In this document: positions 1 through 64,000 of the stretch, piece after piece
Position numbering within the stretch: position 1 is the first letter of the stretch
Layout of the letters: the number at the start of each line of letters is the position of its first letter
Assembly: GCA_016794595.1 (NCBI GenBank)
Contig: JAEUJN010000066.1
Coordinates: 1 to 64,000, forward strand
DNA length: 64,000 bases
DNA from: Kineosporiaceae bacterium
Lineage (GTDB): Bacteria; Actinomycetota; Actinomycetes; Actinomycetales; Kineosporiaceae
Reading direction: 5' to 3'
Position numbers and translations under genes: made by a program
The notes under the pieces: model-generated
What the model saw: the letters and a program-made list of their open reading frames with translations, nothing else
What the model was told of the DNA's origin: nothing
Databases searched by the model: none

Positions 1-319
1 GCTGCGGTCGGCGCTTGGCCGCCTCGACCGCCGCGCGCGCGAGCTCGAACGCCGGACCGCGGGCCGCCCGGGTACTGGCCGGCAGCGGGGTGGCCACCGG
101 CCCGGCGCCCACCCCGATGTGCCAGTCACCGTCCCTCACGAGGTGGAGCATGGCATCGAGCACCGACACCGGGTCGTCCAGCAGGCCCTGGAACTCATCG
201 CCCGCCGTCCGCTCGAACGGCAACCGGGTCGGCAGGTGGGCGAGGCGGGAGATCGCGCCGTCCACCAGATCTGCCGTCCGGCCGGAGCCGCGCTGGTCGA
301 TCGTGAGAACAAAGGGCAT
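1..319 (-). CDS. SatD-like protein, 3' end beyond the window
   Basis: The reading frame runs from ATG at 319 to the window edge, giving the first 106 residues. The protein opens MPFVLTIDQRGSGR and contains TAGDEFQGLL near residue 43, followed by HIGVGAGPVATPLP. The G-D-E-F-Q-G-L-L element after a short N-terminal strand is what I associate with the SatD family, whose biochemical role is not firmly known. It is divergent from nhaA. The missing C-terminus limits the call; a nucleotide-cyclase-like fold is an alternative reading. Confidence 0.5.
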   Translation of the reverse strand, partial: MPFVLTIDQRGSGRTADLVDGAISRLAHLPTRLPFERTAGDEFQGLLDDPVSVLDAMLHLVRDGDWHIGVGAGPVATPLPASTRAARGPAFELARAAVEAAKRRPQ

Positions 320-413
320 GCGTCAAGGGTGAATCCTTTATCTCGGCATCGCAAGTCAGTGGGCTTGACGCTTTCGACAGGAGCCGTCGGCCCTGTCGAT
401 CTAGGCTGAGGTG

Positions 414-497
414 ATGTCCCTGCATGCCCTTCACCCGGGTCACCCCCGTCAGCTCGGCCCCCTCGCCGGCGCACTGCGCTCCGGCTCACCGTCGTGA
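414..497 (+). CDS. possible 27-aa leader ORF overlapping nhaA start
   Basis: ATG at 414 is preceded by a GAGGTG-like Shine-Dalgarno element, and the frame stops at a TGA (495-497) that overlaps the nhaA GTG in a GTGA arrangement. The peptide is Pro/Gly/His-rich (begins [11 protein letters not shown]) and matches nothing I know. Its only support is its ribosome-binding site and the 4-nt overlap, so it may be a translational-coupling leader or chance. Confidence 0.25.
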
Positions 498-1768
498 GCC
501 AGCCGGACCGGGGCCGGGGACCCGCGGGCCTGCCCCGCCCGGTCCGCCGGCTGTTCGCCGCGGTCGCCCATCGGGACGCCGCCTACGTCGCCGGCGTGCT
601 GCGGACCGAGACCGTCGGCGGGGCCCTGCTCCTGCTGGCCGCGGTGATCGCGCTGATCTGGGCGAACTCGCCGTGGCACGAGGCTTACACCGCCCTGCTC
701 GGGACGACGATCGGTCCGGCGGCGCTGCACCTGGATCTCGACATCGCCCACTGGGCGGCCGACGGGCTGCTGGCGATCTTCTTCTTCGTGGCCGGCGCCG
801 AGCTGAAACGCGAGCTGGTGGAAGGGGATCTGCGCGATCCCGCCCAGGCGGTGCTGCCGGTGGCGGCGGCCGTGGCCGGAGTGGTCGTCCCTGCAGGGCT
901 CTTCCTGCTGGTCACCGCGGGCGATCCCACGTTGCGGGCGGGGTGGGCGATCCCGGTGGCGACCGACATCGCCTTCGCCCTGGCCGTGCTGGCGGTGCTG
1001 GGTACCCACCTGCCGACCGCTCTGCGCACCTTCCTGCTCACCCTGGCCGTGGTCGACGACCTGATCGCGATCCTGATCATCGCGGTGGTCTACACCTCCT
1101 CGGTGTCGCTGCCCGCCCTACTGGCGGCCCTGATCCCGCTGGCCGCGTTCGGCTGGCTCGCCCGGCGCCGGATCCTGCACTGGTGGCTGCTGGTTCCCCT
1201 GGCCTTGATCACCTGGGGCCTGGTGCACGCCTCGGGCGTGCACGCCACCGTGGCCGGCGTGCTGCTCGCCTTCGCCCTGCCGGTGCGGGCGCGACCGGGC
1301 GAGGAGCACGGGGTGTGCGAGCAGCTCGAGCATCGGGTGCGCCCGGTCAGTGCCGCGGTCGCGGTGCCGCTCTTCGCGCTCACCGCGGCGGGGGTGCGCA
1401 TCGTGGGCGGCGGGCTCGCCGAGGTGCTCGAGGGCCCGTTGTTCCCCGGCATCGTCCTCGGCCTGGTCGTGGGCAAGGCGGTCGGGGTGCTCGCCGGTAC
1501 CTGGCTGGTCGCCCGGTTCACCAGGGCGTCCCTGGACGAGTCGCTCACCTGGGCCGACATCGTCGGGGTGTCCTTCCTGGCCGGGGTCGGGTTCACCGTC
1601 TCGCTGCTGATCGGTGAACTGGCCTTCGCGGGGAACGCCGAGCAGACCGCCACGGTGCAGGCGGCGGTGCTGACCGGCTCACTGCTGGCCGCCGGCGTGG
1701 CCGCGATCGTGCTGGTTCGGCGCAACGCCCACTACCGGGAGCTGGAGGCCCAGGCGGGGACGAGCTAG
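494..1768 (+). CDS. nhaA: Na+/H+ antiporter NhaA
   Basis: A 424-aa polytopic membrane protein of the NhaA family, which exchanges cytoplasmic Na+ for external protons. The signature segment [12 protein letters not shown] (Asp about 158) and [10 protein letters not shown] (paired Asp about 188-189) supply the acidic residues known as the ion-binding site in E. coli NhaA (Asp133, Asp163, Asp164). Length is slightly above the E. coli protein (388 aa) because of an N-terminal arginine/proline tail. GTG at 494 is used because it directly precedes the conserved start region. It is followed at 64 nt by a second, unrelated antiporter on the same strand. Confidence 0.95.
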
Positions 1769-1832
1769 TCCCACCGGCGGGGCGTGGGTCGACCCGGGCG
1801 CACCACGCCCGCTCGGCCCTACGGTGGGCACG

Positions 1833-3119
1833 ATGGAACTCCTCGACCTCGCTGCCCTGCTGGTGTGCCTGATCGCCGCCCTGGCCATCGCCAACGCCCG
1901 GCTGCTCAGGCTGCCCTCAACCGTCGGGGTCACCGTGGGTGGCCTGCTGGTCAGCGTCGTGCTGCTCGCGCTCAGCGCGGCGCATGCTCCGCTCGCCGAG
2001 GCCGCGGTGCGCGGGATCGGGCAGGTCGACTTCGACGAGGTGGTCTTCCTCGGCGTGCTCTCGTTCCTGCTGTTCGCCGGAGCGCTGGGGGTGGACACCC
2101 ACGAGCTGTGGGCCATGCGCTGGCCCGTCCTGATCTTCGCGCTGGTGGCCACCGCCCTGTCCATCGCCCTGGTCGGAGGCCTGGTGTACGGACTGCTCGC
2201 GGTGTTCGGTCAGCACGTTCCGTTCCTGTACTGCCTGCTGTTCGGCGCCCTGATCAGCCCCACCGACCCGGTCGCCGTCCTGGGAATGCTCCAGCACGCG
2301 AAAGTTCCCCCGCGGATCGAGACCCTGGTGGCCGGGGAGAGCCTGTTCAACGACGGGATCGGGGTGGTGGCGTTCACCGTGATCGCCGGGATCGCCACCG
2401 CGGGACACGGCTCGGCGGGCGCGGCCTCCGGCGGGCATGCGGTCGCGCTCGATCCGGCCGGTGTGCTGCTGCTCTTCGGGCAGGAGGCCTTTGGTGGGCT
2501 GGTTCTGGGGGTCGTGCTCGGCCTCGTCGGCCTGGTCGCCATGCGGCTGGTGGACGACTTCGTCACCGAGGTGCTCATCTCCCTGGGGCTCGTGCTGGCC
2601 CTGACCGCGATCGCCGTCAACCTGGCGGTGTCGGCGCCGCTGGCGGCGGTGGCCGCCGGGCTGCTGGTGGGATTGCTCACCGACCGCCGGCCCGAGGTGC
2701 TCTCCAGCCAGGAGCGGTTCGGCGAGTTCTGGCACCTGCTGGACGAGTTGCTGAACATCGCCCTGTTCTCGCTGCTCGCGCTGGAGATCGTGGTGGTCGA
2801 CCTCGAGCCGAACGCCCTGGTGATCGGAGTGCTGACCATTCCGCTCGTCCTGCTGGCGCGCGCGGCGAGCGTGCAGGTACCGGCCGCCGTCCTCGACCGG
2901 CGCCACGGCTTCGATCCCTACACCCGGCGGCTGATGATCTGGGGTGGGCTGCGCGGGGCCCTCGGGGTGGCCATGGCGTTCACCCTGCCGGACGGCGCGC
3001 CCCGCGAGCTGTTCCTGGTGATGACCTACGCCGTCGTGGTGTTCAGCATCGTCGTCCAGGGACTGACCGTGGGGTGGATCGCCGCCCGCGCGGCGGCAGC
3101 GTCGCCGTCGAGCCACTGA
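1833..3119 (+). CDS. CPA1-family Na+/H+ antiporter
   Basis: A 428-aa membrane protein of the monovalent cation:proton antiporter-1 (NhaP/YjcE-like) family. ISPTDPVAVLGML (Thr-Asp about 144-145) and AGESLFNDGIGVV (Asn-Asp about 173-174) are the two family signatures carrying the ion-binding residues. ATG at 1833 is preferred over an in-frame GTG at 1824, since GGTGGG at 1822-1827 then sits at ribosome-binding distance. The gene ends 16 nt from the convergent ArsB/NhaD-type permease. Long cytosolic regulatory tails are absent. Confidence 0.9.
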   Translation: MELLDLAALLVCLIAALAIANARLLRLPSTVGVTVGGLLVSVVLLALSAAHAPLAEAAVRGIGQVDFDEVVFLGVLSFLLFAGALGVDTHELWAMRWPVLIFALVATALSIALVGGLVYGLLAVFGQHVPFLYCLLFGALISPTDPVAVLGMLQHAKVPPRIETLVAGESLFNDGIGVVAFTVIAGIATAGHGSAGAASGGHAVALDPAGVLLLFGQEAFGGLVLGVVLGLVGLVAMRLVDDFVTEVLISLGLVLALTAIAVNLAVSAPLAAVAAGLLVGLLTDRRPEVLSSQERFGEFWHLLDELLNIALFSLLALEIVVVDLEPNALVIGVLTIPLVLLARAASVQVPAAVLDRRHGFDPYTRRLMIWGGLRGALGVAMAFTLPDGAPRELFLVMTYAVVVFSIVVQGLTVGWIAARAAAASPSSH

Positions 3120-3135
3120 TCCAGTGAGCCCGTGA

Positions 3136-4434
3136 TCAGGCGAGCACGAAGTAGCGGATCAGCACGTAGGGCGTCGCGATCGCGACCGTGACCACCGCGG
3201 TGATCAGCCCGTACTTGGTGAAACCCCAGAACCCGATCGGGTGGCCCGCCTTCTCGGCCAGTCCGAGCGCCACCACGTTGGCCGAGGCGCCGACCGCGGT
3301 GGCGTTGCCGCCGAGGTCTGCCCCCAGGGCCAGCGCCCACCACAACGAGCGAGCCTGGGTCGTGTCGCCCTCGGCGGCCACGAGTTCGTCGACCACCGGG
3401 CTCATCGTGGCCACGTACGGGATGTTGTCGATCACGGCCGAGAGCACGGCGGATCCCCAGAGCAACCCGACCGCCGCCTCGGCGAGCCGCCCGTGGGCGA
3501 CCTCGGCCGCCGTCCGCGAGATGTGGTCGATCACCCCGGTGTTCACCAGGGCACCGACCATCACGAACAGCCCCATGAAGAAGACCAGGGTCGGCCACTC
3601 GACCTCGGCGGCGACGTCCTCGGCGTCCAGCCTCGACAGCCCGAGCAGCACGATGGCGCCGATCATGGCCACCACCGCCGGCTCCAGGTGGAGCACGGTG
3701 TGCAGCACGAACGCGACCGTGACGCCGGTGAGCACCACGGAGGAGACCACGAGCAGGCGCGGGTCGTGGATGGCCTGCCGCTCGTCCAGAGTCATCACCC
3801 GGGCGGCCCGATCGGGGTCATAGGTGAACGCAGAGCGGAACATCACCCGGCACAGACCGAGGAACACCACCAGCAGGACGACGACCAGTGGCGCCAGGTG
3901 GATCAGGAAGTCGTCGTAGGTCAACCCGCTGCGGCTGGCGATGATGATGTTGGGCGGGTCCCCGACGAGGGTGGCGGTGCCCCCGATGTTGCTCGCCAGC
4001 GTCTCGGCGATCAGGAACGGGATCACCGGCACCCCGAGCCGGTCGCAGACCAGAAAGGTGACCGGGGCGATCAGCAGGATGGTGGTCACGTTGTCCAGCA
4101 GCGCCGAGGCGGCAGCGGTGACCAGGACCAGGATCACCATCACCCGAAAGGGGCGGCCGCGAGCCCGCTTGACCGACCAGATGGCCACGAACTCGAACAC
4201 CCCGGTGCGCTCGAGCACGCCGACGATCAGCATCATGCCGAGCAACAGGAACAGCACGTTCCAGTCGATGCCGGCCTCGGGGGAGAAGAACGCCGTGCGC
4301 CCGTCGGTGGCGCCGATCAGCAGCATGATCACTGCCCCGGCGAGCACGACCTTGACCCGGTGGACCTTGTCGCTGGCGATCAGCGCGTAGGCGGCCACGA
4401 ACACGACGATCGCGGCCCAGGCGGTGGCGTTCAC
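3136..4434 (-). CDS. ArsB/NhaD-type (IT superfamily) permease
   Basis: A 432-aa permease with about 11-12 hydrophobic segments. Hallmarks are ALLDNVTTILLIAPVT around residues 110-125, LVGDPPNIIIASRSG around 155-170, and a second half repeating the pattern (SAVIDNIPYVATMSP; NATAVGASANVVAL). These are typical of the ArsB/NhaD/SLC13-like transporters (Na+/H+ antiport, arsenite or carboxylate transport); substrate cannot be assigned. GTG at 4434 overlaps by 4 nt the stop of a tiny upstream ORF, so translation is probably coupled to it. A longer in-frame start near 4578 would add a low-complexity tail unlike the family and is not used. Confidence 0.88.
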   Translation of the reverse strand: MNATAWAAIVVFVAAYALIASDKVHRVKVVLAGAVIMLLIGATDGRTAFFSPEAGIDWNVLFLLLGMMLIVGVLERTGVFEFVAIWSVKRARGRPFRVMVILVLVTAAASALLDNVTTILLIAPVTFLVCDRLGVPVIPFLIAETLASNIGGTATLVGDPPNIIIASRSGLTYDDFLIHLAPLVVVLLVVFLGLCRVMFRSAFTYDPDRAARVMTLDERQAIHDPRLLVVSSVVLTGVTVAFVLHTVLHLEPAVVAMIGAIVLLGLSRLDAEDVAAEVEWPTLVFFMGLFVMVGALVNTGVIDHISRTAAEVAHGRLAEAAVGLLWGSAVLSAVIDNIPYVATMSPVVDELVAAEGDTTQARSLWWALALGADLGGNATAVGASANVVALGLAEKAGHPIGFWGFTKYGLITAVVTVAIATPYVLIRYFVLA

Positions 4435-4529
4435 AGGTCGAGCACCCGGGCCGTCAGTCGAACCGCCTGCATGACCGGCAGGTCGGTGGTGACCGAGTGG
4501 AATGGCATGGTGAGATCGTCGGCGCGCAC
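4431..4529 (-). pseudogene. 32-codon remnant of a CBS-domain gene, coupled to the permease
   Basis: GTG at 4529 has a strong Shine-Dalgarno element (AGGAGGG at 4535-4541). The frame encodes a peptide beginning VRADDLTMPFHSVTTD and ending LTARVLDL, with its TGA overlapping the permease GTG (GTGA). The first part resembles the start of CBS-domain proteins (alert motif followed by a T-x-D helix start) and the last eight residues resemble the end of such a domain. In other actinobacteria a full CBS protein commonly precedes this permease. I infer an in-frame internal deletion that kept ribosome-binding site, start and overlap. It could alternatively be a plain leader peptide. Confidence 0.5.
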
Positions 4530-4667
4530 GGTGCCCTCCTGGCTGGTTGACCGGCGACGACCGCCGTCCCACGGACACGGCGGATCGTCACGCCGACCAG
4601 ACTTCCCGGCTCACCTGTCGGAGCCGACGATAGTCGGGCCTGCCGGACGAACTCGCGACGACGCGCC

Positions 4668-5927
4668 TCAGCTCGCGGCGGCGCGGTACTCCTCGGTGGC
4701 GAGTCTGATGCACGCCGCGACCACCCGCATGGCGGTGTGCACCTCCTCCACCGGGGGACGGGTGGGGGCCAGGCGAATGTTGCTGTTGGCCGGGTCGTTG
4801 CCGCCGGGGTAGGTGGCGCCGGCCGGGGTCAGGCTCACCCCGGCGGCGTCGGCCAGCTCCACCACCCGGGAGGCGACCGGGGCGGTGGTGAACAGCGAGC
4901 TGAAGTAGCCGCCGCGGGGGCTGGTCCAGGTGGCGTACTCCCCGCCGGTGCCCAGCTCGGCCGTGAGCACCTCGTCGATCGCGGCGAACTTCGGCGCGAT
5001 CAGCGCCGCGTGATCGCGCATCAATCCGGTCAGCCCGCCCGGGTAGCCCTGCAGGAAGCGCACGTGCCGGGCCTGCTCGACCTTGTTCGGGCCGATGCTC
5101 TGCGCCCCGAGGTAGGTCGAGACCCAGCCCACGTTCGCCGGGCTGGTGCCGAGGAAGCCCAGCCCGGCCCCGGCGAAGGTGACCTTGCTCGTGCTGGCGT
5201 AGACGATCACCCGGTCGGGGTTGCCCACGGCGGCAGCGCGCTCGATCAGGTTGACCACGGCGTCCGGCTCGCCCAGGTGGTGGGCGCGGTAGGCGTCGTC
5301 CGCGAAGATCGTGAAATCGGCTGCGGCCGTGGGCATCGCGACCAGACGGTGGGCCTTGTCGCCACTGATCGTCTCCCCGCCGGGGTTGGAGTAGGTCGGC
5401 ACGAAGACGATCCCCTTGACCGACGGGTCGCTCGCCGCGAGCTGCTCGACGGCGTCCAGGTCGGGGCCGTCGGCCTGCATGGCCACCGGCAGCAGCTCGA
5501 AACCGAGGGTCTCCAGCAGCAGGAAGTGCCGGTCGTACCCCGGGGTGGTCACGATCATCTTCGGGTTCTGCCCGACCCAGGGCTGCGAACCCCGGATGCC
5601 GTGCAGCAGAGCGAATCCCAGCACCAGACCCTGCAACTCGAGGGAGGAGTTGTTCCACACCAGGACGTTGGCCGGCTCGACGTCCAGGTACTCGGCGAAC
5701 AGTGCCCGGGCGCTCGGCAGACCGGCGATCCCGCCCGGATAGTTGCGCAGGTCGATGCCGTCCATCGCGGTGTCCTGCACCGACAGTGCGGCGAGCAGTC
5801 CGTTCGACAGGTCGAAGTCGGCGTCCGACGGCTGACCGCGCTGCATGTTGAGCTTCAGGTCCTTGGCTGTGAAGGCGTCGTAGGCGGCTCGGGCAGCGGC
5901 GAGTGCGGTGGGCGCGTCGTTCGTCAT
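4668..5927 (-). CDS. class I/II aminotransferase (aspartate aminotransferase-like)
   Basis: A 419-aa cytosolic PLP enzyme. The Schiff-base lysine lies in YASTSKVTFAGAG around residue 240, with NPGGE upstream (YSNPGGETISG) and DDAYRAHHL between them, the order expected for fold-type I aminotransferases. The N-terminal KDLKLNMQRGQPSDADFDLSN stretch is typical of the MocR-like aminotransferase group (PF12897) found in actinobacteria. Substrate pair is not determined. ATG at 5927 is chosen; a TTG nine bases upstream is also in frame. It stands alone between two oppositely placed intergenic gaps. Confidence 0.85.
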   Translation of the reverse strand: MTNDAPTALAAARAAYDAFTAKDLKLNMQRGQPSDADFDLSNGLLAALSVQDTAMDGIDLRNYPGGIAGLPSARALFAEYLDVEPANVLVWNNSSLELQGLVLGFALLHGIRGSQPWVGQNPKMIVTTPGYDRHFLLLETLGFELLPVAMQADGPDLDAVEQLAASDPSVKGIVFVPTYSNPGGETISGDKAHRLVAMPTAAADFTIFADDAYRAHHLGEPDAVVNLIERAAAVGNPDRVIVYASTSKVTFAGAGLGFLGTSPANVGWVSTYLGAQSIGPNKVEQARHVRFLQGYPGGLTGLMRDHAALIAPKFAAIDEVLTAELGTGGEYATWTSPRGGYFSSLFTTAPVASRVVELADAAGVSLTPAGATYPGGNDPANSNIRLAPTRPPVEEVHTAMRVVAACIRLATEEYRAAAS

Positions 5928-5976
5928 GGCGCACAAGGTACTCGGCTCGCCCCCGCCCGGCTGCCCGGGTGGGTGA

Positions 5977-7485
5977 TCAGCCGGCGGCGGTCACCACCCG
6001 GGCATCGAGGGCCACCCCGTAGCCGATGGGTGAGGTGGTGCACGTGCCACCGGTCCTCTCGGCTGTCAGCACCAGGCTGCGCACCCCGCTCACCTCAGCG
6101 GTCAGCGGACTCCTGGTGCCCGGCCGAAGCTCCCACTCGCCCAGGGGTTTGCCGTCACCGAGCAGATGCACCGAGACCACCAGCTCCGGTGGGGTGATGC
6201 CCGGGTCGAGCAGGAGGTCGCCGGCCACCCGCAGAGACCCCTCGGGCAGGGAGAACGTCGTGACGGCGGGCCGGGCATCGCACCCGACCCAGAAACTCGT
6301 GCTGTGCGAGGAGTTCTCGTCCTCCACCTGGTAGGAGCGTCGGGTGCCCGTGGGGCCGACCGCGTCCTGACCGCTGGTGTACCGGTACAGGTACAGCCCC
6401 TGCGCGTCGCCGCCGGCCCCGCGGTCGATCAGCGTCGCGACGTGGCGGCCCATCGCGGTGTGACCGGCCTGGGTGGGGTGGAACGAGCGCTCCGGACGCC
6501 AGTCGCCGGAGGTCACGGACAGCGTCACCCCGTTCAGCCACTCCTGCTCGGTGCACAGGGCGTGCCGGTCACCCCCGTCCTCGGCGGCCTCGTAGACCCG
6601 GCCCGCCATGTCGGCGAAGGTGAAGGTGACCCCGCGGTTGGCCCAGCGGCGGTCGGCGTCCGCCACGGCCTGCTCGATCGCCCGGTTGAGGTGCTCGCCC
6701 GCGGTGCGCAGCATCGCGGCGTCGTCGGCGTAGATGCCCCGGCAGACCCCGAAGTGCTGCCGCACCCACGAGGGCCAGCGCCCCGGGTCCTCGATCACCT
6801 GGGGGTACCCGGCCACGACGACCTGCCCACCCGGGACGACCGACCTTGCCACCTGGTCGTACAGCTCGGGCAGGGTGAGCCGGCCGACGAGGTCGTCGCT
6901 GATCGGCTCGTCGCCCGCCAGCATGTCGATCCGGCGAGTGAGGCGATCGGAGTCGATGTCGCAGCCAGGGGTCAGGTCGAAGAAGTCCCAGGACAGGCTG
7001 AGGTCCAGGCAGCCGCTGATCACGTCGGCGAACCCGATGTTGTTGCCCCCGAAGGACAGTGAGACCACGTCCCAGCTGGACCTGCCCGAGTCGGCCGTGG
7101 CCTCCTCGAGCTGGCCCGACCAGTCGTCGGTGATGGCGCCGGTGCAGGCGACGAAGTCCTGCGCGGCGAACCCGGCCCCGGAGCCCAGCTCCTCGTAGGC
7201 GACGACCGCCCAGGCGCGGGCATCGCTCGGGGTGCCGGCCTCCAGCTCGCCGGTGGCCCGGCGGCAGTCCCTGCCCTGGGCGTCGCGCTCGCGCGTCGTC
7301 CCGGGGATGCCCTCGCCCGAGGAGTAACTGTCGCCGAGCGCCAGCCAGGTCCGCCCCGGCAGGGCCGAGGCGGTACCGGCGGTCCCCAGGGTCGCCCCGG
7401 CTGCCAGGGCGGCAGCGAACCCGAGCGCCAGCCCGGAGCCGCGCAGCCTGCGGCCCGGGGATCCGGGGCCGCGGCCCGCGGTCAT
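5977..7485 (-). CDS. secreted SGNH/GDSL hydrolase with C-terminal NPCBM-like domain
   Basis: A 502-aa secreted esterase-type protein. After a twin-basic N-terminus and signal peptide ending near ASALP, the catalytic domain carries the GDSL block ALGDSYSSGEG (nucleophile Ser), block III FGGNNIGFAD, and block V RSFHPTQAGH supplying the catalytic His. The C-terminal ~130 residues (from about RRSYQVEDENSS onward) resemble an NPCBM carbohydrate-binding module, suggesting a glycan-linked ester as substrate. The start codon overlaps the stop of the upstream gene (ATGA), so the two are one operon. Confidence 0.88.
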   Translation of the reverse strand: MTAGRGPGSPGRRLRGSGLALGFAAALAAGATLGTAGTASALPGRTWLALGDSYSSGEGIPGTTRERDAQGRDCRRATGELEAGTPSDARAWAVVAYEELGSGAGFAAQDFVACTGAITDDWSGQLEEATADSGRSSWDVVSLSFGGNNIGFADVISGCLDLSLSWDFFDLTPGCDIDSDRLTRRIDMLAGDEPISDDLVGRLTLPELYDQVARSVVPGGQVVVAGYPQVIEDPGRWPSWVRQHFGVCRGIYADDAAMLRTAGEHLNRAIEQAVADADRRWANRGVTFTFADMAGRVYEAAEDGGDRHALCTEQEWLNGVTLSVTSGDWRPERSFHPTQAGHTAMGRHVATLIDRGAGGDAQGLYLYRYTSGQDAVGPTGTRRSYQVEDENSSHSTSFWVGCDARPAVTTFSLPEGSLRVAGDLLLDPGITPPELVVSVHLLGDGKPLGEWELRPGTRSPLTAEVSGVRSLVLTAERTGGTCTTSPIGYGVALDARVVTAAG

Positions 7486-8108
7486 CGGGCCACCCCCAGC
7501 TGCTCCAGCCGCAGGTCGACCAGGCCGACGGCGCGGGCCAGGTCCAGCGTGCCGGTGCGGGCCGAGCCCGGTTCGGGGTCGGGGGCGGGGCCGGGGGTCG
7601 AGGCGGCGGAGGCGCCGGTCCCGGTCCCGGATGTCCCGGTGCAGGCGGTGAGCGAGGCGGCCAGCGAGGTCCCCTCCAGGAAGAAGCCCTCGCGTAGCGG
7701 GCGATCCGGCACGCCGTCGATGAGCGCCAGCAGCCGGGGCCGGGGGAGGGTGGACTGCAGCCGCGCGGCCAGCTCCCGGCAGGACGCCGCGGTGGGGGTC
7801 GAGGAGACCTGGCGGACGGCGTCCGCGTGCAGGGTGTCCACCAGCGCGCGACCCTCCCCGGCGAGGTAGGTGCGGGTCGCCTCGGCCGCTGTCGGCGAGG
7901 GCAGGGCCGCGGCGGCGTCCGAGGCGGTGCCCCGGGCGGCGTCCAGGGCGCCGGCCAGGGCGCCGGACGCGGAGGACGTCGTGGCCGTGTTCGATGCGGC
8001 CGAGGGCTGCGATCGCGCCCCGGGACGCAGCAGGAAGGCCAGGGCGAGACCGACGGCCAGCACGGCCAGCACGGCGACGCCCACCGTCACGGCGGTCCTG
8101 CGGCTCAC
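7482..8108 (-). CDS. membrane-anchored or secreted protein of unknown function
   Basis: A 208-aa protein with one N-terminal hydrophobic segment (residues about 6-27), then a Ser/Ala/Thr-rich linker and a mostly helical region containing two cysteines (ASCREL and TACTG). GTG at 8108 has AGGGGG upstream. It overlaps the SGNH hydrolase start by 4 nt and so is probably co-produced with it, as a partner or surface anchor. I recognise no family. The C-terminal DLRLEQLGVAR is coiled-coil-like. Confidence 0.6.
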   Translation of the reverse strand: MSRRTAVTVGVAVLAVLAVGLALAFLLRPGARSQPSAASNTATTSSASGALAGALDAARGTASDAAAALPSPTAAEATRTYLAGEGRALVDTLHADAVRQVSSTPTAASCRELAARLQSTLPRPRLLALIDGVPDRPLREGFFLEGTSLAASLTACTGTSGTGTGASAASTPGPAPDPEPGSARTGTLDLARAVGLVDLRLEQLGVAR

Positions 8109-8389
8109 GGGCACCCCCTGACGGAACGGGGAACGGGGAACGGGATGGCCGGCGGCCGGCCGTGACCAGTGTGGTCTCCTGCGGTCGCTGTCGGGGGGAT
8201 TTCCACCGCTGACCTCGCCCCGGCCCGGCGCTGGGCCGTCCGGGTGAGGGTGCCGCCGTCCGGCTGACCTGACCGGCCGATGGTGGCCGATGACGGCGGG
8301 CGGCTCGAGTCCGCGAGGTGCGCCGCCGACAGAGGGGAGGAGGCGCCGGGTGCGCACACGAGGCACACGGCCGGCCAGGAGGGATCTGG

Positions 8390-8980
8390 ATGAGCGACAG
8401 GACGCCGCGCCGCAGTTCGGCGGCCTGGCTCGCCGCCGCGGTCACGATCGGGCTGCTCGGCGGGGGCCTCCTGGTACGGCAGGGCACCAACGCCGCCTTC
8501 ACCGCGACCACGTCGAACGGCGCCAGCAACTGGGCCGCCGGATCGGTGACCATCGGGGACGACGACTCCGGGACGGCACTGTTCACCGCGTCCGGGCTGG
8601 TGCCCGAGGACACCGGGTCCAAGTGCATCCGGGTGACCTACACCGGCACCGTGACCTCGGCGGTGAAGCTCTACGTCTCCTCCTCGGCCGGCTCGCTCGC
8701 CGACTACCTGGACGTGGTCGTCGAAGAGGGGTCCGGCGGGGGCAACGTCGGTGACTTCTCGTCGTGCAGCACGTTCTCCGGGTCCACCATCTACTCCGGC
8801 ACCCTCGCCGCCATGGCCTCGGCGAAGACCGGCTTCGCCACCGGCGTCGGGTCCTTCGCCCCCACCGGCTCGGGCCAGTTCAAGGTCTACAAGTTCACCT
8901 ACACGCTCAACGAGCTGACGCCCAACGGCCAGCAGAGCGAGACCGCGTCCGCGACCTTCCAGTGGGAGTCGCAGTCCTGA
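8390..8980 (+). CDS. SipW-dependent-type secreted protein (TasA/camelysin-like)
   Basis: A 196-aa protein with a strong ribosome-binding site (AGGAGGGA at 8377-8384). The N-terminus (hydrophobic AAWLAAAVTIGLLGGGLL, then NAAFTATTSN) matches the SipW-dependent signal peptide pattern, where cleavage releases a Phe-rich mature end. The remainder is a beta-rich, Ser/Thr/Gly-rich domain ending FQWESQS, like CalY/TasA-type surface or fibre subunits. No SipW signal peptidase or second subunit lies nearby. It is divergent from the SGNH operon across about 280 bp in which I could not place a promoter. Confidence 0.75.
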   Translation: MSDRTPRRSSAAWLAAAVTIGLLGGGLLVRQGTNAAFTATTSNGASNWAAGSVTIGDDDSGTALFTASGLVPEDTGSKCIRVTYTGTVTSAVKLYVSSSAGSLADYLDVVVEEGSGGGNVGDFSSCSTFSGSTIYSGTLAAMASAKTGFATGVGSFAPTGSGQFKVYKFTYTLNELTPNGQQSETASATFQWESQS

Positions 8981-8990
8981 GGCCGGCTGT

Positions 8991-9920
8991 TCACCCCAGG
9001 GCGGCCAGAAGCTCCCCGAGGACCTGCGCCAGCCGGGTGTGGGCGATCGAGAGGTGACCGTCATCGGGTGACAACCGGGGCTGGGCGCCGGGAATCGCCC
9101 TGCAGAGCCAGCGCCCGTGGGCAGCCGGGACCATCAGATCCTGATCGCCCTGCCAGATGAAGACCCGGGCGGACCGCAGCGCCGCGAGGTCGAAACCCCA
9201 CGGGCGCACGAACGCCAGGTCGTCGTCCAGCCAGCCGTCGACGCCGGGGGCCAGCGCCTCGGTGAAGGCCGAGACGATGTCGTCCGCCATGGCGCCGGTC
9301 ACCAGGGCCCGGTCCACCGGAGGCAACAAGGACGCCAGCCCCTGCGCGATCGTCTCGGCGCTCACCCCGGCCAGCTGAACGCGCTGATCGTCGAGGTAGG
9401 GGCGCAACGTCGTCTCGCCGTCCCGGGCGGCGCCGAATTCCTCGATGTTGTCCTGCCCCATCCCAGCGGTGAAGTCGAGCTCGGGGACGCCGTGGGGCCC
9501 GACCCCGGCGAGCGTGGCCACGGCCGGGCACCGGTCGGGCAGCAGCGCCGCGGTGGCCAGCGCGTGCGGCCCCCCGCCGGACTCCCCGGTGACCACGGCG
9601 CGGGTCACGCCGAGCGCGTCGAGCACCTGCCGGACGTCGTCCGCGACCGCCGCGACGTCGCGCCCCGGGCGGCGTGTCGAGCCGCCGTAGCCGGGCCGGG
9701 TCGGGGAGATCACTCGCAGTCCGAGGGTTGCTGCCCCGGCGCGCAGTACCTGGCTCAGGCGCCCACACCCCGGGGTCCCGTGGTGGTGCACCAGCACCGG
9801 GGCGTCGTCCGGGGTGGTCTGCCAACCGGTCAGGTAGACCTCGAGGACGCGCCCGTCGGCCACGGTGAGCCGTGCTCGCTGCTCGCCGGCCCGGTCGACG
9901 GGTTCGGTGACGATCGTCAT
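8991..9920 (-). CDS. alpha/beta hydrolase
   Basis: A 309-aa alpha/beta-fold hydrolase. HHHGTPGCGRLSQ forms the oxyanion region, TGESGGGPHAL (Ser about 114) is the nucleophile elbow, and PDDGHLSIAH near the C-terminus supplies the catalytic His. A conserved RPGYGGSTRRPGR loop follows strand beta-4. Most similar in layout to the short-chain esterase/haloalkane-dehalogenase-like group; substrate unknown. It ends ten bases from the 3' end of the SipW-type gene (convergent) and is divergent from pcrA. Confidence 0.85.
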   Translation of the reverse strand: MTIVTEPVDRAGEQRARLTVADGRVLEVYLTGWQTTPDDAPVLVHHHGTPGCGRLSQVLRAGAATLGLRVISPTRPGYGGSTRRPGRDVAAVADDVRQVLDALGVTRAVVTGESGGGPHALATAALLPDRCPAVATLAGVGPHGVPELDFTAGMGQDNIEEFGAARDGETTLRPYLDDQRVQLAGVSAETIAQGLASLLPPVDRALVTGAMADDIVSAFTEALAPGVDGWLDDDLAFVRPWGFDLAALRSARVFIWQGDQDLMVPAAHGRWLCRAIPGAQPRLSPDDGHLSIAHTRLAQVLGELLAALG

Positions 9921-9976
9921 CGGCCCAGTCTGCCCGCACGAGCCTGTCGTGGGTGCCCCGTACTCTGGACGATGCG

Positions 9977-12406
9977 ATGAGCACCCTCTTCGATGACCTC
10001 CCGCTGCCGGGCCTGGGCGATGCCGACACCCCGCCGAGGCTCGCCCGTGCGTCCGGGGGCCGCTCGGCGGACGAGCTGCTGGAGGGCCTCAACCCGCAGC
10101 AGCGCGAGGGCGTGCTGCACGAGGGGAGCCCGCTGCTGCTGGTGGCGGGGGCCGGGTCGGGCAAGACCCGGGTGCTCACCCACCGGATCGCCTACCTGCT
10201 GGCCGCGCGCGGCGTCCGGCCGGGCCAGGTGCTGGCGATCACCTTCACCAACAAGGCGGCCGCCGAGATGCGCGAGCGGGTGGCCGCTCTGGTCGGCCCG
10301 CAGGCGGCGACCATGTGGGTCTCGACGTTCCACTCGGCGTGCGTGCGGATCCTGCGCCGCGAGGCAGGCAGGGTCGGCCTGAAGTCGAACTTCTCGATCT
10401 ACGACCAGGCCGACTCCCAGCGGCTGATGGGCATGGTCTGCCGCGACCTGGACCTGGATTCGAAGAAGTTCCCGCCGCGGGCGTTCAGCCATCAGGTGAG
10501 CAACCTCAAGAACGAGCTGATCGACGAGGAGACCTACGCCTCCCAGGTGGCCGAGGGCACCCCGATCGAGCGCACGCTGGCCCGGGCCTACGCCGGGTAC
10601 GCCCAGCGGCTGCGCCAGGCGCAGGCGATGGACTTCGACGACCTGATCATGACCACGGTGAACATCCTCCAGGCCTTCCCGGACGTCGCCGCGCACTACC
10701 GGCGCCGGTTCCGGCACGTGCTGGTGGACGAGTACCAGGACACCAACCATGCGCAGTACGTGCTCGTGCGCGAACTGGTCGGCGGGTCGTTGTCTCAGGT
10801 GATCAAGGACGCCGAGCGTGCCGCCTCGGGCGGCGGGGACGCCGTCGGGTCGGCGTCGGGAGCCGAACCCCAGGTGCCGCCGGCCGAGCTGACCGTGGTC
10901 GGCGACGCCGACCAGTCGATCTACGCCTTCCGGGGCGCGACGATCCGCAACATCACCGAGTTCGAGCAGGACTACCCGAACGCGCGCACCATCCTGCTGG
11001 AGCAGAACTATCGGTCCTCCGCGACAATCCTGTCCGCGGCGAACGCGGTGATCGAGCGCAACCCCGACCGCAAACCCAAGAAGCTGTGGACGGCGGGCGC
11101 CGCCGGGGAGCGCATCGTCGGCTACGTGGCCGACAGCGAGCACGACGAGGCCGCCTTCGTCGCCGAGGAGATCGACCGGCTCACCGACGCCGGCTCCCGC
11201 CCGGGTGACGTCGCGGTCTTCTATCGCACCAACGCCCAGTCGCGGGCGCTGGAGGAGGTCTTCGTCCGGGTCGGCCTGCCGTACAAGGTGGTCGGCGGGA
11301 CGCGGTTCTACGAGCGGCGCGAGATCAAGGACGCGCTGGCCTACCTGCGCCTGATCGACAACCCGGCGGACACGGTCAACCTGCGCCGGATCCTGAACGT
11401 CCCCAAGCGGGGGATCGGCGAGCGGGCCGAGGCCTGCGTCGCGGCCCTGGCCGATCGCGAGCGGATCCCCTTCGGCGAGGCCCTGCTCCGGGCGGGGGAG
11501 GCGCCGGGGATCGCCACCCGCTCGCTGGCCAACATCACCGCGTTCAACGCCCTGATCGAGAATCTGCGCACCCTGGTCGAGGCCGGCGAGGGGCCGGCGA
11601 CCGTGCTCGCCGCCGTCCTCGAGCAGAGCGGGTACCTGGCCGAGCTGCGGGCCAGCCACGACCCGCAGGACGAGTCCCGGATCGAGAACCTGGCCGAGCT
11701 GTTCGCCGTCGCCCAGGAGTACGAGACCGCCGCGGCCGACAGCGAGGCGGGCCCCAGCCTGACCGAGTTCCTGGAGCAGGTCTCCCTGGTGGCCGACGCC
11801 GACCAGGTGCCGGACGAGGCCGTCGCCGCCGGCGAGCACGCTGCCCAGGAGCACGCCGACGCGGGCGTGGTCACGTTGATGACCCTGCACACGGCCAAGG
11901 GGCTGGAGTTCCCGGTGGTCTTCCTGACCGGCATGGAGGACGGGACCTTCCCTCACCTGCGCTCCCTGGGGGACGCCACCGAGCTGGCCGAGGAGCGGCG
12001 GCTGGCCTATGTCGGGATCACCCGGGCCCGGGAGCGGCTGTACGTGTCCCGGGCCGTGGTCCGCAACGCGTGGGGGCAACCGAACTATCACCCGGCCAGC
12101 CGGTTCCTGGACGAGGTCCCGGCCGAGCTGGTCGACTGGCGCCGGCTGGAGGCCACCGGGATGTCCTCCCGGCCGGCCAGCGCGCCGGCGATCTCGCGGG
12201 TGGCCGTCCGGCCCGGGGTGCGCTCACCGGGCAACCGCGAGGTGGTGCACCTCGAGCCGGGGGATCGGGTCAGTCACGACACCTTCGGGTTGGGCACCGT
12301 CACCCGGGTGGAGGGGGCCGGCGACAAGGCGGTCGCCCACATCGACTTCCGCTCCGAGGGCAGCAAGCGGCTGCTGCTGCGCTACGCCCCGGTGACCAAG
12401 CTCTGA
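9977..12406 (+). CDS. pcrA: ATP-dependent DNA helicase PcrA/UvrD
   Basis: An 809-aa superfamily 1A 3'-5' helicase for nucleotide excision and mismatch/recombination-linked repair. It shows the Q motif (NPQQREGV), Walker A GAGSGKTRVL (about 58-65), motif Ia ITFTNKAA, Walker B VDEYQDTN, motif III VVGDADQSIYAFRGA, motif IV EQNYRS, motif V VTLMTLHTAKGLEF and motif VI RLAYVGITRARERL. The C-terminus ends in a Tudor-like segment (HDTFGLGTVTRV) that in PcrA contacts RNA polymerase. A short Gly/Ala/Ser insertion after SLSQVIKDAERA is seen. ATG at 9977 is chosen over upstream in-frame codons by family start. Confidence 0.96.
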   Translation: MSTLFDDLPLPGLGDADTPPRLARASGGRSADELLEGLNPQQREGVLHEGSPLLLVAGAGSGKTRVLTHRIAYLLAARGVRPGQVLAITFTNKAAAEMRERVAALVGPQAATMWVSTFHSACVRILRREAGRVGLKSNFSIYDQADSQRLMGMVCRDLDLDSKKFPPRAFSHQVSNLKNELIDEETYASQVAEGTPIERTLARAYAGYAQRLRQAQAMDFDDLIMTTVNILQAFPDVAAHYRRRFRHVLVDEYQDTNHAQYVLVRELVGGSLSQVIKDAERAASGGGDAVGSASGAEPQVPPAELTVVGDADQSIYAFRGATIRNITEFEQDYPNARTILLEQNYRSSATILSAANAVIERNPDRKPKKLWTAGAAGERIVGYVADSEHDEAAFVAEEIDRLTDAGSRPGDVAVFYRTNAQSRALEEVFVRVGLPYKVVGGTRFYERREIKDALAYLRLIDNPADTVNLRRILNVPKRGIGERAEACVAALADRERIPFGEALLRAGEAPGIATRSLANITAFNALIENLRTLVEAGEGPATVLAAVLEQSGYLAELRASHDPQDESRIENLAELFAVAQEYETAAADSEAGPSLTEFLEQVSLVADADQVPDEAVAAGEHAAQEHADAGVVTLMTLHTAKGLEFPVVFLTGMEDGTFPHLRSLGDATELAEERRLAYVGITRARERLYVSRAVVRNAWGQPNYHPASRFLDEVPAELVDWRRLEATGMSSRPASAPAISRVAVRPGVRSPGNREVVHLEPGDRVSHDTFGLGTVTRVEGAGDKAVAHIDFRSEGSKRLLLRYAPVTKL

Positions 12407-12453
12407 GTCCTGCCGCCGTCAAGAGCGGCCGCTGACGTGCCGACGTCTCAGGG

Positions 12454-14457
12454 GTGACGGCGCGCACACAGGATCGGCGAGGTGTCGCCGACGACCCCGC
12501 GCTGGTCAGGGCGATCGCCGCGGAGCTGCGGCGGATGCTGCTGCTGAACCGGGTGGACTACACCGCCGGCTACCTGGTCTACCTGGCGATCAGCTCCGCC
12601 GCGCTCTGGCGCTACCTCGACCACGGCGCGATCGCCGGGTGGGCAGTGGCCGGGCTGGGCGTCACCCTGATGCTGGGCAACACCCTGCTCGGGCCCGGGG
12701 CCCGCTGGCTGGATGCCCGAGGGCTGCCGGTCCTGTTCAGGCCCAGCGGGTGGATCGTCGGGCTGCACGCCGGCTCGCTGTTCTGGATCGACACCGAGGG
12801 ACTCGCCCGCTCCAGCACAGCCCAGTCGCTGTGCCTGGGGACGGTGCTGGCGATGTCCACTGTCGTCCAGAGCCCCACCGTGGTGGGCACGCTGCACCCG
12901 GTGCGGGTGCACATCCCGATGATGCTCGCCACCGCGGCAGGCCTGGCTGCGCTGCACGACCTGCCCTCGGCGGCGGGGGTGGCCGTGATGGCCGTGCTGA
13001 TCCTGACCGACGCGGTGCGGGGCCGTCGGATCGTGCTGGACGGCGTCCGGGCTCGGATGGCCGCCGAGCAGGCCTCGGTCAGGGACCCGTTGACCGGGCT
13101 GGACAACCGGACCGGCCTGCTGCGGGCGCTCGAGCAGGAGACCTCGACTCGCGGCGAGCGGGACGACGGGGGGGCCTCGGAGCTCACCGTGATGTACATC
13201 GACCTCGACCGGTTCAAGCAGGTGAACGACCGGTTCGGGCACGCCGCCGGCGATCAGGTGCTGTGCCAGGCAGCCGAGCGGCTGCGGGCGTGCTTCCGTG
13301 CCCAGGACGTGGTGGCACGGCTGGGCGGGGACGAGTTCGTGGTCCTGCTGCGCACCTGCCCGGACGACGGCCCGACCGCGCTGGGCGAGCGGGTGATCGA
13401 CGTCCTGGAGCGCCCGTTCTGCGTGCTCGGCCGCGAGGCGATGCTCTCGGCCAGTGTCGGGATCGCGACCTCGCCGCGCGGGACGGAGCCGGCGGTGATG
13501 CTGGCCAACGCCGACCGGGCCCTGTTCAAGGCCAAGCAGGACGGGCGTCGCCGGGTGCTCAGCTATGACGCCGCGCTCGGATCGGCCGTCGAGGCGCGGA
13601 CCACGATGGAGATGGCGCTGCGCCGGGCCGTCCGCGACGGGGAGATCATCCCCCACGGCCAGCCGGTGTTCTGCCTGCGCACCGGGCGGGTGGTCTCGGT
13701 GGAGCTGCTGGCCCGGTGGGTCGACGGGGGCCGGCACGTCTCGCCGGCCGAGTTCATCGCGCTCGCCGAGGAGGTCGGCCTGATCCGTGACCTCGGCCGG
13801 CAGATGATGGCCCACGCCGTGCGGATCGGGCACGAGTGGGCGGGCGTCCCGGCCCTGCGCGATGCGCGGGTCGCGGTGAACATCTCACCGCTGCACGTCG
13901 TCCACGGCTTGTTGAGCGATCTCGCCGAGGCGCTGGGCGCCGGCCTGCTGGACCCCTCGCGGTTGGTGATCGAGATCACCGAGCAGCACGCGCTGCCGGA
14001 CGAGGACGGCACCAAGGAGGTGCTGGAGGCGGTCCGGGCGCGCGGGGTGCAGGTCGCCATCGACGACTTCGGGTCGGGGTTCGCCTCGATCCGTTGGTTG
14101 ACCTCGTTGCCGGTGACCCTGGTCAAGCTGGACCGTTCGCTGCTGGTGGACGCCGCGCGGGCGACGACCTCCCCGCCCGCCGGTGACCGGGGGGCGGACG
14201 GCGAGGGGTCGGCCGAGTTCCTGCAGACCGTCGGCCTGCTGGCCCGGACCATGTCGCGGACCGCGGTGGCCGAGGGGATCGAGACCCGCGAGGACCTGGA
14301 CCGGGTGTGCCGGGCGGGGATCCCGCTCGGGCAGGGCTACCTGCTGGCCCGCCCGATGCCGTTGGCCGAGCTCGCGCTGCGGGCCGGGCAGTTGACGCAG
14401 GACGCCGGGCGCCTGCTCGCCGAGCTCAGCGCCAGCCCCCACTCGCCAGCGACGTGA
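12454..14457 (+). CDS. membrane GGDEF-EAL cyclic-di-GMP protein
   Basis: A 667-aa protein with about five membrane segments (residues ~25-200), then a GGDEF domain and an EAL domain. The GGDEF active site is intact (ARLGGDEFVVLL) and the RAQD five residues upstream fits the RxxD inhibitory site, so diguanylate cyclase activity with product feedback is possible. The EAL domain has ELLARW, VNISPLH, IEITEQ, IDDFGSGF, KLDRSL, AEGIETRED and GQGYLLARP, the residues needed for phosphodiesterase activity. Which activity dominates cannot be told. GTG start is provisional. Its 3' end overlaps the convergent lipase gene by 32 bp. Confidence 0.88.
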   Translation: MTARTQDRRGVADDPALVRAIAAELRRMLLLNRVDYTAGYLVYLAISSAALWRYLDHGAIAGWAVAGLGVTLMLGNTLLGPGARWLDARGLPVLFRPSGWIVGLHAGSLFWIDTEGLARSSTAQSLCLGTVLAMSTVVQSPTVVGTLHPVRVHIPMMLATAAGLAALHDLPSAAGVAVMAVLILTDAVRGRRIVLDGVRARMAAEQASVRDPLTGLDNRTGLLRALEQETSTRGERDDGGASELTVMYIDLDRFKQVNDRFGHAAGDQVLCQAAERLRACFRAQDVVARLGGDEFVVLLRTCPDDGPTALGERVIDVLERPFCVLGREAMLSASVGIATSPRGTEPAVMLANADRALFKAKQDGRRRVLSYDAALGSAVEARTTMEMALRRAVRDGEIIPHGQPVFCLRTGRVVSVELLARWVDGGRHVSPAEFIALAEEVGLIRDLGRQMMAHAVRIGHEWAGVPALRDARVAVNISPLHVVHGLLSDLAEALGAGLLDPSRLVIEITEQHALPDEDGTKEVLEAVRARGVQVAIDDFGSGFASIRWLTSLPVTLVKLDRSLLVDAARATTSPPAGDRGADGEGSAEFLQTVGLLARTMSRTAVAEGIETREDLDRVCRAGIPLGQGYLLARPMPLAELALRAGQLTQDAGRLLAELSASPHSPAT

Positions 14458-15451
14458 TGCCGGCGGTCACCGTGTCGCCGTGGGTGTCCAGCTGGCTGAG
14501 CATGGCCCCGATCTCGCGCACCACCGAGCCCTCGATCGGCAGGGACATGTGACCGACCGCGTGCACCCGGACGTTGCGCACCGTCAGATCCGGGTGATCC
14601 AGCCGCCCGTGGGTGTGCGGGATGACCACCTGGTCGAGATCGGAGTAGTAGGCCACGACCCGGGTACGGCACCCGGGGGCCGGCTCGGCCAGCTCGGCGT
14701 AGAGCTCGCTGCCGGGGCGCAGCTGGCGGCCCAGGTTCACCGGAGGCATGGCGTAGGCCAGCAGGGACCCGGCATGGGGAGTGCCCAGGGTGACCAGGGT
14801 GTGCACCCGCTCGTCCCCGCCCAGGCGCTGGACGTAGTAGCGGGCGATCAGCCCACCCAGGCTGTGGCCGATGACGTGGATCCGCTCGTAGCCGGTGCGG
14901 GCGACCATCTCCTCGATCGCCCCCGACAGGTCACGGGCGGCGGCCCGGATGTCGTTGGTCACCGGCGAGTAGTTGATCGTGAAGACCCGGCCGAACCCCC
15001 GACGGCGCAACCGGCGGCGGAGCACGGTGAAGATCATCCGGTTGTCGATCATGCCGTGCACCAGCAGGATCGGGGTGCCGGCTGCCTCGACATCGCCCAC
15101 CACCAGCCCGCGCTGATGGGGTGCCAGGTCGCCCAGGTGGTAGCGCTCGCGGGTGTCGGCCCGGTCGGTGAGCACGCCGAACGGGTAGATCATCAGGTGG
15201 GCGGCAGTCCAGAGGGCCTCCATCACCGCGCCCCGCACGGCCGCCGGGGACAGCAGCGCCCCGAGATCCGGGGGCAGATCGCTCAGGCTGCGACCGAGGC
15301 CGTCGTCCGAGGCGCGGCCGTCGGGGGTGCGCGGGTGCGGCGGACGCGGGATCTCGCGCGAGCCAGCGCTGACCGCGGTACGGCCGCGCCGGGGAGCCGG
15401 CAGGTCCCCGGAGCGGGTACCGGAATCGCCGTCACGTCGTCGTGCGGTCAC
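14426..15451 (-). CDS. alpha/beta hydrolase, triacylglycerol-lipase-like
   Basis: A 341-aa protein with an Arg/Pro-rich N-terminal ~70 residues followed by a lipase-type fold. ILLVHGMIDNRMIF is the oxyanion-hole region, HVIGHSLGGLIARYYV carries the nucleophile in G-H-S-L-G-G, and VHAVGHMSLP supplies the likely catalytic His. GTG at 15451 has GGGAGGG upstream. No clear signal peptide, though a hydrophobic patch precedes the catalytic core. The last 32 bp overlap the GGDEF-EAL gene tail-to-tail. Confidence 0.82.
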   Translation of the reverse strand: MTARRRDGDSGTRSGDLPAPRRGRTAVSAGSREIPRPPHPRTPDGRASDDGLGRSLSDLPPDLGALLSPAAVRGAVMEALWTAAHLMIYPFGVLTDRADTRERYHLGDLAPHQRGLVVGDVEAAGTPILLVHGMIDNRMIFTVLRRRLRRRGFGRVFTINYSPVTNDIRAAARDLSGAIEEMVARTGYERIHVIGHSLGGLIARYYVQRLGGDERVHTLVTLGTPHAGSLLAYAMPPVNLGRQLRPGSELYAELAEPAPGCRTRVVAYYSDLDQVVIPHTHGRLDHPDLTVRNVRVHAVGHMSLPIEGSVVREIGAMLSQLDTHGDTVTAGITSLASGGWR

Positions 15452-15651
15452 GGTGCCCTCCCTACTCGAGGGTAACCCCTGATCCACGACTCGTGGAGGC
15501 CCTCCCTCGGGTGAGGGTCGACGGTGTCGCCCTGTGGCAGGAACCACCCGAGGTCCGTGGCTGATCGGGGGGAGGGCGTTCTACGCTCGCCGCAGGACAC
15601 ATCGCCCTCGCGTGCCGCGGGGCGCTGCACCTCGAGCCCTGGAGGATCGCT

Positions 15652-16050
15652 ATGGCCCCGCTGCGGATCGTCGTCGCCAAACCCGGGCTGGACGGGCACG
15701 ATCGAGGGGCCAAGGTGGTCGCCCGGGCGCTGCGCGATGCGGGCATGGAGGTCATCTACACCGGGCTGCACCAGTCGCCCGAGCAGATCGTGCAGACGGC
15801 CATCCAGGAGGACGCCGACGCGGTCGGCCTGTCCGTGCTGTCGGGCGCGCACCTGACCCTGTTCGCCCGGGTGGTCGACCTGCTGAGGGCCAAGGACGCC
15901 GCCGACATCGTGGTCTTCGGCGGCGGGATCATCCCGGACGCCGACGTCGCCGAGCTGGAGCGCCTGGGGGTGCGCAAGGTGTTCACCCCCGGGGCCGCGA
16001 TGCACGAGATCGTCGACTGGGTCCGCGCCAACGTCGGCGTCGCCGCCTGA
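15652..16050 (+). CDS. stand-alone cobalamin-binding protein (methylmalonyl-CoA mutase C-terminal type)
   Basis: A 132-aa protein equal to one B12-binding domain. It has the base-off motif D-G-H-D-R-G in KPGLDGHDRGAKVVARAL, then LSVLSGAHLT and VVFGGGIIPD, matching DxHxxG...SxL...GG. It would bind adenosyl- or methylcobalamin as the small subunit of a mutase such as methylmalonyl- or ethylmalonyl-CoA mutase. No mutase large subunit lies in the window, so its partner is elsewhere. GGAGG at 15641-15645 gives a clear ribosome-binding site. Confidence 0.88.
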   Translation: MAPLRIVVAKPGLDGHDRGAKVVARALRDAGMEVIYTGLHQSPEQIVQTAIQEDADAVGLSVLSGAHLTLFARVVDLLRAKDAADIVVFGGGIIPDADVAELERLGVRKVFTPGAAMHEIVDWVRANVGVAA

Positions 16051-16165
16051 GCCCAGCGAGGCCGCCTGCGGCCGAGCGCGGGTTCGGGTGTGTGGGTGCC
16101 GCCTGAGCCCAGCAAGGCCGCTTGCGGCCGAGCGCGGGCTCGGGTGTGTGGGTGCCGCCTGAGCC
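16042..16165 (+). repeat. 56-bp tandem repeat spanning the stop of the B12-binding gene
   Basis: Two copies of a 56-bp unit (16042-16097 and 16098-16153, differing at three positions) plus a 12-bp start of a third. The unit begins with the final Ala codons and TGA of the B12-binding gene, so the stop codon itself has been duplicated. Each unit contains GGCCGC-YT-GCGGCC, a 6-bp stem with a two-base loop. The remaining ~250 bp to sucC hold no gene; a -10-like TAGGCT lies near 16313 but no matching -35 is evident. Confidence 0.85.
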
Positions 16166-16416
16166 TGAGTCCGAGCCCGTCAGGGCACGCCCCCCACCCG
16201 CACGAGCGGCCACCGGTCGTGCACGGTGACCGGCGGCACGCCGTCCGGCGCGTGGTTCGGTTCAACGTGACCAGCGGCACGTGCCGACCGGTCCACCCCC
16301 CGTGCCTCGGGGCTAGGCTGGCGCGGCGCGCACCCAGCCGTGCACGGCGTCCGCACGTGCCGGTTGACGAGAGCGCACTCGCGACTGTTCGCACACACCG
16401 ACGGTGAGGACGCAGA

Positions 16417-17607
16417 GTGGATCTGTTCGAATTCCAGGCGCGCGACATGTTCGCCGCCCACGGCGTACCGGTACTGAATGCCGTCGTCGCCACCACCCCC
16501 GACGAGGCGCGCGCCGCGGCGGAGCAGTTGGGCGGGGGCACGGTAGTGGTCAAGGCGCAGGTGAAGACCGGCGGCCGCGGCAAGGCCGGCGGGGTCAAGC
16601 TGGCGCACTCTCCCGAGGAGGCCGCCGCCAGGGCGGGCGAGATCCTCGGCATGGACATCAAGGGTCACACCGTGCACCGGGTGATGATCGCCCAGGGCGC
16701 CAAGATCGCCGAGGAGTACTACTTCTCGGTGCTGCTCGACCGGGCCAACCGCACGTACCTGGCGATGTGCTCGCGTGAGGGCGGCATGGACATCGAGACC
16801 CTCGCGGTCGAGCGCCCGGAGGCCCTGGCCAAGGTGCCGGTCGATGCGATCACCGGGATCGACGAGGCCAAGGCGGCCGAGATCGTCGCCAAGGCAGGCT
16901 TCGAGGGTGACCTCGCGGCGTCCATCGCGCCGGTCGTGCAGAAGCTGTGGGGGGTCTTCGTCGCCGAGGACGCCACGCTGGTCGAGGTGAACCCGCTGGT
17001 CAAGACCGAGGACGGCGCGATCATCGCCCTCGACGGCAAGGTCTCCCTCGACGCCAACGCCGACTTCCGCCACCCCGACCACGAGCAGTACCACGATCAC
17101 GACGCGGCCGACCCGTTCGAGGCCAGGGCGAAGGCCAAGGGCCTGAACTACGTCAAGCTGGACGGCGAGGTCGGCGTGATCGGCAACGGCGCCGGGCTGG
17201 TGATGTCCACCCTGGACGTGGTCGCCTACGCCGGCGAGGAGTACGGCGTCAAGCCGGCCAACTTCCTCGACCTCGGCGGCGGCTCCAGCGCCCAGGTGAT
17301 GGCCGACGGGCTCGAGCTGATCCTGTCCGACCCGCAGGTCAAGAGCGTGTTCGTCAACGTGTTCGGTGGCATCACCTCGTGCGACACCGTCGCGAACGGC
17401 ATCGTGCAGGCCTTCGAGTTGCTGGCCTCGCACGGGCAGGCGGTCACCCACCCGCTGGTGCTGCGGCTGGACGGCAACAACGCCGAGCTGGCGCACCAGA
17501 TCCTCGCCGAGGCGAACCTGCCCAACGTGGAACTGCTGGACACCATGGACGGCGCCGCGCACCGCGCCGCCGAACTGGCCTCGATCGAGATCAGCAAGGG
17601 AGCCTGA
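16417..17607 (+). CDS. sucC: succinyl-CoA synthetase (ADP/GDP-forming) beta subunit
   Basis: A 396-aa ATP-grasp subunit of the TCA-cycle enzyme converting succinyl-CoA to succinate with nucleotide triphosphate formation. [19 protein letters not shown] is the family N-terminus, [17 protein letters not shown] the ATP-grasp nucleotide site, VEVNPLV the Mg2+ region, and [18 protein letters not shown] the CoA-ligase domain interface. It lies two bases upstream of sucD. GTG start with GTGAGGA-like sequence upstream. Confidence 0.97.
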
Positions 17608-17609
17608 CC

Positions 17610-18497
17610 GTGGCGATCTTTCTCGACAGCAACAGCCTGGTGATCGTCCAGGGGATGACCGGCTCCGAGGGCCGCAAGCACACCCAGCGGATGATCAATT
17701 TCGGCACCAAGATCGTCGGTGGCGTGACCCCCGGCAAGGGTGGCCAGAGTGTGGAGTTCGACGGCGGGGTGAGCGTGCCGGTGTTCGGCTCGGTCTCCGA
17801 GGCCGTCGCGGCCACCGGGGCCAATGTGACCGTGATCTTCGTGCCGGCCAAGTTCACCAAAGGTGCCGTGCACGAGGCGGTGGACGCGAAGATCCCGCTC
17901 GGGGTGGTGATCACCGAGGGGATCGCCGTGCACGACAGTGCCGAGTTCTTCCAGTACGCGCAGAACTCCGGCGCCACCCGGCTGATCGGCCCCAACTGCC
18001 CCGGCATTATCTCGCCCGGGCAGTCCAACGCCGGGATCATCCCGGCCAACATCACCAAGCAGGGCCCCATCGGCCTGGTCAGCAAGTCCGGCACGCTGAC
18101 CTACCAGATGATGTACGAGCTGCGCGACATCGGTTTCACCACCGGCGTCGGCATCGGCGGTGACCCGGTCATCGGCACCACGCACATCGACTGCCTGGCT
18201 GCCTTCGAGGCCGACCCGGAGACCAAGGCGATCGTGATGATCGGCGAGATCGGTGGCGACGCCGAGGAGCGGGCCGCCGACTTCATCAAGGCCAACGTCA
18301 CCAAGCCGGTCGTCGGCTATGTCGCCGGCTTCACCGCGCCCGAGGGCAAGACCATGGGCCACGCCGGCGCCATCGTGTCCGGCTCCTCGGGCACCGCGCA
18401 GGCCAAGAAGGAGGCCCTCGAGGCCGTGGGGGTGAAGGTCGGCAAGACGCCGTCCGAGACCGCCGTGCTGATGCGCGAGATCATCAGTTCGCTCTGA
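17610..18497 (+). CDS. sucD: succinyl-CoA synthetase alpha subunit
   Basis: A 295-aa subunit with the CoA-binding Rossmann domain ([17 protein letters not shown]) and phosphohistidine region. The active-site His lies in the C-terminal stretch [12 protein letters not shown] (about residue 248), and [11 protein letters not shown] and [14 protein letters not shown] are conserved. GTG at 17610 is two bases after the sucC stop with AAGGGAG upstream. A 53-bp palindrome starts six bases after its TGA and can act as terminator. Confidence 0.97.
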
Positions 18498-18502
18498 CCC
18501 CG

Positions 18503-18555
18503 CGCCGAGAGTGCTGATCTCCCCCACTTACCGGGGGAGATCAGCACTCTCGGCG
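18503..18555. repeat. 53-bp perfect palindrome, copy 1 of 2
   Basis: Arms of 23 bp (left begins CGCCGAGAGTGCTGATCT and ends CCCCC) around a 7-nt loop ACTTACC, with no mismatch. It lies between the converging sucD and DUF559 genes and encodes the last residues and stop of the latter. The same 53 bp recur in the same orientation at 19521, with one terminal difference. It could terminate transcription both ways, though no U-tract follows. Confidence 0.95.
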
Positions 18556-19454
18556 TTCAGCATCCGGCGGATGGTGGCGATGACCACGTCGGGACGCCGG
18601 GTGAGGTCGTCCCAGGTGAACCGCAGCACCCGATAGCCGAGCGCGGTCATCAGGTTCTGCCGGCGGCGGTCGGCCACGAACGCGTCCCGGCCGGCATGGG
18701 CGCGGTACCCGTCGATCTCGATGATCAACCGTTCCGCCTCGAACAACAGGTCCACCACGGCGATGATCTGCCCGGTGCCGTCGACGATCCGAGCCCCCGC
18801 CCGCCACCCGGTGATCCCTGCCGAGGTCAGCAGGTCGTGGGTGATCCGCTCGGCCGGGCTGACCGCGCCGCTCTCGGTGAGGGCGGCCAGCCGGCGCAAC
18901 TGAGTGGTCCCGCGGCATCCTGATCGCCGGCGCAGGAGACGGTCGAGTGCGTCCTCGGACAGGATCTGTCGAGAGGACAGCCAGGCGAACAGATCCAGCG
19001 CCTGGGACCACGGGCGCGTGGTCAACAGGTCCACGGCGGTGCGCTCGCGGGAGGTGACCGCGAGCCCGGCGACCCGCACGACGTCCCCGGGCCAGACCCG
19101 GGCACGCACCGGCACCAGGCCGCCTGTGGGCCGGCGGGCCGTCTCGACGATCACCGAGGCCGCGGCCCGCATCGGCCCTGGCTGCCCGGCGTCCGATGCC
19201 GGGAACCGGTGGACGGCGCCGGCCAGCTCGTGCGCGACCACTGCCCCCTCCCAGGTCAGGGCCGCTGCCCATGCTCGTCGCAACGCCGGGTCGGGGGAGG
19301 GCTCGGCGGTCAGTCCGTGGCCCAGAACCCGGCGCCACCGCCTGGCATCGAGCCGGCGTTCCACCTGACGCGGCGTCCACCCCTCGGCGAGCGCCTGGGC
19401 CCGGGTGAAGCTGCCCGCCTGGCGCCCGGCCCGGCGTGGCACGTCGTCCGACAC
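18528..19454 (-). CDS. DUF559 (Vsr-like) nuclease-domain protein with AbiEi-like N-terminus
   Basis: A 308-aa protein. The N-terminal ~45 residues (SFTRAQALAEGWTPRQVERRL) resemble the AbiEi-type winged-helix region often annotated as antitoxin-like. The C-terminal ~100 residues carry the DUF559 core: VVDLLFEAERLIIEIDGYRAH with the D...E.D triad, then DRRRQNLMTALGYRVLRFTWDDL, as in very-short-patch endonucleases. Activity is unproven for the family. The final codons (ESADLPR, stop) are encoded inside palindrome copy 1, and copy 2 lies upstream. GTG at 19454 is my start; a longer frame to 19574 begins inside copy 2. Confidence 0.75.
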   Translation of the reverse strand: MSDDVPRRAGRQAGSFTRAQALAEGWTPRQVERRLDARRWRRVLGHGLTAEPSPDPALRRAWAAALTWEGAVVAHELAGAVHRFPASDAGQPGPMRAAASVIVETARRPTGGLVPVRARVWPGDVVRVAGLAVTSRERTAVDLLTTRPWSQALDLFAWLSSRQILSEDALDRLLRRRSGCRGTTQLRRLAALTESGAVSPAERITHDLLTSAGITGWRAGARIVDGTGQIIAVVDLLFEAERLIIEIDGYRAHAGRDAFVADRRRQNLMTALGYRVLRFTWDDLTRRPDVVIATIRRMLNAESADLPR

Positions 19455-19520
19455 CTGCTCACCGTGCCCCAGCGCGCCTGCCCCGAACACCCGCTCCCGG
19501 GACCTGTGGACAAACTCCGA

Positions 19521-19573
19521 CGCCGAGAGTGCTGATCTCCCCCACTTACCGGGGGAGATCAGCACTCTCGGCA
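19521..19573. repeat. 53-bp palindrome, copy 2 of 2
   Basis: Identical to the copy at 18503 at 52 of 53 positions, including the ACTTACC loop in the same orientation; 22-bp arms remain paired. It lies 8 bp past the stop of the next gene leftward-running gene (19581) and 67 bp upstream of the DUF559 start, so together the copies bracket exactly one gene, about 1.02 kb apart. Confidence 0.95.
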
Positions 19574-19580
19574 CGTGGGG

Positions 19581-20228
19581 TCAGGGGAAGTACTGCTCGG
19601 CCAGGTAGCTGACCCAGCCCTTGTCCTTGTTGTCGTGCCTCAGCCAGACGAAGACCTCGGTGCCGGCAGCCGACGCCCGGGCGAAGCCGTCGACCAGCTG
19701 GCCGGCGTCCGCGGCCCGGGGTGGGTCGGTCTGGCCGATCATCGGGCCGAGGAAGATCGGCGTCCCGGGGACCAGGGTGAAGGTGTAGATCCGCCGGTTC
19801 TGGTTCTCGATCGCGAACTCGGCCGGCTCCAGCTCGGGGTGCTTGGCGAAGTAGTCCGCCGCCTTCTTGCCCGTGTGGAAGGTGAGCCGGTCGACGGTGA
19901 TCTCGATCGCGCCGGTGTCGGTCCGCCGCACGGTCTTCAGGTTCGACAGCTCGAGACCCTTGGTGTCCCACGGGGTGGCGACGAACACTGCCGGTTGCGG
20001 GGCGGGAGCCGAGGCTGACCTCGACGGTGATCGGGAGGCGGACGCACTGGCAGTCACGGACGGCGTCGGGGTGGCTCCCTCGGACGTGGCGTCTGCGGAG
20101 GCGGCCACGGTCTGCGTCCCCGAGGGGCGCAGGATGCCCAGGACGACCCCGGTGCCCAGGCCCGCGACCAGGGCCCCGATGATCCAGGCAGCGATCGTGC
20201 GGCGACTCGGACCGTTGGACGCCGACAT
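19581..20228 (-). CDS. membrane-anchored protein of unknown function
   Basis: A 215-aa protein with a single N-terminal transmembrane segment (about residues 11-33), a long Ser/Ala/Pro/Thr linker, then a ~120-residue beta-rich extracellular domain (TPWDTKGLELSNLKTVRR onward, ending WVSYLAEQYFP). No catalytic motif or known family recognised. It is divergent from the DUF6350 gene (about 105 bp between) and its 3' end abuts palindrome copy 2. Confidence 0.6.
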   Translation of the reverse strand: MSASNGPSRRTIAAWIIGALVAGLGTGVVLGILRPSGTQTVAASADATSEGATPTPSVTASASASRSPSRSASAPAPQPAVFVATPWDTKGLELSNLKTVRRTDTGAIEITVDRLTFHTGKKAADYFAKHPELEPAEFAIENQNRRIYTFTLVPGTPIFLGPMIGQTDPPRAADAGQLVDGFARASAAGTEVFVWLRHDNKDKGWVSYLAEQYFP

Positions 20229-20333
20229 GGCGGCTGTTCTCACGGGGCGCATCCTGCCCGACGGCCTCGCCGGTGTCTGCTTCCCCGGCGAGTCGCGGAC
20301 CGTGCGGGTGGCTGGCCGGGTGAGCATGAGGGA

Positions 20334-21656
20334 GTGAGTCCGCGCTCCTCGACCCGATCGGCCGGCCAGCCATCCATGCTGTCCGTGAGCGGTTCGCTGC
20401 CGGGTGCCGACGTCATTCCCCTGACCCCGGCCGCGGGCGCCCTGGCCGCCTTCCAGGCCGCGGCGGCGTCCCTGGTCGTCGTGTTGGTCCCGGTGGTCCT
20501 CACCTGGGTGGCCAGCGGGGGCGGCACGACCTCGTGGCTCGAGGTGGTGCAGCTCGGGACGGCGCTGTGGTTGCTCGCCCAGCACACCGGCCTGGCCGTG
20601 GACGGCGGGCACCTGGGCCTGGTGCCGTTGGGGGCCGCGCTGATCCCCTTGCTGGCCTGCGCCTACGCCGGCATCCGGGTGAGCCGCAGCCTGGACCCCC
20701 AGGCGGACCGGATCGCCTCGGGCGCGAGCCGGGCCCAGCCCACCCCGATGCCCCGCTCCGCGCTGGTGACCATGGCGCTGACCCACGGGGCGATCGGGGC
20801 CCTGGCCGCCTCGCTCGCGGCCACCGACCTGGCCCGCCCGATCCTGTGGCAGGCGGTCGCCGGCCCCACGGTGATTGCCGCCCTCGGCGGTGGTCTCGGC
20901 AGTCTGGCCTACGCCCAGGGGGGACGCCTGCGGGCGGGCCTGGCCGCCGTCCCGCGGCTGGTGCCGGACGCGCTGGCCGGTGAGGTGCGCCGGTACCTGG
21001 CCCCCGTCGGCCTGACCGTCGCCGTCCAACTGGGGGCCGGGGCGCTGGCCCTGCTGGTCGGGCTCGGATTCGGTGCCGGCCGGGTGATCGACCTGTACGC
21101 GGCGCTGGGCGGGGGATTCGTCGGCGCGGCGATGATCACCCTGCTCCAGCTGCTGCTGCTACCCAACCTGGTGATCTGGGCGGCCTGCCTGCTCGCCGGG
21201 CCGGGGTTCGCCCTCGGCACCGGCACCGAGATCTCGCCGCTGACCAGCACCCTGGGTCCCCTGCCGGCGCTGCCCGTGCTCGGGGCCCTGCCCGACCCCG
21301 GCCCGATGCCGGGCTACGCGATCGCCGTCGTGGCCAGCGGCGTGCTCGCCGGCGTCGTCGGCGGGTCGCGGCTACTGCGCGCGGGGGAGCGGGCCGACCG
21401 CTCGCCGATCCTCGGTGCCATCCAGGACCTGCTCGTCCTGGCCGGCGGATCCGGCCTGGCACTCGGAGTGCTGGCCTGGGCCAGCGGCGGCCCGGCCGGA
21501 CCCGGGCGGATGAGCCAGGTCGGCCCCACCCCGTGGCTGGTGGCCGGCACGGTCGCGATCGAGGTCATGATCGGGGTGGCGCTGGTGGTGCTGGTGCGTC
21601 AGGTGGCGCCGGCGCTGGCCGATGCCCTCGCCCGGCGCCGCACCCGGACGCCCTGA
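20334..21656 (+). CDS. DUF6350 multi-spanning membrane protein
   Basis: A 440-aa membrane protein with roughly ten hydrophobic helices and small Pro/Gly-rich loops (ISPLTSTLGPLPALPVLGALP). The position between sucCD and purN-purH is the usual actinobacterial location of the DUF6350 family; members have been linked to cell division under the name PerM in mycobacteria. GTG at 20334 has weak ribosome-binding support; ATG at 20376 is possible. Confidence 0.72.
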   Translation: MSPRSSTRSAGQPSMLSVSGSLPGADVIPLTPAAGALAAFQAAAASLVVVLVPVVLTWVASGGGTTSWLEVVQLGTALWLLAQHTGLAVDGGHLGLVPLGAALIPLLACAYAGIRVSRSLDPQADRIASGASRAQPTPMPRSALVTMALTHGAIGALAASLAATDLARPILWQAVAGPTVIAALGGGLGSLAYAQGGRLRAGLAAVPRLVPDALAGEVRRYLAPVGLTVAVQLGAGALALLVGLGFGAGRVIDLYAALGGGFVGAAMITLLQLLLLPNLVIWAACLLAGPGFALGTGTEISPLTSTLGPLPALPVLGALPDPGPMPGYAIAVVASGVLAGVVGGSRLLRAGERADRSPILGAIQDLLVLAGGSGLALGVLAWASGGPAGPGRMSQVGPTPWLVAGTVAIEVMIGVALVVLVRQVAPALADALARRRTRTP

Positions 21657-21732
21657 CGCCCGGGCTCGATCGCGAGCCGGCCGAGCCGGGGCGGCTCAGC
21701 GGCGGTGTCGGCGGATCGATATCGTCAGGGCC

Positions 21733-22461
21733 GTGAGCCGTCCCGCGAACGTGGTCGTGTTGGTCTCCGGCTCGGGCACGCTGTTGCAGGCGCTGCTGGA
21801 CGACTGTGCCGATGGGCAGAGCGACCCCGGTGCGGCGGATAGGGCGTACACGGTCACCGGGGTGATCAGCGATCGGGACGACGCCCACGGGCTGACCAGG
21901 GCGCGCGCCGCCGGGGTGGCCACGGCCGTGGTTCGCCCGGGCGACTTCGACGACCGCGCCACCTGGGATCTCGCCGTGGCGAAGGCGGTCGAGGTGTTCA
22001 CCCCCGACCTGGTGGTGCTCGCCGGCTTCATGCGGCTGCTCGGGGACGCCTACCTGACCCGGTTCGCCGACCGCACGATCAACTCCCACCCCGCGCTGCT
22101 GCCCGCCTTCCCCGGCGCGCACGCCGTCCGGGACGCTCTCGCCTACGGGGTGAGGGTCACCGGTACCACGGTGACCCTGCTGGACGCCGGGGTGGATTCC
22201 GGCCCGGTGGTGGCCCAGCGCGCCGTCGAGGTGCTCGACGGGGACGACGAGGCGCGGCTGCACGAGCGGATCAAGGTGGTCGAGCGGGAACTGTTGGTCG
22301 AGGTGGTGCGCCGGATGACCGGCGAGGGGTGGCAGGTCCAGGGACGCCGGGTCCGGCTGGGGGACCCGGACAGGGGCGCACGAGACGCAGGCGCACGAGA
22401 CGCGGGCACGCCGGACGCGGGCACGTCAGGCAGGGCACAGGGCAGTGGCAGCGAAGGGTGA
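21733..22461 (+). CDS. purN: phosphoribosylglycinamide formyltransferase
   Basis: A 242-aa purine-pathway enzyme transferring formyl from 10-formyl-THF to GAR. Conserved parts are [16 protein letters not shown] (phosphate-binding), [26 protein letters not shown] with the catalytic Asn/His, and [24 protein letters not shown] with the catalytic Asp. The family normally ends near RRVRLGD; here about 28 extra residues follow, made of imperfect repeats (RGARDAG, RDAG, PDAG). It ends four bases before purH. Confidence 0.95.
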
Positions 22462-22465
22462 GGGC

Positions 22466-24052
22466 ATGAGCAGCGACAGGGTCGCGATCCGGCGGGCACT
22501 GCTGTCGGTCTACGACAAGACGGGGCTGGAGGAGCTGGCCGTCGCGTTGCACCAGGCCGGAGTGGCGCTGGTCTCGACCGGTTCGACTGCCGCCCGGATC
22601 TCCGCGGCCGGCGTGCCGGTGACCAGAGTCGAGGAGCTGACCGGCTTTCCCGAGTGCCTGGACGGGCGGGTGAAGACCCTGCACCCCGCCGTCCACGCCG
22701 GGATCCTGGCCGACCGCCGCCTGCCCGACCATGTGCGCCAGCTCGAGCAGCTGGGCATCGAGGCCTTCGACCTGGTGGTCTCCAACCTCTACCCGTTCCG
22801 CGCGACGGTTGCCTCCGGCGCCACCCCTGACGAGTGCGTTGAGCAGATCGACATCGGCGGGCCGTCGATGGTGCGCGCCGCGGCCAAGAACCACCCGAGC
22901 GTGGCGATCGTGACCAGCCCGGCCGACTACGCCGAGGTGATCGAGGCGGTCGGTGGCGGCGGGTTCGACCTGGCCGCCCGGCGCCGGCTGGCGGCGCGGG
23001 CCTTCGCCCACACCGCGGCCTACGACGTCGCGGTGGCGTCCTGGTTCGGGGAGCAGCTCGCCGACGAGGACGGCACGAACGGCGGCTGGCCGGCGCACGC
23101 CGGGCTGGCCCTGGAGCGGGCGGCGGTGTTGCGCTACGGCGAGAACCCGCACCAGCGCGGCGCGCTCTACGTGGACGAGGGCGCGGGTGCCCTGCCGGGG
23201 ATCGCCCAGGCGACGCAGCTGCACGGCAAGGACATGTCCTACAACAACTACGTGGACGCCGACGCGGCGGTGCGGGCGGCGTTCGACTTCGCCGACCCGG
23301 CAGTGGCGATCATCAAGCACGCCAACCCGTGCGGGATCGCCGTGACCGCCGAGGGGAGCGACATCGCCGACGCGCACGCGCGGGCTCACGCCTGTGACCC
23401 GGTGTCGGCCTATGGCGGGGTGGTGGCCGCCAATCGTCCGGTGACGGTGGCGATGGCCCGCCGGCTCGCGGAGATCTTCACCGAGGTGGTGGTGGCGCCG
23501 TCCTTCGAGGCCGATGCGTATGCGCTGCTGTCGGCCAAGAAGAACCTGCGGTTGATCGAGCTGACCGACGGCTACCGGCCGAGCCTGATCGAGCTGCGCC
23601 CGGTCACCGGGGGCATGCTCGCCCAGGACCGGGACCGGATCGATGCCCCGGGGGACGACCCGGCGTCCTGGCGGCTGGTCAGCGGTGAGGCGGCGGACGA
23701 GGCGACGCTGGCCGAGCTGGCCTTCGCCTGGCGCGCGGTGCGGGCGGTGAAGTCGAACGCGATCCTGCTGGCGGCGGGCGGGGCGACGGTCGGGATCGGG
23801 ATGGGCCAGGTCAACCGGGTGGACTCCTGCCGGCTGGCGGTGGCCCGCGCGGGCGAGGAGCGGGCCCGCGGGGCGGTGGCCGCCTCGGATGCGTTCTTCC
23901 CGTTCGCCGATGGCTTGCAGGTCCTGCTGGACGCCGGGGTGCGCGCGGTCGTGCAGCCGGGCGGATCGGTGCGGGACGAGGAGGTCATCGCGGCGGCCCG
24001 GTCGGCCGGGGTGAGCATGTACCTGACCGGGGCACGGCACTTCGCGCACTGA
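22466..24052 (+). CDS. purH: bifunctional AICAR transformylase/IMP cyclohydrolase
   Basis: A 528-aa enzyme for the last two steps of IMP synthesis. The N-terminal cyclohydrolase domain has [30 protein letters not shown] and NLYPF; the transformylase domain has [23 protein letters not shown] with the catalytic Lys/His, and the [10 protein letters not shown] end. ATG at 22466 follows purN directly with GAAGGGTGAGG upstream, so the two are co-transcribed. Confidence 0.97.
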
Positions 24053-24074
24053 GGACGACGCCCTCTATCGCACA

Positions 24075-24106
24075 GACTGTGGAACTGTGGCACTGTGTGA
24101 CTGTGG
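24075..24106 (+). promoter_or_regulatory. four 8-bp direct repeats at the vapB start, probable operator
   Basis: ACTGTG recurs four times at exact 8-bp spacing (24076, 24084, 24092, 24100), ending two bases before vapB ATG and covering its ribosome-binding region. VapB/VapBC complexes commonly autoregulate from repeats at this place, so an operator is likely; the repeat is the observation, the role is inferred. Confidence 0.55.
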
Positions 24107-24108
24107 AG

Positions 24109-24348
24109 ATGAAGAACATCACCGTCCGGGTGCCCGAGCAGGTCTACCGCCAGGCGAGGATTCGGGCGGCTGAGCAGGGCACCTCGGTGAGCGGGTTGGT
24201 GGGACAGTACCTGCGCTCCCTGGTCGAGGCGGATGCCGAGTTCGAGCGGCTCGCGGCGCGCCAACGGGAGATTCGCGCGGGATTGGGCCGGTTCAGTGCC
24301 GGCGACCGTATCTCTCGAGACGAGTTGCACGACCGTGCGACTCGCTGA
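24109..24348 (+). CDS. VapB-type antitoxin
   Basis: A 79-aa protein with a ribbon-helix-helix N-terminus (MKNITVRVPEQVYRQARI, then AAEQGTSVSGLVGQYLRSL) and an extended acidic/basic C-terminus (SAGDRISRDELHDR) of the kind that threads into the PIN toxin. ATG at 24109 is chosen as RHH strand start. The gene overlaps vapC by 14 bp. A decayed second copy of the same DNA lies at 32447-32618. Confidence 0.82.
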   Translation: MKNITVRVPEQVYRQARIRAAEQGTSVSGLVGQYLRSLVEADAEFERLAARQREIRAGLGRFSAGDRISRDELHDRATR

Positions 24349-24742
24349 CACCAACGTCCTGCTCTACGCCATCTCGACCGATCCACGCGAGGAGCAGAAG
24401 GCCGCTGTCGCCACCGCCCTGCTCGACGGTGGCGACATCGTGCTGTCGGTGCAGGTGTTGCAGGAGTTCTACGTCCAGGCCACCCGGATCGGTCGCCCAG
24501 ACCGGCTGGACGGCTCGGTCGCGGCTGAACTCGTCTCGACCTTCCAGCGATTTCCCGTCGTCTCGCTCACCCCGCAGATCGTCACAGCCGCCATCGCGAC
24601 CCACCGTCGCCACGGCATCTCCTACTGGGACGCCGCGGTCCTGGAGGCTGCCCGGTCCGCCGGCTGCGACGTGGTGCTCTCGGAGGATCTGAGCCCGACC
24701 GTCGACTACGGCGGCATTCGGGTGGAGAACCCCTTCGCCTGA
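24335..24742 (+). CDS. VapC-type PIN-domain ribonuclease toxin
   Basis: A 135-aa PIN-domain protein. The acidic metal-binding residues appear in order: LADTNVLLYAIS (Asp5), VLQEFYVQ (Glu), SYWDAAVLEAA (Asp) and VLSEDLS. Length and motif order match VapC RNases, which cut tRNA or rRNA when freed from VapB. GTG at 24335 lies inside the vapB end, indicating coupling. All key residues are present, so the module looks functional. Confidence 0.85.
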   Translation: MRLADTNVLLYAISTDPREEQKAAVATALLDGGDIVLSVQVLQEFYVQATRIGRPDRLDGSVAAELVSTFQRFPVVSLTPQIVTAAIATHRRHGISYWDAAVLEAARSAGCDVVLSEDLSPTVDYGGIRVENPFA

Positions 24743-24837
24743 CGTCCGGGCGGTCCGCCTCCACACGATCTCCACGGCGGCTCCGCGAGGGCTCCGCCCG
24801 CCCCGACGATGCTCGGTGCATCGTCGAAGGAGCGGTG

Positions 24838-25764
24838 ATGGCTGATCTCGTGACCCCCGGTACACCCCCCTCACCGACGCCGGCCTCGCCGGCGAGGGTG
24901 ACCGTCGCTCGTCGGACGCCGGGCTGGAGCCGGCGGGTGCGCTGGGCGCGCCGCGCGGTGCAGGCGCTGGTGGTCGGTGGGGTCGGGTGGCTGGTGTTCG
25001 GTCACGCCACGGGTGGCTCGTCGGCGGAGAGCTTCTGCCCGTTCGGCGGGTTCGAGACCCTGTGGACCCTGATCACGACGGGTCGTACCGTGCCGCACAC
25101 CCATCTGGCCAACGTGGTCCTGGCCGCGGCCGTGATCGGGCTGGCGCTCACCGTCCGGGGCGCGTTCTGCGGGTGGTTGTGTCCCCTCGGGTCCCTGCAG
25201 GAATGGCTCCACGGGGTGACCGGGTGGCTCGCATCCCGGGTCCCCCCGCTGCGCAGGCTGCGTCGGCGGTTGGAGCACCTGGCGGCAGGCAGGGCCTGGC
25301 GGCGAACGGATCGCGTGTTGCGGTGGGGCCGGTGGCTCGTGCTGGCGTGGGCGGTGATCGGAGCGGCGGTCACCGGCACGATGGTCTTCCGCGAGGCCGA
25401 CCCCTGGATCGCCCTGATCTCGGTGGTGGAGTTCGAGTTGTCGCTGGCCTTCGCCGTCCTGGTGGCCACGACCGTGCTCGCGGTGTTCGTCGAGCGGCCG
25501 TTCTGCCGATACGCCTGCCCGCTGGGCGCGGTGCAGGCCGCGCTGGGTGCGCTCAGTCCCGTCGCCGTCCAGCGGGACGCCGCGGGATGCCTGGGCTGCG
25601 ACCTGTGCAACCGGGCCTGCCCGATGGCGATCCCGGTGAACACCCGCACCCGGGTGACGGACACCTCGTGCATCGGGTGTCTGGACTGTGTCGCCGCCTG
25701 CCCCAGCGCCCCTGCTCTCGGGGTGACCCTGGCCCTTCCAGTTCCCCTGAGGAGTCCCCGATGA
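24838..25764 (+). CDS. membrane-bound 4Fe-4S protein (NapH/CcoG-like)
   Basis: A 308-aa electron-transfer protein with about five transmembrane helices. Two juxtamembrane C-x3-C-P type motifs (FCGWLCPLGSLQEW and FCRYACPLGAVQAA) and two C-terminal ferredoxin clusters (CLGCDLCNRACP and CIGCLDCVAACP) are visible, the layout of NapH/YccM/NosR-C-terminal proteins. ESFCPFGGFETLW is another conserved cysteine site. It would pass electrons from quinol across the membrane; the acceptor is not known. ATG overlaps nothing upstream; AAGGAG ribosome-binding site. Its stop overlaps the next start. Confidence 0.82.
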   Translation: MADLVTPGTPPSPTPASPARVTVARRTPGWSRRVRWARRAVQALVVGGVGWLVFGHATGGSSAESFCPFGGFETLWTLITTGRTVPHTHLANVVLAAAVIGLALTVRGAFCGWLCPLGSLQEWLHGVTGWLASRVPPLRRLRRRLEHLAAGRAWRRTDRVLRWGRWLVLAWAVIGAAVTGTMVFREADPWIALISVVEFELSLAFAVLVATTVLAVFVERPFCRYACPLGAVQAALGALSPVAVQRDAAGCLGCDLCNRACPMAIPVNTRTRVTDTSCIGCLDCVAACPSAPALGVTLALPVPLRSPR

Positions 25765-26207
25765 CCCGTGTCGAGCCGCCGACCCTCCAGTTGCCGGCCC
25801 ATCGCCATCCGGTTCCGACCCGTACCCGGATCGGTACCCGGCGGCTGCCGGTGGCGGTGTACCTGGGGGTCCTGGTGCTGATCCCCGTGATCGCGGTCTC
25901 GGTGGCCCTGGCTGCCGGCTGGTGGCGGACCACCGGGCCGGGCATGGCCTCGATGAGCTCTCAGGGTGCACCGACCGGCATCTCGGGCCCGGCGGCGGCG
26001 CCTGCGGTGGCCGCGGAGGTGCGGGGCTCGATGACGGTCAGGCAAGTGGTGGACGCCTTCCCGGCCGTGACCGTGCCGGAGGTCCTGGCCGCCTTCGGGG
26101 CTCCCGCCGACACCTCGGACTCGGTTCAGTTGAAGACCCTGGTCGAGGCCGGTGACCTGGACGTGCCCGCCTTCCGCACCTGGCTGGAGGCCAGGACCAC
26201 GAGGTGA
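25761..26207 (+). CDS. small membrane partner of the Fe-S protein
   Basis: A 148-aa protein with one transmembrane helix (about residues 28-55), a Gly/Ala/Ser/Met linker, then a helical domain GSMTVRQVVDAFPAVTVPEV...FGAPADTSD. Similar ~50-residue domains are known to me at the ends of membrane ferredoxin proteins in other bacteria, so here the domain seems split into its own gene. It overlaps the Fe-S gene in ATGA and is surely co-translated. No cofactor ligand is evident. Confidence 0.65.
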   Translation: MTRVEPPTLQLPAHRHPVPTRTRIGTRRLPVAVYLGVLVLIPVIAVSVALAAGWWRTTGPGMASMSSQGAPTGISGPAAAPAVAAEVRGSMTVRQVVDAFPAVTVPEVLAAFGAPADTSDSVQLKTLVEAGDLDVPAFRTWLEARTTR

Positions 26208-26268
26208 CGCCGACGGCCCGGCCCCTCGGGCAGGTCAACCGGGACGGCGGGTCGGCCGAGGAGGAGTC

Positions 26269-27312
26269 ATGGGCACGTCGTACCCGAGTCGCCGAGCCGT
26301 GCTCGGGCTCGCCGCCACCGGGTTCGTCGCCGGGGCCGCGAGCCTGCTGGCGGGGTGCGGATCGGCGCGATCGACCGGGTCACCCGCACCGGGCGGGACG
26401 CCGGCGCCAGCCCTGAGTCGCTCGGCCGAGTTCGGGGCCTGGACGGCGGGCGCCGACCCGGTGGCGGCGCACGAGGACCTGGAGCGGGCGCTCGGGGCCT
26501 CGATCCGGCTGGTCTCGCTGTACGCGGACTGGCACACGCCCTGGCCGGCCGAGGTGTCCGCCCGGTTGCCCGGGCACGACCTGGTGATCTCCTGGGAGCC
26601 GGTGGACGTCGACTTCGCCGATCTCCTGGACGGCGCGTGGGACGACTACCTGACCGACTTCCTCGAGCAGGCGGCCCGGCACCGCGGGCAGGTACTGCTG
26701 CGCCCCTTCGCCGAGATGAACGGGCCCTGGCAGACGTGGTCGGTCGATCACGAGGACGGCGGGGTGCGCGACGTCGAGCAGTGGCAGGCAGCGTGGCGCC
26801 ACGTGGTGACGCTGGCCCAGGGGAGCCGGGCGCCGGCGAGTGAGTCCCGGCAGGCTGAGTCCTCGCGCCCGCGATTCCTGTTCTGCGCCAACACCACCGA
26901 CGAGGGGTCGACCCCGGTGGAGCGGTACTGGCCAGGTGCCGACTGGGTCGATGCCATCGGGGTGGACGGGTTCAACTGGGACTGGGCCGAGGACGGCACG
27001 CCGCTGGCCACCGCCGAGCAGGTGATCGCGCCCATGTACGCCCGGCTGGGCCGGTTGCACCCGAGCGCGCCGTTCGTGGTGGCCGAGCTCGGCTGCGCGC
27101 CGGCGCCGTCCGGGGCTCCCGGGGCGCAGGCCGACTGGTTCGCCGCGCTCTACGCCACGCAGGCCTTCCCCCGGGCGAACCGGGTGGTCCTCTTCCACGA
27201 GGACAAGGAGCGCGACTGGCGACTCGACAGCGACCCGGCGACCCTCGCCGTCCACCGCGATGCCCTGGCCGATTCCGGCGTGCAGTCGCTGCGCGATACC
27301 GAACAGCGCTGA
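26269..27312 (+). CDS. GH26-like glycoside hydrolase lipoprotein
   Basis: A 347-aa exported protein. The N-terminus has a Tat-like SRRAVLG and a lipobox LLAGC (Cys30). The (beta/alpha)8 domain has RPFAEMNGPW with Glu149 as acid/base and VVAELGC with Glu273 as nucleophile, plus GVDGFNWDW, the pattern of family 26 (beta-mannanase/lichenase group). Substrate is not fixed. GAGGAG precedes ATG. The last 13 codons and the following ~60 bp are duplicated at 29052, beyond the ATPase gene. Confidence 0.78.
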   Translation: MGTSYPSRRAVLGLAATGFVAGAASLLAGCGSARSTGSPAPGGTPAPALSRSAEFGAWTAGADPVAAHEDLERALGASIRLVSLYADWHTPWPAEVSARLPGHDLVISWEPVDVDFADLLDGAWDDYLTDFLEQAARHRGQVLLRPFAEMNGPWQTWSVDHEDGGVRDVEQWQAAWRHVVTLAQGSRAPASESRQAESSRPRFLFCANTTDEGSTPVERYWPGADWVDAIGVDGFNWDWAEDGTPLATAEQVIAPMYARLGRLHPSAPFVVAELGCAPAPSGAPGAQADWFAALYATQAFPRANRVVLFHEDKERDWRLDSDPATLAVHRDALADSGVQSLRDTEQR

Positions 27313-27367
27313 TCGACGGGACCGAGTCCTGGTCGGCACAGCGTCGCGGTGGCGCTGAGCCTCGCCG
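27280..27367 (+). repeat. ~90-bp direct repeat, copy A
   Basis: This stretch, from the last codons of the GH26 gene through about 55 bp of 3' flank, is closely matched by 29052-29141 with only scattered differences and two short indels. CAGCGCTGATCGACGGG and AGCGTCGCGGTGGCGCTGAG are identical in both. The copies share orientation and the stop codon frame, and bracket the DUF4143 ATPase gene. The ~195 bp from here to 27562 contain nothing else I can name. Confidence 0.85.
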
Positions 27368-27562
27368 GTCACGAGGTTCGTGGGGCCATGCGCCGACGTC
27401 GACCGGGCGGCCCGAACACGTCCCAGCTGGGACGTTCATGGCTGTCGGCTCTGCACGAGATCGCCGCACGACCAGGCCCCTTGCCCTCGACCCCTGCGCC
27501 GTCCGGTCGCGCCAGGATGATCACGCGATCGCGCCTGGTGCGTCGTCCCGTCGTGCTGGTGG

Positions 27563-28825
27563 TCAGGGCCCGATGAGGGCCAGCGGGACCACGGCGATCC
27601 CATCTCGCCGACGATAGGCGTCGCGCCCGGTCGTCACCACGACGGCGTCTCGAACCCGTTCTCCAAGACGGGTCTCGAGCCACGTGAGATGGCGAACATC
27701 GGCGTCGGAAGGCGTTGCGCCGAGCTTGACCTCCAGGGCGACGACCGAACCATCGGGGTTCTCGACGATCAGGTCGATCTCGTGATCGCCGTCGCGGGTT
27801 CGACAGTGGAAGACCTCGGCCCCGTGTACTTGCGCTGCGACGCGGACCGTCAGCACGACCAGCGACTCGAACAGCGATGCGAGCAGTCCCGATGGCCGCA
27901 GCGCGTGGCCCTGCCCGGCCATGAGACTCGCGGGCGTTGCGCCGAGCAGGCCAGCCGCCAGGCCCGGATCGCTCAGATGATGCTTGGGTGCAACCTGCAG
28001 ACGCTGGAGCGAGGAGGTCACGGGGGCCCAGCCCGGCAGCGGATCGAGCAACCAGATCCGCGACAGCACGTCGCGATAGGCCTGAGCCGTGGGTCGCGAC
28101 GGCGGATCACCGTCCCCGACCGTGGCCGCAGCCAGGATCGTCGCGTAGCTCGCCGTGGTGCTGGTCGCCGCGGCATAGGCCCGGAGCCAGCCGCGCAGCG
28201 CTGCCGGGCGTCTCACCCCGCGGCCGAGGTCGGGTACATCCCGGTCGAGGATGCTGTCGAGATAGCCCCTCACGGAACGTCGACGTGCACGATCCGTCTG
28301 ACCGAGAAGACCCGGCAGGCCCGTGGCGCAGATGGCTTCGGCGTAATCCGGCAGGAGGGCATCGGTGGAACCCTGTACGGCGGTCGGTGCCGGCCCCAAC
28401 AGGTCACCCAGACCGATCATCGGGTGGATCCCCGGTCGTTCGGTGAGTGCCATCGGGCGCATCCGCACCGGGACGATCCGACCGGCACCGGAATGGATCG
28501 GGACGTCGGCGGGCACCGAGGCACTGCCCGTCAAGAGGTAGCGACCCGGGGCACGATCCTCGTCAACGGCTCGGCGAACCAGATCCCAGACCGCGGGATG
28601 GCGTTGCCACTCGTCGATGAGCACCGGAGCGGGGACCTCCAGGAGCCGGTCCGGGTAGGCGTCGAGCAGTTCCCGGTCCCGAAGGTCGTCCATGCGCAGA
28701 ACCGAACGGGCGCGGCGGGCAGCGGTCTTCGTCTTGCCCACCCCCTTGGCGCCGTCGAGGGCGACCGCGGGAAGTGCCGTCAGCTCGTCAAGCTCGAGGT
28801 CGACCCACCGGGGGTGGTAGTCCAC
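27563..28825 (-). CDS. AAA_14/DUF4143 ATPase
   Basis: A 420-aa P-loop protein. Walker A is GAKGVGKTKTA near residue 34, Walker B VLIDEWQRHP near 80, and a sensor-like LLTGSAS near 112; the rest has the DUF4143 winged-helix/nuclease-like region ending with DHEIDLIVENPDGSVVALEVKL, a PD-(D/E)XK-like E-x-K motif. Such proteins are common accessory ATPases of unknown role, sometimes considered toxin- or defence-linked. GTG at 28825 has GGAGGTGA upstream; an ATG at 28858 is also in frame. The gene sits between direct repeats and has a triple repeat upstream. Confidence 0.82.
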   Translation of the reverse strand: MDYHPRWVDLELDELTALPAVALDGAKGVGKTKTAARRARSVLRMDDLRDRELLDAYPDRLLEVPAPVLIDEWQRHPAVWDLVRRAVDEDRAPGRYLLTGSASVPADVPIHSGAGRIVPVRMRPMALTERPGIHPMIGLGDLLGPAPTAVQGSTDALLPDYAEAICATGLPGLLGQTDRARRRSVRGYLDSILDRDVPDLGRGVRRPAALRGWLRAYAAATSTTASYATILAAATVGDGDPPSRPTAQAYRDVLSRIWLLDPLPGWAPVTSSLQRLQVAPKHHLSDPGLAAGLLGATPASLMAGQGHALRPSGLLASLFESLVVLTVRVAAQVHGAEVFHCRTRDGDHEIDLIVENPDGSVVALEVKLGATPSDADVRHLTWLETRLGERVRDAVVVTTGRDAYRRRDGIAVVPLALIGP

Positions 28826-28850
28826 GGTGCTGTCACCTCCGAGGGCGCAA

Positions 28851-28909
28851 CTTTGCATCTAGCCTATTCTCTACTTTACATCTAGCGGGATACTTTCTTG
28901 ACATGTAGC
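28851..28909 (-). promoter_or_regulatory. three 13-bp direct repeats at exact 23-bp period
   Basis: CTTTGCATCTAGC (28851), CTTTACATCTAGC (28874) and CTTGACATGTAGC (28897) are spaced exactly 23 bp, separated by 10-bp A/T-richer spacers. The array starts 26 bp upstream of the ATPase GTG and is strikingly A/T-rich against its surroundings, so it probably overlaps the promoter. About two helical turns of spacing would place a bound protein on one DNA face. Operator is my preferred reading; iteron is an alternative. Confidence 0.6.
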
Positions 28910-28914
28910 GGGGG

Positions 28915-29085
28915 GTTGCCGGGGCCGGCGAGGTCGAGGTGGAGTCCGACGCAGCCGACCTGAGGGTCCGCCCGATCGCCACGGACGATCTGGTCGAGGA
29001 CGACGGCTGGTTGACCGTTCCCGCCGCGGGCACGGTCGTGACCGATGCCGACGTGCAGGCGCTGTGCGATGCCGACCAGCGCTGA
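28915..29085 (+). pseudogene. 3' remnant of a gene ending like the GH26 gene
   Basis: An open frame of 56 codons without start, reading ATDDLVEDDGWLTVPAAGTV and ending DADVQALCDADQR, stops at 29085. Its final 13 residues match the GH26 end (DSGVQSLRDTEQR) in frame and the DNA similarity continues past the stop. The upstream part is not recognisably GH26. Either a paralogue lost its 5' portion, or the tail of the neighbouring gene was copied here. Confidence 0.45.
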
Positions 29086-29141
29086 TCGACGGGCAGACCT
29101 CTCGGTCGGCACCAGCGTCGCGGTGGCGCTGAGCGTCGCCG
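29052..29141 (+). repeat. ~90-bp direct repeat, copy B
   Basis: Partner of the repeat at 27280-27367 in the same orientation, about 1.77 kb away. The interval between the two copies holds the DUF4143 ATPase gene and its triple repeat, so the arrangement looks like a duplication-flanked insertion or a recombination scar. Confidence 0.85.
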
Positions 29142-29186
29142 AGAGCTTCCCCTACGACACCCCCTGGTGGGTGCGCCGGCCTGCGC

Positions 29187-31910
29187 TCAGGGGGCGGCAC
29201 GCAGGGTGAGTCTCACCGTGCCTGTCTGCACGCCGTCCGGGTCGAGGGTGACCGTGTAGCTGCCCGCCGGCAACACCGGGTCGAAGGTGCCGATGGGTTC
29301 GGTGAGCGCGCTGGCGACGTAGTTGCCGGCGGCATCGGTCACGGCGAGGGTGCCGCTGAACCCGGCCGGTGCGGCCAGCGCCCACCCGAGGTGGGTGTCC
29401 CGGGACAGGCGCAGCGACAGCCTTGCGACCTGACCCGGCTCGGTGAACCGCAGCATGATCGGTGTTCCGAGCGAGGTGCCCACGGCCAGGTCACGGATCA
29501 GCGCCGTGGTCAGCCGCACCGAGCCTGCCGCCGAACCGCTCGGGTCGAGCGTGATCCGGTAGCTGCCGCTCACCGGCACGGCGGGGCAGTCGGTGAAACT
29601 CTCCTCGCCGCTGCGCAGCTCGAACGAGCAGGCCAGGCCCCGCTGGCCGGTGACCGTGCCGGTCACCAGAGAGGTCAGCGGTGACCAGGTTGCGGAGGTC
29701 GCCCGGACCGTCAGGCGCTGCCCCTTGGCCATGCGCAGTTCGGCCCTCGGGTTCCCACCCGCCGACCACGAGATCACGCTGGTACCGGGGGCGTTGAACA
29801 CCGGGTCGCGGGCGTACCGCACGCCGATCGTCGCGGTGGCGACCCGCGCCTGCTGGGCCAGCGGTTCGACGCGCACCCGGTAGCCCCCGGACGCCGTGAC
29901 CGCCTGCTCCAGGAAGCCGTTGACGTCCGGTTCGGCGAGCGTCGCGCCCGAAGCGTCCAGCAGGCGCACCTGCACCGGCGAACTGCTGGAGGCGTTGACC
30001 ACCACCCGTCGTCCGGCGGAGGCGGTGAAGGTCAGGTCCCGGACATCTCGTGCAGAGCCGACCACGACCTGCGTGGACGACGGGACCGTGACCTGGGTCG
30101 AGGTGCTGGCCCCCTGGACGAGGGCGATCCTCACGCTGCCACTGCCCTGAGCGATCGTCGGGACGATCACGTTCCAGGTCCGGGTGGCGTCAATGCCCTG
30201 TGGCAGGGCGAAGGTCAACCCGGCGGCGTCCAGCGGCAGCTGAGTCGGACCGGTCCGGACCCCGTCCTGCTCGAAGATCAGTTCGGCGGGGTAGGCGCTG
30301 CCGTCGGGGGTCTGCAGGTCCACCCCCCGCACCACGATGGCGTCGCCCGCAGCTTCGCCACCGGGAGCGGCGAAGGTCAGTTCGGTCGTGTCCGGGTTGA
30401 CCGTTGCGACCGTGTCGGTGCCGAGCGTCATGGGGAATCTCGACGCCTGCACCCGGTGGAAGCGCACGGTGGCCGAGCCCGTGCAGTGGCCCGGGCTCAC
30501 AGTCACCGTCCACGAGGTGGCGATCGTCAGGTCGAGCGTGATGTCGAACGGGGTGGCCCCGGTCACCGTGGACACGGTGCCGCCGGGCGCCTCAGGCCGT
30601 GAGGTGAGCGCCACGCCGGAACACGTGGCCATGCCGCCTGCGGTGGCGCCGAGCGTGCTGTCCGAGACCTGCACCGTGACGCGGGGCAGCAGGGTCGGGT
30701 CCGCCAGCGTTGTCGGATCGATGGTCACCGCGAACGGTCGGGCCTTGAACGGCTCGTCGAAGGCCAGGGGCTGGGCGACCTCCCACACGGCGGATGCCAG
30801 CGGGTAGTCCGGTTGCGCCGTCCAGCGCAGGGTCATGGATCCGGCTCCGACCGGCCGGATGACCACGGTCTGGGTTCCCGTGCCCGACATCAGAGTGCTG
30901 GAGGCGAGGACGTACGGCGCGCCGGAGGTCGAGCCGAGCGACTTCTCCACGCCCCCGGTGATCACCGACACCCTGGCGCTCTCGAGGTTTGTCGGCAGTG
31001 TGGATGCCGTGACGTCGAGCCGCAGCCGGGCGCCGTCCACGACGGGCAGGGTCTTGCGGTAGGTCGCCAGAGAACTGGAGAAGGTGATCGTCTCGGCGAC
31101 GTCGTAGGTGACCTCACCCGTGATGTCCGCGATGGCGGTGGCGGCGAGGGTCAGCGACCCGAGCGGGATGCCACCGGCCACGTGCACCGTGTACGTGGTG
31201 GCGGTCATCGGCCAGTCGAAGGCGAAAGACGGCGCAGTAACCGTTGTGACCACCGGGCCGTAGGTCGTGGCGTCCGCCTCGACGGTGATCCGCCCCCGGC
31301 TCAGGGTCGAGTTCGTGACGGTCAGGCCGAGCCGGCGACCGGGGACCCCGGTCAGGGTGAGGAAGTGGTCCTGGTAGGCCGAGGTCTGCGTGATCGTCAC
31401 CGGGGTGTCCCAGGCCAACGGCGTCGGGCCGATGTCCGCGCCGAGGCGAGCGGTGAACGCGATGCTGCCTGTGGTGACCGCGGTCAGTGCGATCAGGATC
31501 GAGCGCTCGGTGGCAGCCGAGGTCACGGTGAACCCACGTCGAGAGAAGGAGAGGTTCGGGTCCTGCCCGAGGTAGCCGGTGGTCAGGACGCTGCCGTCGG
31601 CTTCGTCGGTCACCTGGACGGCGAGGGTCGGGATCGCGCCGAACGGCGGCGGGTCGACCACCAGCCGCGTGCTCGACGGCAGGGTGAGTCGGTAGGTGTG
31701 CACGTCGCCGACCTGCTCGGCCACGAGCGTGGTGGCCGAGCCGGTCACCAGGGTGCCGTGATCGATCTCGGCCGCTCGTGCCGGAGCGCTCACCACCGTC
31801 GAGACCAAGGCCATGGCCAGGACCGAGAAGACCACGAGCACTGCTCGTAGGGGGCGGCGAGGCACCCTTGGCGCGTTCGCAGGTGTCGTCACGGCGCGCA
31901 ATCGCTTCAT
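29187..31910 (-). CDS. large secreted beta-rich protein of unknown function
   Basis: A 907-aa exported protein. After a basic N-terminus, a signal peptide (VLVVFSVLAMALVSTVVSAPARA) precedes a long Thr/Ser/Val-rich chain with no catalytic motif. Repeating units end in the pattern GSYxVTLDPxGxxxGTVRLT (clear twice near the C-terminus), like bacterial pre-peptidase-type (PPC) beta-sandwich repeats. Few cysteines. No LPXTG or other sorting tail. ATG at 31910 follows GAGGGAGCC. Likely an extracellular binding or surface protein. Confidence 0.7.
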   Translation of the reverse strand: MKRLRAVTTPANAPRVPRRPLRAVLVVFSVLAMALVSTVVSAPARAAEIDHGTLVTGSATTLVAEQVGDVHTYRLTLPSSTRLVVDPPPFGAIPTLAVQVTDEADGSVLTTGYLGQDPNLSFSRRGFTVTSAATERSILIALTAVTTGSIAFTARLGADIGPTPLAWDTPVTITQTSAYQDHFLTLTGVPGRRLGLTVTNSTLSRGRITVEADATTYGPVVTTVTAPSFAFDWPMTATTYTVHVAGGIPLGSLTLAATAIADITGEVTYDVAETITFSSSLATYRKTLPVVDGARLRLDVTASTLPTNLESARVSVITGGVEKSLGSTSGAPYVLASSTLMSGTGTQTVVIRPVGAGSMTLRWTAQPDYPLASAVWEVAQPLAFDEPFKARPFAVTIDPTTLADPTLLPRVTVQVSDSTLGATAGGMATCSGVALTSRPEAPGGTVSTVTGATPFDITLDLTIATSWTVTVSPGHCTGSATVRFHRVQASRFPMTLGTDTVATVNPDTTELTFAAPGGEAAGDAIVVRGVDLQTPDGSAYPAELIFEQDGVRTGPTQLPLDAAGLTFALPQGIDATRTWNVIVPTIAQGSGSVRIALVQGASTSTQVTVPSSTQVVVGSARDVRDLTFTASAGRRVVVNASSSSPVQVRLLDASGATLAEPDVNGFLEQAVTASGGYRVRVEPLAQQARVATATIGVRYARDPVFNAPGTSVISWSAGGNPRAELRMAKGQRLTVRATSATWSPLTSLVTGTVTGQRGLACSFELRSGEESFTDCPAVPVSGSYRITLDPSGSAAGSVRLTTALIRDLAVGTSLGTPIMLRFTEPGQVARLSLRLSRDTHLGWALAAPAGFSGTLAVTDAAGNYVASALTEPIGTFDPVLPAGSYTVTLDPDGVQTGTVRLTLRAAP

Positions 31911-32057
31911 GACCAGGCTCCCTCGCCTCGCCTCGCCCACCCACTCCGTGTCGCGTGGGACGCCGCGCAGCCTATGGCGCTGGCCCGCCGTGTCGTGACC
32001 AGATCGACAACTCTGGATGAAGACGTGCGGCGATGCTGAGCCATCCGGTCGTGCCGG

Positions 32058-32411
32058 GTGACGAGGCGGTCACGCCTGATGCGTGGGGGCGACGCGTTGG
32101 TGGCAGGATCGGAGCAGCCGAGTCGAGCGGGAGCGCACGTGGTCGAGTGGGAGGTGCCGCCGAGCCGGCGGTTCGCCTTCGTGCTCGTGCTGACCGTGAT
32201 GGCCTTCTCGATCGTGATCGCCGCGCTGGGCCACGTCCGGGCCGGCGGCTATCTGCTGGCGGCCTCCATGGCCCTGGCGGCGACGATGCGCGCCGCGCTG
32301 CCGGAGAAGTACTGCCTGGGCCTGCTGGTGCGCTCGCGGATCTTCGACGTCGCCACCGCCGCCGTCTTTGCCGTGGCGCTCGCGGTGGCGGCGGCGATCC
32401 TGCCCGCCTGA
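32058..32411 (+). CDS. DUF3017 membrane protein
   Basis: Up to 117 aa with three hydrophobic helices: FAFVLVLTVMAFSIVIAALGH, GYLLAASMALAATMRAALP and VATAAVFAVALAVAAAILP. The HVRAGGYLL...ALPEKYCLGLLVRSRIFDV core fits the actinobacterial DUF3017 family, which usually sits next to folD; here folD is 30 kb away. Start is uncertain: GTG at 32058, ATG at 32079 or GTG at 32139 (with GGGAG upstream) are all possible, and the last fits family length best. Confidence 0.65.
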   Translation: MTRRSRLMRGGDALVAGSEQPSRAGAHVVEWEVPPSRRFAFVLVLTVMAFSIVIAALGHVRAGGYLLAASMALAATMRAALPEKYCLGLLVRSRIFDVATAAVFAVALAVAAAILPA

Positions 32412-32446
32412 GCCGCTATCCGCCTCGCACCGACGGGGTGGTCAAC

Positions 32447-32618
32447 GCCAGGCCCGGGGCCGGGCGGCTGAACTGGGCACCTCGGTGAGCGGGTTGGTCG
32501 CGCAGTACCTGCGCTCTCTGGCGAGGCGGATGCCGAGTTCGAACGGCTCGCCGCGCGGCAAGCGGAGATCCGCGACGGATCGGGCCGGTTCAGTGCCGGC
32601 GACCGCATCTCGCGAGAA
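32447..32618 (+). pseudogene. decayed copy of the vapB antitoxin gene
   Basis: Nucleotide-level match to intact vapB (24148-24322): GGCACCTCGGTGAGCGGGTT and CCGGTTCAGTGCCGGCGACC are identical. The start region is missing, a one-base deletion within CTGGCGAGGCGG (CTGGTCGAGGCGG in the intact gene) shifts the frame, and similarity stops abruptly at GCGAGAAC. What follows on the other strand is an unrelated VapC fragment. Confidence 0.8.
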
Positions 32619-32624
32619 CCACCT

Positions 32625-32754
32625 CACCCTGCCGCAGGCTCACCGGGACGATCTCGACCCCCAGCGCGGAGAGGATCTCGTCGAGTCGGGCACCGTGGGC
32701 GGCCGAGCGGGCGTCGGCGACAATGGTCGCCTCGAGCCAGGTCGCCACCGACAT
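32625..32754 (-). pseudogene. internal fragment of a VapC-type PIN toxin gene
   Basis: From ATG at 32754 the minus strand reads MSVATWLEATIVADARS, then LDEILSALGVEIVPVSLRQ, which is the middle of PIN toxins of the VapC (S-x-A-T-x-x-E) type. The first aspartate strand and the C-terminal half are absent; the frame then runs into vapB remnant DNA of opposite polarity. Two TA fragments of different origin are therefore joined tail to tail. Confidence 0.65.
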
Positions 32755-32783
32755 GCAACCTACGAGAACGCCATCGCAAGGCA

Positions 32784-33086
32784 GGTAACCTCGAGGCCGC
32801 GGCAAATGCACTGACATGGGTCGGACGCGGCCTCCCCATTCTGTCTGGAGCTCTGGAGCGGTCTCCGGATGGGATATGCGACGGCACCGAGATCGTGTGG
32901 CGCGCGGCGGGCGCGGGTATCGCAAACACTGTTCTGGCGTTCGGCATCGGGGCACTGTCTACAGTCCTCATTGGCGCCGCGGGCCTGCCTGTCCTGGCTG
33001 TGGCGGCGGTTGGTGTGGTAGCAGATGTACTCATCGGCAATGGCACCAATAGTTGTATCTCCGGAAAGGGGTTCAGGCTCTGGTGA
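32784..33086 (+). pseudogene. C-terminal fragment of an unrecognised, possibly exported toxin-like protein
   Basis: An open frame reads GNLEAAANALTWVGRGLPIL, then a helical Ala/Gly/Val-rich stretch (ANTVLAFGIGALSTVLIGAA, VLAVAAVGVVADVLIG) and stops at 33086. The ANALTWVGR...L opening and glycine-rich hydrophobic tail resemble the C-termini of WXG100/LXG-associated proteins, but the similarity is weak. No start fits; GTG at 32895 is possible. Base composition is visibly A/T-richer than the rest of the window. Its TGA overlaps the next ATG (TGATG). Confidence 0.4.
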
Positions 33087-33583
33087 TGGTCTCGATTGTG
33101 GTGGAAGGGTGGCTGAGGGTTCGATCTGAAATGATGGTGGCGGAGGTCGGTGATCGCCCCTCGTATCTCCTCATGGGCGTGTACTCGTTGGGCTTCCTGG
33201 GTGGTGTTTGGTTTGCATCCGTCACCTTCGGGGGTGTCCGTAAATTATGGCGGTATCAGGGAACGGATGTCCTGGAGGTCTTGCCCCATTCCTTCCTGAA
33301 CACGTCCAGGGAGGACAAACTCCGCATCGCGCGCGCCGCTCCGTCTGCCTTGTTGGTAGCATTGATGATGCCAATCCTGCTCGGACTGATGGTCTTGCGG
33401 GGATGGTTATTGGTGCTCTGGGGGATTGATCTGAATGTTGACGCGATCGCAGGTGTTGGGATCGCCCTGATCGTCCCGGGAGCGCTACTTGTGTTGCTCA
33501 CCCGGCATCTTCATTGGCCACAGATGCTCATTCCGCCCGCATTTCGAGGAGGCCGCCCGCACTTTCCGTGGAGCAATCGGTGA
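33086..33583 (+). CDS. membrane protein, possible immunity partner
   Basis: A 165-aa protein with four likely transmembrane helices (YLLMGVYSLGFLGGVWF, ALLVALMMPILLGLMV, LVLWGIDLN and IVPGALLVLL regions) and a basic tail. ATG overlaps the preceding TGA, so translation is coupled. Codon use is less G/C-biased than in flanking genes. No family recognised. A small membrane protein coupled to a toxin-like C-terminus suggests immunity, but that is inference. Confidence 0.5.
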   Translation: MVSIVVEGWLRVRSEMMVAEVGDRPSYLLMGVYSLGFLGGVWFASVTFGGVRKLWRYQGTDVLEVLPHSFLNTSREDKLRIARAAPSALLVALMMPILLGLMVLRGWLLVLWGIDLNVDAIAGVGIALIVPGALLVLLTRHLHWPQMLIPPAFRGGRPHFPWSNR

Positions 33584-33783
33584 CCTCGATTCTCGCCGGT
33601 CATGATCCGATCGCAGCCGTTGCGGTCAACCGAGAGGGGCTTGGCAACCCTCCAGCTCGAACGATCCCAATCGCCCCCGGGTGTGGCTCCTCTGCAGTGA
33701 TGTGACGGGTCTGTGGTTCCCCCCCCGGATCGTGTCGCCGTCCTGTCCCGACTGGCGTAGCACCGAGTGCTTCACTGTGGGAC

Positions 33784-34303
33784 ATGGGTGCGAAAGAGAT
33801 CACGCAGTGAGACCTCCGGTCGCGCTCGCGGGAGATCATGGATTCGGTCGAGCACGGGCAGTCCTTCACTGTCACCCGGGATGGGCATCCCATCGGGGAA
33901 CTGATCCCGCTGCGTCGGCGTCGGCGGTGGGTCGAGCCTTCCGAGTTGCCGGACGAGATGGCGATCAGCGCGATCACTCTCGTTGAACTGTCGGCAGGGC
34001 CGCACGAGGTGCGGCCCGACGCAGAGCAGGACCTGTACCGCGAACACGAGGAACGGGCTCGGCGGATGGAGATCCTTCAGCGGGCTGAGAGCGAGTTCGA
34101 TCCCGTGCCGTTCGACGCAGAAGCAGCGAGGGTCCACGGTCGGGTGGTCGCGGCCGTCGTCGCCTTGGGGCGCACGCCGCGCCGAAGGATCGCGGACCTG
34201 ATGATCGCGATCGCGATCGCGGAGGGGTGCCTCTCTTCACCACCAATCCAAGACCTGATGACCAGCCTGACCGCGGTCAACGCTGCTGCTGACTTTGAGC
34301 GGC
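33784..34303 (+). pseudogene. broken Phd antitoxin fused to a truncated PIN toxin
   Basis: ATG at 33784 opens MGAKEITQ and hits TGA at 33808, then continues in frame DLRSRSREIMDSVEHGQSF, the normal Phd/YefM sequence in which TGA replaces an expected Arg codon (CGA). After ELIPLRRRRRW the frame runs directly into PIN toxin sequence (ELPDEMAISAITLVELSAGP ... RIADLMIAIAIAEG), so the antitoxin end and toxin start, with its first Asp, are deleted. Frame slips near 34227 and 34245 scramble the PIN tail. The ~200 bp before it hold no gene I can see. Confidence 0.75.
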
Positions 34304-34478
34304 GGTTCGACCGGTCGCGCTCGCTTCAACCGCCTGGGCAGGGCATGCGCGGGGAAGGCCCGCCCCTCGATCGCGGACGTCGGAAGCAGGATCGGGTGCA
34401 GCCGAGTGCGGGCCGGCGGTGTTGCCGGCCTGAGCCAGGCCCGAGTCGTGCCCGAGCCGGGCCCGAGCCAGGCCTGAG

Positions 34479-35462
34479 TCACTCGGTGTGCAGCACCAGG
34501 CGCGGGGCGAAGCTCGCGCCGCCGTCGCGCGACTCGACCACGGTGTGGCCGACCAGGGCGACCAGCCGCGCGCCGTCCGCGGCCAGGGCACCCGGCTCGC
34601 CGCCCACGCTGCCGCGGCGGGTCCAGGTCCGCCCGGCATCGGTCGAGGAGTGCACCGCGCCGTCCGGGGCAAGTGCGACCAGACCGGACGGCGTCCAGGT
34701 CAGGAAGGCGAGCAGCGGCGCGCCGGGGATCGGGGCGAACCGCGTCCCGCCGTCCGTGCTGAGTTGGGGACCGTCCTTGGTGGTGATCACGACCCGGGTG
34801 GCGTCGGCCGGGTCGACGGCCAGGTCGAACACCGGCGGACGTCCCAGCTCCTGCCAGGTCGCCCCGGCATCGCGCGATCGGAGCAGTTTCCCGTCGTGCG
34901 CCGAGACCCCGAGCACCACCGGGCCGACGGCCACCAGCCGGTGGAAGTCCACCGCCCCGCCGAGCGAGACGGTCTGCCACGACCGCCCGCCGTCGTCCGA
35001 GGCGATCAGCCCGAGGTCGGCCGGTGCGTCCTGGCCCTCGTCGGGATGGCCGGAGGCCAGCAGCCGGGTGCCGGCCACGGCCAGCCCCATCACGTCGAAC
35101 GGTGGCTTCGACAGCAGGGACGGCGCGGCGCCCGGCCGCTGCTCCCACAGACCCTCGTGCGTGCCGATCAGCAGGCGCTCGCCGTCCAGGGCGAGGTTGT
35201 GCACGTGGCCGACCTTCGCGGTCGAGGTCACCACGGGGGCCGGCGCGCCGGAGCCAGCGCCGGACGGCGCGCTGCTCACCGGTGTCCCGTTGCCCGTCGG
35301 GGCCGTGGTCCCGGCCGGTGCCGCGGTGCTCGCCGAGACCGCGGTCCCGGCCGGGGACTACGCCGGGTCACCGCCCCCGCAGGCGCCGAGCAGCAGGGCC
35401 GCCGTCACGACGGCGGCCAGGACGAGCGGGGACGCGAACCGTCGCGTGAACCGGGTAGCCAC
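34479..35462 (-). pseudogene. lipoprotein with beta-propeller (F510_1955-like) interrupted by an in-frame TAG
   Basis: GTG at 35462 (GAGGGTGA upstream) opens a classic lipoprotein signal: VLAAVVTAALLLGACGGGDPA with lipobox Cys28. Codon 35 is TAG (35358-35360). The same frame then continues unbroken through a Ser/Thr/Ala linker into a ~245-residue domain with Asp-box-like repeats (SDDGGRSW, SRDAGATW, STDGGTRF, STDAGRTW, SRDGGASF), as in sialidase/BNR-type propellers. Without suppression only cytoplasmic product from an internal GTG (35279) is possible. Function unknown; the domain is otherwise intact. Confidence 0.75.
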
Positions 35463-35528
35463 ACGATCACCCTCGGCGCTGCACCGGCCGCGATCGGTTC
35501 AGATCCGATGAAGATTCGATGTGGGTTC

Positions 35529-36755
35529 TCAGCCGAAGGGCGGGGGGTCGGTGTACACGACGCGGGCGCACCGGCTGTCGGTGAACGTGCAGAGCACCGT
35601 GCCCCCTGCCTCCAGCCGGGTGGTGGCGTGGGTGGCATCCACCCAGGTCCACCGGTCGGCCAGCCGGACGGTGCCCGGCACCATGGCCGCACCGCGCCGT
35701 CCGGTCGCGATCTCGATCGGGGTCGACCCGTCGAGCAGCCACCGGCCGCCCGGTCCGATGGCGAGGTCCTCCGTGCGCTGCCACGACGGACGGCACACCA
35801 GCGCCCTCGAAGTGGTCATGCCCGCCAGCTCCAGGACGCCGAAGCAGAGCTGCCCGGCCTCGCTGCGCACCGCCTCGGCGCCGTCAGTCGTGGGTACCAG
35901 CACCGCCGTGCCGTCCTCGGCGATCACGGGCTGCCCGTCGGTGGCCGGGGGCTCGACCGGGGTGATCGGCGCGAATCGGCGGGTGCCGTCCGGACGCCAC
36001 ACGGTCACCCCCACCGGCGCCTGCCGGATCGAGACCGACACCAACCCGGCCGGACCCCAGACCTGGCCGTCGGACGGCGTCAGCACGGGCGCCTGGTGAA
36101 GGTCCACCGTCCCGGTGACCAGGTCCACCACGCCGTACCGCTGATCGCCCGGCGACGTTGCCGTGCGCGACAGCTGGGTGAAGTAGGCCAGCCGCCCGTC
36201 CTGCGAGAGGGCGCTCAGGGTGAGGAACTGCTGCCCGGCAGGCGCGTGGAGGGTGCGCACGTTCTTGCCCGGGGGCAGCAGGAGCAGCGCGTTCGTCTCG
36301 GTCGGCAGCTCGGCGTCCACCACGGCGACCATCACCGCTCCGTGCGGAGTGGTGCGGGTGCCGCTCAGCCGGGACACGCCGTCCGGGGCGGGCACGGTTC
36401 GCCCGTCGTACCAGATTCGATACGGCCGTTCGGCGCTGACCAGGACGAGGGGTGGGCCTTGCTGTTCGGGCAGCGAGGCCGACCAGTCACCGCTCGGCGC
36501 GCTCGGTTCGCTGGACGGCGTGTCGGCCGGCTGTGGCGCCGTCCGCGTCATCGCACCGTCCGGCAGCGACATGGCGAGCGCGACGGCCAGCGCCACCAGG
36601 CCGGTGACCCCGGCGAGGCGTCGCCGGCGCCGGACCCGGCGACCCGCGGTCATGATCCGGCGTGCGGCGGTTTCGGTGTCCAGACGATCCAGTCCGGGCA
36701 GGCGCTCGGCTGCCTCCGCCAGGGCCGAGGGCAGGTGCCGTTCGAAGTCGTTCAT
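35529..36755 (-). CDS. single-pass membrane protein coupled to the sigma factor, possible anti-sigma factor
   Basis: A 408-aa protein with an N-terminal cytoplasmic segment (MNDFERHLPSALAEAAERLP), an Arg-rich stretch, one transmembrane helix (about residues 48-66) and a large extracytoplasmic domain of TolB/WD-like character (SQDGRLAYFTQL, GPGGRWLLDGS). Its ATG overlaps the stop of the SigE-family gene (ATGA) after GGGAGGTG. The topology fits partners of SigE-type sigma factors; no zinc-binding anti-sigma motif is visible. Confidence 0.65.
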   Translation of the reverse strand: MNDFERHLPSALAEAAERLPGLDRLDTETAARRIMTAGRRVRRRRRLAGVTGLVALAVALAMSLPDGAMTRTAPQPADTPSSEPSAPSGDWSASLPEQQGPPLVLVSAERPYRIWYDGRTVPAPDGVSRLSGTRTTPHGAVMVAVVDAELPTETNALLLLPPGKNVRTLHAPAGQQFLTLSALSQDGRLAYFTQLSRTATSPGDQRYGVVDLVTGTVDLHQAPVLTPSDGQVWGPAGLVSVSIRQAPVGVTVWRPDGTRRFAPITPVEPPATDGQPVIAEDGTAVLVPTTDGAEAVRSEAGQLCFGVLELAGMTTSRALVCRPSWQRTEDLAIGPGGRWLLDGSTPIEIATGRRGAAMVPGTVRLADRWTWVDATHATTRLEAGGTVLCTFTDSRCARVVYTDPPPFG

Positions 36756-37291
36756 CGGGCACCTCCCGTGGTCGTGGGGCCGGCTGTCATCAGGTCGCGC
36801 AACCGCGCGATCCCGCGGGAGGTGTGCGCTCGCACGGTGCCGACCGAGCAGCCCATCGCCGCTGCGGTGGCGGCCTCGGTGAGGTCGTCGAAGTAGCGCA
36901 GGACGACGGCCGCGCGCTGTCGTGGCGGCAGTTGGGCCAGGGCATGGACCAGCAGGTCGCGGTTCTCGAGTGTGGTCAGCGGATCCGCTCCCGAGGTGGC
37001 ATCGCGCGGCTCCGGCAGTTCGGCGGTGGGGCGCTCGCGGTGCCACGCCCGCCGCCACCACGAGATGGACTGGCGAGCCAGGGCGGTACGTGCGTAGGCG
37101 ATCAGTGCGTCCCGATCGCGGACGCCGGCCAGCCGCTCCCAGCGCAGGAACAGCCGCGCCAGCACGGTCTGCACCAGGTCCTCGGCCATGCCCGGCTCGC
37201 CGGTCAGCAGATACGCCGTGCGCAGTAGCCGCGGATACGCGCTCCGCACGAACGCGGTGAACTCCGCGTCCACCCGGGAAGGATCACCCAT
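36752..37291 (-). CDS. SigE-family ECF-like RNA polymerase sigma factor
   Basis: A 179-aa sigma-70-family protein. Region 2 is FVRSAYPRLLRTAYLLTGEPGMAEDLVQTVLARLFLRWERL (Y-L-L-T-G-x-x-x-x-A-E-D typical of the actinobacterial SigE group) and region 4 is LPPRQRAAVVLRYFDDLTEAATAAAMGCSVGTVRAHTSRGIARLR. ATG at 37291 is chosen; GTG at 37318 would add nine residues. Operon with the coupled membrane protein downstream. Target promoters are not visible. Confidence 0.88.
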   Translation of the reverse strand: MGDPSRVDAEFTAFVRSAYPRLLRTAYLLTGEPGMAEDLVQTVLARLFLRWERLAGVRDRDALIAYARTALARQSISWWRRAWHRERPTAELPEPRDATSGADPLTTLENRDLLVHALAQLPPRQRAAVVLRYFDDLTEAATAAAMGCSVGTVRAHTSRGIARLRDLMTAGPTTTGGAR

Positions 37292-37445
37292 ACCCCGATG
37301 ACGCGCCGGCTCGATCACATCGATGAGTCTGCCGAACGGTGATCGTCGCTACCCGGTTCACCAGTCTGTCGCCAGCCCGTCGGCACACTGCTGTCCGATG
37401 CGCCTCGGCTGGGTCGGGTGGCGGGCACTGAGTGAGTCGATGGTG

Positions 37446-37477
37446 CACTGTCACCCCGGTATACCGGGGTGACAGTG
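37446..37477. repeat. 32-bp perfect palindrome
   Basis: CACTGTCACCCCGGTA is followed at once by its reverse complement, with no loop and no mismatch. It lies in the 416-bp gap between the leftward sigma-factor gene and the rightward telA-like gene; nothing else in that gap is recognisable. No second copy is in the window. It could be an operator in this divergent promoter region or a mobile palindromic repeat. Confidence 0.9.
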
Positions 37478-37707
37478 ACCTCAACCCCAGCACAGTGGCG
37501 TCACCGGCCTGGCGCGAACCCCGGGATTGCCCTGATTCTCCCCTGAGCCCGCCAGCGCTCGGCGGGGGGAACCGCGTAGATTGACGGGGCGTCACCTGCA
37601 CATCTGCCTGATCGGCCACTCGGGGACGACGTGTGGCTGCCCCCGTGGCCGGGCCCGCACCGACCCGCACCGACCATCTACCGATCTTGCGCCCGAGGAG
37701 AGGCCCG

Positions 37708-38928
37708 ATGACCGAGCCGACGCCCCTTGCCCCGCCGGCCGCCGAGGCCACGCTCACCCTGACGCCCCCGGCGGCCCCGGCCGCGGTCGCCACCACCCAG
37801 GCGCCCAAGATCGCCCCACAGGTGGACGCCGCGCTGGTGCCGGGCCTGGACGCCAAGGTCGACGGCTACCTCGACGCGCTGCTCAAGGAGTCGCCGAACT
37901 CGCCCAACTTCACGGCCAAGGCCAACGACGTGCGCACCATGGGCGACGTCGACATCCGCCGGGCCGCCGAGACCTCGAACACCCTGCTCAAGTCGCCGGT
38001 CAAAGCCCTGCAGGAGGGCGGCCTGTCCGAGGGGTCCAAGATCGGCAAGACCCTGATCGAGCTCCGCCGCACCGTTGAGGACCTCGACCCGGGGGGCGCC
38101 AAGGGCACCAAGAAGCTGTTCGGCATCCTGCCGTTCGGTGACAAGGTCGAGGACTACTTCCGCAAGTACCAGAGCGCCCAGGGGCACCTCGACGCGATCC
38201 TGAACGCGCTGTACTCCGGCCAGGACGAGCTGCGCAAGGACAACGCCGCGCTCAACGCCGAGAAGAAGAACCTGTGGGACACCATGGGCCGGCTCAACCA
38301 GTACGTCTACATCGCCGAGCGCCTCGATGCCCGCCTCGCAGCGGGCATCGCCGAGCTGCAGCTCAGCGACCCGGAGAAGGCGAAGTCCCTGCAGCAGGAC
38401 GTGCAGTTCTACGTTCGGCAGAAGCACCAGGACCTGCTCACCCAGCTCGCGGTCTCGATCCAGAACTACCTGGCCATCGACGTGGTGATCAAGAACAACC
38501 TGGAACTGATCAAGGGCGTCGACCGGGCCTCGACCACCACCGTCTCGGCCCTGCGCACCGCGGTGATCGTCGCCCAGGCCCTCGGCAACCAGAAGCTGGT
38601 CCTCGACCAGATCACGGCGCTGAACACCACGACGTCCGACATGATCCAGCGCACCAGCGAGATGCTGCGCGACAACTCGGTGCAGATCCAGGAGCAGGCG
38701 GCCTCGGCCACCATCGGGCTGCCCCAGCTGCAGGCGGCGTTCCAGAACATCTACGCGACGATGGACGCCATCGACACGTTCAAGATTCAGGCCCTGGACA
38801 CGATGGCGACCACCATCGGCACGCTCGAGACCGAGGTCTCCAAGTCGCGCGACTACCTGGAGCGGGTGCAGAAACGCGACGAGCGCCTGGCCGCCGGGTC
38901 ACTGGATCTCGGCGACGGACGGCGCTGA
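37708..38928 (+). CDS. TelA-family (toxic anion resistance) protein
   Basis: A 406-aa, mainly helical cytoplasmic protein of the TelA/KlaA (PF05816) family: ELRRTVEDLDPGG, KLFGILPFGDKVEDYFRKYQS, LNAEKKNLWDTMGRLNQYVYIAERLD and VQFYVRQKHQDLLTQLAVSIQNYLAIDVV are the family blocks. A Pro/Ala/Thr-rich tail of about 45 residues precedes them. TelA proteins are linked to tellurite resistance, membrane stress and phage resistance, mechanism unknown. It is the first gene of the 13.8-kb PknG island. ATG at 37708 follows GAGGAG. Confidence 0.88.
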   Translation: MTEPTPLAPPAAEATLTLTPPAAPAAVATTQAPKIAPQVDAALVPGLDAKVDGYLDALLKESPNSPNFTAKANDVRTMGDVDIRRAAETSNTLLKSPVKALQEGGLSEGSKIGKTLIELRRTVEDLDPGGAKGTKKLFGILPFGDKVEDYFRKYQSAQGHLDAILNALYSGQDELRKDNAALNAEKKNLWDTMGRLNQYVYIAERLDARLAAGIAELQLSDPEKAKSLQQDVQFYVRQKHQDLLTQLAVSIQNYLAIDVVIKNNLELIKGVDRASTTTVSALRTAVIVAQALGNQKLVLDQITALNTTTSDMIQRTSEMLRDNSVQIQEQAASATIGLPQLQAAFQNIYATMDAIDTFKIQALDTMATTIGTLETEVSKSRDYLERVQKRDERLAAGSLDLGDGRR

Positions 38929-39049
38929 GCGCCGACCGATCACGAGCCGGCCCGAGACCGACGAGACGAGCCGACGACACATGGGCGACGACTCGGGGAC
39001 GAGCGGCTGACGACCTGACGGGGCAACGAGGAGCGGGAGAGGACGAGCG

Positions 39050-39610
39050 GTGTCGCTGAAGGACTGGTGGGGTGGCCTGTTCGGCCGGTCCCGGGAGCCC
39101 TCGCGCGACGTCCGCGACGCCGAGCCGTTCGACGTGCCCAGGGTGCCGACCGGCCAGGAGCTGCTCACCCAGCTCGACGCGCTCGAGTCCGACATCGACG
39201 AGAAGGCCCGCGCCGATCGGATCTCCCCGGTGGTCGCGGTCCGGGTGCACGACATCAGCGCGACCGCGCGCGACATCATCCCGCGGCTGAACCAGCTCGG
39301 TGGCGGCACCCGGGACGCCCACTCGGTGATGGCGACCGTCACCAGCTATCTGCCCGAGGCGCTCGGCACCTACCTGCGGCTGCCGCGCACCTACGCCGAC
39401 ACCCGCCCTGTGGCCGGCGGCAAGACCTCGTTGATGGTGCTCGTCGACCAGCTCGACCTGCTCTCGGTCACCATGGACAAGATCCTGGACGCCGCGACCC
39501 GCCGCGACGTGCAGGCCCTGGTCGCGCACGGCCAGTTCCTGGCGGACAAGTTCGGCCACTCGGCCGGCGGCGGCGCGCTCGATCTCGGCCTGACCGGGGG
39601 AGAGCAGTGA
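39050..39610 (+). CDS. protein of unknown function in the PknG island
   Basis: A 186-aa soluble helical protein (MSLKDWWGGLFGRSREP...ESDIDEKARADRISPVVAVRVHDIS...VMATVTSYLPEALGTYLRLPRTYAD). The position next to telA is the place held by xpaC in Bacillus, and the helix-turn pattern EALGTYLRLP is reminiscent, but I do not claim homology. GTG at 39050 with GAGAGGACGAG upstream. Its stop lies inside a 17-bp tandem repeat leading to the AAA gene. Confidence 0.6.
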   Translation: MSLKDWWGGLFGRSREPSRDVRDAEPFDVPRVPTGQELLTQLDALESDIDEKARADRISPVVAVRVHDISATARDIIPRLNQLGGGTRDAHSVMATVTSYLPEALGTYLRLPRTYADTRPVAGGKTSLMVLVDQLDLLSVTMDKILDAATRRDVQALVAHGQFLADKFGHSAGGGALDLGLTGGEQ

Positions 39611-39660
39611 GCGGGGAAGTCCAGTGATCGGGGGAGTGCAGTGAGCGGGGGAGTGCGGTG
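39605..39660 (+). repeat. 17-bp tandem repeat between two island genes
   Basis: Three full units and the start of a fourth (beginning 39605, 39622, 39639, 39656), consensus CAGTGAGCGGGGGAGTG. Each carries a GTG followed by an AGCGGGGGAG ribosome-binding-like stretch. The upstream stop (39608-39610) overlaps the GTG of unit 1, and the AAA gene starts at the GTG of unit 4, so the expansion appears to have pushed a former GTGA overlap 51 bp apart. Confidence 0.85.
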
Positions 39661-41337
39661 AGCGCCCGGGGAGCCGACCTCGAACAGGCCCTCGCACGGC
39701 TGGTCGGGGTCGGGGTCGGGGCAGGCCTGCGCGCCGAGGACGTGCACGCCGAGGGCGCCGCGCTCGCAGCCACGCTCGCCGAGTCGGCCCTCGGTGCGCC
39801 GGCGGCGTGGGCCGGGGTGATCGGGGACGGCGCCGACACGGCCGCCTTCTTCGACGCCGCCAGCCGGGCCAGGCGCTGGCGCACCGCGCCGACCGCCGGC
39901 CTGCTGGCGCTGGTGAGCTCGGGCTCGCCGCAGGCGAAGGCCTACGCCGAGGCGCTGGTCGAGCTGACCACCGCGGCCTGCACCCTGGGCGAGGCCAGCA
40001 TCCAGGTCGTGATCAACGCCTCGACCTCCGCCGCGGCCCAGCTGCGGGCGGCCACCCCCGGCGCCTCGGTCCCGGGGCCGCCCCCCTCGCCGGACGCCTC
40101 CCGGTCGGTGAGCCCTGCGCCCTCGGCGCCGGGCGTGCCCCCCGCGGCGGGCGCCCCTCACCCGCCCGGGGTGACGGCGTTGCCGGTCGACCCCCGGCTG
40201 CTCGACCAGTTGCGGATCACCCACGGGATCACGCTGCCCCCCGGCGTCCGGGGCACCCCGCCCCCGGGCGGCTCGCCGGGCGCCGGCCCGGGTGATCCTG
40301 CCGGCACTGGCGACCCGGTGCCCGGCCCGTCCGGCGCGCGTGCCGACCCCGCGGCGGCCCAGGCCGCGCCGTCCGCTGACCCGGCCGCGCCGGCGCAGGA
40401 ACTGCCTCCGGCCCGCTCGCTCGAGGAGCTGCTGGCCGAGCTCGACGAGCTCACCGGCCTGACCACGGTCAAGACCGAGATCCACCGCCAGACCGCGGTG
40501 CTCCGGGTGGAGAAGCTGCGCGCCGAGGCGGGCATGGCCAAGGCGACGATCACCCGGCACCTGGTGTTCGTCGGCAACCCGGGCACCGGCAAGACGACGG
40601 TGGCCCGGCTGGTCTCCGGCATCTACCGGGCCCTCGGGCTGCTGAGCAAGGGACAGCTGGTCGAGGTCGACCGCTCCGAGCTGGTCGCCGGGTACCTGGG
40701 GCAGACCGCGATGAAGACCGCCGAGGTGGTGGCCAAGGCGATCGGCGGGGTGCTGTTCATCGACGAGGCCTACAGCCTGGCCGGGGACGCCTACGGCGAG
40801 GAGGCGATCGACACCCTGGTCAAGGAGATGGAGGACCACCGCGACGACCTGGTCGTGGTGGTGGCCGGGTACCCGGTGCCGATGGCCGAGTTCATCGACA
40901 CCAATCCCGGTCTGGCGAGCCGGTTCCGGACCATCCTGACCTTCGCCGACTACACCGACGACGAGTTGGTCGCGATCTTCGAGAAGATGGCCGACAAGGC
41001 CGACTACACCACCGGGCCCGAGGTGCTGGCCACCTTCCGCGAGCTGTTGGCGGGCGTGGTGCGGGACGAGACCTTCGGCAACGGCCGCTACGCGCGCAAC
41101 GTGCTGGAGGCCGCGATCGGCCGGCACGCCTGGCGGCTGCGGGACGTCGAGTCGCCCACCGTCGAGCAGCTGCGCGAGCTGGCGCCGGAGGATCTGGCCG
41201 ACCCGCCGCCGGAGGTCGCGCCGCCGTCCGCGCTCGATCTCGACCAGCCGGTCCCGAGCACCTCCGATCCCCAATCCGCTGCCGGACCCGAGGGTGGCGA
41301 CCCCGATGACGCCACCCCTGGAGGTGAGCCCTCGTGA
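39658..41337 (+). CDS. CbxX/CfqX-type AAA+ ATPase (EccA-like)
   Basis: A 559-aa protein: N-terminal helical region to about residue 125, a Pro/Gly/Ala linker to about 250, then a CbxX/CfqX AAA+ domain. Walker A is [15 protein letters not shown], the pore-loop region [13 protein letters not shown], Walker [14 protein letters not shown], and the arginine-finger region [28 protein letters not shown] is the sensor-2 segment. Family members remodel Rubisco or, as EccA, serve type VII secretion; no ESX gene is here. The stop overlaps the glnX-like start (GTGA). Confidence 0.85.
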
Positions 41338-42689
41338 GCACCGCCCCACCCGTCCGCAGGCCGTCCCGGGCGCCGGGCCCACCTGCCGGGCTGCCCGCAC
41401 CCGTGCCCGGCACCGCGGTCGACCCCACGGCACCCGCCGTCCCGGTGCGCACCCGGCGCCGCGAGGCACTGGACAAGGCACTGTCCGGCACCCCTGGTCG
41501 CCTGCGGGTCGCGGCCGTCCTGTCCGTGCTCGGGTCGCTGATCTTCGGCCTGCTCGGCGGATCCGCCTTCCAGGCCTGGGGCGGTGCGCTGGACGATGCC
41601 CGGGCCGACGCCGCCCAGCTGGTGCGGGTGCAGGCGGTCCAGAACGATCTGGTCAAGGCGGACGCCGCGGCCGCCGCGATCTACCTGGCCGGAGGGGTGT
41701 CGGCCACCAACGCCGCGATCAACGAGGCCACCGCGGCCAATCGTGCCGCCTACGACGAGGCCATCGCGGACGCCGCCCGCCGGCTGGCCCAGCCCTCGGC
41801 GGCCTCGGACACCGAGGCCATGGAGAAGGCGATCGAGGGGCTCGCCCGGTACACCTCGCTGGTCTCGCAGGCGCAGGCCAACAACCGGTTCGGGCTGCAG
41901 GTGGGCGCGGCCTACCAGCGGCAGGCCGGCGAGGTGTTGCGCAGCCAGATCGTGCCCGCGCTGGAGCAGGTCTCGCACGCCGACCAGCGCCGGGTGGCGG
42001 CGGCCTACGAGGCCGCGAACAACGCCACGATCCGGCTGATCGGTGCGGCCGTGCTGGCCCTGGTGCTGCTCGGCGGCGCCCAGCTCTGGCTCGCCCGGCG
42101 CACCCACCGGGTGATCAACGTGCCGCTGGCCGTCGGCACCCTGGCGGTCGTGCTGGCGACCGGTCTGGGTGTCACCGCGGTGAACTCCTCGGCCGAGCAG
42201 GCCAACCGGGTGGCCACCACCTCCTACGCCCACACGGTGGCCCTGGCCTCCGGCCGTACCGCGGCCTTCGACGCCAAGGCGCAGGAGGCCTTCGGGCTGA
42301 TCGCCCGGGGCAATGCGGCGGCCGCCGAGCGGATCGCCACCGCCCGGATCGCGACCGCGACCGAGCAGCTGGCCTCGGTGCGCGCGGTCGACGTCTCGGA
42401 TCTGTTCGCCGCCTGGGCGGCCGAGCACGCCGCGGTGCGAGCGGCCGACGACGCCGGCTCGTGGGCGGCCGCCCGGGACGCCGCGCTGACCACGTCCTCG
42501 GAGGCGTTCGAGGTCTTCGACGCCCGCTCGGCCGAGGTGCTGACCGCCAAGGCGGCCCAGGTGGACGACGAACTGGGCTCGGCCCGCAACCGGCTGGTGG
42601 CGATCGGCTGGTTCACGCTGGCCTGTGGCCTGATCGCCGCCGGGGCGGCCTACGCCGGCATCGCGCAGCGGATGGGGGAGTACCGATGA
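41334..42689 (+). CDS. glnX: GlnX-like membrane sensor protein
   Basis: A 451-aa protein with four transmembrane helices (about 59-80, 234-254, 263-283 and 420-443) enclosing two Ala-rich helical extracytoplasmic domains, and a Pro-rich cytoplasmic N-terminus. This topology, size, and placement directly upstream of glnH and pknG match mycobacterial GlnX, which relays extracellular aspartate/glutamate binding by GlnH to PknG. Sequence is low-complexity, so the name rests mainly on context. It overlaps both neighbours by 4 nt. Confidence 0.78.
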   Translation: MSTAPPVRRPSRAPGPPAGLPAPVPGTAVDPTAPAVPVRTRRREALDKALSGTPGRLRVAAVLSVLGSLIFGLLGGSAFQAWGGALDDARADAAQLVRVQAVQNDLVKADAAAAAIYLAGGVSATNAAINEATAANRAAYDEAIADAARRLAQPSAASDTEAMEKAIEGLARYTSLVSQAQANNRFGLQVGAAYQRQAGEVLRSQIVPALEQVSHADQRRVAAAYEAANNATIRLIGAAVLALVLLGGAQLWLARRTHRVINVPLAVGTLAVVLATGLGVTAVNSSAEQANRVATTSYAHTVALASGRTAAFDAKAQEAFGLIARGNAAAAERIATARIATATEQLASVRAVDVSDLFAAWAAEHAAVRAADDAGSWAAARDAALTTSSEAFEVFDARSAEVLTAKAAQVDDELGSARNRLVAIGWFTLACGLIAAGAAYAGIAQRMGEYR

Positions 42690-43714
42690 CCCGGCCAGTG
42701 GGCAGGCGCGTGACCAGGCGTGGAGGTGGGCCGGGCCGGCCGGGTCTGCCGGGTCGGCTGCGGGTCGGCACAGTGGCGCTGGTGGCCCTGTCGGCCGTGG
42801 CCACTGCCGTCTCGGGCTGCGTCAGCGCTCCACCCGTGCCGACCACCACGACCACCTCCCCGGCCCCTGCGGGGTCCCCGGCCGCCCCGGTGAGCTGCAC
42901 CAACGCCCGCCAGTCCTACGCTCCCTCGACCTCCAGCGCCCACGCGAAGGCGATCCAGGCGCGCAAGTTCCTGGTGGTGGGGGTCTCGGCGGACACCCGC
43001 CAGCTGGGCGCCGTCGACCCGGCCAACCCCGATGCCTTCCAGGGGTTCGACATCGAGATGGCCAAGCTGGTCGCGGCCGAACTCGGGGTGCCGATCCGGT
43101 TCAAGGTGATCACCACGGCTGACCGGGTCGGCCAGCTCGGCAAGGAGGTCAACGCCCGCAGCATCGCCGACGGCGGCGTCGACCTGGTGGCCCGGGCCTT
43201 CACCATGAACTGCGCGCGCTGGCAGCAGGTCGCCTTCTCGGCGGTCTACTTCGAGGCCAGCCAGGGTCTGATGGTGCCGCGGGCCTCCTCGATCAAGGCC
43301 TTGTCCACCCTGTCCGGCAGGACGGTGTGCGCCCCGGCCGGCTCCACCAGCCTGGACACGATCAAGGCCAAGGTTCCGGGGGTGACCGTCCGCGGGGTGG
43401 CCAACCACACCGACTGCCTGGTGCTGCTCCAGCAAGGGCAGGTCGATGCGATCACCGGTGACGACGCCATCCTGGCCGGGTTCAAGGCTCAGGACCCCAC
43501 CACCGTCGTGCTGCCCGACATCGACCTCAGCGACGAGCCCTACGGCCTGGGCGTGAACCTGAAGCACAAGGACTTCGCCGCCTACGTGAACGCCGTGCTG
43601 GAGAAGGCCCGCGCCAGCGGCGCCTGGCAGAAGGCCTACGACACCCACCTGCGGGGCCCGCTGGGCAAGGCCGGCACCCAGCCGACGCCGATCTACGGCC
43701 GGCCGCTGTCGTGA
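42686..43714 (+). CDS. glnH: GlnH-like amino-acid-binding lipoprotein
   Basis: A 342-aa solute-binding lipoprotein: basic Arg/Gly-rich N-terminus, hydrophobic signal and lipobox AVSGC (Cys45), Thr/Pro linker, then a family 3 periplasmic-binding fold (FLVVGVSADTRQLGAVDP, FQGFDIEMAKLVAAELG, VDLVARAFTMNCARWQQVAFS, ITGDDAILAGF). No ABC permease or ATPase is adjacent, consistent with a sensing rather than transport role, as shown for GlnH-GlnX-PknG in mycobacteria. ATGA overlap with glnX, GTGA with the next gene. Confidence 0.88.
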   Translation: MTRPVGRRVTRRGGGPGRPGLPGRLRVGTVALVALSAVATAVSGCVSAPPVPTTTTTSPAPAGSPAAPVSCTNARQSYAPSTSSAHAKAIQARKFLVVGVSADTRQLGAVDPANPDAFQGFDIEMAKLVAAELGVPIRFKVITTADRVGQLGKEVNARSIADGGVDLVARAFTMNCARWQQVAFSAVYFEASQGLMVPRASSIKALSTLSGRTVCAPAGSTSLDTIKAKVPGVTVRGVANHTDCLVLLQQGQVDAITGDDAILAGFKAQDPTTVVLPDIDLSDEPYGLGVNLKHKDFAAYVNAVLEKARASGAWQKAYDTHLRGPLGKAGTQPTPIYGRPLS

Positions 43715-44979
43715 CCGCCTCCACGCGGTCGGGCTCCTCCGGCGCCTCCCGGGGCCTGGCCATCGCGCCGACCCCTCCGGGACGGCTGGGTGAGGCCGCC
43801 GACCCCGGCGCCCTGCTCGCCTACCTGCGCGAGCTGCGCGACTGGGTGGCCCAGCGCAAGCGTGAACTCGACGGCCTGGACGCCGCGGCCCAGCGCTCGG
43901 CGGACCCGGACGACTACACCGCCGACGTCACGCTGTCGATGGCGCTGTGGCAGTCGGTCAGCGACCGGTGCCTGAGCCTGGACACGCTCTGGGACGCCGG
44001 GCGCGCGGACGCGATCACCCGGGAGAAGATGTCCCAGGTGATCTGGGGCCGCCTGGCCAGTGGCACGGCCACCGGGGGGCTGACCCTGAGCCTGGTCGAG
44101 GCCTGCCGGCTCTCGGACGCCCTGGCCGCCCAGTTGCGGGCCCGGCTGGCCTTCGACCCGCGGGCCAGCGACGCCGCGGTGCGGGTCTCGGCACTGCGGG
44201 CCGCCCTGGAGCGGTTGCGCGAGCTGGTCAAGCAGGAGCCCTCCTGGTCGGCGCAGGTCGACCTGCTGTCCACCCGGGTGGACGACGTCGCCGTCCGCGC
44301 TGCCCGCGGCGGGGATGTGGACGGCGTCCTGCACAACCTCGAGGTGGACGCCGCCCGCGCCGAGCGCGATCTGGTGGTCACCACGGCCACCAAGCTGCGC
44401 CAGGCCCGCTCGGCCGAGGCCGAGGCCGCCGATCTGGCCTCCGATCGCGCCCGGGCCGCCAGCGAGGTGGCCGCCCTGGAGCACCGTCGGCTGCGGCTGC
44501 TCGGGCTGGTCGAGCGCTGCCTGGCCGAGATCGCCTCGGCGCCGCGCTACGCCGTCCCGGACGTCGCGGCGCTGGGCTCGGTGCCCGGAGATCGGGAGGG
44601 CCTCGACGCCTTCACCCGCCGCCTGGACACCGTGGTGCGGGCCATGGACCGGGTCGAGGAGGCCTACGGCCGCCCGCTCGAGGAGCGCGAGGAACTCGTC
44701 GGCCTGCTGACCGGCTACCGCACGATGGCGGCGCGGCAGTCCCGCGGGCACGATGCAGCGGTCGCGGTGGCCCTGGGTCGGGCCGAGCAGGCGCTGGCGG
44801 CCGTGCCGTGCGATGTCGGGGCCGCCCGGCTGGCGGTGACCACCTTCCGCGAGTTGGTGCGCACCCCCGCGCCCTCCTCGGCCGCCGCCGCTCCGTCATC
44901 CTCTGCCTCCTCTGCCTCCTCCGGCGCCGCCTCGCCGGGTGCCGCCCACGATCCAGCCGCGACGGGAGTCAGGCCATGA
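43711..44979 (+). CDS. coiled-coil protein inserted between glnH and pknG
   Basis: A 422-aa cytoplasmic, almost wholly helical protein with Ala/Arg/Glu/Leu-rich heptads (ALLAYLRELRDWVAQRKRELDGLD; LRQARSAEAEAADLASDRARAASEVAALEHRRLRLLG) and a Ser/Ala-rich tail. No known domain recognised. It overlaps glnH by GTGA and pknG by ATGA, so it is translated with them. In Mycobacterium glnH and pknG are adjacent; an extra subunit here suggests a modified signalling complex. CDS length and frame are unambiguous. Confidence 0.7.
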   Translation: MTASTRSGSSGASRGLAIAPTPPGRLGEAADPGALLAYLRELRDWVAQRKRELDGLDAAAQRSADPDDYTADVTLSMALWQSVSDRCLSLDTLWDAGRADAITREKMSQVIWGRLASGTATGGLTLSLVEACRLSDALAAQLRARLAFDPRASDAAVRVSALRAALERLRELVKQEPSWSAQVDLLSTRVDDVAVRAARGGDVDGVLHNLEVDAARAERDLVVTTATKLRQARSAEAEAADLASDRARAASEVAALEHRRLRLLGLVERCLAEIASAPRYAVPDVAALGSVPGDREGLDAFTRRLDTVVRAMDRVEEAYGRPLEEREELVGLLTGYRTMAARQSRGHDAAVAVALGRAEQALAAVPCDVGAARLAVTTFRELVRTPAPSSAAAAPSSSASSASSGAASPGAAHDPAATGVRP

Positions 44980-47246
44980 CACCGCCCACCGCCGTCCCCA
45001 ACGGAACCCGGTGCACCCAGCCCGGGTGCACCGGCACCATCCAGGACGGGTACTGCGACGTCTGTGGCAGCCCGGCCGGCGCCCCGGTCGTGCCGGCCGC
45101 CTCGTCGGCCTCCGCCGCCGGCGGGCCCTCCGACGAGGGCGCGGCGGGCGGGACGCCGTCCACCGCCAGCAAGATCACCTCCTCCAACCGGCTGGAGAGC
45201 ATCCCGATCGGCTCGGCCCGCGCCGGTGGCACCCGGGCGACCCGCAGCGTCGGCACCGGCTCGACCCGGCTGCGCGGGGCGCGGCTCGGGGCCGGGCTGA
45301 CGTTCGTGCCGCCGGTGCCCGCGCTGGACCCCGAGGCCGCGATCATGAAGGACCCGCAGGTCCCGGAGGACCGGCGGTTCTGCCCGAGCTGCGGCACGCC
45401 GGTCGGCCGCTCCCGCGAGGGGCGTCCCGGCCGGTTGGAGGGTTTCTGCCCCCAGTGCCGAAACCCGTTCTCGTTCACCCCGAAACTCAGGCCCGGTGAC
45501 CTGGTCGGCGGCCAGTACGAGGTGGCCGGCTGCCTGGCGCACGGCGGCCTGGGGTGGATCTACCTCGCCCGGGACGTCGTGCTCGGCCGGCGCTGGGTGG
45601 TGCTCAAGGGCCTGCTGAACTCCGGGGACGCCGACGCCTACGCGGCCGCGATCGCCGAGCGGGAGTTCCTGGCCAAGGTCGAGCACCCACTCATCGTGGA
45701 GATCTTCAACTTCGCCCAGCACGAGGGCGCCGGCTACATCGTGATGGAGTACATCGGCGGCACGTCCCTGAAAGACCTTCTCAAGCAACGGATGCAGCGT
45801 GCCGGCCGGTACGACCCGATCCCGGTCGACCAGGCGATCGCCTACCTGCTGGAGATCCTGCCGGCGTTCACCTACCTGCACGACCAGGGCCTGCTCTACT
45901 GCGACTTCAAGCCGGACAACATCATCCAGGTCGGTGACGCGGTCAAGCTGATCGACCTGGGCGGCGTCCGGCGGATCGACGACCTGGACTCCCCGATCTA
46001 CGGCACGGTCGGCTACCAGGCCCCCGAGGTGCCCACCACCGGCCCCTCGATCGCCTCGGACATCTACACCATCGGCCGCACGCTGGCCGTGCTGGTGATG
46101 GAGTTCCGCGGGTACCAGTCCACCTACGCCACCTCGCTGCCCCCCGTGGCCGAGATGCCGCTGTTCCAGCAGTACGACTCGCTGTTCCGCCTGCTGGCCA
46201 AGGCCTGCGCCCTCGATCCGAACGACCGGTTCCAGTCGGCGGACGAGTTGCGGGTGCAGCTGCTCGGCGTCCTGCGCGAGATCGTCGCCCTCGACCGGCC
46301 CGACTCCGGGGTCGCCCAGCACTCGACCGCCTCGGTGCTGTTCGAGGTGCCGGTGGTCTCCGGGGACACCCTGTCCTGGACCGAGTTGCCCGCGCTGCGG
46401 GTGGACGCCTCGGACCCGCAGGCCGCCTGGCTGGCCGGGCTGTCGGTGACCGAACCCGTCGCCCGCTGGACCGAGCTGGCCAAGCAGCCCAGCCCGAGCG
46501 TCGAGGTGCGCCTGGCGATGATCCGGGCCGCGCTCGAGGCGGGCCGGCACGACCTGGCCGACGGCACCGTGCAGGAGATGCTGAAGACCGACCCCTGGGA
46601 GTGGCGCGCGGTCTGGATGAACGGGTTGAGCGCGCTCGACCTGGGCAACGCGGCAGCCGCCCGGGCGGCGTTCAACGCCGTCTACGGCCAGGTACCGGGG
46701 GAGCTGGCCCCCAAGCTGGCTCTCGCGCTGGCCTGCGAGCTGAGCGGGGAGGGCGAGGTCGCCGAGTCGCTCTACCTGACCTGTGCCCGCACGGACGCCA
46801 ACTACACCGCCCCGGCGGCCTTCGGGATGGCCCGGATCCGGCTGAACCGCGGCGAGGTCGACGGTGCCGTGGCCGCCCTGGATCTGGTGCCCTCGACCAG
46901 CCGGGCCTTCGTCGAGGCGCGGCGGCAACGGGCCGGGCTGCTCGCCGGTTCGGGGCGGGGGCTGGCCGGGCTGGCCGAGGCGCTGGACAGCGTCTCCTCG
47001 GTCACCATCGAACCGCTGGACCGGGCCCGGCTGGAGGTCAACGTGCTGGGTGCCGCACTGCGGCACGTGCTGGACAAGGGACCCCAGGAGTCGATCATGA
47101 TCGGTGGCCACCCCGCGCGGGAGACCTCGTTGCGCGACGCCGTCGAGGGCGCCTATCGGCGGCTGGCGACGATGGAACCCGACACCGACGAGCGGGTTCG
47201 GCTGGTGGACGCGGCCAACGAGGTACGGCGGTGGACCCTGCGATGA
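44976..47246 (+). CDS. pknG: serine/threonine protein kinase PknG
   Basis: A 756-aa soluble kinase (M. tuberculosis 750 aa). Order: an N-terminal zinc ribbon (Cys13, 18, 27, 30) absent from mycobacterial PknG; Thr/Arg-rich tail; rubredoxin-like domain (Cys136, 139, 158, 161, in FCPSCGTPVGRS and FCPQCRNPFSF); kinase domain with GCLAHGGLGWIYLA, Lys211 in VVLKGL, non-RD catalytic loop YCDFKPDN and DLGGV for DFG; then TPRs ending with EVRRWTLR. GELAPKLALALACEL is near-identical to the mycobacterial repeat. In actinobacteria PknG phosphorylates GarA/OdhI to control 2-oxoglutarate flux. Overlaps neighbours by 4 nt. Confidence 0.95.
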   Translation: MTPPTAVPNGTRCTQPGCTGTIQDGYCDVCGSPAGAPVVPAASSASAAGGPSDEGAAGGTPSTASKITSSNRLESIPIGSARAGGTRATRSVGTGSTRLRGARLGAGLTFVPPVPALDPEAAIMKDPQVPEDRRFCPSCGTPVGRSREGRPGRLEGFCPQCRNPFSFTPKLRPGDLVGGQYEVAGCLAHGGLGWIYLARDVVLGRRWVVLKGLLNSGDADAYAAAIAEREFLAKVEHPLIVEIFNFAQHEGAGYIVMEYIGGTSLKDLLKQRMQRAGRYDPIPVDQAIAYLLEILPAFTYLHDQGLLYCDFKPDNIIQVGDAVKLIDLGGVRRIDDLDSPIYGTVGYQAPEVPTTGPSIASDIYTIGRTLAVLVMEFRGYQSTYATSLPPVAEMPLFQQYDSLFRLLAKACALDPNDRFQSADELRVQLLGVLREIVALDRPDSGVAQHSTASVLFEVPVVSGDTLSWTELPALRVDASDPQAAWLAGLSVTEPVARWTELAKQPSPSVEVRLAMIRAALEAGRHDLADGTVQEMLKTDPWEWRAVWMNGLSALDLGNAAAARAAFNAVYGQVPGELAPKLALALACELSGEGEVAESLYLTCARTDANYTAPAAFGMARIRLNRGEVDGAVAALDLVPSTSRAFVEARRQRAGLLAGSGRGLAGLAEALDSVSSVTIEPLDRARLEVNVLGAALRHVLDKGPQESIMIGGHPARETSLRDAVEGAYRRLATMEPDTDERVRLVDAANEVRRWTLR

Positions 47247-49051
47247 GCACCGATCCGACCATGACGGCGGACGGCGCGCCGGTGGCGTCCTGCCCCGTGT
47301 GCGGTGGTGAGGTCACCCCGCAGGAGAGGTTCTGCGAGAACTGCGGAGCCGAGATCGCCTCCGGAACCGCTTCTGCCGCAACGGCCCCCGGGGAGCCGGC
47401 AGGGGGTGCCGGGCCGGTTCCCGGGGCCGCTCCCGGTGCGGCCCACCCTCCCACGGCGGTGCCCACCCCAGGGGGCACCGTGCACGACGGCACGCTGCTG
47501 GACGACCTGACCGCCGCCGCCACCGATCGAGCCCGTCACCCGGGATCGCGCCCGGACGTGCTGCAGGTCAGTGACGCCGATCTGAGCCTGGTCCCGGCCA
47601 CCTGCGCGCAGTGTCAGGGAACGGTGGCCCCGGACGGCTACTGCGAGCAGTGTGGCCAGGCAGCGCCCCGGCTGCGCGATCACTGGCGTGACCAGCCGGC
47701 GTCCTGGTTGGCGGCCGTGTGTGATCGCGGCATCCGGCACACCCGCAACGAGGACGCCATGGCCGTCGCGGCGGCGCTGGTGCCGGGCAGCCTGGGGGCG
47801 ATCGTGGTCTGCGACGGGGTCTCGATGGCGATCGACTCCGACCGGGCCAGCCTGGCCGCCGCCCGGGCGGGCCGGGACGCGCTGATCGAGGGGCTCAGCG
47901 CCCGCTCGTTCGCGACGCCCGCGACGTCGGCGACGCCCGTTGGTGGCGTATCCGGACCGGCCGGCCAGGCCGGACCGGCCGGATCGGCTGCGACCCCGGG
48001 CGCGGCGTCGGGCCCGCTGGACGACGACGCGATGCCGGGCGGGCGCAGCGCGCAGCAGGTGGCCCGGGCCGGGGAGTTCACCGCGCGGATCCTGGCCGCC
48101 GGGGCCGCCGCCCAGGCGCGGGCGGCCGAGGCCGGGGCCGGCGTCCCCGAGGGCAAGAGCCCGCCGTCCTGCACCTTCGTGGCCGCCCTGGTCGAGCGAG
48201 CCGTCCACGCCGGCCCGGGACTGCTGGTGGCCGGCTGGGTCGGGGACAGCCGGGCCTACTGGATCCCGGACGAGGGCGTCGCCGGTCAGGTCAGCGTCGA
48301 TGACTCCTGGGCCGCCGAGGCGATCGCGCAGGGCGTGCCCCGGGCCGAGGCGGAGCACATGCCGCAGTCCCACGCGATCACCCGCTGGCTGGGGGCCGAC
48401 GCCCACGACCCCGTGCCGCGGACCGCCGTCCGGGCCCTCGACCGCCCGGGCTGGGTGCTGCTCTGCTCGGACGGGTTGTGGAACTACGCCTCCGAGGCCG
48501 CGGAACTGGCCGAGCTGGTGCACGCGGCGAGCGCCCCGCCGGGGGATCCCGCGGCCCTGGCCGAGGAGCTGGTCGCCTGGGCGATCGCCCAGGGCGGTCA
48601 GGACAACATCACGGTGGCCCTGGCCCGGTTCGACCCGGAGGCGACCACGGACGTCGTCCCGGCGCCGCCCCCGGTGCACCCGGTGGTGGTCGCCTCGCCC
48701 GGTGCGGCCTCCGGCGGGCCGGACGGCACGGCCGGGGACGGCGCGGGGCACGGCGCGGGGGACGGCGCCGTCCCGGACCCGAGCACGACCCTGGAGGAGC
48801 CCCCGAGCGCGCCCCTCTGGGGGACGCCCCCACCGGCGCCGATCCAGCCGCCCGCTGTTCAACCACCTCCGGCGCCCGCCGTGCATCCTCCCCCCGTGCA
48901 GCCGCCTGCGGTGCCCCCGGTGGAGCCGCCCCCGGTTCAACCCGCAGTGCAGCCGGTGCAGCCACCGACCGTCCCCAGCCAGGGCGGCTCGCCGGAGAGC
49001 GACCCACCACCCGGCGCGGCCGGTACGCCACCGGCAGCCGGTCCGTCGTGA
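47243..49051 (+). CDS. PP2C-type protein phosphatase with N-terminal zinc ribbons
   Basis: A 602-aa protein. Two zinc ribbons (CPVCGG...FCENCG near 17-35 and CAQCQG...YCEQCG near 117-135) precede a PP2C domain (about 155-460) with the metal/phosphate motifs CDRGIRHTRNEDAMAV, VVCDGVSMA, GWVGDSRAYW, LLCSDGLWNY and GGQDNITVAL. A Pro/Gln/Val-rich tail of about 140 residues follows. It is translated from the ATGA at the pknG stop and is the natural antagonist of PknG, probably dephosphorylating PknG or the FHA protein. Confidence 0.9.
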   Translation: MSTDPTMTADGAPVASCPVCGGEVTPQERFCENCGAEIASGTASAATAPGEPAGGAGPVPGAAPGAAHPPTAVPTPGGTVHDGTLLDDLTAAATDRARHPGSRPDVLQVSDADLSLVPATCAQCQGTVAPDGYCEQCGQAAPRLRDHWRDQPASWLAAVCDRGIRHTRNEDAMAVAAALVPGSLGAIVVCDGVSMAIDSDRASLAAARAGRDALIEGLSARSFATPATSATPVGGVSGPAGQAGPAGSAATPGAASGPLDDDAMPGGRSAQQVARAGEFTARILAAGAAAQARAAEAGAGVPEGKSPPSCTFVAALVERAVHAGPGLLVAGWVGDSRAYWIPDEGVAGQVSVDDSWAAEAIAQGVPRAEAEHMPQSHAITRWLGADAHDPVPRTAVRALDRPGWVLLCSDGLWNYASEAAELAELVHAASAPPGDPAALAEELVAWAIAQGGQDNITVALARFDPEATTDVVPAPPPVHPVVVASPGAASGGPDGTAGDGAGHGAGDGAVPDPSTTLEEPPSAPLWGTPPPAPIQPPAVQPPPAPAVHPPPVQPPAVPPVEPPPVQPAVQPVQPPTVPSQGGSPESDPPPGAAGTPPAAGPS

Positions 49052-49137
49052 TCGGATGAGCGGTGACATCGTCGGCGTGGTCGGATGAGGCGGAAGCGGC
49101 GGTCGGATGACCCCGGATCGATTGTGAGGTGATCGGC

Positions 49138-50418
49138 GTGGCCCAGTTCACCGCCGAGGTGTTCCAGAACGAGTTCCTGCCCGACGGCGGCACCGACGTG
49201 CACGCCGTGGTGACCATCACCTGCGCCGGTGCCGGTGAGGCCGGCCGGGGCGAGGGCGGCGAGGCCGCCGAGCTGATCATCGTCGACACCTCGGGGTCGA
49301 TGCAGGGCGACAAGATCTACGCCGCCCAGACCGCGGCCGCCGCGGCGATCGACCAGATCCTGGACGGCACCTGGTTCGGCATCGTCGCCGGCACCGACGG
49401 CGCCACCCGGGTGTTTCCCTACCCGAACGCCGAGACCGCGCTGGTGCGGATGGAGCCCGGTGCCCGGGCCGAGGCCAAGCGGGCGATCGGCCGGCTGGTC
49501 GCCGGAGGCGGCACGGCGATGGGTTCCTGGCTCCGGCTGGCCAAGCGGATCTTCGAGAGCGTCCCCCGGGCCACCCAGCGGCACGCGATCCTGCTCACCG
49601 ACGGCCGCAACCAGAGCGAGCCGCCCGAGGTGCTGGCCTCCTCGGTGCGCGATGCGCAGGGGGTGTTCCAGTGCGACTGCCGCGGGGCGGGCGTGGACTG
49701 GGACGTCGCCGAGCTGCGGGGGGTCTCGACCGCGCTGCTGGGCACCGTCGACATCATCCCGGACGCGGCCTCGATGCCCCGGGTGTTCGCCGAGCTGATG
49801 CAGCAGGCGATGAGCCGAGGGGTGGCCGACGCCCAGCTGCGGGTGTGGGCACCCCAGGGGGCTCAGGTGCTGTTCGTGCGCCAGGTCAGTCCGCAGGTCG
49901 AGGACCTCACCGGACGCCGGGTGGACGTCAACCCGCTGACCGCCGCCTTCCCGACGGGGGCCTGGGGGGATGAGTCCCGCGACTATCACGTCGCGGTCAG
50001 GTTGCCGGCCAAGCCGGTGGGCTCCGAACAGCTCGCCGCCCGGGTACAGCTCGTGGTGCGTGACCAGGTGGTCGCCGGGGGCCTGGTGAAGGCGCTCTGG
50101 TCGGACAACGACGTGCTGACGACCCGGATCAATCCCGAGGTCGCGCACTACACCGGCCAGGTCGAGCTGGCCGAGGTCATCCAGGCCGGGCTGGCCGCCC
50201 GGTCGGCGGGGGACGAGGCGACCGCGCGGATCAAGCTGGGCCGCGCCGTCCAGCTGGCCGAGGCCACCGGCAACGCCGAGGCCACCACCCGGCTGAAGAA
50301 GGTGGTCGACGTCGAGGACGCCGCGACCGGCAAGGTGACGCTCAAGCGTGACGTCGACCGGGTGGACGAGATGGCCCTGGACACCAGCTCCACCAAGACC
50401 ACCCGGGTGAAGAAGTAG
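49138..50418 (+). CDS. VWA-domain protein
   Basis: A 426-aa cytoplasmic protein with a von Willebrand A domain. The MIDAS motif is VDTSGSMQG, the Thr is in GGGTAMGSW and the Asp in LLTDGRNQS, all intact. The C-terminal half (from about VWAPQGAQVLFV) is a beta-rich region then a helical segment with charged end (TTRVKK). Similar VWA proteins accompany PP2C, FHA and TelA/TerD genes in stress-response islands. GTG at 49138 follows GAGGTGATC; GTG at 49129 would add three residues. Confidence 0.85.
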   Translation: MAQFTAEVFQNEFLPDGGTDVHAVVTITCAGAGEAGRGEGGEAAELIIVDTSGSMQGDKIYAAQTAAAAAIDQILDGTWFGIVAGTDGATRVFPYPNAETALVRMEPGARAEAKRAIGRLVAGGGTAMGSWLRLAKRIFESVPRATQRHAILLTDGRNQSEPPEVLASSVRDAQGVFQCDCRGAGVDWDVAELRGVSTALLGTVDIIPDAASMPRVFAELMQQAMSRGVADAQLRVWAPQGAQVLFVRQVSPQVEDLTGRRVDVNPLTAAFPTGAWGDESRDYHVAVRLPAKPVGSEQLAARVQLVVRDQVVAGGLVKALWSDNDVLTTRINPEVAHYTGQVELAEVIQAGLAARSAGDEATARIKLGRAVQLAEATGNAEATTRLKKVVDVEDAATGKVTLKRDVDRVDEMALDTSSTKTTRVKK

Positions 50419-50445
50419 CCCGGTGCCCGACGGAGGGGAACCTCA

Positions 50446-51507
50446 GTGACGACCTATACCTGCCCGGACGGGCACACCTCGTCCTCGGACGACTACTGCG
50501 ACGTCTGCGGCAGCCCCATGGCCGCCGGCGGGGCAGCTGCTCCGGCCGCGCCGGGCACCCCTGTGGCGCCGGCAGCGCCGGCGGCGGGTGGTCCGCCGGC
50601 GCCACCGCCCGTCCCCGGCGGCGCGGGCACGCCGTCCGGGTCGAGCCTGGACCTGGACGCCCCCGTCCCCGCCGCCTCGGCCGGCGCGGCGCCGTCCGAC
50701 CAGCTCTGCCCCAACTGCGGGTCGCTGGAACTGCCCGACGCCTTGTTCTGCGAGCACTGCGGTTATGACTTCGTGACCGGGCAGCTGCCTCGCCCGCTCG
50801 ACCCGCCGGCCGGGATGCCGGTACCCGCCCCGCCGACGTCGCCCGCCGTCCCGCCGGTCTCGCCGCCCGCCGACCCTCCCGTCGTGCCCGCGCCCGATGA
50901 CGCGGGCCAGGACGACCCGGGCGACCCGGCAGCTGCCCCCGCTCCTGCGCTGTCCCCGCCGGAGCCCGCGCCGCTGCCCGCCCCGCAGCCTGACCCGCAG
51001 CCCCTGCCGGACCCGGTCGGCGACCCGGTCGCGGTGCTCCAGCCCCCGCCGTCCGCCCCGGGGCCGGTCGTCCTGCCGCCGGCAGCCCGCACGCCGGACG
51101 GCGTGGAGTGGGTGGTCGAGGTCTGGGTCGACCCGGACTGGCACGCGGCCCAGGACGTCAACGATCCCTGCCCGTCGGCCGGCATGCCGGCCGTGGTGCC
51201 GCTGCGCCAGCGCAGCGTCCTGGTCGGTCGGACCTCGACCAGCCGGAACATCCACCCGGACGTCGACATCACCGGTGACACCGGGGTCTCGCGTCGGCAC
51301 GCCCAGCTGACCAGCGACGGAATGCGATGGTGGATCGAGGATCTGGGTTCGGCCAACGGCACCTACGTCGGGGGAGCGGGTCAGCCACTGCCCGCGGATC
51401 CGATCGTCAACCGGGTGGAACTGCTGGACGACGGCCGGGTCTACCTCGGGGCCTGGACCCGGCTGGTGGTCCGCAAGGCCTCCGCCTCCGAGCGCGCCGC
51501 CGGCTGA
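50446..51507 (+). CDS. zinc-ribbon and FHA-domain protein
   Basis: A 353-aa protein. Two N-terminal zinc ribbons (CPDGH...YCDVCG; CPNCG...FCEHCG), a very Pro-rich linker (about 115-210) and a C-terminal FHA domain with LVGRTSTSRNIHPDVDI, VSRRHAQL and LGSANGTYVG, the phosphothreonine-binding residues. It ends the PknG island and could be the phosphopeptide-binding output like GarA/OdhI, but it lacks an evident GarA-type phosphorylation motif at its N-terminus. GTG with GGAGGGGAA upstream. Confidence 0.88.
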   Translation: MTTYTCPDGHTSSSDDYCDVCGSPMAAGGAAAPAAPGTPVAPAAPAAGGPPAPPPVPGGAGTPSGSSLDLDAPVPAASAGAAPSDQLCPNCGSLELPDALFCEHCGYDFVTGQLPRPLDPPAGMPVPAPPTSPAVPPVSPPADPPVVPAPDDAGQDDPGDPAAAPAPALSPPEPAPLPAPQPDPQPLPDPVGDPVAVLQPPPSAPGPVVLPPAARTPDGVEWVVEVWVDPDWHAAQDVNDPCPSAGMPAVVPLRQRSVLVGRTSTSRNIHPDVDITGDTGVSRRHAQLTSDGMRWWIEDLGSANGTYVGGAGQPLPADPIVNRVELLDDGRVYLGAWTRLVVRKASASERAAG

Positions 51508-51519
51508 GGTCCGCAGCCA

Positions 51520-51594
51520 CTGCTCGTCCAACCGCTCGTCCAACCGCTCGTCCGACTGCTCGTCCGACCGAACAGCAGGCCGAACAGCAGGCCG
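51520..51594 (+). repeat. 12-bp tandem repeats between the FHA gene and the two-component genes
   Basis: Four 12-bp units of consensus CCGCTCGTCCRA (51520-51567) are followed by two exact copies of AACAGCAGGCCG (51571-51594) and then two GCTGCTTACG elements near 51602-51620. The 165-bp gap holds no other feature. The repeats may be simple expansions or a regulator site ahead of the response regulator. Confidence 0.8.
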
Positions 51595-51673
51595 ATGGCG
51601 AGCTGCTTACGGGCTGCTTACGAGGGGCGTGGCCGGGCCCGGACCGCGCCCGGGTGACCTACGCTCAGCGCTG

Positions 51674-52381
51674 GTGGTGAGCATCCTGCTGGTGGAGGAC
51701 GACGCGACGGTGCGCGAGGCCGTCGGCGGCTACCTGCGCCGGTCCGGTCACGCGGTGACCTGTGTCGGCGATGGGGTACGCGCGCTCGAGGAGTTCGCGG
51801 CGTCCGTCCCTGACCTGGTCCTGCTGGACCTGATGCTGCCCGGGATGAGCGGGTTCGACGTGCTGCGCCGCCTCCGGGCGCTCCGGCGGGAGACTCCGGT
51901 GATCATGCTGACCGCCAGGGGGCAGGAACACGAGCGGGTGGCAGGGCTGCAGGCCGGGGCCGACGACTACGTCACCAAACCCTTCAGCCTGCGCGAACTC
52001 GAGCTGCGCGTGCGCTCGGTGGTGCGCCGCAGCGCGCGTCCCGACCAGCCGGTCGAGCCGGTGGAGCCGGTGCTGACCAGCGGCGACCTCACGGTCGACC
52101 GGATGGCCCGGCGGGTGCTGCGGGGCGGGCGAGAACTGATGCTCACCGCCCGCGAGTTCGACCTGCTCGCCTGGTTGGTGGCCCACCCGGGGGTGGTCGC
52201 CGGACGCGATCAGCTGATCCGTGAGGTGTGGGGCTGGGAGGTCGGGGATGAGTCGACGGTGACCGTCCACGTCCGGCGCCTGCGCGAGAAGGTCGAGCCG
52301 GATCCGTCCCGGCCCACCCGGCTGGTCACCGTGTTCGGTCGCGGCTACCGCTGGGACGTCCCCGCCGGGGAGAGCGGGTGA
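51674..52381 (+). CDS. OmpR-family response regulator
   Basis: A 235-aa regulator: receiver domain (SILLVEDDATVREAV, phosphoacceptor Asp in LVLLDLMLPGMSG, switch Thr in VIMLTARG, Lys in DDYVTKPFS) and a winged-helix domain ending STVTVHVRRLREKVEPDPSRP...TVFGRGYRWDVP. GTG at 51674 or the adjacent GTG at 51677 is the start. It overlaps the histidine kinase by GTGA. Confidence 0.93.
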   Translation: MVSILLVEDDATVREAVGGYLRRSGHAVTCVGDGVRALEEFAASVPDLVLLDLMLPGMSGFDVLRRLRALRRETPVIMLTARGQEHERVAGLQAGADDYVTKPFSLRELELRVRSVVRRSARPDQPVEPVEPVLTSGDLTVDRMARRVLRGGRELMLTAREFDLLAWLVAHPGVVAGRDQLIREVWGWEVGDESTVTVHVRRLREKVEPDPSRPTRLVTVFGRGYRWDVPAGESG

Positions 52382-53430
52382 GACCCGAACTCAGCGCCGT
52401 CCTGGTCTCGGCCGCGACCACGGCAGCCGTTGCCTCGGCCGGGGCGTTCGGGGTGTGGCGGATGGCGGCCGAGAGGCCGGCCGCTGCCGCGCGGGCGGCT
52501 CCCGCGGTGGTGGTCGCGGCCCTGGCCGCCGGGGTGGCCGTGGCCACCCGGGCCATGGTGGTCGCCGAGGACGACTACCGCACCGTGCTGTTCGTGCTCG
52601 CGGCCGGCGCGCCGATGGCGGCCCTGATCGGGGTGCTGCTCGCCCGACGGGTCTCGGCGATGCAGACCCTGGCGGCTCGGGAGCGGGCCGACCGCCTGCG
52701 GGCCGAACAGGTCGAGGCCTCACGCCGCGAGACCATCGGGTGGCTCTCGCACGACCTGCGCACGCCCCTGGCCGGCGTCCGGGCGCTGGCAGAGTCGGTG
52801 CAGGAGGACATGGTCGACGATCCCCGGGCCGCGGCCGAGCGGATCGTGCGCGAGGTGGACCGGCTCGGCGCCATGGTCGATGACCTCGCCGAACTCTCCC
52901 GGGTCCACGCCCTGCCGGACGATGCCGTCCGGGACGCCGTCCGCGCCCGCGAGCGGGTGTGCGTGGACGACGTGGTCTCGGACGCCGTCGAGTCGGTGTC
53001 GCCGGTGGCCGACCTCGCCGGGGTGAGCATCCGGGCGGGTGCCCTCTGCGGTGCGAGCGCCCATCTCGACCCGACCTCGGTGGGCCGTGCGGTGACGAAC
53101 CTGGTGCGCAACGCCGTCCAGCACAGCCCCGCAGGCACGGTGACCATCGGCACGCGCCGCGACGGGGACTGGGTCGACATCGTCGTCGACGACGCCTGTG
53201 GCGGGATTCCCGAGGCGGAGCTGGACCGGGTGTTCGAGGCGGGGTGGCGCGGTGACCCCGCCCGCCGCTCGTCCGCCGGGGTGCTGCCGGCCGGCTCCGG
53301 CGGGGGCGGCATGGGGCTGGGCCTGGCGATCGTGGCCGAGGTCGCCCGCGCCCACGCGGGCTCGGTGAGCGCGCGCAACCGGGAGGACGGCACCGGCTGC
53401 ACCTTCGTGCTCCGCCTGCGTGCCGACTGA
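52378..53430 (+). CDS. sensor histidine kinase
   Basis: A 350-aa membrane kinase with two N-terminal transmembrane helices and almost no extracytoplasmic loop, so it likely senses membrane state or a partner. H-box IGWLSHDLRTPLAGV (His about 124), N-box TNLVRNAVQHSP, G1 VDDACGGIPEAE and G2 GGMGLGLAIVAEV are intact. It pairs with the upstream OmpR-type regulator; the thioredoxin-lipoprotein gene begins 103 bp later and may be its target. Confidence 0.9.
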   Translation: MRPELSAVLVSAATTAAVASAGAFGVWRMAAERPAAAARAAPAVVVAALAAGVAVATRAMVVAEDDYRTVLFVLAAGAPMAALIGVLLARRVSAMQTLAARERADRLRAEQVEASRRETIGWLSHDLRTPLAGVRALAESVQEDMVDDPRAAAERIVREVDRLGAMVDDLAELSRVHALPDDAVRDAVRARERVCVDDVVSDAVESVSPVADLAGVSIRAGALCGASAHLDPTSVGRAVTNLVRNAVQHSPAGTVTIGTRRDGDWVDIVVDDACGGIPEAELDRVFEAGWRGDPARRSSAGVLPAGSGGGGMGLGLAIVAEVARAHAGSVSARNREDGTGCTFVLRLRAD

Positions 53431-53533
53431 CCTCTTACGAGGTCGTGACGGATCACGGCCGGGCCTGCTCTCGGTGTCCGAGAACCGGTTTGCTGAGTCG
53501 GGAAGACACCCTCACCTCGAGAAGGAGACCCCC

Positions 53534-54031
53534 GTGCGGATCACCCCCGTCCTCGTCCTGGTCGCCACCCTGTCCCTGGCCGCCTGCGGTGGGACCGACA
53601 CCGGCACCGACGCCGGCACCGGTTCGGCCGCAGCGCCGGCGACCTCGGCGGCCGCTGCCGGGGCCGGCCCGGCCGCCGCGACCCCGGCCGACCCCTCCGC
53701 CGGTGCGGTGACCGCGATGCCGGCCGGCGCCTACCTCACCCAGGCGGACTACGAGCGGGACCCGGCGGCCCGCGCCGGCACGAGGGTCGTCTACTTCTTC
53801 CACGCCACCTGGTGCCCCGACTGCAAGGCCACCGATGCCTCGCTCACCGCCGACGGCGTCCCGGCCGGGCTGACCGTGGTCAAGGTCGACTACGACACGG
53901 CCACCGAGCTGCGCAAGACCTACGGGATCACCCAGCAGCACACCTTCGTCCAGGTCGGCGCGGACGGCGCCCAACTGGCGAAGTGGACCGGCACGAAGTC
54001 CGGCGAGTCGATCAAGGCCAAGACCCTCTGA
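53534..54031 (+). CDS. thioredoxin-like lipoprotein
   Basis: A 165-aa lipoprotein with lipobox LSLAAC (Cys18), a long Ala/Gly/Thr linker and a thioredoxin fold. The redox motif is CPDC (Cys94, Cys97) in FFHATWCPDCKATD, and the cis-Pro position is occupied by His/Thr in QQHTFVQVG instead of Pro, which would alter redox properties. AAGGAG precedes GTG. It sits 31 bp upstream of ccdA, which would supply reducing power. Confidence 0.85.
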   Translation: MRITPVLVLVATLSLAACGGTDTGTDAGTGSAAAPATSAAAAGAGPAAATPADPSAGAVTAMPAGAYLTQADYERDPAARAGTRVVYFFHATWCPDCKATDASLTADGVPAGLTVVKVDYDTATELRKTYGITQQHTFVQVGADGAQLAKWTGTKSGESIKAKTL

Positions 54032-54062
54032 TGGCACGCGACCACGCGAGGCGGGTCGCCTG

Positions 54063-54821
54063 ATGGACCAGATTCCCGCTGCCCTCGCCGGGGCGGTCCT
54101 CGCCGGGGCGCTCACCGTGCTGGCCCCGTGCGCCCTGTCGTTGCTGCCGGTGGTGGTCGGGGGCTCGCTGTCGGGAGCGGTCTCGACCGGCTCGGGGCCG
54201 GGCCTGCGCGCCGTCCGCCGTGCCCTGGTGATCACCGGGTCGCTGGGCCTGTCGGTGGCCCTGTTCACCCTGCTGCTCAAGGCGTCCACCGCGCTGATCG
54301 ACGTCCCGGTCTCGGTCTGGCGTTCGATCAGCGGCGGCCTGCTGATCGCGCTGGGGCTGGCCGAGCTGTTCCCGGACGTCTGGAGCCGGCTCACCGTCGC
54401 CACGGGGCTGAACGCGCGCAGCGCCGGCGGCCTGGCAGCGGCGCACCGGCGGGGCGGGCTGCTCGGGGCCGTGCTCACGGGGATGGCCCTCGGGCCGGTC
54501 TTCACCTCGTGCAGTCCGCTGTACGCCTACGTGGTGGTGACCGTGCTGCCGGCCGAGCCGGCCCGCGGGCTGGTGCTGCTGACCGCCTACGTCCTCGGGC
54601 TGGTGGCCGTGCTGCTGGCGGTGGCCCTGCTCGGTCAGCGTGCGGTGCGCCGGCTGCGCTGGGCCGCCGATCCGCAGGCGCGGTGGCGGCGGGCGCTCGG
54701 GGTGATCTTCGTGGTGATCGGGGTGCTGGTGCTCACCGGAGCGATGCAGGACGTCGAGACCTGGGTGCTCGAGCACTCCCCGGTGGCGCCGTGGGAGCTC
54801 GGGTCGGACCTCGGCCGCTGA
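54063..54821 (+). CDS. CcdA/DsbD-family membrane thiol-disulfide carrier
   Basis: A 252-aa protein with six hydrophobic helices. The redox-active cysteines lie in VLAPCALSLLPVVVGG (helix 1) and FTSCSPLYAYVVVTVLP (helix 4), matching the paired-Cys positions of CcdA, which carries electrons from cytoplasmic thioredoxin to extracytoplasmic thiol proteins. The expected partner is the lipoprotein thioredoxin upstream. Confidence 0.88.
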   Translation: MDQIPAALAGAVLAGALTVLAPCALSLLPVVVGGSLSGAVSTGSGPGLRAVRRALVITGSLGLSVALFTLLLKASTALIDVPVSVWRSISGGLLIALGLAELFPDVWSRLTVATGLNARSAGGLAAAHRRGGLLGAVLTGMALGPVFTSCSPLYAYVVVTVLPAEPARGLVLLTAYVLGLVAVLLAVALLGQRAVRRLRWAADPQARWRRALGVIFVVIGVLVLTGAMQDVETWVLEHSPVAPWELGSDLGR

Positions 54822-54847
54822 CCGCCGCGGCCCCCCGCCCCACCCCT

Positions 54848-54889
54848 CGTGATCATGCACTTTCGAATAGTCGAAAGTGCATGATCACG
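54848..54889. repeat. 42-bp perfect palindrome between converging genes
   Basis: Arms of 19 bp (CGTGATCATGCACTTTCGA) enclose a 4-nt ATAG loop. It separates the converging ccdA and AraC genes and contains the AraC stop codon. One strand reads CGAAAGTGCATGATCAC, close to the CGAGAGTGCTGATCTCC arm of the 18.5-kb palindromes, suggesting a related family. It can serve as a bidirectional terminator. Confidence 0.93.
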
Positions 54890-55814
54890 GGCGCTGGCTG
54901 GCCAGGTAGGCCGACGGGGTCACCCCGAGGTGCGCCCGGACGTCGCGGGTCAGGTGGGCGTGGTCGCTGTAACCGAGGTCGGCGGCCAGCTCGGCCCACC
55001 CGGCCCAGGCGGCGTGCCCCCGGCCGGTCACGGCCGTCCCTGCCGCCTCGGCGGCCCACTCGTCGGCGCGGACCGCTTCGGCGGCGCGGACCGCCTCGGC
55101 GGCGCGCTCGGCGGCCTCGATGATCCGCCAGCGCCGGATCACCCACGCCGGGCTCGCGCCCACGTACTCCCCGAACAGTCGCTGCAGGGTGCGCACGCTG
55201 ACCGCACCGGCCGCGGCCAGGTGCTCCACCCTCAGCACGCTGCGATCGGTCTCGGCGATGCGGGCCATCCGCGCCACCTCCCGTGCGTGCGCCAGGCGAC
55301 GTGGATCAGCTTGGGCCACAACGGATTCCACGGTGCGTCGGAGCAGGTCGACCCGGCCCGGCTCGTCCGGGGTCGCACTGATCGCGGCGACCAGGGCGGC
55401 ACCGTCGATGCCGAGAGCGTCATTCAGGGTCAGCACCCGGTCGGTGACCTGGCGCGCGGGCCGTCCGATCAGCGCCCCGAGGCCCCCGGTGGTGGTCTTG
55501 GCCGCCACCGTCCAGCCCTGGCCGATGAGAACCCGGTGCGAGAGCCGGGTGATCAGGCCGTAGACGCGTCCCTGCGGGCGGTCGGCGGTGGCGCCGGCGT
55601 CGTCCGTGGTGCCGATACTGAGGTGGCCGCTGGGATGGTTCAGTACCCGCTGTACGTGCCGGGCGCCGTCCGGCACCGCCCAGCGCACCGCCCAGAACCA
55701 CTCCACCAGCCCGTCCAGGGCCTCCCCGGCCGGGTAGCGGGTCAGGTTCACGTAGTGGGCCATGGTCGCCGGGTCGATGATGCCGCGGGTGTCCGCCGGC
55801 AGGTCGTGAGCCAT
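54885..55814 (-). CDS. AraC-family transcriptional regulator
   Basis: A 309-aa regulator. The N-terminal half (LTRYPAGEALDGLVEWFW ... RPQGRVYGLITRLSHRVLIGQG) is of the DUF6597-like sensor type; the C-terminal two-HTH domain has AAGAVSVRTLQRLFGEYVGASPAWVIRRWR and LGYSDHAHLTRDVRAHLGVTPSAYL. An Ala/Glu-rich repeat (RAAEAVRAAEAVRADEWAAEAA) is inserted between the helices. ATG at 55814. It is divergent from the TIGR03086 gene, with a 41-bp inverted repeat between. Confidence 0.88.
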   Translation of the reverse strand: MAHDLPADTRGIIDPATMAHYVNLTRYPAGEALDGLVEWFWAVRWAVPDGARHVQRVLNHPSGHLSIGTTDDAGATADRPQGRVYGLITRLSHRVLIGQGWTVAAKTTTGGLGALIGRPARQVTDRVLTLNDALGIDGAALVAAISATPDEPGRVDLLRRTVESVVAQADPRRLAHAREVARMARIAETDRSVLRVEHLAAAGAVSVRTLQRLFGEYVGASPAWVIRRWRIIEAAERAAEAVRAAEAVRADEWAAEAAGTAVTGRGHAAWAGWAELAADLGYSDHAHLTRDVRAHLGVTPSAYLASQRP

Positions 55815-55845
55815 CACCGCCACCCTAGGCACCGAGCTCGGTCAC

Positions 55846-55886
55846 CGGCGGGATTGGCTGCGCACCGAGGACACCGAATCCCGCCG
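55846..55886. repeat. 41-bp inverted repeat, copy 1 of 3
   Basis: CGGCGGGATT and AATCCCGCCG form 10-bp arms around a 21-bp centre. The right half, GACACCGAATCCCGCCG, is shared with copies at 56700 and 57170; all three are exactly 41 bp. This copy lies between the divergent AraC and TIGR03086 genes. Confidence 0.88.
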
Positions 55887-55964
55887 TTCAACGCGCCGGG
55901 GACGCCCCGACGGATGGCGCGAACCTTCAAGCCGTGCCCGGCTCGGCGCTCCTAGGGTCGAGGC

Positions 55965-56672
55965 ATGACCGAGACGAACACCGAGACGAACACCGAGACG
56001 AACAGAGAGAAGAGCACCGATCCTGCCGAGTTCCCGTACTTCCCCGCGGTCGCTCCGCCGGTGTTCTCGGACGCCGCCCCGACCCGTGCGCTGATCCTCC
56101 CCGTCCTCGACGCCCTGGCCGAGGTGGTCGAGGTTCCCCAGGACGCACTCGACGGCCCGACCCCGTGCGCCTCCTACACCGTGCGCCAGTTGCGCGACCA
56201 CGTGCTGGGATGGCTGCAGTTCTTCGCCGCCGCCCTGGCCGACCAGGACCGGGCCACCCGGCTCGACCCGGACGCCTACCGGACCGAGGAGGACCCGCGG
56301 CCCGCGAGCGAGGTCGTCCGGCAGGCGTCGGACCGGATCGCCGCGGCCCTGACCGGGGGAGCCCTGGCACGGCAGGCCGTCATGTCCTCCTCCCGGATGG
56401 ACGGTCCGGCAGTGGTGGCCATGGCGCTGGGCGAGTACCTGGTGCACGGCTGGGACCTGGCCGTGGCCACCGGTCGGGACTGGACGCCGTCCGAGCCGGC
56501 CTGCGCGGCGGGACACGAGTTCTTCGCGGCCGTGGTCGCTCCCGAGTACCGCTCGCCGGACGGCGGTGGCGGATTCTTCGGGCCCGAGGTCCCCGTGCCG
56601 GACGACGCCGGCGCCCTGGCCCGGCTGCTCGGCTTCGCCGGGCGCGACCCGCGCTGGACCCGCCGAGGCTGA
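55965..56672 (+). CDS. TIGR03086-family (mycothiol-dependent enzyme-like, DinB-fold) protein
   Basis: A 235-aa protein of the maleylpyruvate-isomerase/DinB-like group. LPVLDALAEVVEVPQDALDGPTPC, VRQLRDHVLGWLQFFA and GEYLVHGWDLAVATG provide the metal-binding His residues typical of TIGR03086 proteins. The N-terminus starts with a three-fold TETN repeat. Enzymatic substrate unknown; mycothiol dependence is known only for some relatives. Divergent from the AraC gene, which may control it. Confidence 0.82.
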   Translation: MTETNTETNTETNREKSTDPAEFPYFPAVAPPVFSDAAPTRALILPVLDALAEVVEVPQDALDGPTPCASYTVRQLRDHVLGWLQFFAAALADQDRATRLDPDAYRTEEDPRPASEVVRQASDRIAAALTGGALARQAVMSSSRMDGPAVVAMALGEYLVHGWDLAVATGRDWTPSEPACAAGHEFFAAVVAPEYRSPDGGGGFFGPEVPVPDDAGALARLLGFAGRDPRWTRRG

Positions 56673-56699
56673 GGCAGCCCGACCCGCTCGCCCCCCCAA

Positions 56700-56740
56700 C
56701 GGCGGGACTTTGTGTGCTCCCACGACACCGAATCCCGCCG
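56700..56740. repeat. 41-bp inverted repeat, copy 2 of 3
   Basis: Left arm CGGCGGGACT (one mismatch to the consensus), right half CACGACACCGAATCCCGCCG. It lies 27 bp past the TIGR03086 stop and just upstream of the DUF559 remnant. Followed by a short GTGAGGCAAC duplication. Confidence 0.88.
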
Positions 56741-56760
56741 GTGAGGCAACGTGAGGCAAC

Positions 56761-57147
56761 GTGAGGCCAGGTGAAGCCTCGGGGAGGCTCGGTCATTGCG
56801 TCCCCACCGGGGTGGTGGCTCACGGCCTGCCCCGGGGGCTCCGCAACCGGCCCGAGAACGGCGCCGCGACGTCCGGCACTCGGCGCCGGTACCGGGACGT
56901 GCGCTACGTCGGGCTGGGGCTGGTGGTCGAACTGGACGGGGCCCTGGTCCACCCGGCCGAGCGGGCATGGCGGGATCGCTGGCGCGACAACGAGTTGACG
57001 ATCGAGGGGGACCGGACCCTTCGCTACGGCTGGCGGGAGGTCGCGGGCCGACCCTGTGCCGTGGCCGGCCAGGTGGGGTCCGGGTTGCGGGCCGCCGGCT
57101 GGTCGGGCGTCCCGCACCCCTGCGGTCCGGGCTGCGCGATCGCCTGA
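56761..57147 (+). pseudogene. C-terminal remnant of a DUF559 (Vsr-like) gene
   Basis: An open frame of 128 codons. From about residue 19 (VAHGLPRGLRNRP, then RRYRDVRYVGLGLVVELDGALVHP, RDRWRDNELTIEGDRTLRYGW, and the WSGVPHPCGPGC end) it matches the last third of DUF559/AbiEi-type proteins, including the V-E-L-D-G strand. Roughly the first 200 residues of a full protein are missing and the preceding ~19 codons are not family-like. It is bracketed by 41-bp inverted-repeat copies at 56700 and 57170. Confidence 0.72.
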
Positions 57148-57169
57148 GCCGTGGTCCGGCGACGGCGAT

Positions 57170-57210
57170 CGGCGGGATTCGGGGCGTCGCCACGACATCG
57201 AATCCCGCCG
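57170..57210. repeat. 41-bp inverted repeat, copy 3 of 3
   Basis: CGGCGGGATTCG and CGAATCCCGCCG give 12-bp perfect arms with a 17-bp centre. It begins 23 bp after the DUF559 remnant stop. The remaining ~245 bp to mdh contain no gene; the mdh promoter must lie there but no clear -35/-10 pair stands out. Confidence 0.9.
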
Positions 57211-57314
57211 TTGACCGTGGTGGTCCCGCGCGGTTCGGCCCGTTCGGCGACCCGAGGGGCCGACGTGCGCAATCGCACAGCGCGTCCGGACGCCGAGGTG
57301 TGGGTGCTGGCTAG

Positions 57315-58445
<1,131 letters not shown>

Positions 58446-58475
58446 TCCCGACCCTGATCCGGGCCGATCAGCACT

Positions 58476-58512
58476 CGAGGGCGGTTCCCCAGCGGATGGG
58501 GAACCGCCCTCG
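58476..58512. terminator. bidirectional hairpin terminator between mdh and the aquaporin gene
   Basis: A 16-bp perfect stem (CGAGGGCGGTTCCCCA with its complement) around a GCGGA loop lies between the converging genes. Immediately upstream, 58466-58476 reads GATCAGCACTC, an 11-base match to the arm of the 18.5-kb palindromes. Confidence 0.88.
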
Positions 58513-58542
58513 CGTCGTGCCAGGGGAGGTGATCAGGGGCTG

Positions 58543-59295
58543 CTACTTGCGGACCTTGCCCTCCACCGGCACCACGTTGCGCTCGCCGGTGATCAGGGCA
58601 TAGGTCGCGCCGGCCAGGACGGCGCCGACGATCGGGGCCAGCCAGAACAGCCACAACTGCTGCAGCGCCCAGGAGTCGGTGTAGAAGGCGGCCGCGGTCG
58701 AGCGGGCCGGGTTGACCGAGGTGTTCGTCACCGGGATCGAGATCAGGTGGATCAGGGTCAGGGCCAGCCCGATGGCGATCGGGGCGAAGCCGACCGGAGC
58801 CCGGCCGTCGGTGGCGCCCAGGATCACGTAGAGGAAGAACGCGGTCAGCACGATCTCGATCACGAGTGCCGCGACCAGGGTGTACTTGCCGGGGGAGTGG
58901 TCTCCGTAGCCGTTGGCCGCGAAGCCGGCCGCCCGCACCGCGGCCCGGTCGAACCCGGTCTGCTGGCTGGCCACCACCCAGAGGATCCCGGCGGCGCTGG
59001 CGGCGCCGATCACCTGGGTGGCGATGTAGGCCGGTGCGTCCTTCCAGGGGAAGCGCCGGGCAGTGGCGAGGCCGATGGTCACCGCGGGGTTGAAGTGCCC
59101 GCCCGAGACGTGCCCCACGGCGTAGGCCATGGTCAGCACGCTGAGGCCGAACGCGATCGAGACCCCGACCAGCCCCACGCCCACGTCCGGGAAGGTCGCG
59201 GCCAGCACGGCGGTGCCACACCCCCCGAGAACGAGCCAGAACGTGCCGAGGAACTCAGCGCCCAGGCGTGAGGACAGGGCCGGTGTCGCAACCAT
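58543..59295 (-). CDS. aquaporin (AqpZ-like MIP channel)
   Basis: A 250-aa channel with six helices and both NPA motifs: [11 protein letters not shown] and [27 protein letters not shown] and the small loop after the second NPA favour the water-selective AqpZ group over glycerol facilitators. ATG at 59295 follows CGAAAGG; an upstream in-frame start would add 18 unlikely residues. Convergent with mdh. Confidence 0.92.
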
Positions 59296-59463
59296 GACAA
59301 TGCCTTTCGTTCGAGAGAGGTCCCGAGTTGCGCCGCCATTCTCGATCACGGGTCACCCCCGCGCACACCGCCGCGCCACCACTGATCGGATCTCACACCC
59401 CGGTGGCCCCGGAGTGCGCGCGCGAGCCGTCAAGAGGCCGGTCCGCGGCTCCGATGAGACAGC

Positions 59464-60963
59464 GTGGTCCACGATCCGTCCGCCCTGATGCGGATCGTCC
59501 GGGTGGGGGTCGCCGGTGCGGCGGTCCTGGCGTCGCCGACGGTCCTGCCGGCTCCCGCCGCCCACGCAGCGCCCCCGCCCACCGCCGCGGTGGCGCCCGG
59601 TGCCGGGCTCGGCACGATCGAGGCGGTCGCGGTCTCCGGCCGGGCGATGCTGGCCACCTCCTCGCGGATCGTGGCCACCGTGCCGGTGCAGGTTCCGCGC
59701 GCCTCCCGGGTCAGCGTGCGGCTCACCCTGGGGCGGACGACGTGCTCCGCCGCCCGCACGGTCCCTCGCGGCCGGACCCGGGTGTCGGTGGCCTGTTCGA
59801 CCACCCCCGGTGCGTCCTCGGTGCCCGCGCTGGTCGCGGTGGTGACCGCCACCGTGGCCCGCACCGACCGAGGGGTGACCCGCCGGCTGAGCCGGACCTG
59901 GCGGCCCTCGATCACCCTGGACGACGGTGCCGCCCTGTCCACCCGGGCCGCGCGCGCCCGCTGGACGGCGATCGGTGACCGGCTGCGTGCCCGGGCCGCC
60001 GCGCTGCAGGTCGGGGGGCAAGCCGGGGTTGCGACCGGGCTGCAGCCGGGTTCGGGGGTCGGGCTGGAGGCCGGGGCGATGGGCCCGGGGCGCGGGGCGC
60101 TGGTGGCCCTGCCGCAGTTCGCGGCCGGTTCGGTGTTCACCCCGACGGCCGCCGACGCGGCGTCCAGGCTCTGGCGGCAGGCCCAGACCTCGGGCTGGCA
60201 GAGCGAACTCACCGCCGCCCGGCTCCAGGAGCTGCTGCGCCTGAGCACGGCCAGCGGCGGCTACGGGCTCGGCCGGGAGTGGGACGCCTTCGGCGACGGC
60301 ACGCTCAACCCGGTCTCGACCACCTACACCGTCACCACGGCAGGGCACGTCGGCTGGGTGCTGCTCGAGGCACGGCGCAATGGCGCCGACGCCGGAGCGC
60401 TCGACCGGGCGATCGACGCCCTGCTCGCGGTGCCACGGCTGAACGGGGGCCAGTGCCTGGCCTACTCCGACTCCGCCTTCGACGCCGTCCAGCCCTGCGT
60501 GTTCAACGTGTCCCACGGTGCGGCGGCCTTCCTGGTGCAGGCCCGCGAGCTGTCCACCCACCGCGCCGCCGAGGTGGACGCGGTGCTGGCGGGCCTGCGC
60601 CGGGGCCTGGTGCTCGGCTACGACCGGGCGAGTGGCTACTGGTCCTACAAGGCCGGTGACCGGGCCGCGCAGGACATCTCCCACCAGATCTACACCGCGC
60701 GCAGCGTGGACGTGGTCTCGCCCGGGTTCGGCGCGGTGGCCCGGATGATGGCCCGGCCCTGGTGGCGCCAGCCCGCGGGGTTGACCCAGCCGCCGATCGC
60801 CGTCGCCTCGGCGATGGTGGACGTCGCCCGCGACTGTGACCGCGCCCGCTCGCCCGCCGTCCTGCTCGGGGTGGAACGCGGCATCGCCGGCCCGGCGCAG
60901 GCGTTCACCCTGATCGGCATGTCCGGCTTCGTGGACGACATCACCGCGAGGTGCCTGGCCTGA
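59464..60963 (+). CDS. secreted protein of unknown function
   Basis: A 499-aa (or 491 from ATG at 59488) exported protein with a signal peptide ending near [10 protein letters not shown] beta-rich N-terminal third ([22 protein letters not shown]) is followed by a helical domain containing [45 protein letters not shown] and [21 protein letters not shown], which resembles an alpha/alpha-toroid as in polysaccharide-active enzymes. No catalytic assignment is safe. Divergent from the aquaporin gene. Confidence 0.65.
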
Positions 60964-61097
60964 GCGATCGTCGGCGCCGGGAGCAGTTGCGCATGGCGCA
61001 CAGCGATGCGTGTTTCTCAACAACCTCGCTGGACGCCGGGCGTCGCACTGGTGCACTGTGCTGGGGAGCGAACACCGAAGCAGGGTCGTTGGTGGCA

Positions 61098-61190
61098 CCC
61101 GGGTAGACTCCGGATGCCGCGACTGGCGTAGGTGGGACACCACCGGGGAGCGGCTGTTGTCGTGTCCGAGAGGTCGTCCGCCTGGGCCCG
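61098..61190 (+). ncRNA. ZTP (pfl) riboswitch
   Basis: The leader of glyA contains the conserved ZTP aptamer blocks in order: CGCGACTGGCG, GGTGGGACACCACCGGGGAGCG (a stem closed on itself), a variable linker, and CCGCCTGGGC at 61178-61187. This RNA senses ZTP/ZMP, the signal of 10-formyl-THF shortage, and controls one-carbon genes; glyA-folD downstream is its classic target. The GC-rich stretch after the aptamer may form the expression platform. End points are approximate. Confidence 0.9.
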
Positions 61191-61237
61191 GGGCCGTGAT
61201 CGAATCGCTGCCGACCCGTGTGTCACGAGGAGCCTTG

Positions 61238-62545
61238 ATGCCCGACCACAACGCCGCCGACACCGCGACGTCCGTCTCCACCACCCTCGCGCCGCTGGCC
61301 GAGGTCGATCCCGAGCTGGCCGCGATCCTCGAGGGGGAGCTGTCCCGTCAGCGGGGCACGCTGGAGATGATCGCGAGCGAGAACTTCGCCCCGCGCGCGG
61401 TGCTCACCGCCCAGGGCAGCGTGCTCACCAACAAGTACGCCGAGGGGTACCCGGGTAAGCGCTACTACGGGGGTTGCGAGGAGGTCGACAAGGCCGAGCG
61501 GCTGGCCGTCGATCGGGTCAAGGCCCTGTACGGCGCCGCGTACGCCAACGTCCAGCCGCACTCCGGTGCGCAGGCGAACGCCGCCACGATGCACGCCCTG
61601 ATCCGGCCCGGCGACACCATCCTCGGGCTCGAGCTGGCGCACGGTGGTCACCTCACCCACGGCATGAAGATCAACTTCAGTGGCCGGCTCTACCAGGTCG
61701 CCTCCTACGGCGTCGACCCCCAGACCTTCAGGATCGAGATGGACGCCGTGCGGGCGGCGGCGCTCGAGCATCGCCCCAAGCTGATCATCGCGGGCTGGTC
61801 GGCGTACCCCCGCCAGCTCGACTTCGCCGCCTTCCGGGCGATCGCCGACGAGGTCGGCGCGCTGCTCATGGTCGACATGGCCCACTTCTCCGGCCTGGTC
61901 GCCGCGGGCCTGCACCCGAACCCGGTGCCGCACGCGCACGTGGTCACCTCCACCACCCACAAGACCCTCGCCGGTCCGCGCGGCGGCATGATCCTGTCGG
62001 GCACCGAGGAGCACGCCAAGCAGTTCCAGTCCGCGGTCTTCCCCGGCCAGCAGGGCGGCCCGTTGATGCACGTGATCGCTGCCAAGGCGGCCGCCTTCGG
62101 CATCGCGGCCGGCGCCGAGTTCGCCGAGCGCCAGCAGCGCACCATCAGGGGCGCCCAGATCCTGGCCGAGCGGCTCACGGCCGGCGACGCGCAGCAGGCC
62201 GGGGTGTCGGTGCTGACCGGTGGCACCGACGTCCACCTGGTGCTGGTCGACCTGCGCCACTCCACCCTCGACGGCCAGCAGGCCGAGGACCGGCTGCACG
62301 AGGTCGGCATCACGGTGAACCGCAACGCGGTGCCGTTCGACCCGCGCCCGCCGATGGTGACCTCGGGCCTGCGCATCGGGACGCCGGCCCTGGCCACCCG
62401 CGGGTTCGGGGATGCCGAGTTCACCGAGGTGGCCGACATCATCGCCGGGGCTCTGCAGCCCACGTGTGACGTCGCGGCCCTGCGCGCCCGGGTGGACAAG
62501 CTGGTCGAGGCGTTCCCGCTGTACGGCGAACTCGAGCGGTGGTGA
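61238..62545 (+). CDS. glyA: serine hydroxymethyltransferase
   Basis: A 435-aa PLP enzyme making glycine and 5,10-methylene-THF from serine. [54 protein letters not shown] and [15 protein letters not shown] (PLP lysine) are all present. ATG at 61238 with GAGGAG upstream. First gene of an operon with folD, four bases apart, behind the ZTP riboswitch. Confidence 0.97.
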
Positions 62546-62549
62546 CGTC

Positions 62550-63422
62550 GTGACCGCTCGCATCCTCGACGGCAAGGCCACCGCGGCTGCGGTCAAAGCC
62601 GAACTGGCACAACGGGTCTCGAGGCTCGCCGAGCGTGGCGTGCGCCCTGGGCTGGGCACCGTGCTGGTGGGTGAGGACCCGGGTAGTCGCGCCTATGTGG
62701 CCGGCAAGCACCGTGACTGTGCGCAGGTGGGGATCGCCTCGATCCGGGTCGACCTGCCGGCCACGTCCACCCAGGCGGACGTCGAGGAGGCAATCGCCCG
62801 GCTGAACGCCGATCCGGCCTGCACCGGCTACATCGTCCAGCTGCCGCTGCCGAGTGGCCTGGACGCGGACGCCGTGCTGGAACTCATGCACCCGGACAAG
62901 GACGCCGACGGCCTGCACCCGACCAACCTCGGCCGGCTGGTGCTCAACGTGTCCCGCCCGATGACCTCGCCGTTGCCGTGCACCCCGCGCGGGATCGTCG
63001 AACTACTGTCCCGGCACGGGGTCCCGCTGAAGGGTGCGCAGGTCTGCGTGGTCGGCCGGGGGGTCACCGTCGGCCGCCCGCTGGGGTTGCTGCTCACCCG
63101 TCGCGAGGTCAACGCCACCGTCACCCTGTGCCACACCGGGACGGCGGACCTGGCGGCCCACGTGGCCGCTGCGGACGTCGTGGTCGCCGCGGCCGGGGTC
63201 CCCGGGATCATCACCGCCGAGATGGTCAAGCCGGGTGCCGCCGTCCTGGACGTCGGGATCACCCGGGTCGAGACGGCGAGCGGGGCGGCCCTGGTGGGGG
63301 ACGTCGCGCCCGCCGTCCGGGAGGTCGCCGCCTGGGTGGCGCCGATGCCCGGAGGGGTCGGCCCGATGACCCGCGCGATGCTGATCAGCAACGTCGTCGA
63401 AGCCGCCGAGCGCCACGCCTGA
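62550..63422 (+). CDS. folD: methylene-THF dehydrogenase/cyclohydrolase
   Basis: A 290-aa bifunctional enzyme interconverting 5,10-methylene- and 10-formyl-THF. [25 protein letters not shown] (catalytic Lys), [43 protein letters not shown] and [12 protein letters not shown] match the family. GTG at 62550 follows glyA by four bases. It directly uses the glyA product. Confidence 0.96.
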
Positions 63423-63433
63423 CCCCGCCGACA

Positions 63434-63535
63434 AACCCGCTCATACTCCGCAGCTGACAGGCGATACTCCGCAGGTGGTGCCTCTGGCGGCACCCGCGGA
63501 GTATCGCTGTGTCGGCTGCGGAGCATGAGCGGGTT
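63434..63535. repeat. 102-bp nested palindrome between folD and the EEP gene
   Basis: Outer arms of 21 bp (AACCCGCTCATACTCCGCAG..., one mismatch), inner perfect 12-bp arms GCGATACTCCGC/GCGGAGTATCGC, and a GGTGCC/GGCACC core give a long stacked hairpin. ATACTCCGCAG occurs twice directly on the left side. It sits between converging genes and could terminate both, but is far longer than a terminator needs. Confidence 0.88.
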
Positions 63536-63575
63536 CAGGGTCGGGGTGGCCGCTCACGAACGCACGAGGGTGCCC

Positions 63576-64000
63576 TCAGTCGTCGATCGAGAAGGTGGCC
63601 ACCACCCCGGCATGGTCCGAGGCGTACAGCGGTGGCGTGGACCCCACCGGCGCTGCCCCGACCACCGTCGCGGACAGCGGCCGGGCGCCGCGTCGTCCCA
63701 TGGCCAGGTCGATCCGGGTCGACAGCTGCGAGGTGGGGTTGGCCAGCGTCTCACTCTGACAGCAGGTCAGCCCCGGCGTGCCGGATCGGGTCGACCAGGC
63801 GTCCCGGAACGCGGCGGCGAGCTGGGCGTAGCTGGTCGTGGTGGAACCGTCGGCGGCCGAGTTGAAGTCCCCGGTGATGACGGTCGGGTACCGCGACCGG
63901 GCCGGCCCGGCGAGGAACTCGGCGGCCTGTGCCTCCTGCACCCCCGCGAAGGTCTCGACCTCGAGATGCGTGGTGGCGAAGCGGAAGCGCTCGTGGCCGA
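63576..64000 (-). CDS. endonuclease/exonuclease/phosphatase-family protein, 5' end beyond the window
   Basis: The C-terminal 140 residues of an EEP (DNase I-like) fold: FRFATTHLEVET (strand with catalytic-core His), VITGDFNSAADGST (metal/phosphate Asp and Asn) and LYASDHAGVVATF (S-D-H motif). Such proteins hydrolyse phosphodiesters or phosphoesters in nucleic acids or lipids; with the N-terminus missing, export and substrate cannot be judged. Confidence 0.82.
   Translation of the reverse strand, partial: GHERFRFATTHLEVETFAGVQEAQAAEFLAGPARSRYPTVITGDFNSAADGSTTTSYAQLAAAFRDAWSTRSGTPGLTCCQSETLANPTSQLSTRIDLAMGRRGARPLSATVVGAAPVGSTPPLYASDHAGVVATFSIDD

Follow-up and report, generated by a model that had tools for sequence, protein, structure and literature searches.

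A DUF559 nuclease gene and its flanking palindromes as a putative mobile unit

Introduction

In many bacterial genomes there are short palindromic repeats whose source is, to our knowledge, not known, and DUF559 is a very common protein domain whose function is likewise not known. Are the two connected? The question is raised by a locus in the window analyzed here, a stretch of 64,000 nucleotides from a Kineosporiaceae bacterium, in which a DUF559 gene lies between two nearly identical hairpins. The original prediction, made from the sequence of the window, was that the gene and its palindromes form a mobile or gene-conversion unit with the palindrome as cleavage or recognition site. A link between DUF559 and palindromes is not suggested by the titles and abstracts of the open-access papers naming both. 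If the link is true, it provides a candidate enzyme for orphan palindromic repeats and a function for DUF559, and ties a nuclease fold newly to self-dispersing palindromes; should the enzyme be shown to move palindromes, a new class of element would result.

Results

Two near-identical hairpins bracket a single gene

Hairpin A (18503-18555) is located at the 3' end of the DUF559 gene and hairpin B (19521-19573) at the 5' end of the unit. The two are identical at 52 of 53 positions and share their orientation and the 7-nt loop ACTTACC, and exactly one gene, the DUF559 gene on the minus strand, is found between them. This is the arrangement originally described, with perfect arms of 22 bp in B against 23 bp in A. 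The left neighbor, whose stop codon lies near 18497 just ahead of hairpin A, is presumably a succinyl-CoA ligase alpha subunit, judging from a reading of its sequence.

The half-site pattern of the window hairpin gave four matches where shuffled sequences predict 0.03, and its single-stranded DNA folds with -31.4 kcal/mol (z = -12); chance is therefore ruled out as the origin of the window hairpins. In the remainder of the 4.95-Mb genome, pattern and DNA searches recovered eight solo relatives; the reversed control gave no match. Across the ten copies of this family the half-site cores GAGAGTGCTGAT and ATCAGCACTCTC are nearly invariant, the outermost and some inner bases are variable, and the palindrome ends differ (CGCC, CATC and GGGT, for example). 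Six base pairs are altered on both sides, a number reached by 35 of 500 shuffles, and these compensatory changes are suggestive only as evidence of pairing. Identification of the hairpins as intrinsic terminators or as members of an Rfam family was rejected, as there is no T-tract terminator at hairpin A or hairpin B and neither matches Rfam.

The bracketed gene encodes a two-part protein

The DUF559 gene (18528-19454, minus strand) encodes a protein that scores 39.9 bits against Pfam DUF559 (PF04480), for which the curated cut-off is 20.6 bits (E = 4e-10). Its reading frame is open to a GTG at 19574, the edge of hairpin B. Since homologous sequences cover the long-ORF protein only from about residue 45 onward and the structural model shows disorder over residues 1-38, the true start is likely the GTG at 19454 rather than that at 19574. 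The stop codon (18528-18530) falls within hairpin A, and the last codons are thus palindrome sequence, in agreement with the original prediction.

The model of the protein (pLDDT 84) has two halves. The N-terminal half (residues 40-234; 18873-19457, minus strand) resembles the AbiEi antitoxin (6y8q, Z = 8.9 over 175 aligned residues, rmsd 6.0; PADLOC AbiEi, E = 3.5e-10) and is presumed to bind DNA. The other half (residues 237-345; 18540-18866, minus strand) is a Vsr/I-Bth0305I-like nuclease domain whose structural matches are 3hrl (Z = 13.1), the homing endonuclease I-Bth0305I (3r3p, Z = 12.9) and Vsr (1cw0, Z = 10.8). In an alignment of 29 diverse sequences D275, E286, D288, D302 and R305 are invariant and H293 is nearly so. 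Judged from their sequences, DUF559 genes are under purifying selection, with dN/dS values between species of 0.15-0.38 that are approximate because stop-to-stop frames were used. A search with P0001 found no match in phages and two matches in plasmids, both distant.

The AbiEi-like fold of the window protein brings to mind a defense or toxin-antitoxin gene, in which an AbiEi-type regulator is fused to a nuclease and the palindromes serve as its operators; AbiEi regulation is indeed mediated by inverted repeats (PMC7319586). However, a unit consists of one gene, and no toxin partner accompanies it within the bracket; the palindromes, moreover, occur at both ends of the gene and in many solo copies far from it, and we regard this explanation as highly improbable.

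Other palindromes and DUF559 genes in the same genome

The window contains a second DUF559 unit with a different palindrome, as had been predicted, although its gene (56755-57147, plus strand) is truncated to the nuclease domain. This gene matches a profile built from the DUF559 proteins of this study (E = 3e-20), and its Pfam score of 15.4 bits lies below the cut-off. Palindromes of the second family (CGGCGGGA...GAATCCCGCCG), which are unlike the window hairpin and have a longer loop, are found on the 5' side of the remnant (56700-56740) and shortly 3' of its stop codon (57170-57210), and a third copy is located outside the unit (55846-55886). Because the N-terminal half is missing, this DUF559 copy is probably dead. 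The same genome has two further, lower-scoring DUF559-like genes with a separate hairpin pair around each, one on the contig of the window near 145 kb (L426, 693-1942) and the other on contig C34 (L429, 1176-2318). The true Vsr gene of the genome (L428) was also checked and has no palindrome bracket.

The window holds additional palindromes. The hairpin CGTGATCATGCACTTTCG-N6-CGAAAGTGCATGATCACG at 54848-54889 is one of about 80 genome copies (159 half sites, with one match in the reversed control); the intervals between closely spaced copies were examined for a cognate gene, and none was found there. Its CGTGATCATGCA core also occurs in the inverted repeats of a DUF559 unit of another genome (G008, L030). 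Strong hairpins at 63461-63507 and 58476-58512 lie near methylenetetrahydrofolate dehydrogenase and lactate/malate dehydrogenase genes and show no tie to DUF559.

Paired hairpins accompany DUF559 genes at many loci

DUF559 is present in 193 of the 248 genomes sampled. The survey of flanking repeats comprised 124 DUF559 loci, drawn from a sample across the order together with loci of the family and the genus, with 365 ordinary ORFs and 30 HNH loci as controls. Palindromes are enriched beside DUF559 genes, as the original prediction implied: a strict test for long matching hairpins at both ends detected them at 24 of the 124 DUF559 loci versus none of the 365 ORFs and none of the 30 HNH loci. 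A looser terminal-repeat score of at least 28 was reached by 65/124, 1/365 and 4/30 loci, respectively. These two metrics replaced an unrestricted repeat comparison, which gave poor contrast with the controls. Terminal repeats were undetectable in about half (~45%) of the sampled DUF559 genes; decay, domestication or a different role may account for the genes lacking brackets.

The hairpins differ from one bracketed DUF559 locus to the next and occur in direct or inverted orientation. When eleven different ones were searched in 17 genomes, solo copies recurred, among the matches listed, in the home genome or genus only. In G010, twenty solo copies belonging to another family were read; their arms are nearly identical and their loops variable. 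Similarity between proteins and similarity between their palindromes show a weak, significant correlation (Mantel r = 0.27, p = 0.0016), as would be anticipated were every enzyme to recognize the palindrome of its own unit.

Similar brackets, with another hairpin in each case, occur in several bacterial phyla. Among stand-alone DUF559 genes in plasmid-collection records, 11 of 15 are bracketed as judged by eye and local alignment, in a small set that has no matched control; the bracketed genes come from Deinococcus, Sphingomonadales, Azospirillum lipoferum, Neisseria and two cyanobacteria, and a conserved palindrome pair was not seen at the Methylophaga, E. coli, Sinorhizobium and A. brasilense copies. 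In a Neisseria gonorrhoeae record (L431) the DUF559 gene is flanked on both sides by direct repeats of about 108 nt. Neisseria also has CGTC-type dRS3 repeats.

These data bear on whether the DUF559 genes are passengers, the palindromes being either common transcription terminators or REP-like sequences that some other enzyme mobilizes. In favor of this view, the hairpins are perfect and lie close to the ends of genes, and unrelated hairpins do occupy some intergenic sites in different species. Against it, both window copies lack a T-tract terminator and an Rfam match, a separate palindrome goes with each DUF559 gene, and paired hairpins are absent from ordinary ORFs and HNH genes. The Y1 (RAYT-type) transposase PF01797 was absent from 12 of the 13 hairpin-carrying genomes and found in one. 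We therefore consider the passenger explanation very unlikely.

Gain, loss and relocation of the unit

The locus of one unit, that of G198, was compared among 44 congeners. The DUF559 gene at this locus is carried by G198 and G096, and the hairpin core is likewise found only in these two and in none of the other 42 of the 44. G198 and G096 share the insertion by descent, which makes them one event and not independent carriers. In G187 both flanks are in place with neither the gene nor a palindrome of the G198 family, and when three G198 solo sites were checked in the same genome two were empty and the third was occupied by a different palindrome. Within Deinococcus, one species carries the gene inside a paa operon, and the corresponding junction of a second species lacks it. 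Empty sites of the kind anticipated by the original prediction, having neither gene nor palindromes, thus do exist.

Palindromes of other families were encountered at the same positions. A palindrome of another family stands in G187 (L301, near 1767-1821) exactly where G198 has its own; it was predicted to bracket one of four fetched DUF559 genes of that species, and this prediction failed. A second DUF559 gene of G096 (L348, about 954-2095) has the inverted terminal repeats CCGTCAAATGGATCCATTTGG, and a solo palindrome at the site of the G198 unit in G083 (L250) is related to them.

The units of two congeners, G006 and G008, are 92% identical and have unrelated flanks, and the outer boundaries of the inverted repeats delimit the shared sequence. 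Since the identity ends at these repeats and the flanks are unrelated, sequence comparison indicates that the unit moved as a block, and the finding of a whole unit at unrelated loci agrees with the mobility originally proposed. Units are located between unrelated genes.

Gene conversion of the homing type offers another route to this distribution: the nuclease would cut solo palindromes, the gene would be copied in by recombination that duplicates the palindrome, and the solo copies would spread by other means. The relationship of the catalytic domain to the homing endonuclease I-Bth0305I, the 52/53 identity of the flanking hairpins and the presence of solo palindromes in the genome are all compatible with such a process. 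The empty sites examined, however, lack the palindrome of the unit that homing would require as a target, and palindrome families switch between species together with the gene, which calls for spreading linked to the gene itself. We consider homing-type conversion unlikely.

Discussion

A proposed mechanism for palindrome dispersal

It is proposed that palindrome, gene and palindrome together constitute a mobile unit, an analogue of REP/RAYT that employs an unrelated nuclease and copies palindromes; the sequence comparisons make this the probable explanation. On the same sequence basis, the association of DUF559 with palindromes and the mobility of the unit are well supported. Pairing, lineage specificity, recurrence across phyla, empty sites, relocation of the unit with intact ends and purifying selection were each computed directly, and from them we infer that the window protein recognizes and cleaves the palindrome of its own unit and is responsible for the copying.

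The single gene of the unit would yield a two-part protein with AbiEi-like and Vsr/I-Bth0305I-like halves. The palindrome is probably read by the AbiEi-like DNA-binding half; AbiEi itself binds inverted repeats (PMC7319586). The nuclease half probably nicks or cuts at or beside the palindrome when the latter is extruded as a hairpin or single-stranded, and the protein would help to place copies of single palindromes, and at times of the entire bracketed unit, at new intergenic sites. In Caulobacter, the SOS response of cells without a methyltransferase is due to the DUF559 protein VsrA (PMC12907096), which supports the idea that a DUF559 protein can damage DNA in vivo.

The proposal may hold more widely. 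The chances seem to us about even that DUF559 proteins are palindrome-mobilizing nucleases across phyla, which would make them a new kind of mobile element whose sole enzyme is of the Vsr/homing type, unrelated to HUH, DDE, serine and tyrosine recombinases, and which would seed many orphan palindromic repeats.

Comparison with known systems

A homing endonuclease gene inserts into one conserved cognate site, usually in an intron or intein. The DUF559 unit shares with I-Bth0305I (EDxHD/Vsr-like) the catalytic fold (3r3p, Z = 12.9), the conserved acidic and His residues and the logic of a selfish nuclease, whereas DUF559 units are not intronic, occupy many unrelated sites, have palindromic ends and are accompanied by solo palindromes. 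It does not qualify as an ordinary homing endonuclease gene. The Vsr mismatch endonuclease has the same nuclease fold (1cw0, Z = 10.8), and Caulobacter VsrA contains a DUF559 domain (PMC12907096); the Vsr gene of this genome (L428), however, is the unbracketed one described above. The likeness to the type IV toxin-antitoxin system AbiE lies in the antitoxin fold of residues 40-234 (6y8q, Z = 8.9, rmsd 6.0), but no AbiEii nucleotidyltransferase toxin gene adjoins it between the hairpins. REP families that lack a transposase, whether CGTC-tagged or untagged, are likewise dispersed palindromes whose mover is not known (PMC3733652).

The closest parallel is with REP/RAYT, for which flanking palindromes, dispersed copies, co-occurrence and co-evolution are the defining features (PMC2817692). 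The DUF559 unit is not a RAYT because it has neither the enzyme that defines RAYTs nor the GTAG tag: its enzyme is Vsr-like with an AbiEi-like half instead of an HUH/Y1 tyrosine transposase, and the GTAG tetranucleotide found at the palindrome end in RAYT systems is missing in the window family. The comparison drawn in the original prediction accordingly stands as an analogy and not as an identity, the enzymes being unrelated and Y1 being absent from 12 of the 13 genomes. As in REP/RAYT, one nuclease-type gene is positioned between two palindromes, many solo copies exist, and gene and palindrome co-occur and co-vary (PMC2817692). The flanking palindrome is dispersed in the same genome, and the gene tracks its palindrome, both being present at the G198 locus in 2 of 44 congeners and the palindrome being absent in the remaining 42.

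Follow-up and report, generated by a model that had tools for sequence, protein, structure and literature searches.

INTRODUCTION

The kinase PknG is of interest both for mycobacterial virulence and for industrial amino-acid production. In mycobacteria and corynebacteria, GlnH takes up an extracellular amino-acid signal and tunes PknG via GlnX. To our knowledge, only GarA/OdhI has been firmly placed downstream of PknG. The kinase acts on an FHA protein that is recruited via its own N-terminal segment (PMC8546545).

Two other described systems have parts in common with the locus analyzed here. In Sulfolobus, the zinc finger of ArnA contacts ArnB and the FHA domain of ArnA contacts the phosphorylated C terminus of ArnB, forming a nutrient-controlled phospho-switch (PMC12852372; PMC7472852). 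The protein of PDB entry 4FX5 has the vWA/beta-sandwich/four-helix fold seen in ArnB and is reported to share its fold with vWA2, a paralogue of ArnB (PMC6509490). In Bacillus subtilis, the xpaC-yaaN pair lies within the sigma-W regulon (PMC3498285). YaaN is a TelA homologue (PMC12791056), and proteins of this family influence how sensitive cells are to nisin and tellurite (Collins 2010, as cited in PMC12791056).

RESULTS

Layout and distribution of the locus

We analyzed a 64,000-nt window (the whole stretch considered here) from a Kineosporiaceae bacterium (contig JAEUJN010000066.1). A sequence-only reading had placed ten co-directional genes, mostly joined by 4-nt overlaps, at positions 37708 to 51507. 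Gene calls, together with families assigned with Pfam and NCBIfam profiles, confirmed ten + strand genes at these coordinates, in the order telA, g2, AAA, glnX, glnH, g6, pknG, PP2C, VWA, and zinc-ribbon-FHA. The overlaps held for five of the nine junctions (AAA/glnX, glnX/glnH, glnH/g6, g6/pknG, and pknG/PP2C), while the remaining four were gaps (121, 47, about 86, and 27 nt). A sigma-70/terminator scan, which is uninformative at the GC content of the locus, returned a single promoter-like site within pknG and a single minus-strand terminator-like site.

All ten genes were found in this order at 55 of the 56 named loci with enough flanking sequence, which excludes chance and bears out the proposal that they belong together as a single, conserved and linked system. 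Analysis of pknG neighborhoods further established that the arrangement is not confined to one strain; the ten-gene form is present in, among others, Kineosporia, Kribbella, Nocardioides, Cellulomonas, and Microlunatus. A seven-gene form without telA-g2-AAA is carried by other lineages, and Mycobacteriaceae mostly retain glnX-glnH-pknG alone. A reordered linkage (g6-pknG-pp2c-vwa-fha-glnX-glnH) was detected in one further family (f107) and in Nonomuraea. PP2C, VWA, FHA, and g6 are old and widespread partners of PknG; the TelA/AAA part, which also occurs separately elsewhere, joined them later in a single clade. A search of the open-licence literature returned no description of the extended operon.

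The predicted sensing arm and g6

The membrane sensor/transducer GlnX (41334 to 42689; 451 aa) matched the GlnX family NF058618 with 227 bits over positions 2 to 413 of 413, slightly under the cut-off of 250, and its position and 4-nt coupling to glnH were conserved across loci. GlnH (42686 to 43714; 342 aa; SBP_bac_3), a lipoprotein-like amino-acid-binding protein, had M. tuberculosis GlnH as its top PDB match (6h2t; 152 bits). In an Asp/Glu-type GlnH pocket, side-chain contacts are made by Arg147, Trp232, and Thr162 and backbone contacts by Ser164, Arg169, and Asp250. The predicted sensing of Asp/Glu fared unevenly by this comparison: Arg147, Arg169, and Asp250 were retained and Ser164 was replaced by Thr, but Trp232 was His or Asp and Thr162 was Asn or Ala. 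Because two of the three side-chain contacts were changed, Asp/Glu specificity of this GlnH appears doubtful.

Between glnH and pknG lies g6 (43711 to 44979), whose 422-aa product is all helical; its AlphaFold2 (AF2) model consists of long helices (pLDDT, 89). The gene was present in the ten- and seven-gene forms and, in the loci examined, solely beside PknG. PknG itself (44976 to 47246; 756 aa) is the only PknG of the genome and comprises a zinc ribbon, a rubredoxin domain, a Ser/Thr kinase domain, and PknG_TPR, with Pfam matches over the cut-offs (PF16919, 93.7 bits; PF00069, 95.4 bits; PF16918, 191.3 bits). Catalytic motifs were conserved in PknG, PP2C, AAA, and VWA.

A shared zinc ribbon and an FHA-VWA pair

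One type of N-terminal zinc ribbon is common to PknG, PP2C, and FHA and was found in none of the other seven families. In PknG, this additional ribbon (CTQPGCTGTIQDGYCDVCG; 45012 to 45068) is kept in the ten- and seven-gene forms and missing from three-gene PknGs. As read from the sequences, some PknG ribbons carry Trp for Tyr or altered spacings, and some N termini are cut too short. The PP2C phosphatase (47243 to 49051; 602 aa; Pfam PP2C) has two N-terminal zinc ribbons, the second of which (CAQCQGTVAPDGYCEQCG; 47603 to 47656) is of the PknG type. It had a Stp1-like NCBIfam match (78 bits), and the motifs NEDA, GDSR, SDGLW, and GGxDNIT were conserved.

The VWA protein (about 49138 to 50418; 426 aa; VWA and VWA_3_C) matched PDB 4fx5 from end to end (378.9 bits). 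This homology indirectly suggests an ArnB-like tripartite structure, comprising a vWA domain, a beta-sandwich, and a C-terminal four-helix bundle. Compared directly with ArnB, the protein scored 31 bits over the VWA core only, which is no better than its matches to unrelated VWA proteins, some eukaryotic ones scoring higher. In its C-terminal tail (DEMALDTSSTKTTRVKK; 50365 to 50415), five residues (E411, M412, L414, S418, and T421) were invariant among 23 sequences drawn from the two island forms; this tail, with its conserved STKT(T)R, may be a site of phosphorylation and FHA docking. The last gene (50446 to 51507; 353 aa; Pfam FHA) encodes an FHA protein with two zinc ribbons, the first of which (CPDGHTSSSDDYCDVCG; 50461 to 50511) is of the PknG type. 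Its top PDB matches were the ArnA chains 8s05_C and 5a8i, by a small margin over GarA (41 versus 33 bits).

The sequence-only reading noted that PknG acts through an FHA protein. The island protein is not that one: an orthologue of the known substrate GarA/OdhI is encoded outside the island, with gcvH and a MerR-like gene as neighbors (173 bits over positions 2 to 127 of 130; cut-off, 200), with the N-terminal TT motif DTTISF. A related alternative would make the island FHA protein another GarA-like substrate and metabolic inhibitor, recruited by the phosphorylated N terminus of PknG, with VWA and PP2C as accessories and a metabolic output. PknG is known to target an FHA protein that its N-terminal segment recruits (PMC8546545), a Thr/Ser-rich motif ahead of RLGAGL is retained in the N terminus of the island PknG, and the island protein does match GarA. 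We nevertheless consider this alternative unlikely, as the true orthologue sits elsewhere in its own context, the island protein misses the NCBIfam cut-offs for OdhI (35.4 of 200 bits) and FhaB (43.2 of 125 bits) and carries two zinc ribbons, and the obligate VWA protein would be left unexplained. PknG probably acts on GarA/OdhI as well, as a second target in parallel.

The TelA-g2-AAA module

The conserved lead gene of the ten-gene form, telA (37708 to 38928; 406 aa), had a Pfam TelA match (PF05816) of 311 bits. Its companion g2 (39050 to 39610; 186 aa) encodes a helical protein (AF2 pLDDT, 87). Neither g2 nor g6 had a Pfam family, whether searched as single sequences or as alignments, and neither AF2 model had a PDB match at an E value of ≤0.001. 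A link between g2 and XpaC is suspected, although no XpaC Pfam match was detected for g2. Proteins of the g2 type also accompany TelA apart from PknG, and some of those found elsewhere have an N-terminal hydrophobic stretch. The third gene (39658 to 41337) encodes a 559-aa AAA ATPase of the SpoVK/CbbX/EccA type (Pfam AAA and AAA_lid_6) with conserved Walker A (GNPGTGKT) and Walker B (LFIDEA) motifs; it scored 268.8 bits against TIGR02881 (cut-off, 423). A type VII secretion (EccA) reading of this ATPase was rejected, with 247 bits against the NCBIfam cut-off of 467.

These genes raise the possibility of an envelope or toxic-compound stress system, in which TelA-g2-AAA-VWA would be the machine and the PknG part would adjust it to the nutrient state. 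The nisin and tellurite phenotypes of TelA homologues and the sigma-W context of xpaC-yaaN mentioned above fit such a role, as do the intact ATPase and the invariable first position of TelA in the ten-gene clade. Yet the seven-gene form is widespread without TelA-g2-AAA, telA and g2 are not translationally coupled, and Pfam detected no TerD-family or TerC gene among the ten island genes. Because the seven-gene form lacks the module, stress was not the original function, and a TelA-type stress island was rejected in that role; we regard the stress system as a whole as improbable.

Coupling and co-occurrence

Overlaps were strongly conserved across loci, for example at AAA/glnX (67 of 68), glnX/glnH (67 of 69), and g6/pknG (69 of 76). 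The telA/g2 (6 of 64) and PP2C/VWA (5 of 72) junctions were not coupled, so sub-operons are possible, and the locus could be read as neighboring operons kept together without a common function. We consider this very unlikely in view of a one-way co-occurrence: across 395 genomes from the class, each of the 97 that encode the VWA protein encodes PknG as well. At least 79 of 111 VWA matches were within 6 kb of PknG, many of those farther away representing contig edges, cases in which PknG was not among the matches listed, or second copies. Outside Mycobacteriaceae, 15 of 110 PknG genomes, some of them fragmented, had no strong VWA match. The linkage also persists after rearrangement, and the common ribbon is lost along with its partners. 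In one relative, VWA was gone from the whole genome and so was the PknG ribbon; the ribbons of PP2C and FHA persisted despite this loss, indicating that VWA is not their sole partner.

A reading of the locus as a defence or conflict island against phage, of the AAA/VWA/kinase kind described for multicellular bacteria, is hardly credible and was rejected: combinations of AAA, VWA, kinase, and FHA are a theme of such systems (PMC7159879), but the PADLOC kinase models matched only the generic kinase domain of PknG, the other island genes had no PADLOC match, and the locus, unlike mobile defence islands, is vertically stable, with one order over many families and no effector domain.

DISCUSSION

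The linkage of these genes is well supported, and a sharper mechanism is now available than a kinase/phosphatase switch acting on an effector set, as first proposed. We hold with moderate confidence that GlnH-GlnX-PknG amino-acid sensing, opposed by PP2C, sets an ArnA/ArnB-like FHA-VWA switch, to which one lineage adds TelA-g2-AAA; each binding, phosphorylation, and output step is given as we infer it. GlnH would bind an extracellular amino acid and tune PknG through GlnX. PknG and the operon's own PP2C would then set the phosphorylation state of the two-protein switch, the conserved Thr/Ser-rich C terminus of VWA being the likely PknG substrate. The zinc-ribbon FHA protein would read the phosphate on VWA, as ArnA does with ArnB in the nutrient response of Sulfolobus. 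The common ribbon probably docks PknG, PP2C, and FHA on one protein, for which VWA is the likeliest candidate; g6 probably serves as a scaffold. TelA, g2, and AAA, added upstream in one large clade, probably provide a membrane-envelope output, which the ATPase would assemble or dismantle.

Judged by this distribution, the three-gene PknG operon of the textbooks seems to be a cut-down form of a conserved seven- to ten-gene operon found in many soil actinobacteria. More tentatively, and with somewhat less conviction than we attach to the switch, we propose that the mycobacterial and corynebacterial operon is what remains of an older system of actinobacteria. The main output of that system would have been an FHA-VWA phospho-switch resembling ArnA/ArnB, with a dedicated PP2C and docking through the shared ribbon. 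GarA would then be one of two PknG outputs, and a TelA-AAA envelope machine would be driven in one clade. If this is true, PknG has a dedicated phosphatase, a reader, and a second target in most other PknG-carrying actinobacteria. The system would also give the archaeal ArnA-ArnB nutrient switch a counterpart in bacteria, one whose extracellular sensor is known, and would offer a physiological setting for TelA proteins.

Among known systems, the TelA (YaaN)-XpaC pair of Firmicutes resembles the island in placing a TelA-family protein beside a small partner; the island differs in the lack of an XpaC Pfam match in g2 and in being joined to a PknG operon. Caci_2163 (4FX5), a VWA protein of Catenulispora acidiphila, is homologous to the island VWA from end to end, including the tail; its structure has been solved, and the cited paper gives neither a function nor an association with PknG. 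The GlnH-GlnX-PknG(-GarA/OdhI) pathway of mycobacteria and Corynebacterium likewise has GlnX, GlnH, and a rubredoxin- and TPR-containing PknG in one operon, with a GarA/OdhI orthologue in the genome. Relative to that pathway, the island has seven more operon genes (including g6 between glnH and pknG), an extra zinc ribbon on PknG, a dedicated PP2C, and a GlnH that keeps just one of three side-chain contacts for Asp/Glu. With the Sulfolobus ArnA-ArnB switch (ArnC/ArnD kinases and PP2A), the island shares a zinc-ribbon FHA protein, a VWA protein whose C-terminal region should be helical, judging by its homologue 4FX5, a kinase with an opposing phosphatase alongside, and, by analogy, presumably nutrient control. 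It differs in being bacterial, in having a PknG-type kinase with an extracellular sensor, in its weak sequence similarity to ArnB, and in the TelA-g2-AAA genes joined in one clade. Since a PP2C takes the place of the PP2A-type phosphatase, we describe the island as working like ArnA-ArnB rather than as a member of that system.

Gene content of the island

Ten co-directional genes occupy one strand at 37708-51507, where the sequence-only reading had placed them: telA, g2 (the second gene), AAA, glnX, glnH, g6 (the sixth), pknG, PP2C, VWA, and FHA. Pfam and NCBIfam assigned the first product to TelA and the third to AAA ATPases of the SpoVK/CbbX/EccA type, followed by GlnX, an SBP family 3 protein (GlnH), PknG (rubredoxin, kinase, and PknG_TPR), a PP2C with zinc ribbons, a VWA protein with VWA_3_C, and an FHA protein with a zinc ribbon; g2 and g6 matched no family in either database. 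The junctions had been described as mostly 4-nt overlaps, and five of the nine are such overlaps. In the window, the AAA gene is preceded by a 47-nt gap, with a short tandem repeat (39600-39665; unit about GTGAGCGGGGGAGTGCA) and several possible GTG starts inside; elsewhere, the g2/AAA junction is usually a 4-nt overlap (54/66 loci).

Another tandem repeat (CTCGTCCAACCG-like units; 51507-51629) lies between the FHA gene and a response regulator gene, which together with a histidine kinase gene follows the island on the same strand (51674-53430, +). This pair, itself followed by thioredoxin-like and DsbD-like genes, was not assigned to the island. Farther along, a ZTP riboswitch (RF01750; 53 bits; 61109-61194, +) stands immediately 5' of a serine hydroxymethyltransferase gene and then a folD-type gene, its textbook context. 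Two overlapping minus-strand frames (18317-19574) carry a repeated peptide, VLISPGKWGRSALSA, at their starts, and one of them has a DUF559 match.

Conservation and history

The query of the genome-collection scan was the PknG of the window itself, and the 80 named loci obtained are therefore its nearest relatives. All ten genes were present in the same order at 55 of the 56 loci with room for the whole island, the sole exception being Tetrasphaera australiensis (PknG alone). The neighborhood is thus kept across genera (Kineosporia, Kribbella, Nocardioides, Microlunatus, Cellulomonas, Promicromonospora, Serinibacter, and Humibacillus, plus one Microbacteriaceae strain) and is not a feature of one strain. 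The 4-nt overlaps were kept at AAA/glnX (67/68), glnX/glnH (67/69), g6/pknG (69/76), pknG/PP2C (69/80), and VWA/FHA (56/71) and were rare at telA/g2 (6/64) and PP2C/VWA (5/72). At L060, L062, and L075, several extra kilobases separate PP2C from VWA, the only uncoupled inner junction.

PknG loci from further genomes of the phylum revealed three layers of gene content. Family f22, compatible with Mycobacteriaceae and their relatives, carries glnX-glnH-pknG; f21 and f108 have a seven-gene form, glnX-glnH-g6-pknG-PP2C-VWA-FHA, which f107 and Nonomuraea gerenzanensis carry as g6-pknG-PP2C-VWA-FHA-glnX-glnH. One f22 genome (G713) holds three-gene and seven-gene copies together. In a PknG tree (quick method, midpoint root), a single clade (SH-aLRT, 100) took in every ten-gene row, along with L157 and L158, both reduced; seven-gene rows were scattered among several lineages, and the sister of the f22 three-gene clade was the f22 seven-gene copy. 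On the simplest interpretation, an old seven-gene form was cut down to three genes and telA-g2-AAA was gained once; transfer and another rooting are possible alternatives.

In the island of some fen/groundwater metagenome-assembled genomes (loci L057, L062, and L064), GlnX is diverged (128 to 154 bits) and glnX and g6 have no glnH between them, possibly reflecting sensor replacement. At L112 and L160 (genomes G425 and G675), a second, distant PknG-like kinase gene adjoins VWA and GlnX-like genes; this is another kinase-VWA-receptor module.

Among 395 genomes of the class, PknG occurred in 148 and island-type VWA (E ≤ 1e-100) in 97, all 97 of which had PknG; these are counts and, given the relatedness of the genomes, yield no probability. 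VWA was present in 95 of 110 PknG genomes outside f22, versus 2 of 38 within it, and 79 of 111 VWA matches lay ≤6 kb from a listed PknG. We consider the case for the linkage and evolutionary pattern of the island strong; its mechanism we infer from homology and anatomy.

Zinc ribbons, sensor, and probable outputs

One short ribbon type (core, DGYCDVCG) occurs in PknG, as the second of the PP2C ribbons, and as the first of those in FHA, and a profile built on the PknG ribbon matched only these three of the ten island families. Among the sequences inspected, nearly all ten-gene and seven-gene PknGs have the ribbon, and the three-gene PknGs of f22 and f25 do not. G001 belongs to the same family as the window; VWA was found neither at its locus nor elsewhere in its genome (95% complete), the locus is without g6 and telA-g2-AAA, and PknG has lost the ribbon. 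The PknG ribbon therefore tracks the extra partners. PP2C and FHA of G001 retain their ribbons, and VWA is therefore not the sole possible ligand.

Island GlnH is closest to that of Mycobacterium tuberculosis (152 bits). Concerning the proposed Asp/Glu sensing, the ligand contacts (PMC6069109) Arg147, Arg169, and Asp250 are kept across loci, but Ser164 is usually replaced by Thr, Thr162 by Asn or Ala, and Trp232 by His or Asp. The ligand is likely an amino acid, Asp/Glu being uncertain. PknG is also known to act through an FHA protein; the genome does encode a canonical GarA/OdhI orthologue (173 bits; N-terminal DTTISF motif), but outside the island, on a separate contig adjoining gcvH and a MerR-like gene. 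PknG probably serves both this protein and the island FHA-VWA pair.

Homologues of g2 also accompany telA apart from PknG in other actinobacteria (e.g., L166 and L176), at some loci with a lipoprotein in which a binding domain is linked to a VWA domain; at L166, its gene sits between telA and g2. Since TelA proteins are tied to envelope-active peptides and tellurite, by a mechanism unknown there (PMC12791056), and the Bacillus subtilis sigma-W regulon includes xpaC-yaaN (PMC3498285), our best guess, at low confidence, is that TelA-g2-AAA may act on the envelope.

Comparison with known systems

Published accounts describe the operon as glnX-glnH-pknG (including PMC6069109). We found no description of the extended island in the open literature, in agreement with the sequence-only reading, which knew of none for the combination as one system.

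Island VWA matched PDB 4FX5 end to end, tail included (378.9 bits), and 4FX5 shares its vWA/beta-sandwich/four-helix-bundle fold with the ArnB paralogue vWA2 (Hoffmann et al. 2019, PMC6509490). The VWA C-terminal tail, DEMALDTSSTKTTRVKK, is near-invariant in both island forms and is a candidate phosphosite. Island FHA scored highest in the PDB against the two ArnA entries (41.0 and 38.7 bits) and lower against GarA (32.8). In Sulfolobus, the ArnA zinc finger binds unphosphorylated ArnB and the FHA domain binds phosphorylated ArnB, and nutrient supply shifts the pair between these states via ArnC kinase and PP2A phosphatase (PMC12852372; PMC7472852). Homology and anatomy suggest that the island FHA-VWA pair may work like ArnA-ArnB, a wording we prefer to membership because direct VWA-ArnB similarity is weak (31 bits) and the island phosphatase belongs to another family, PP2C instead of PP2A.
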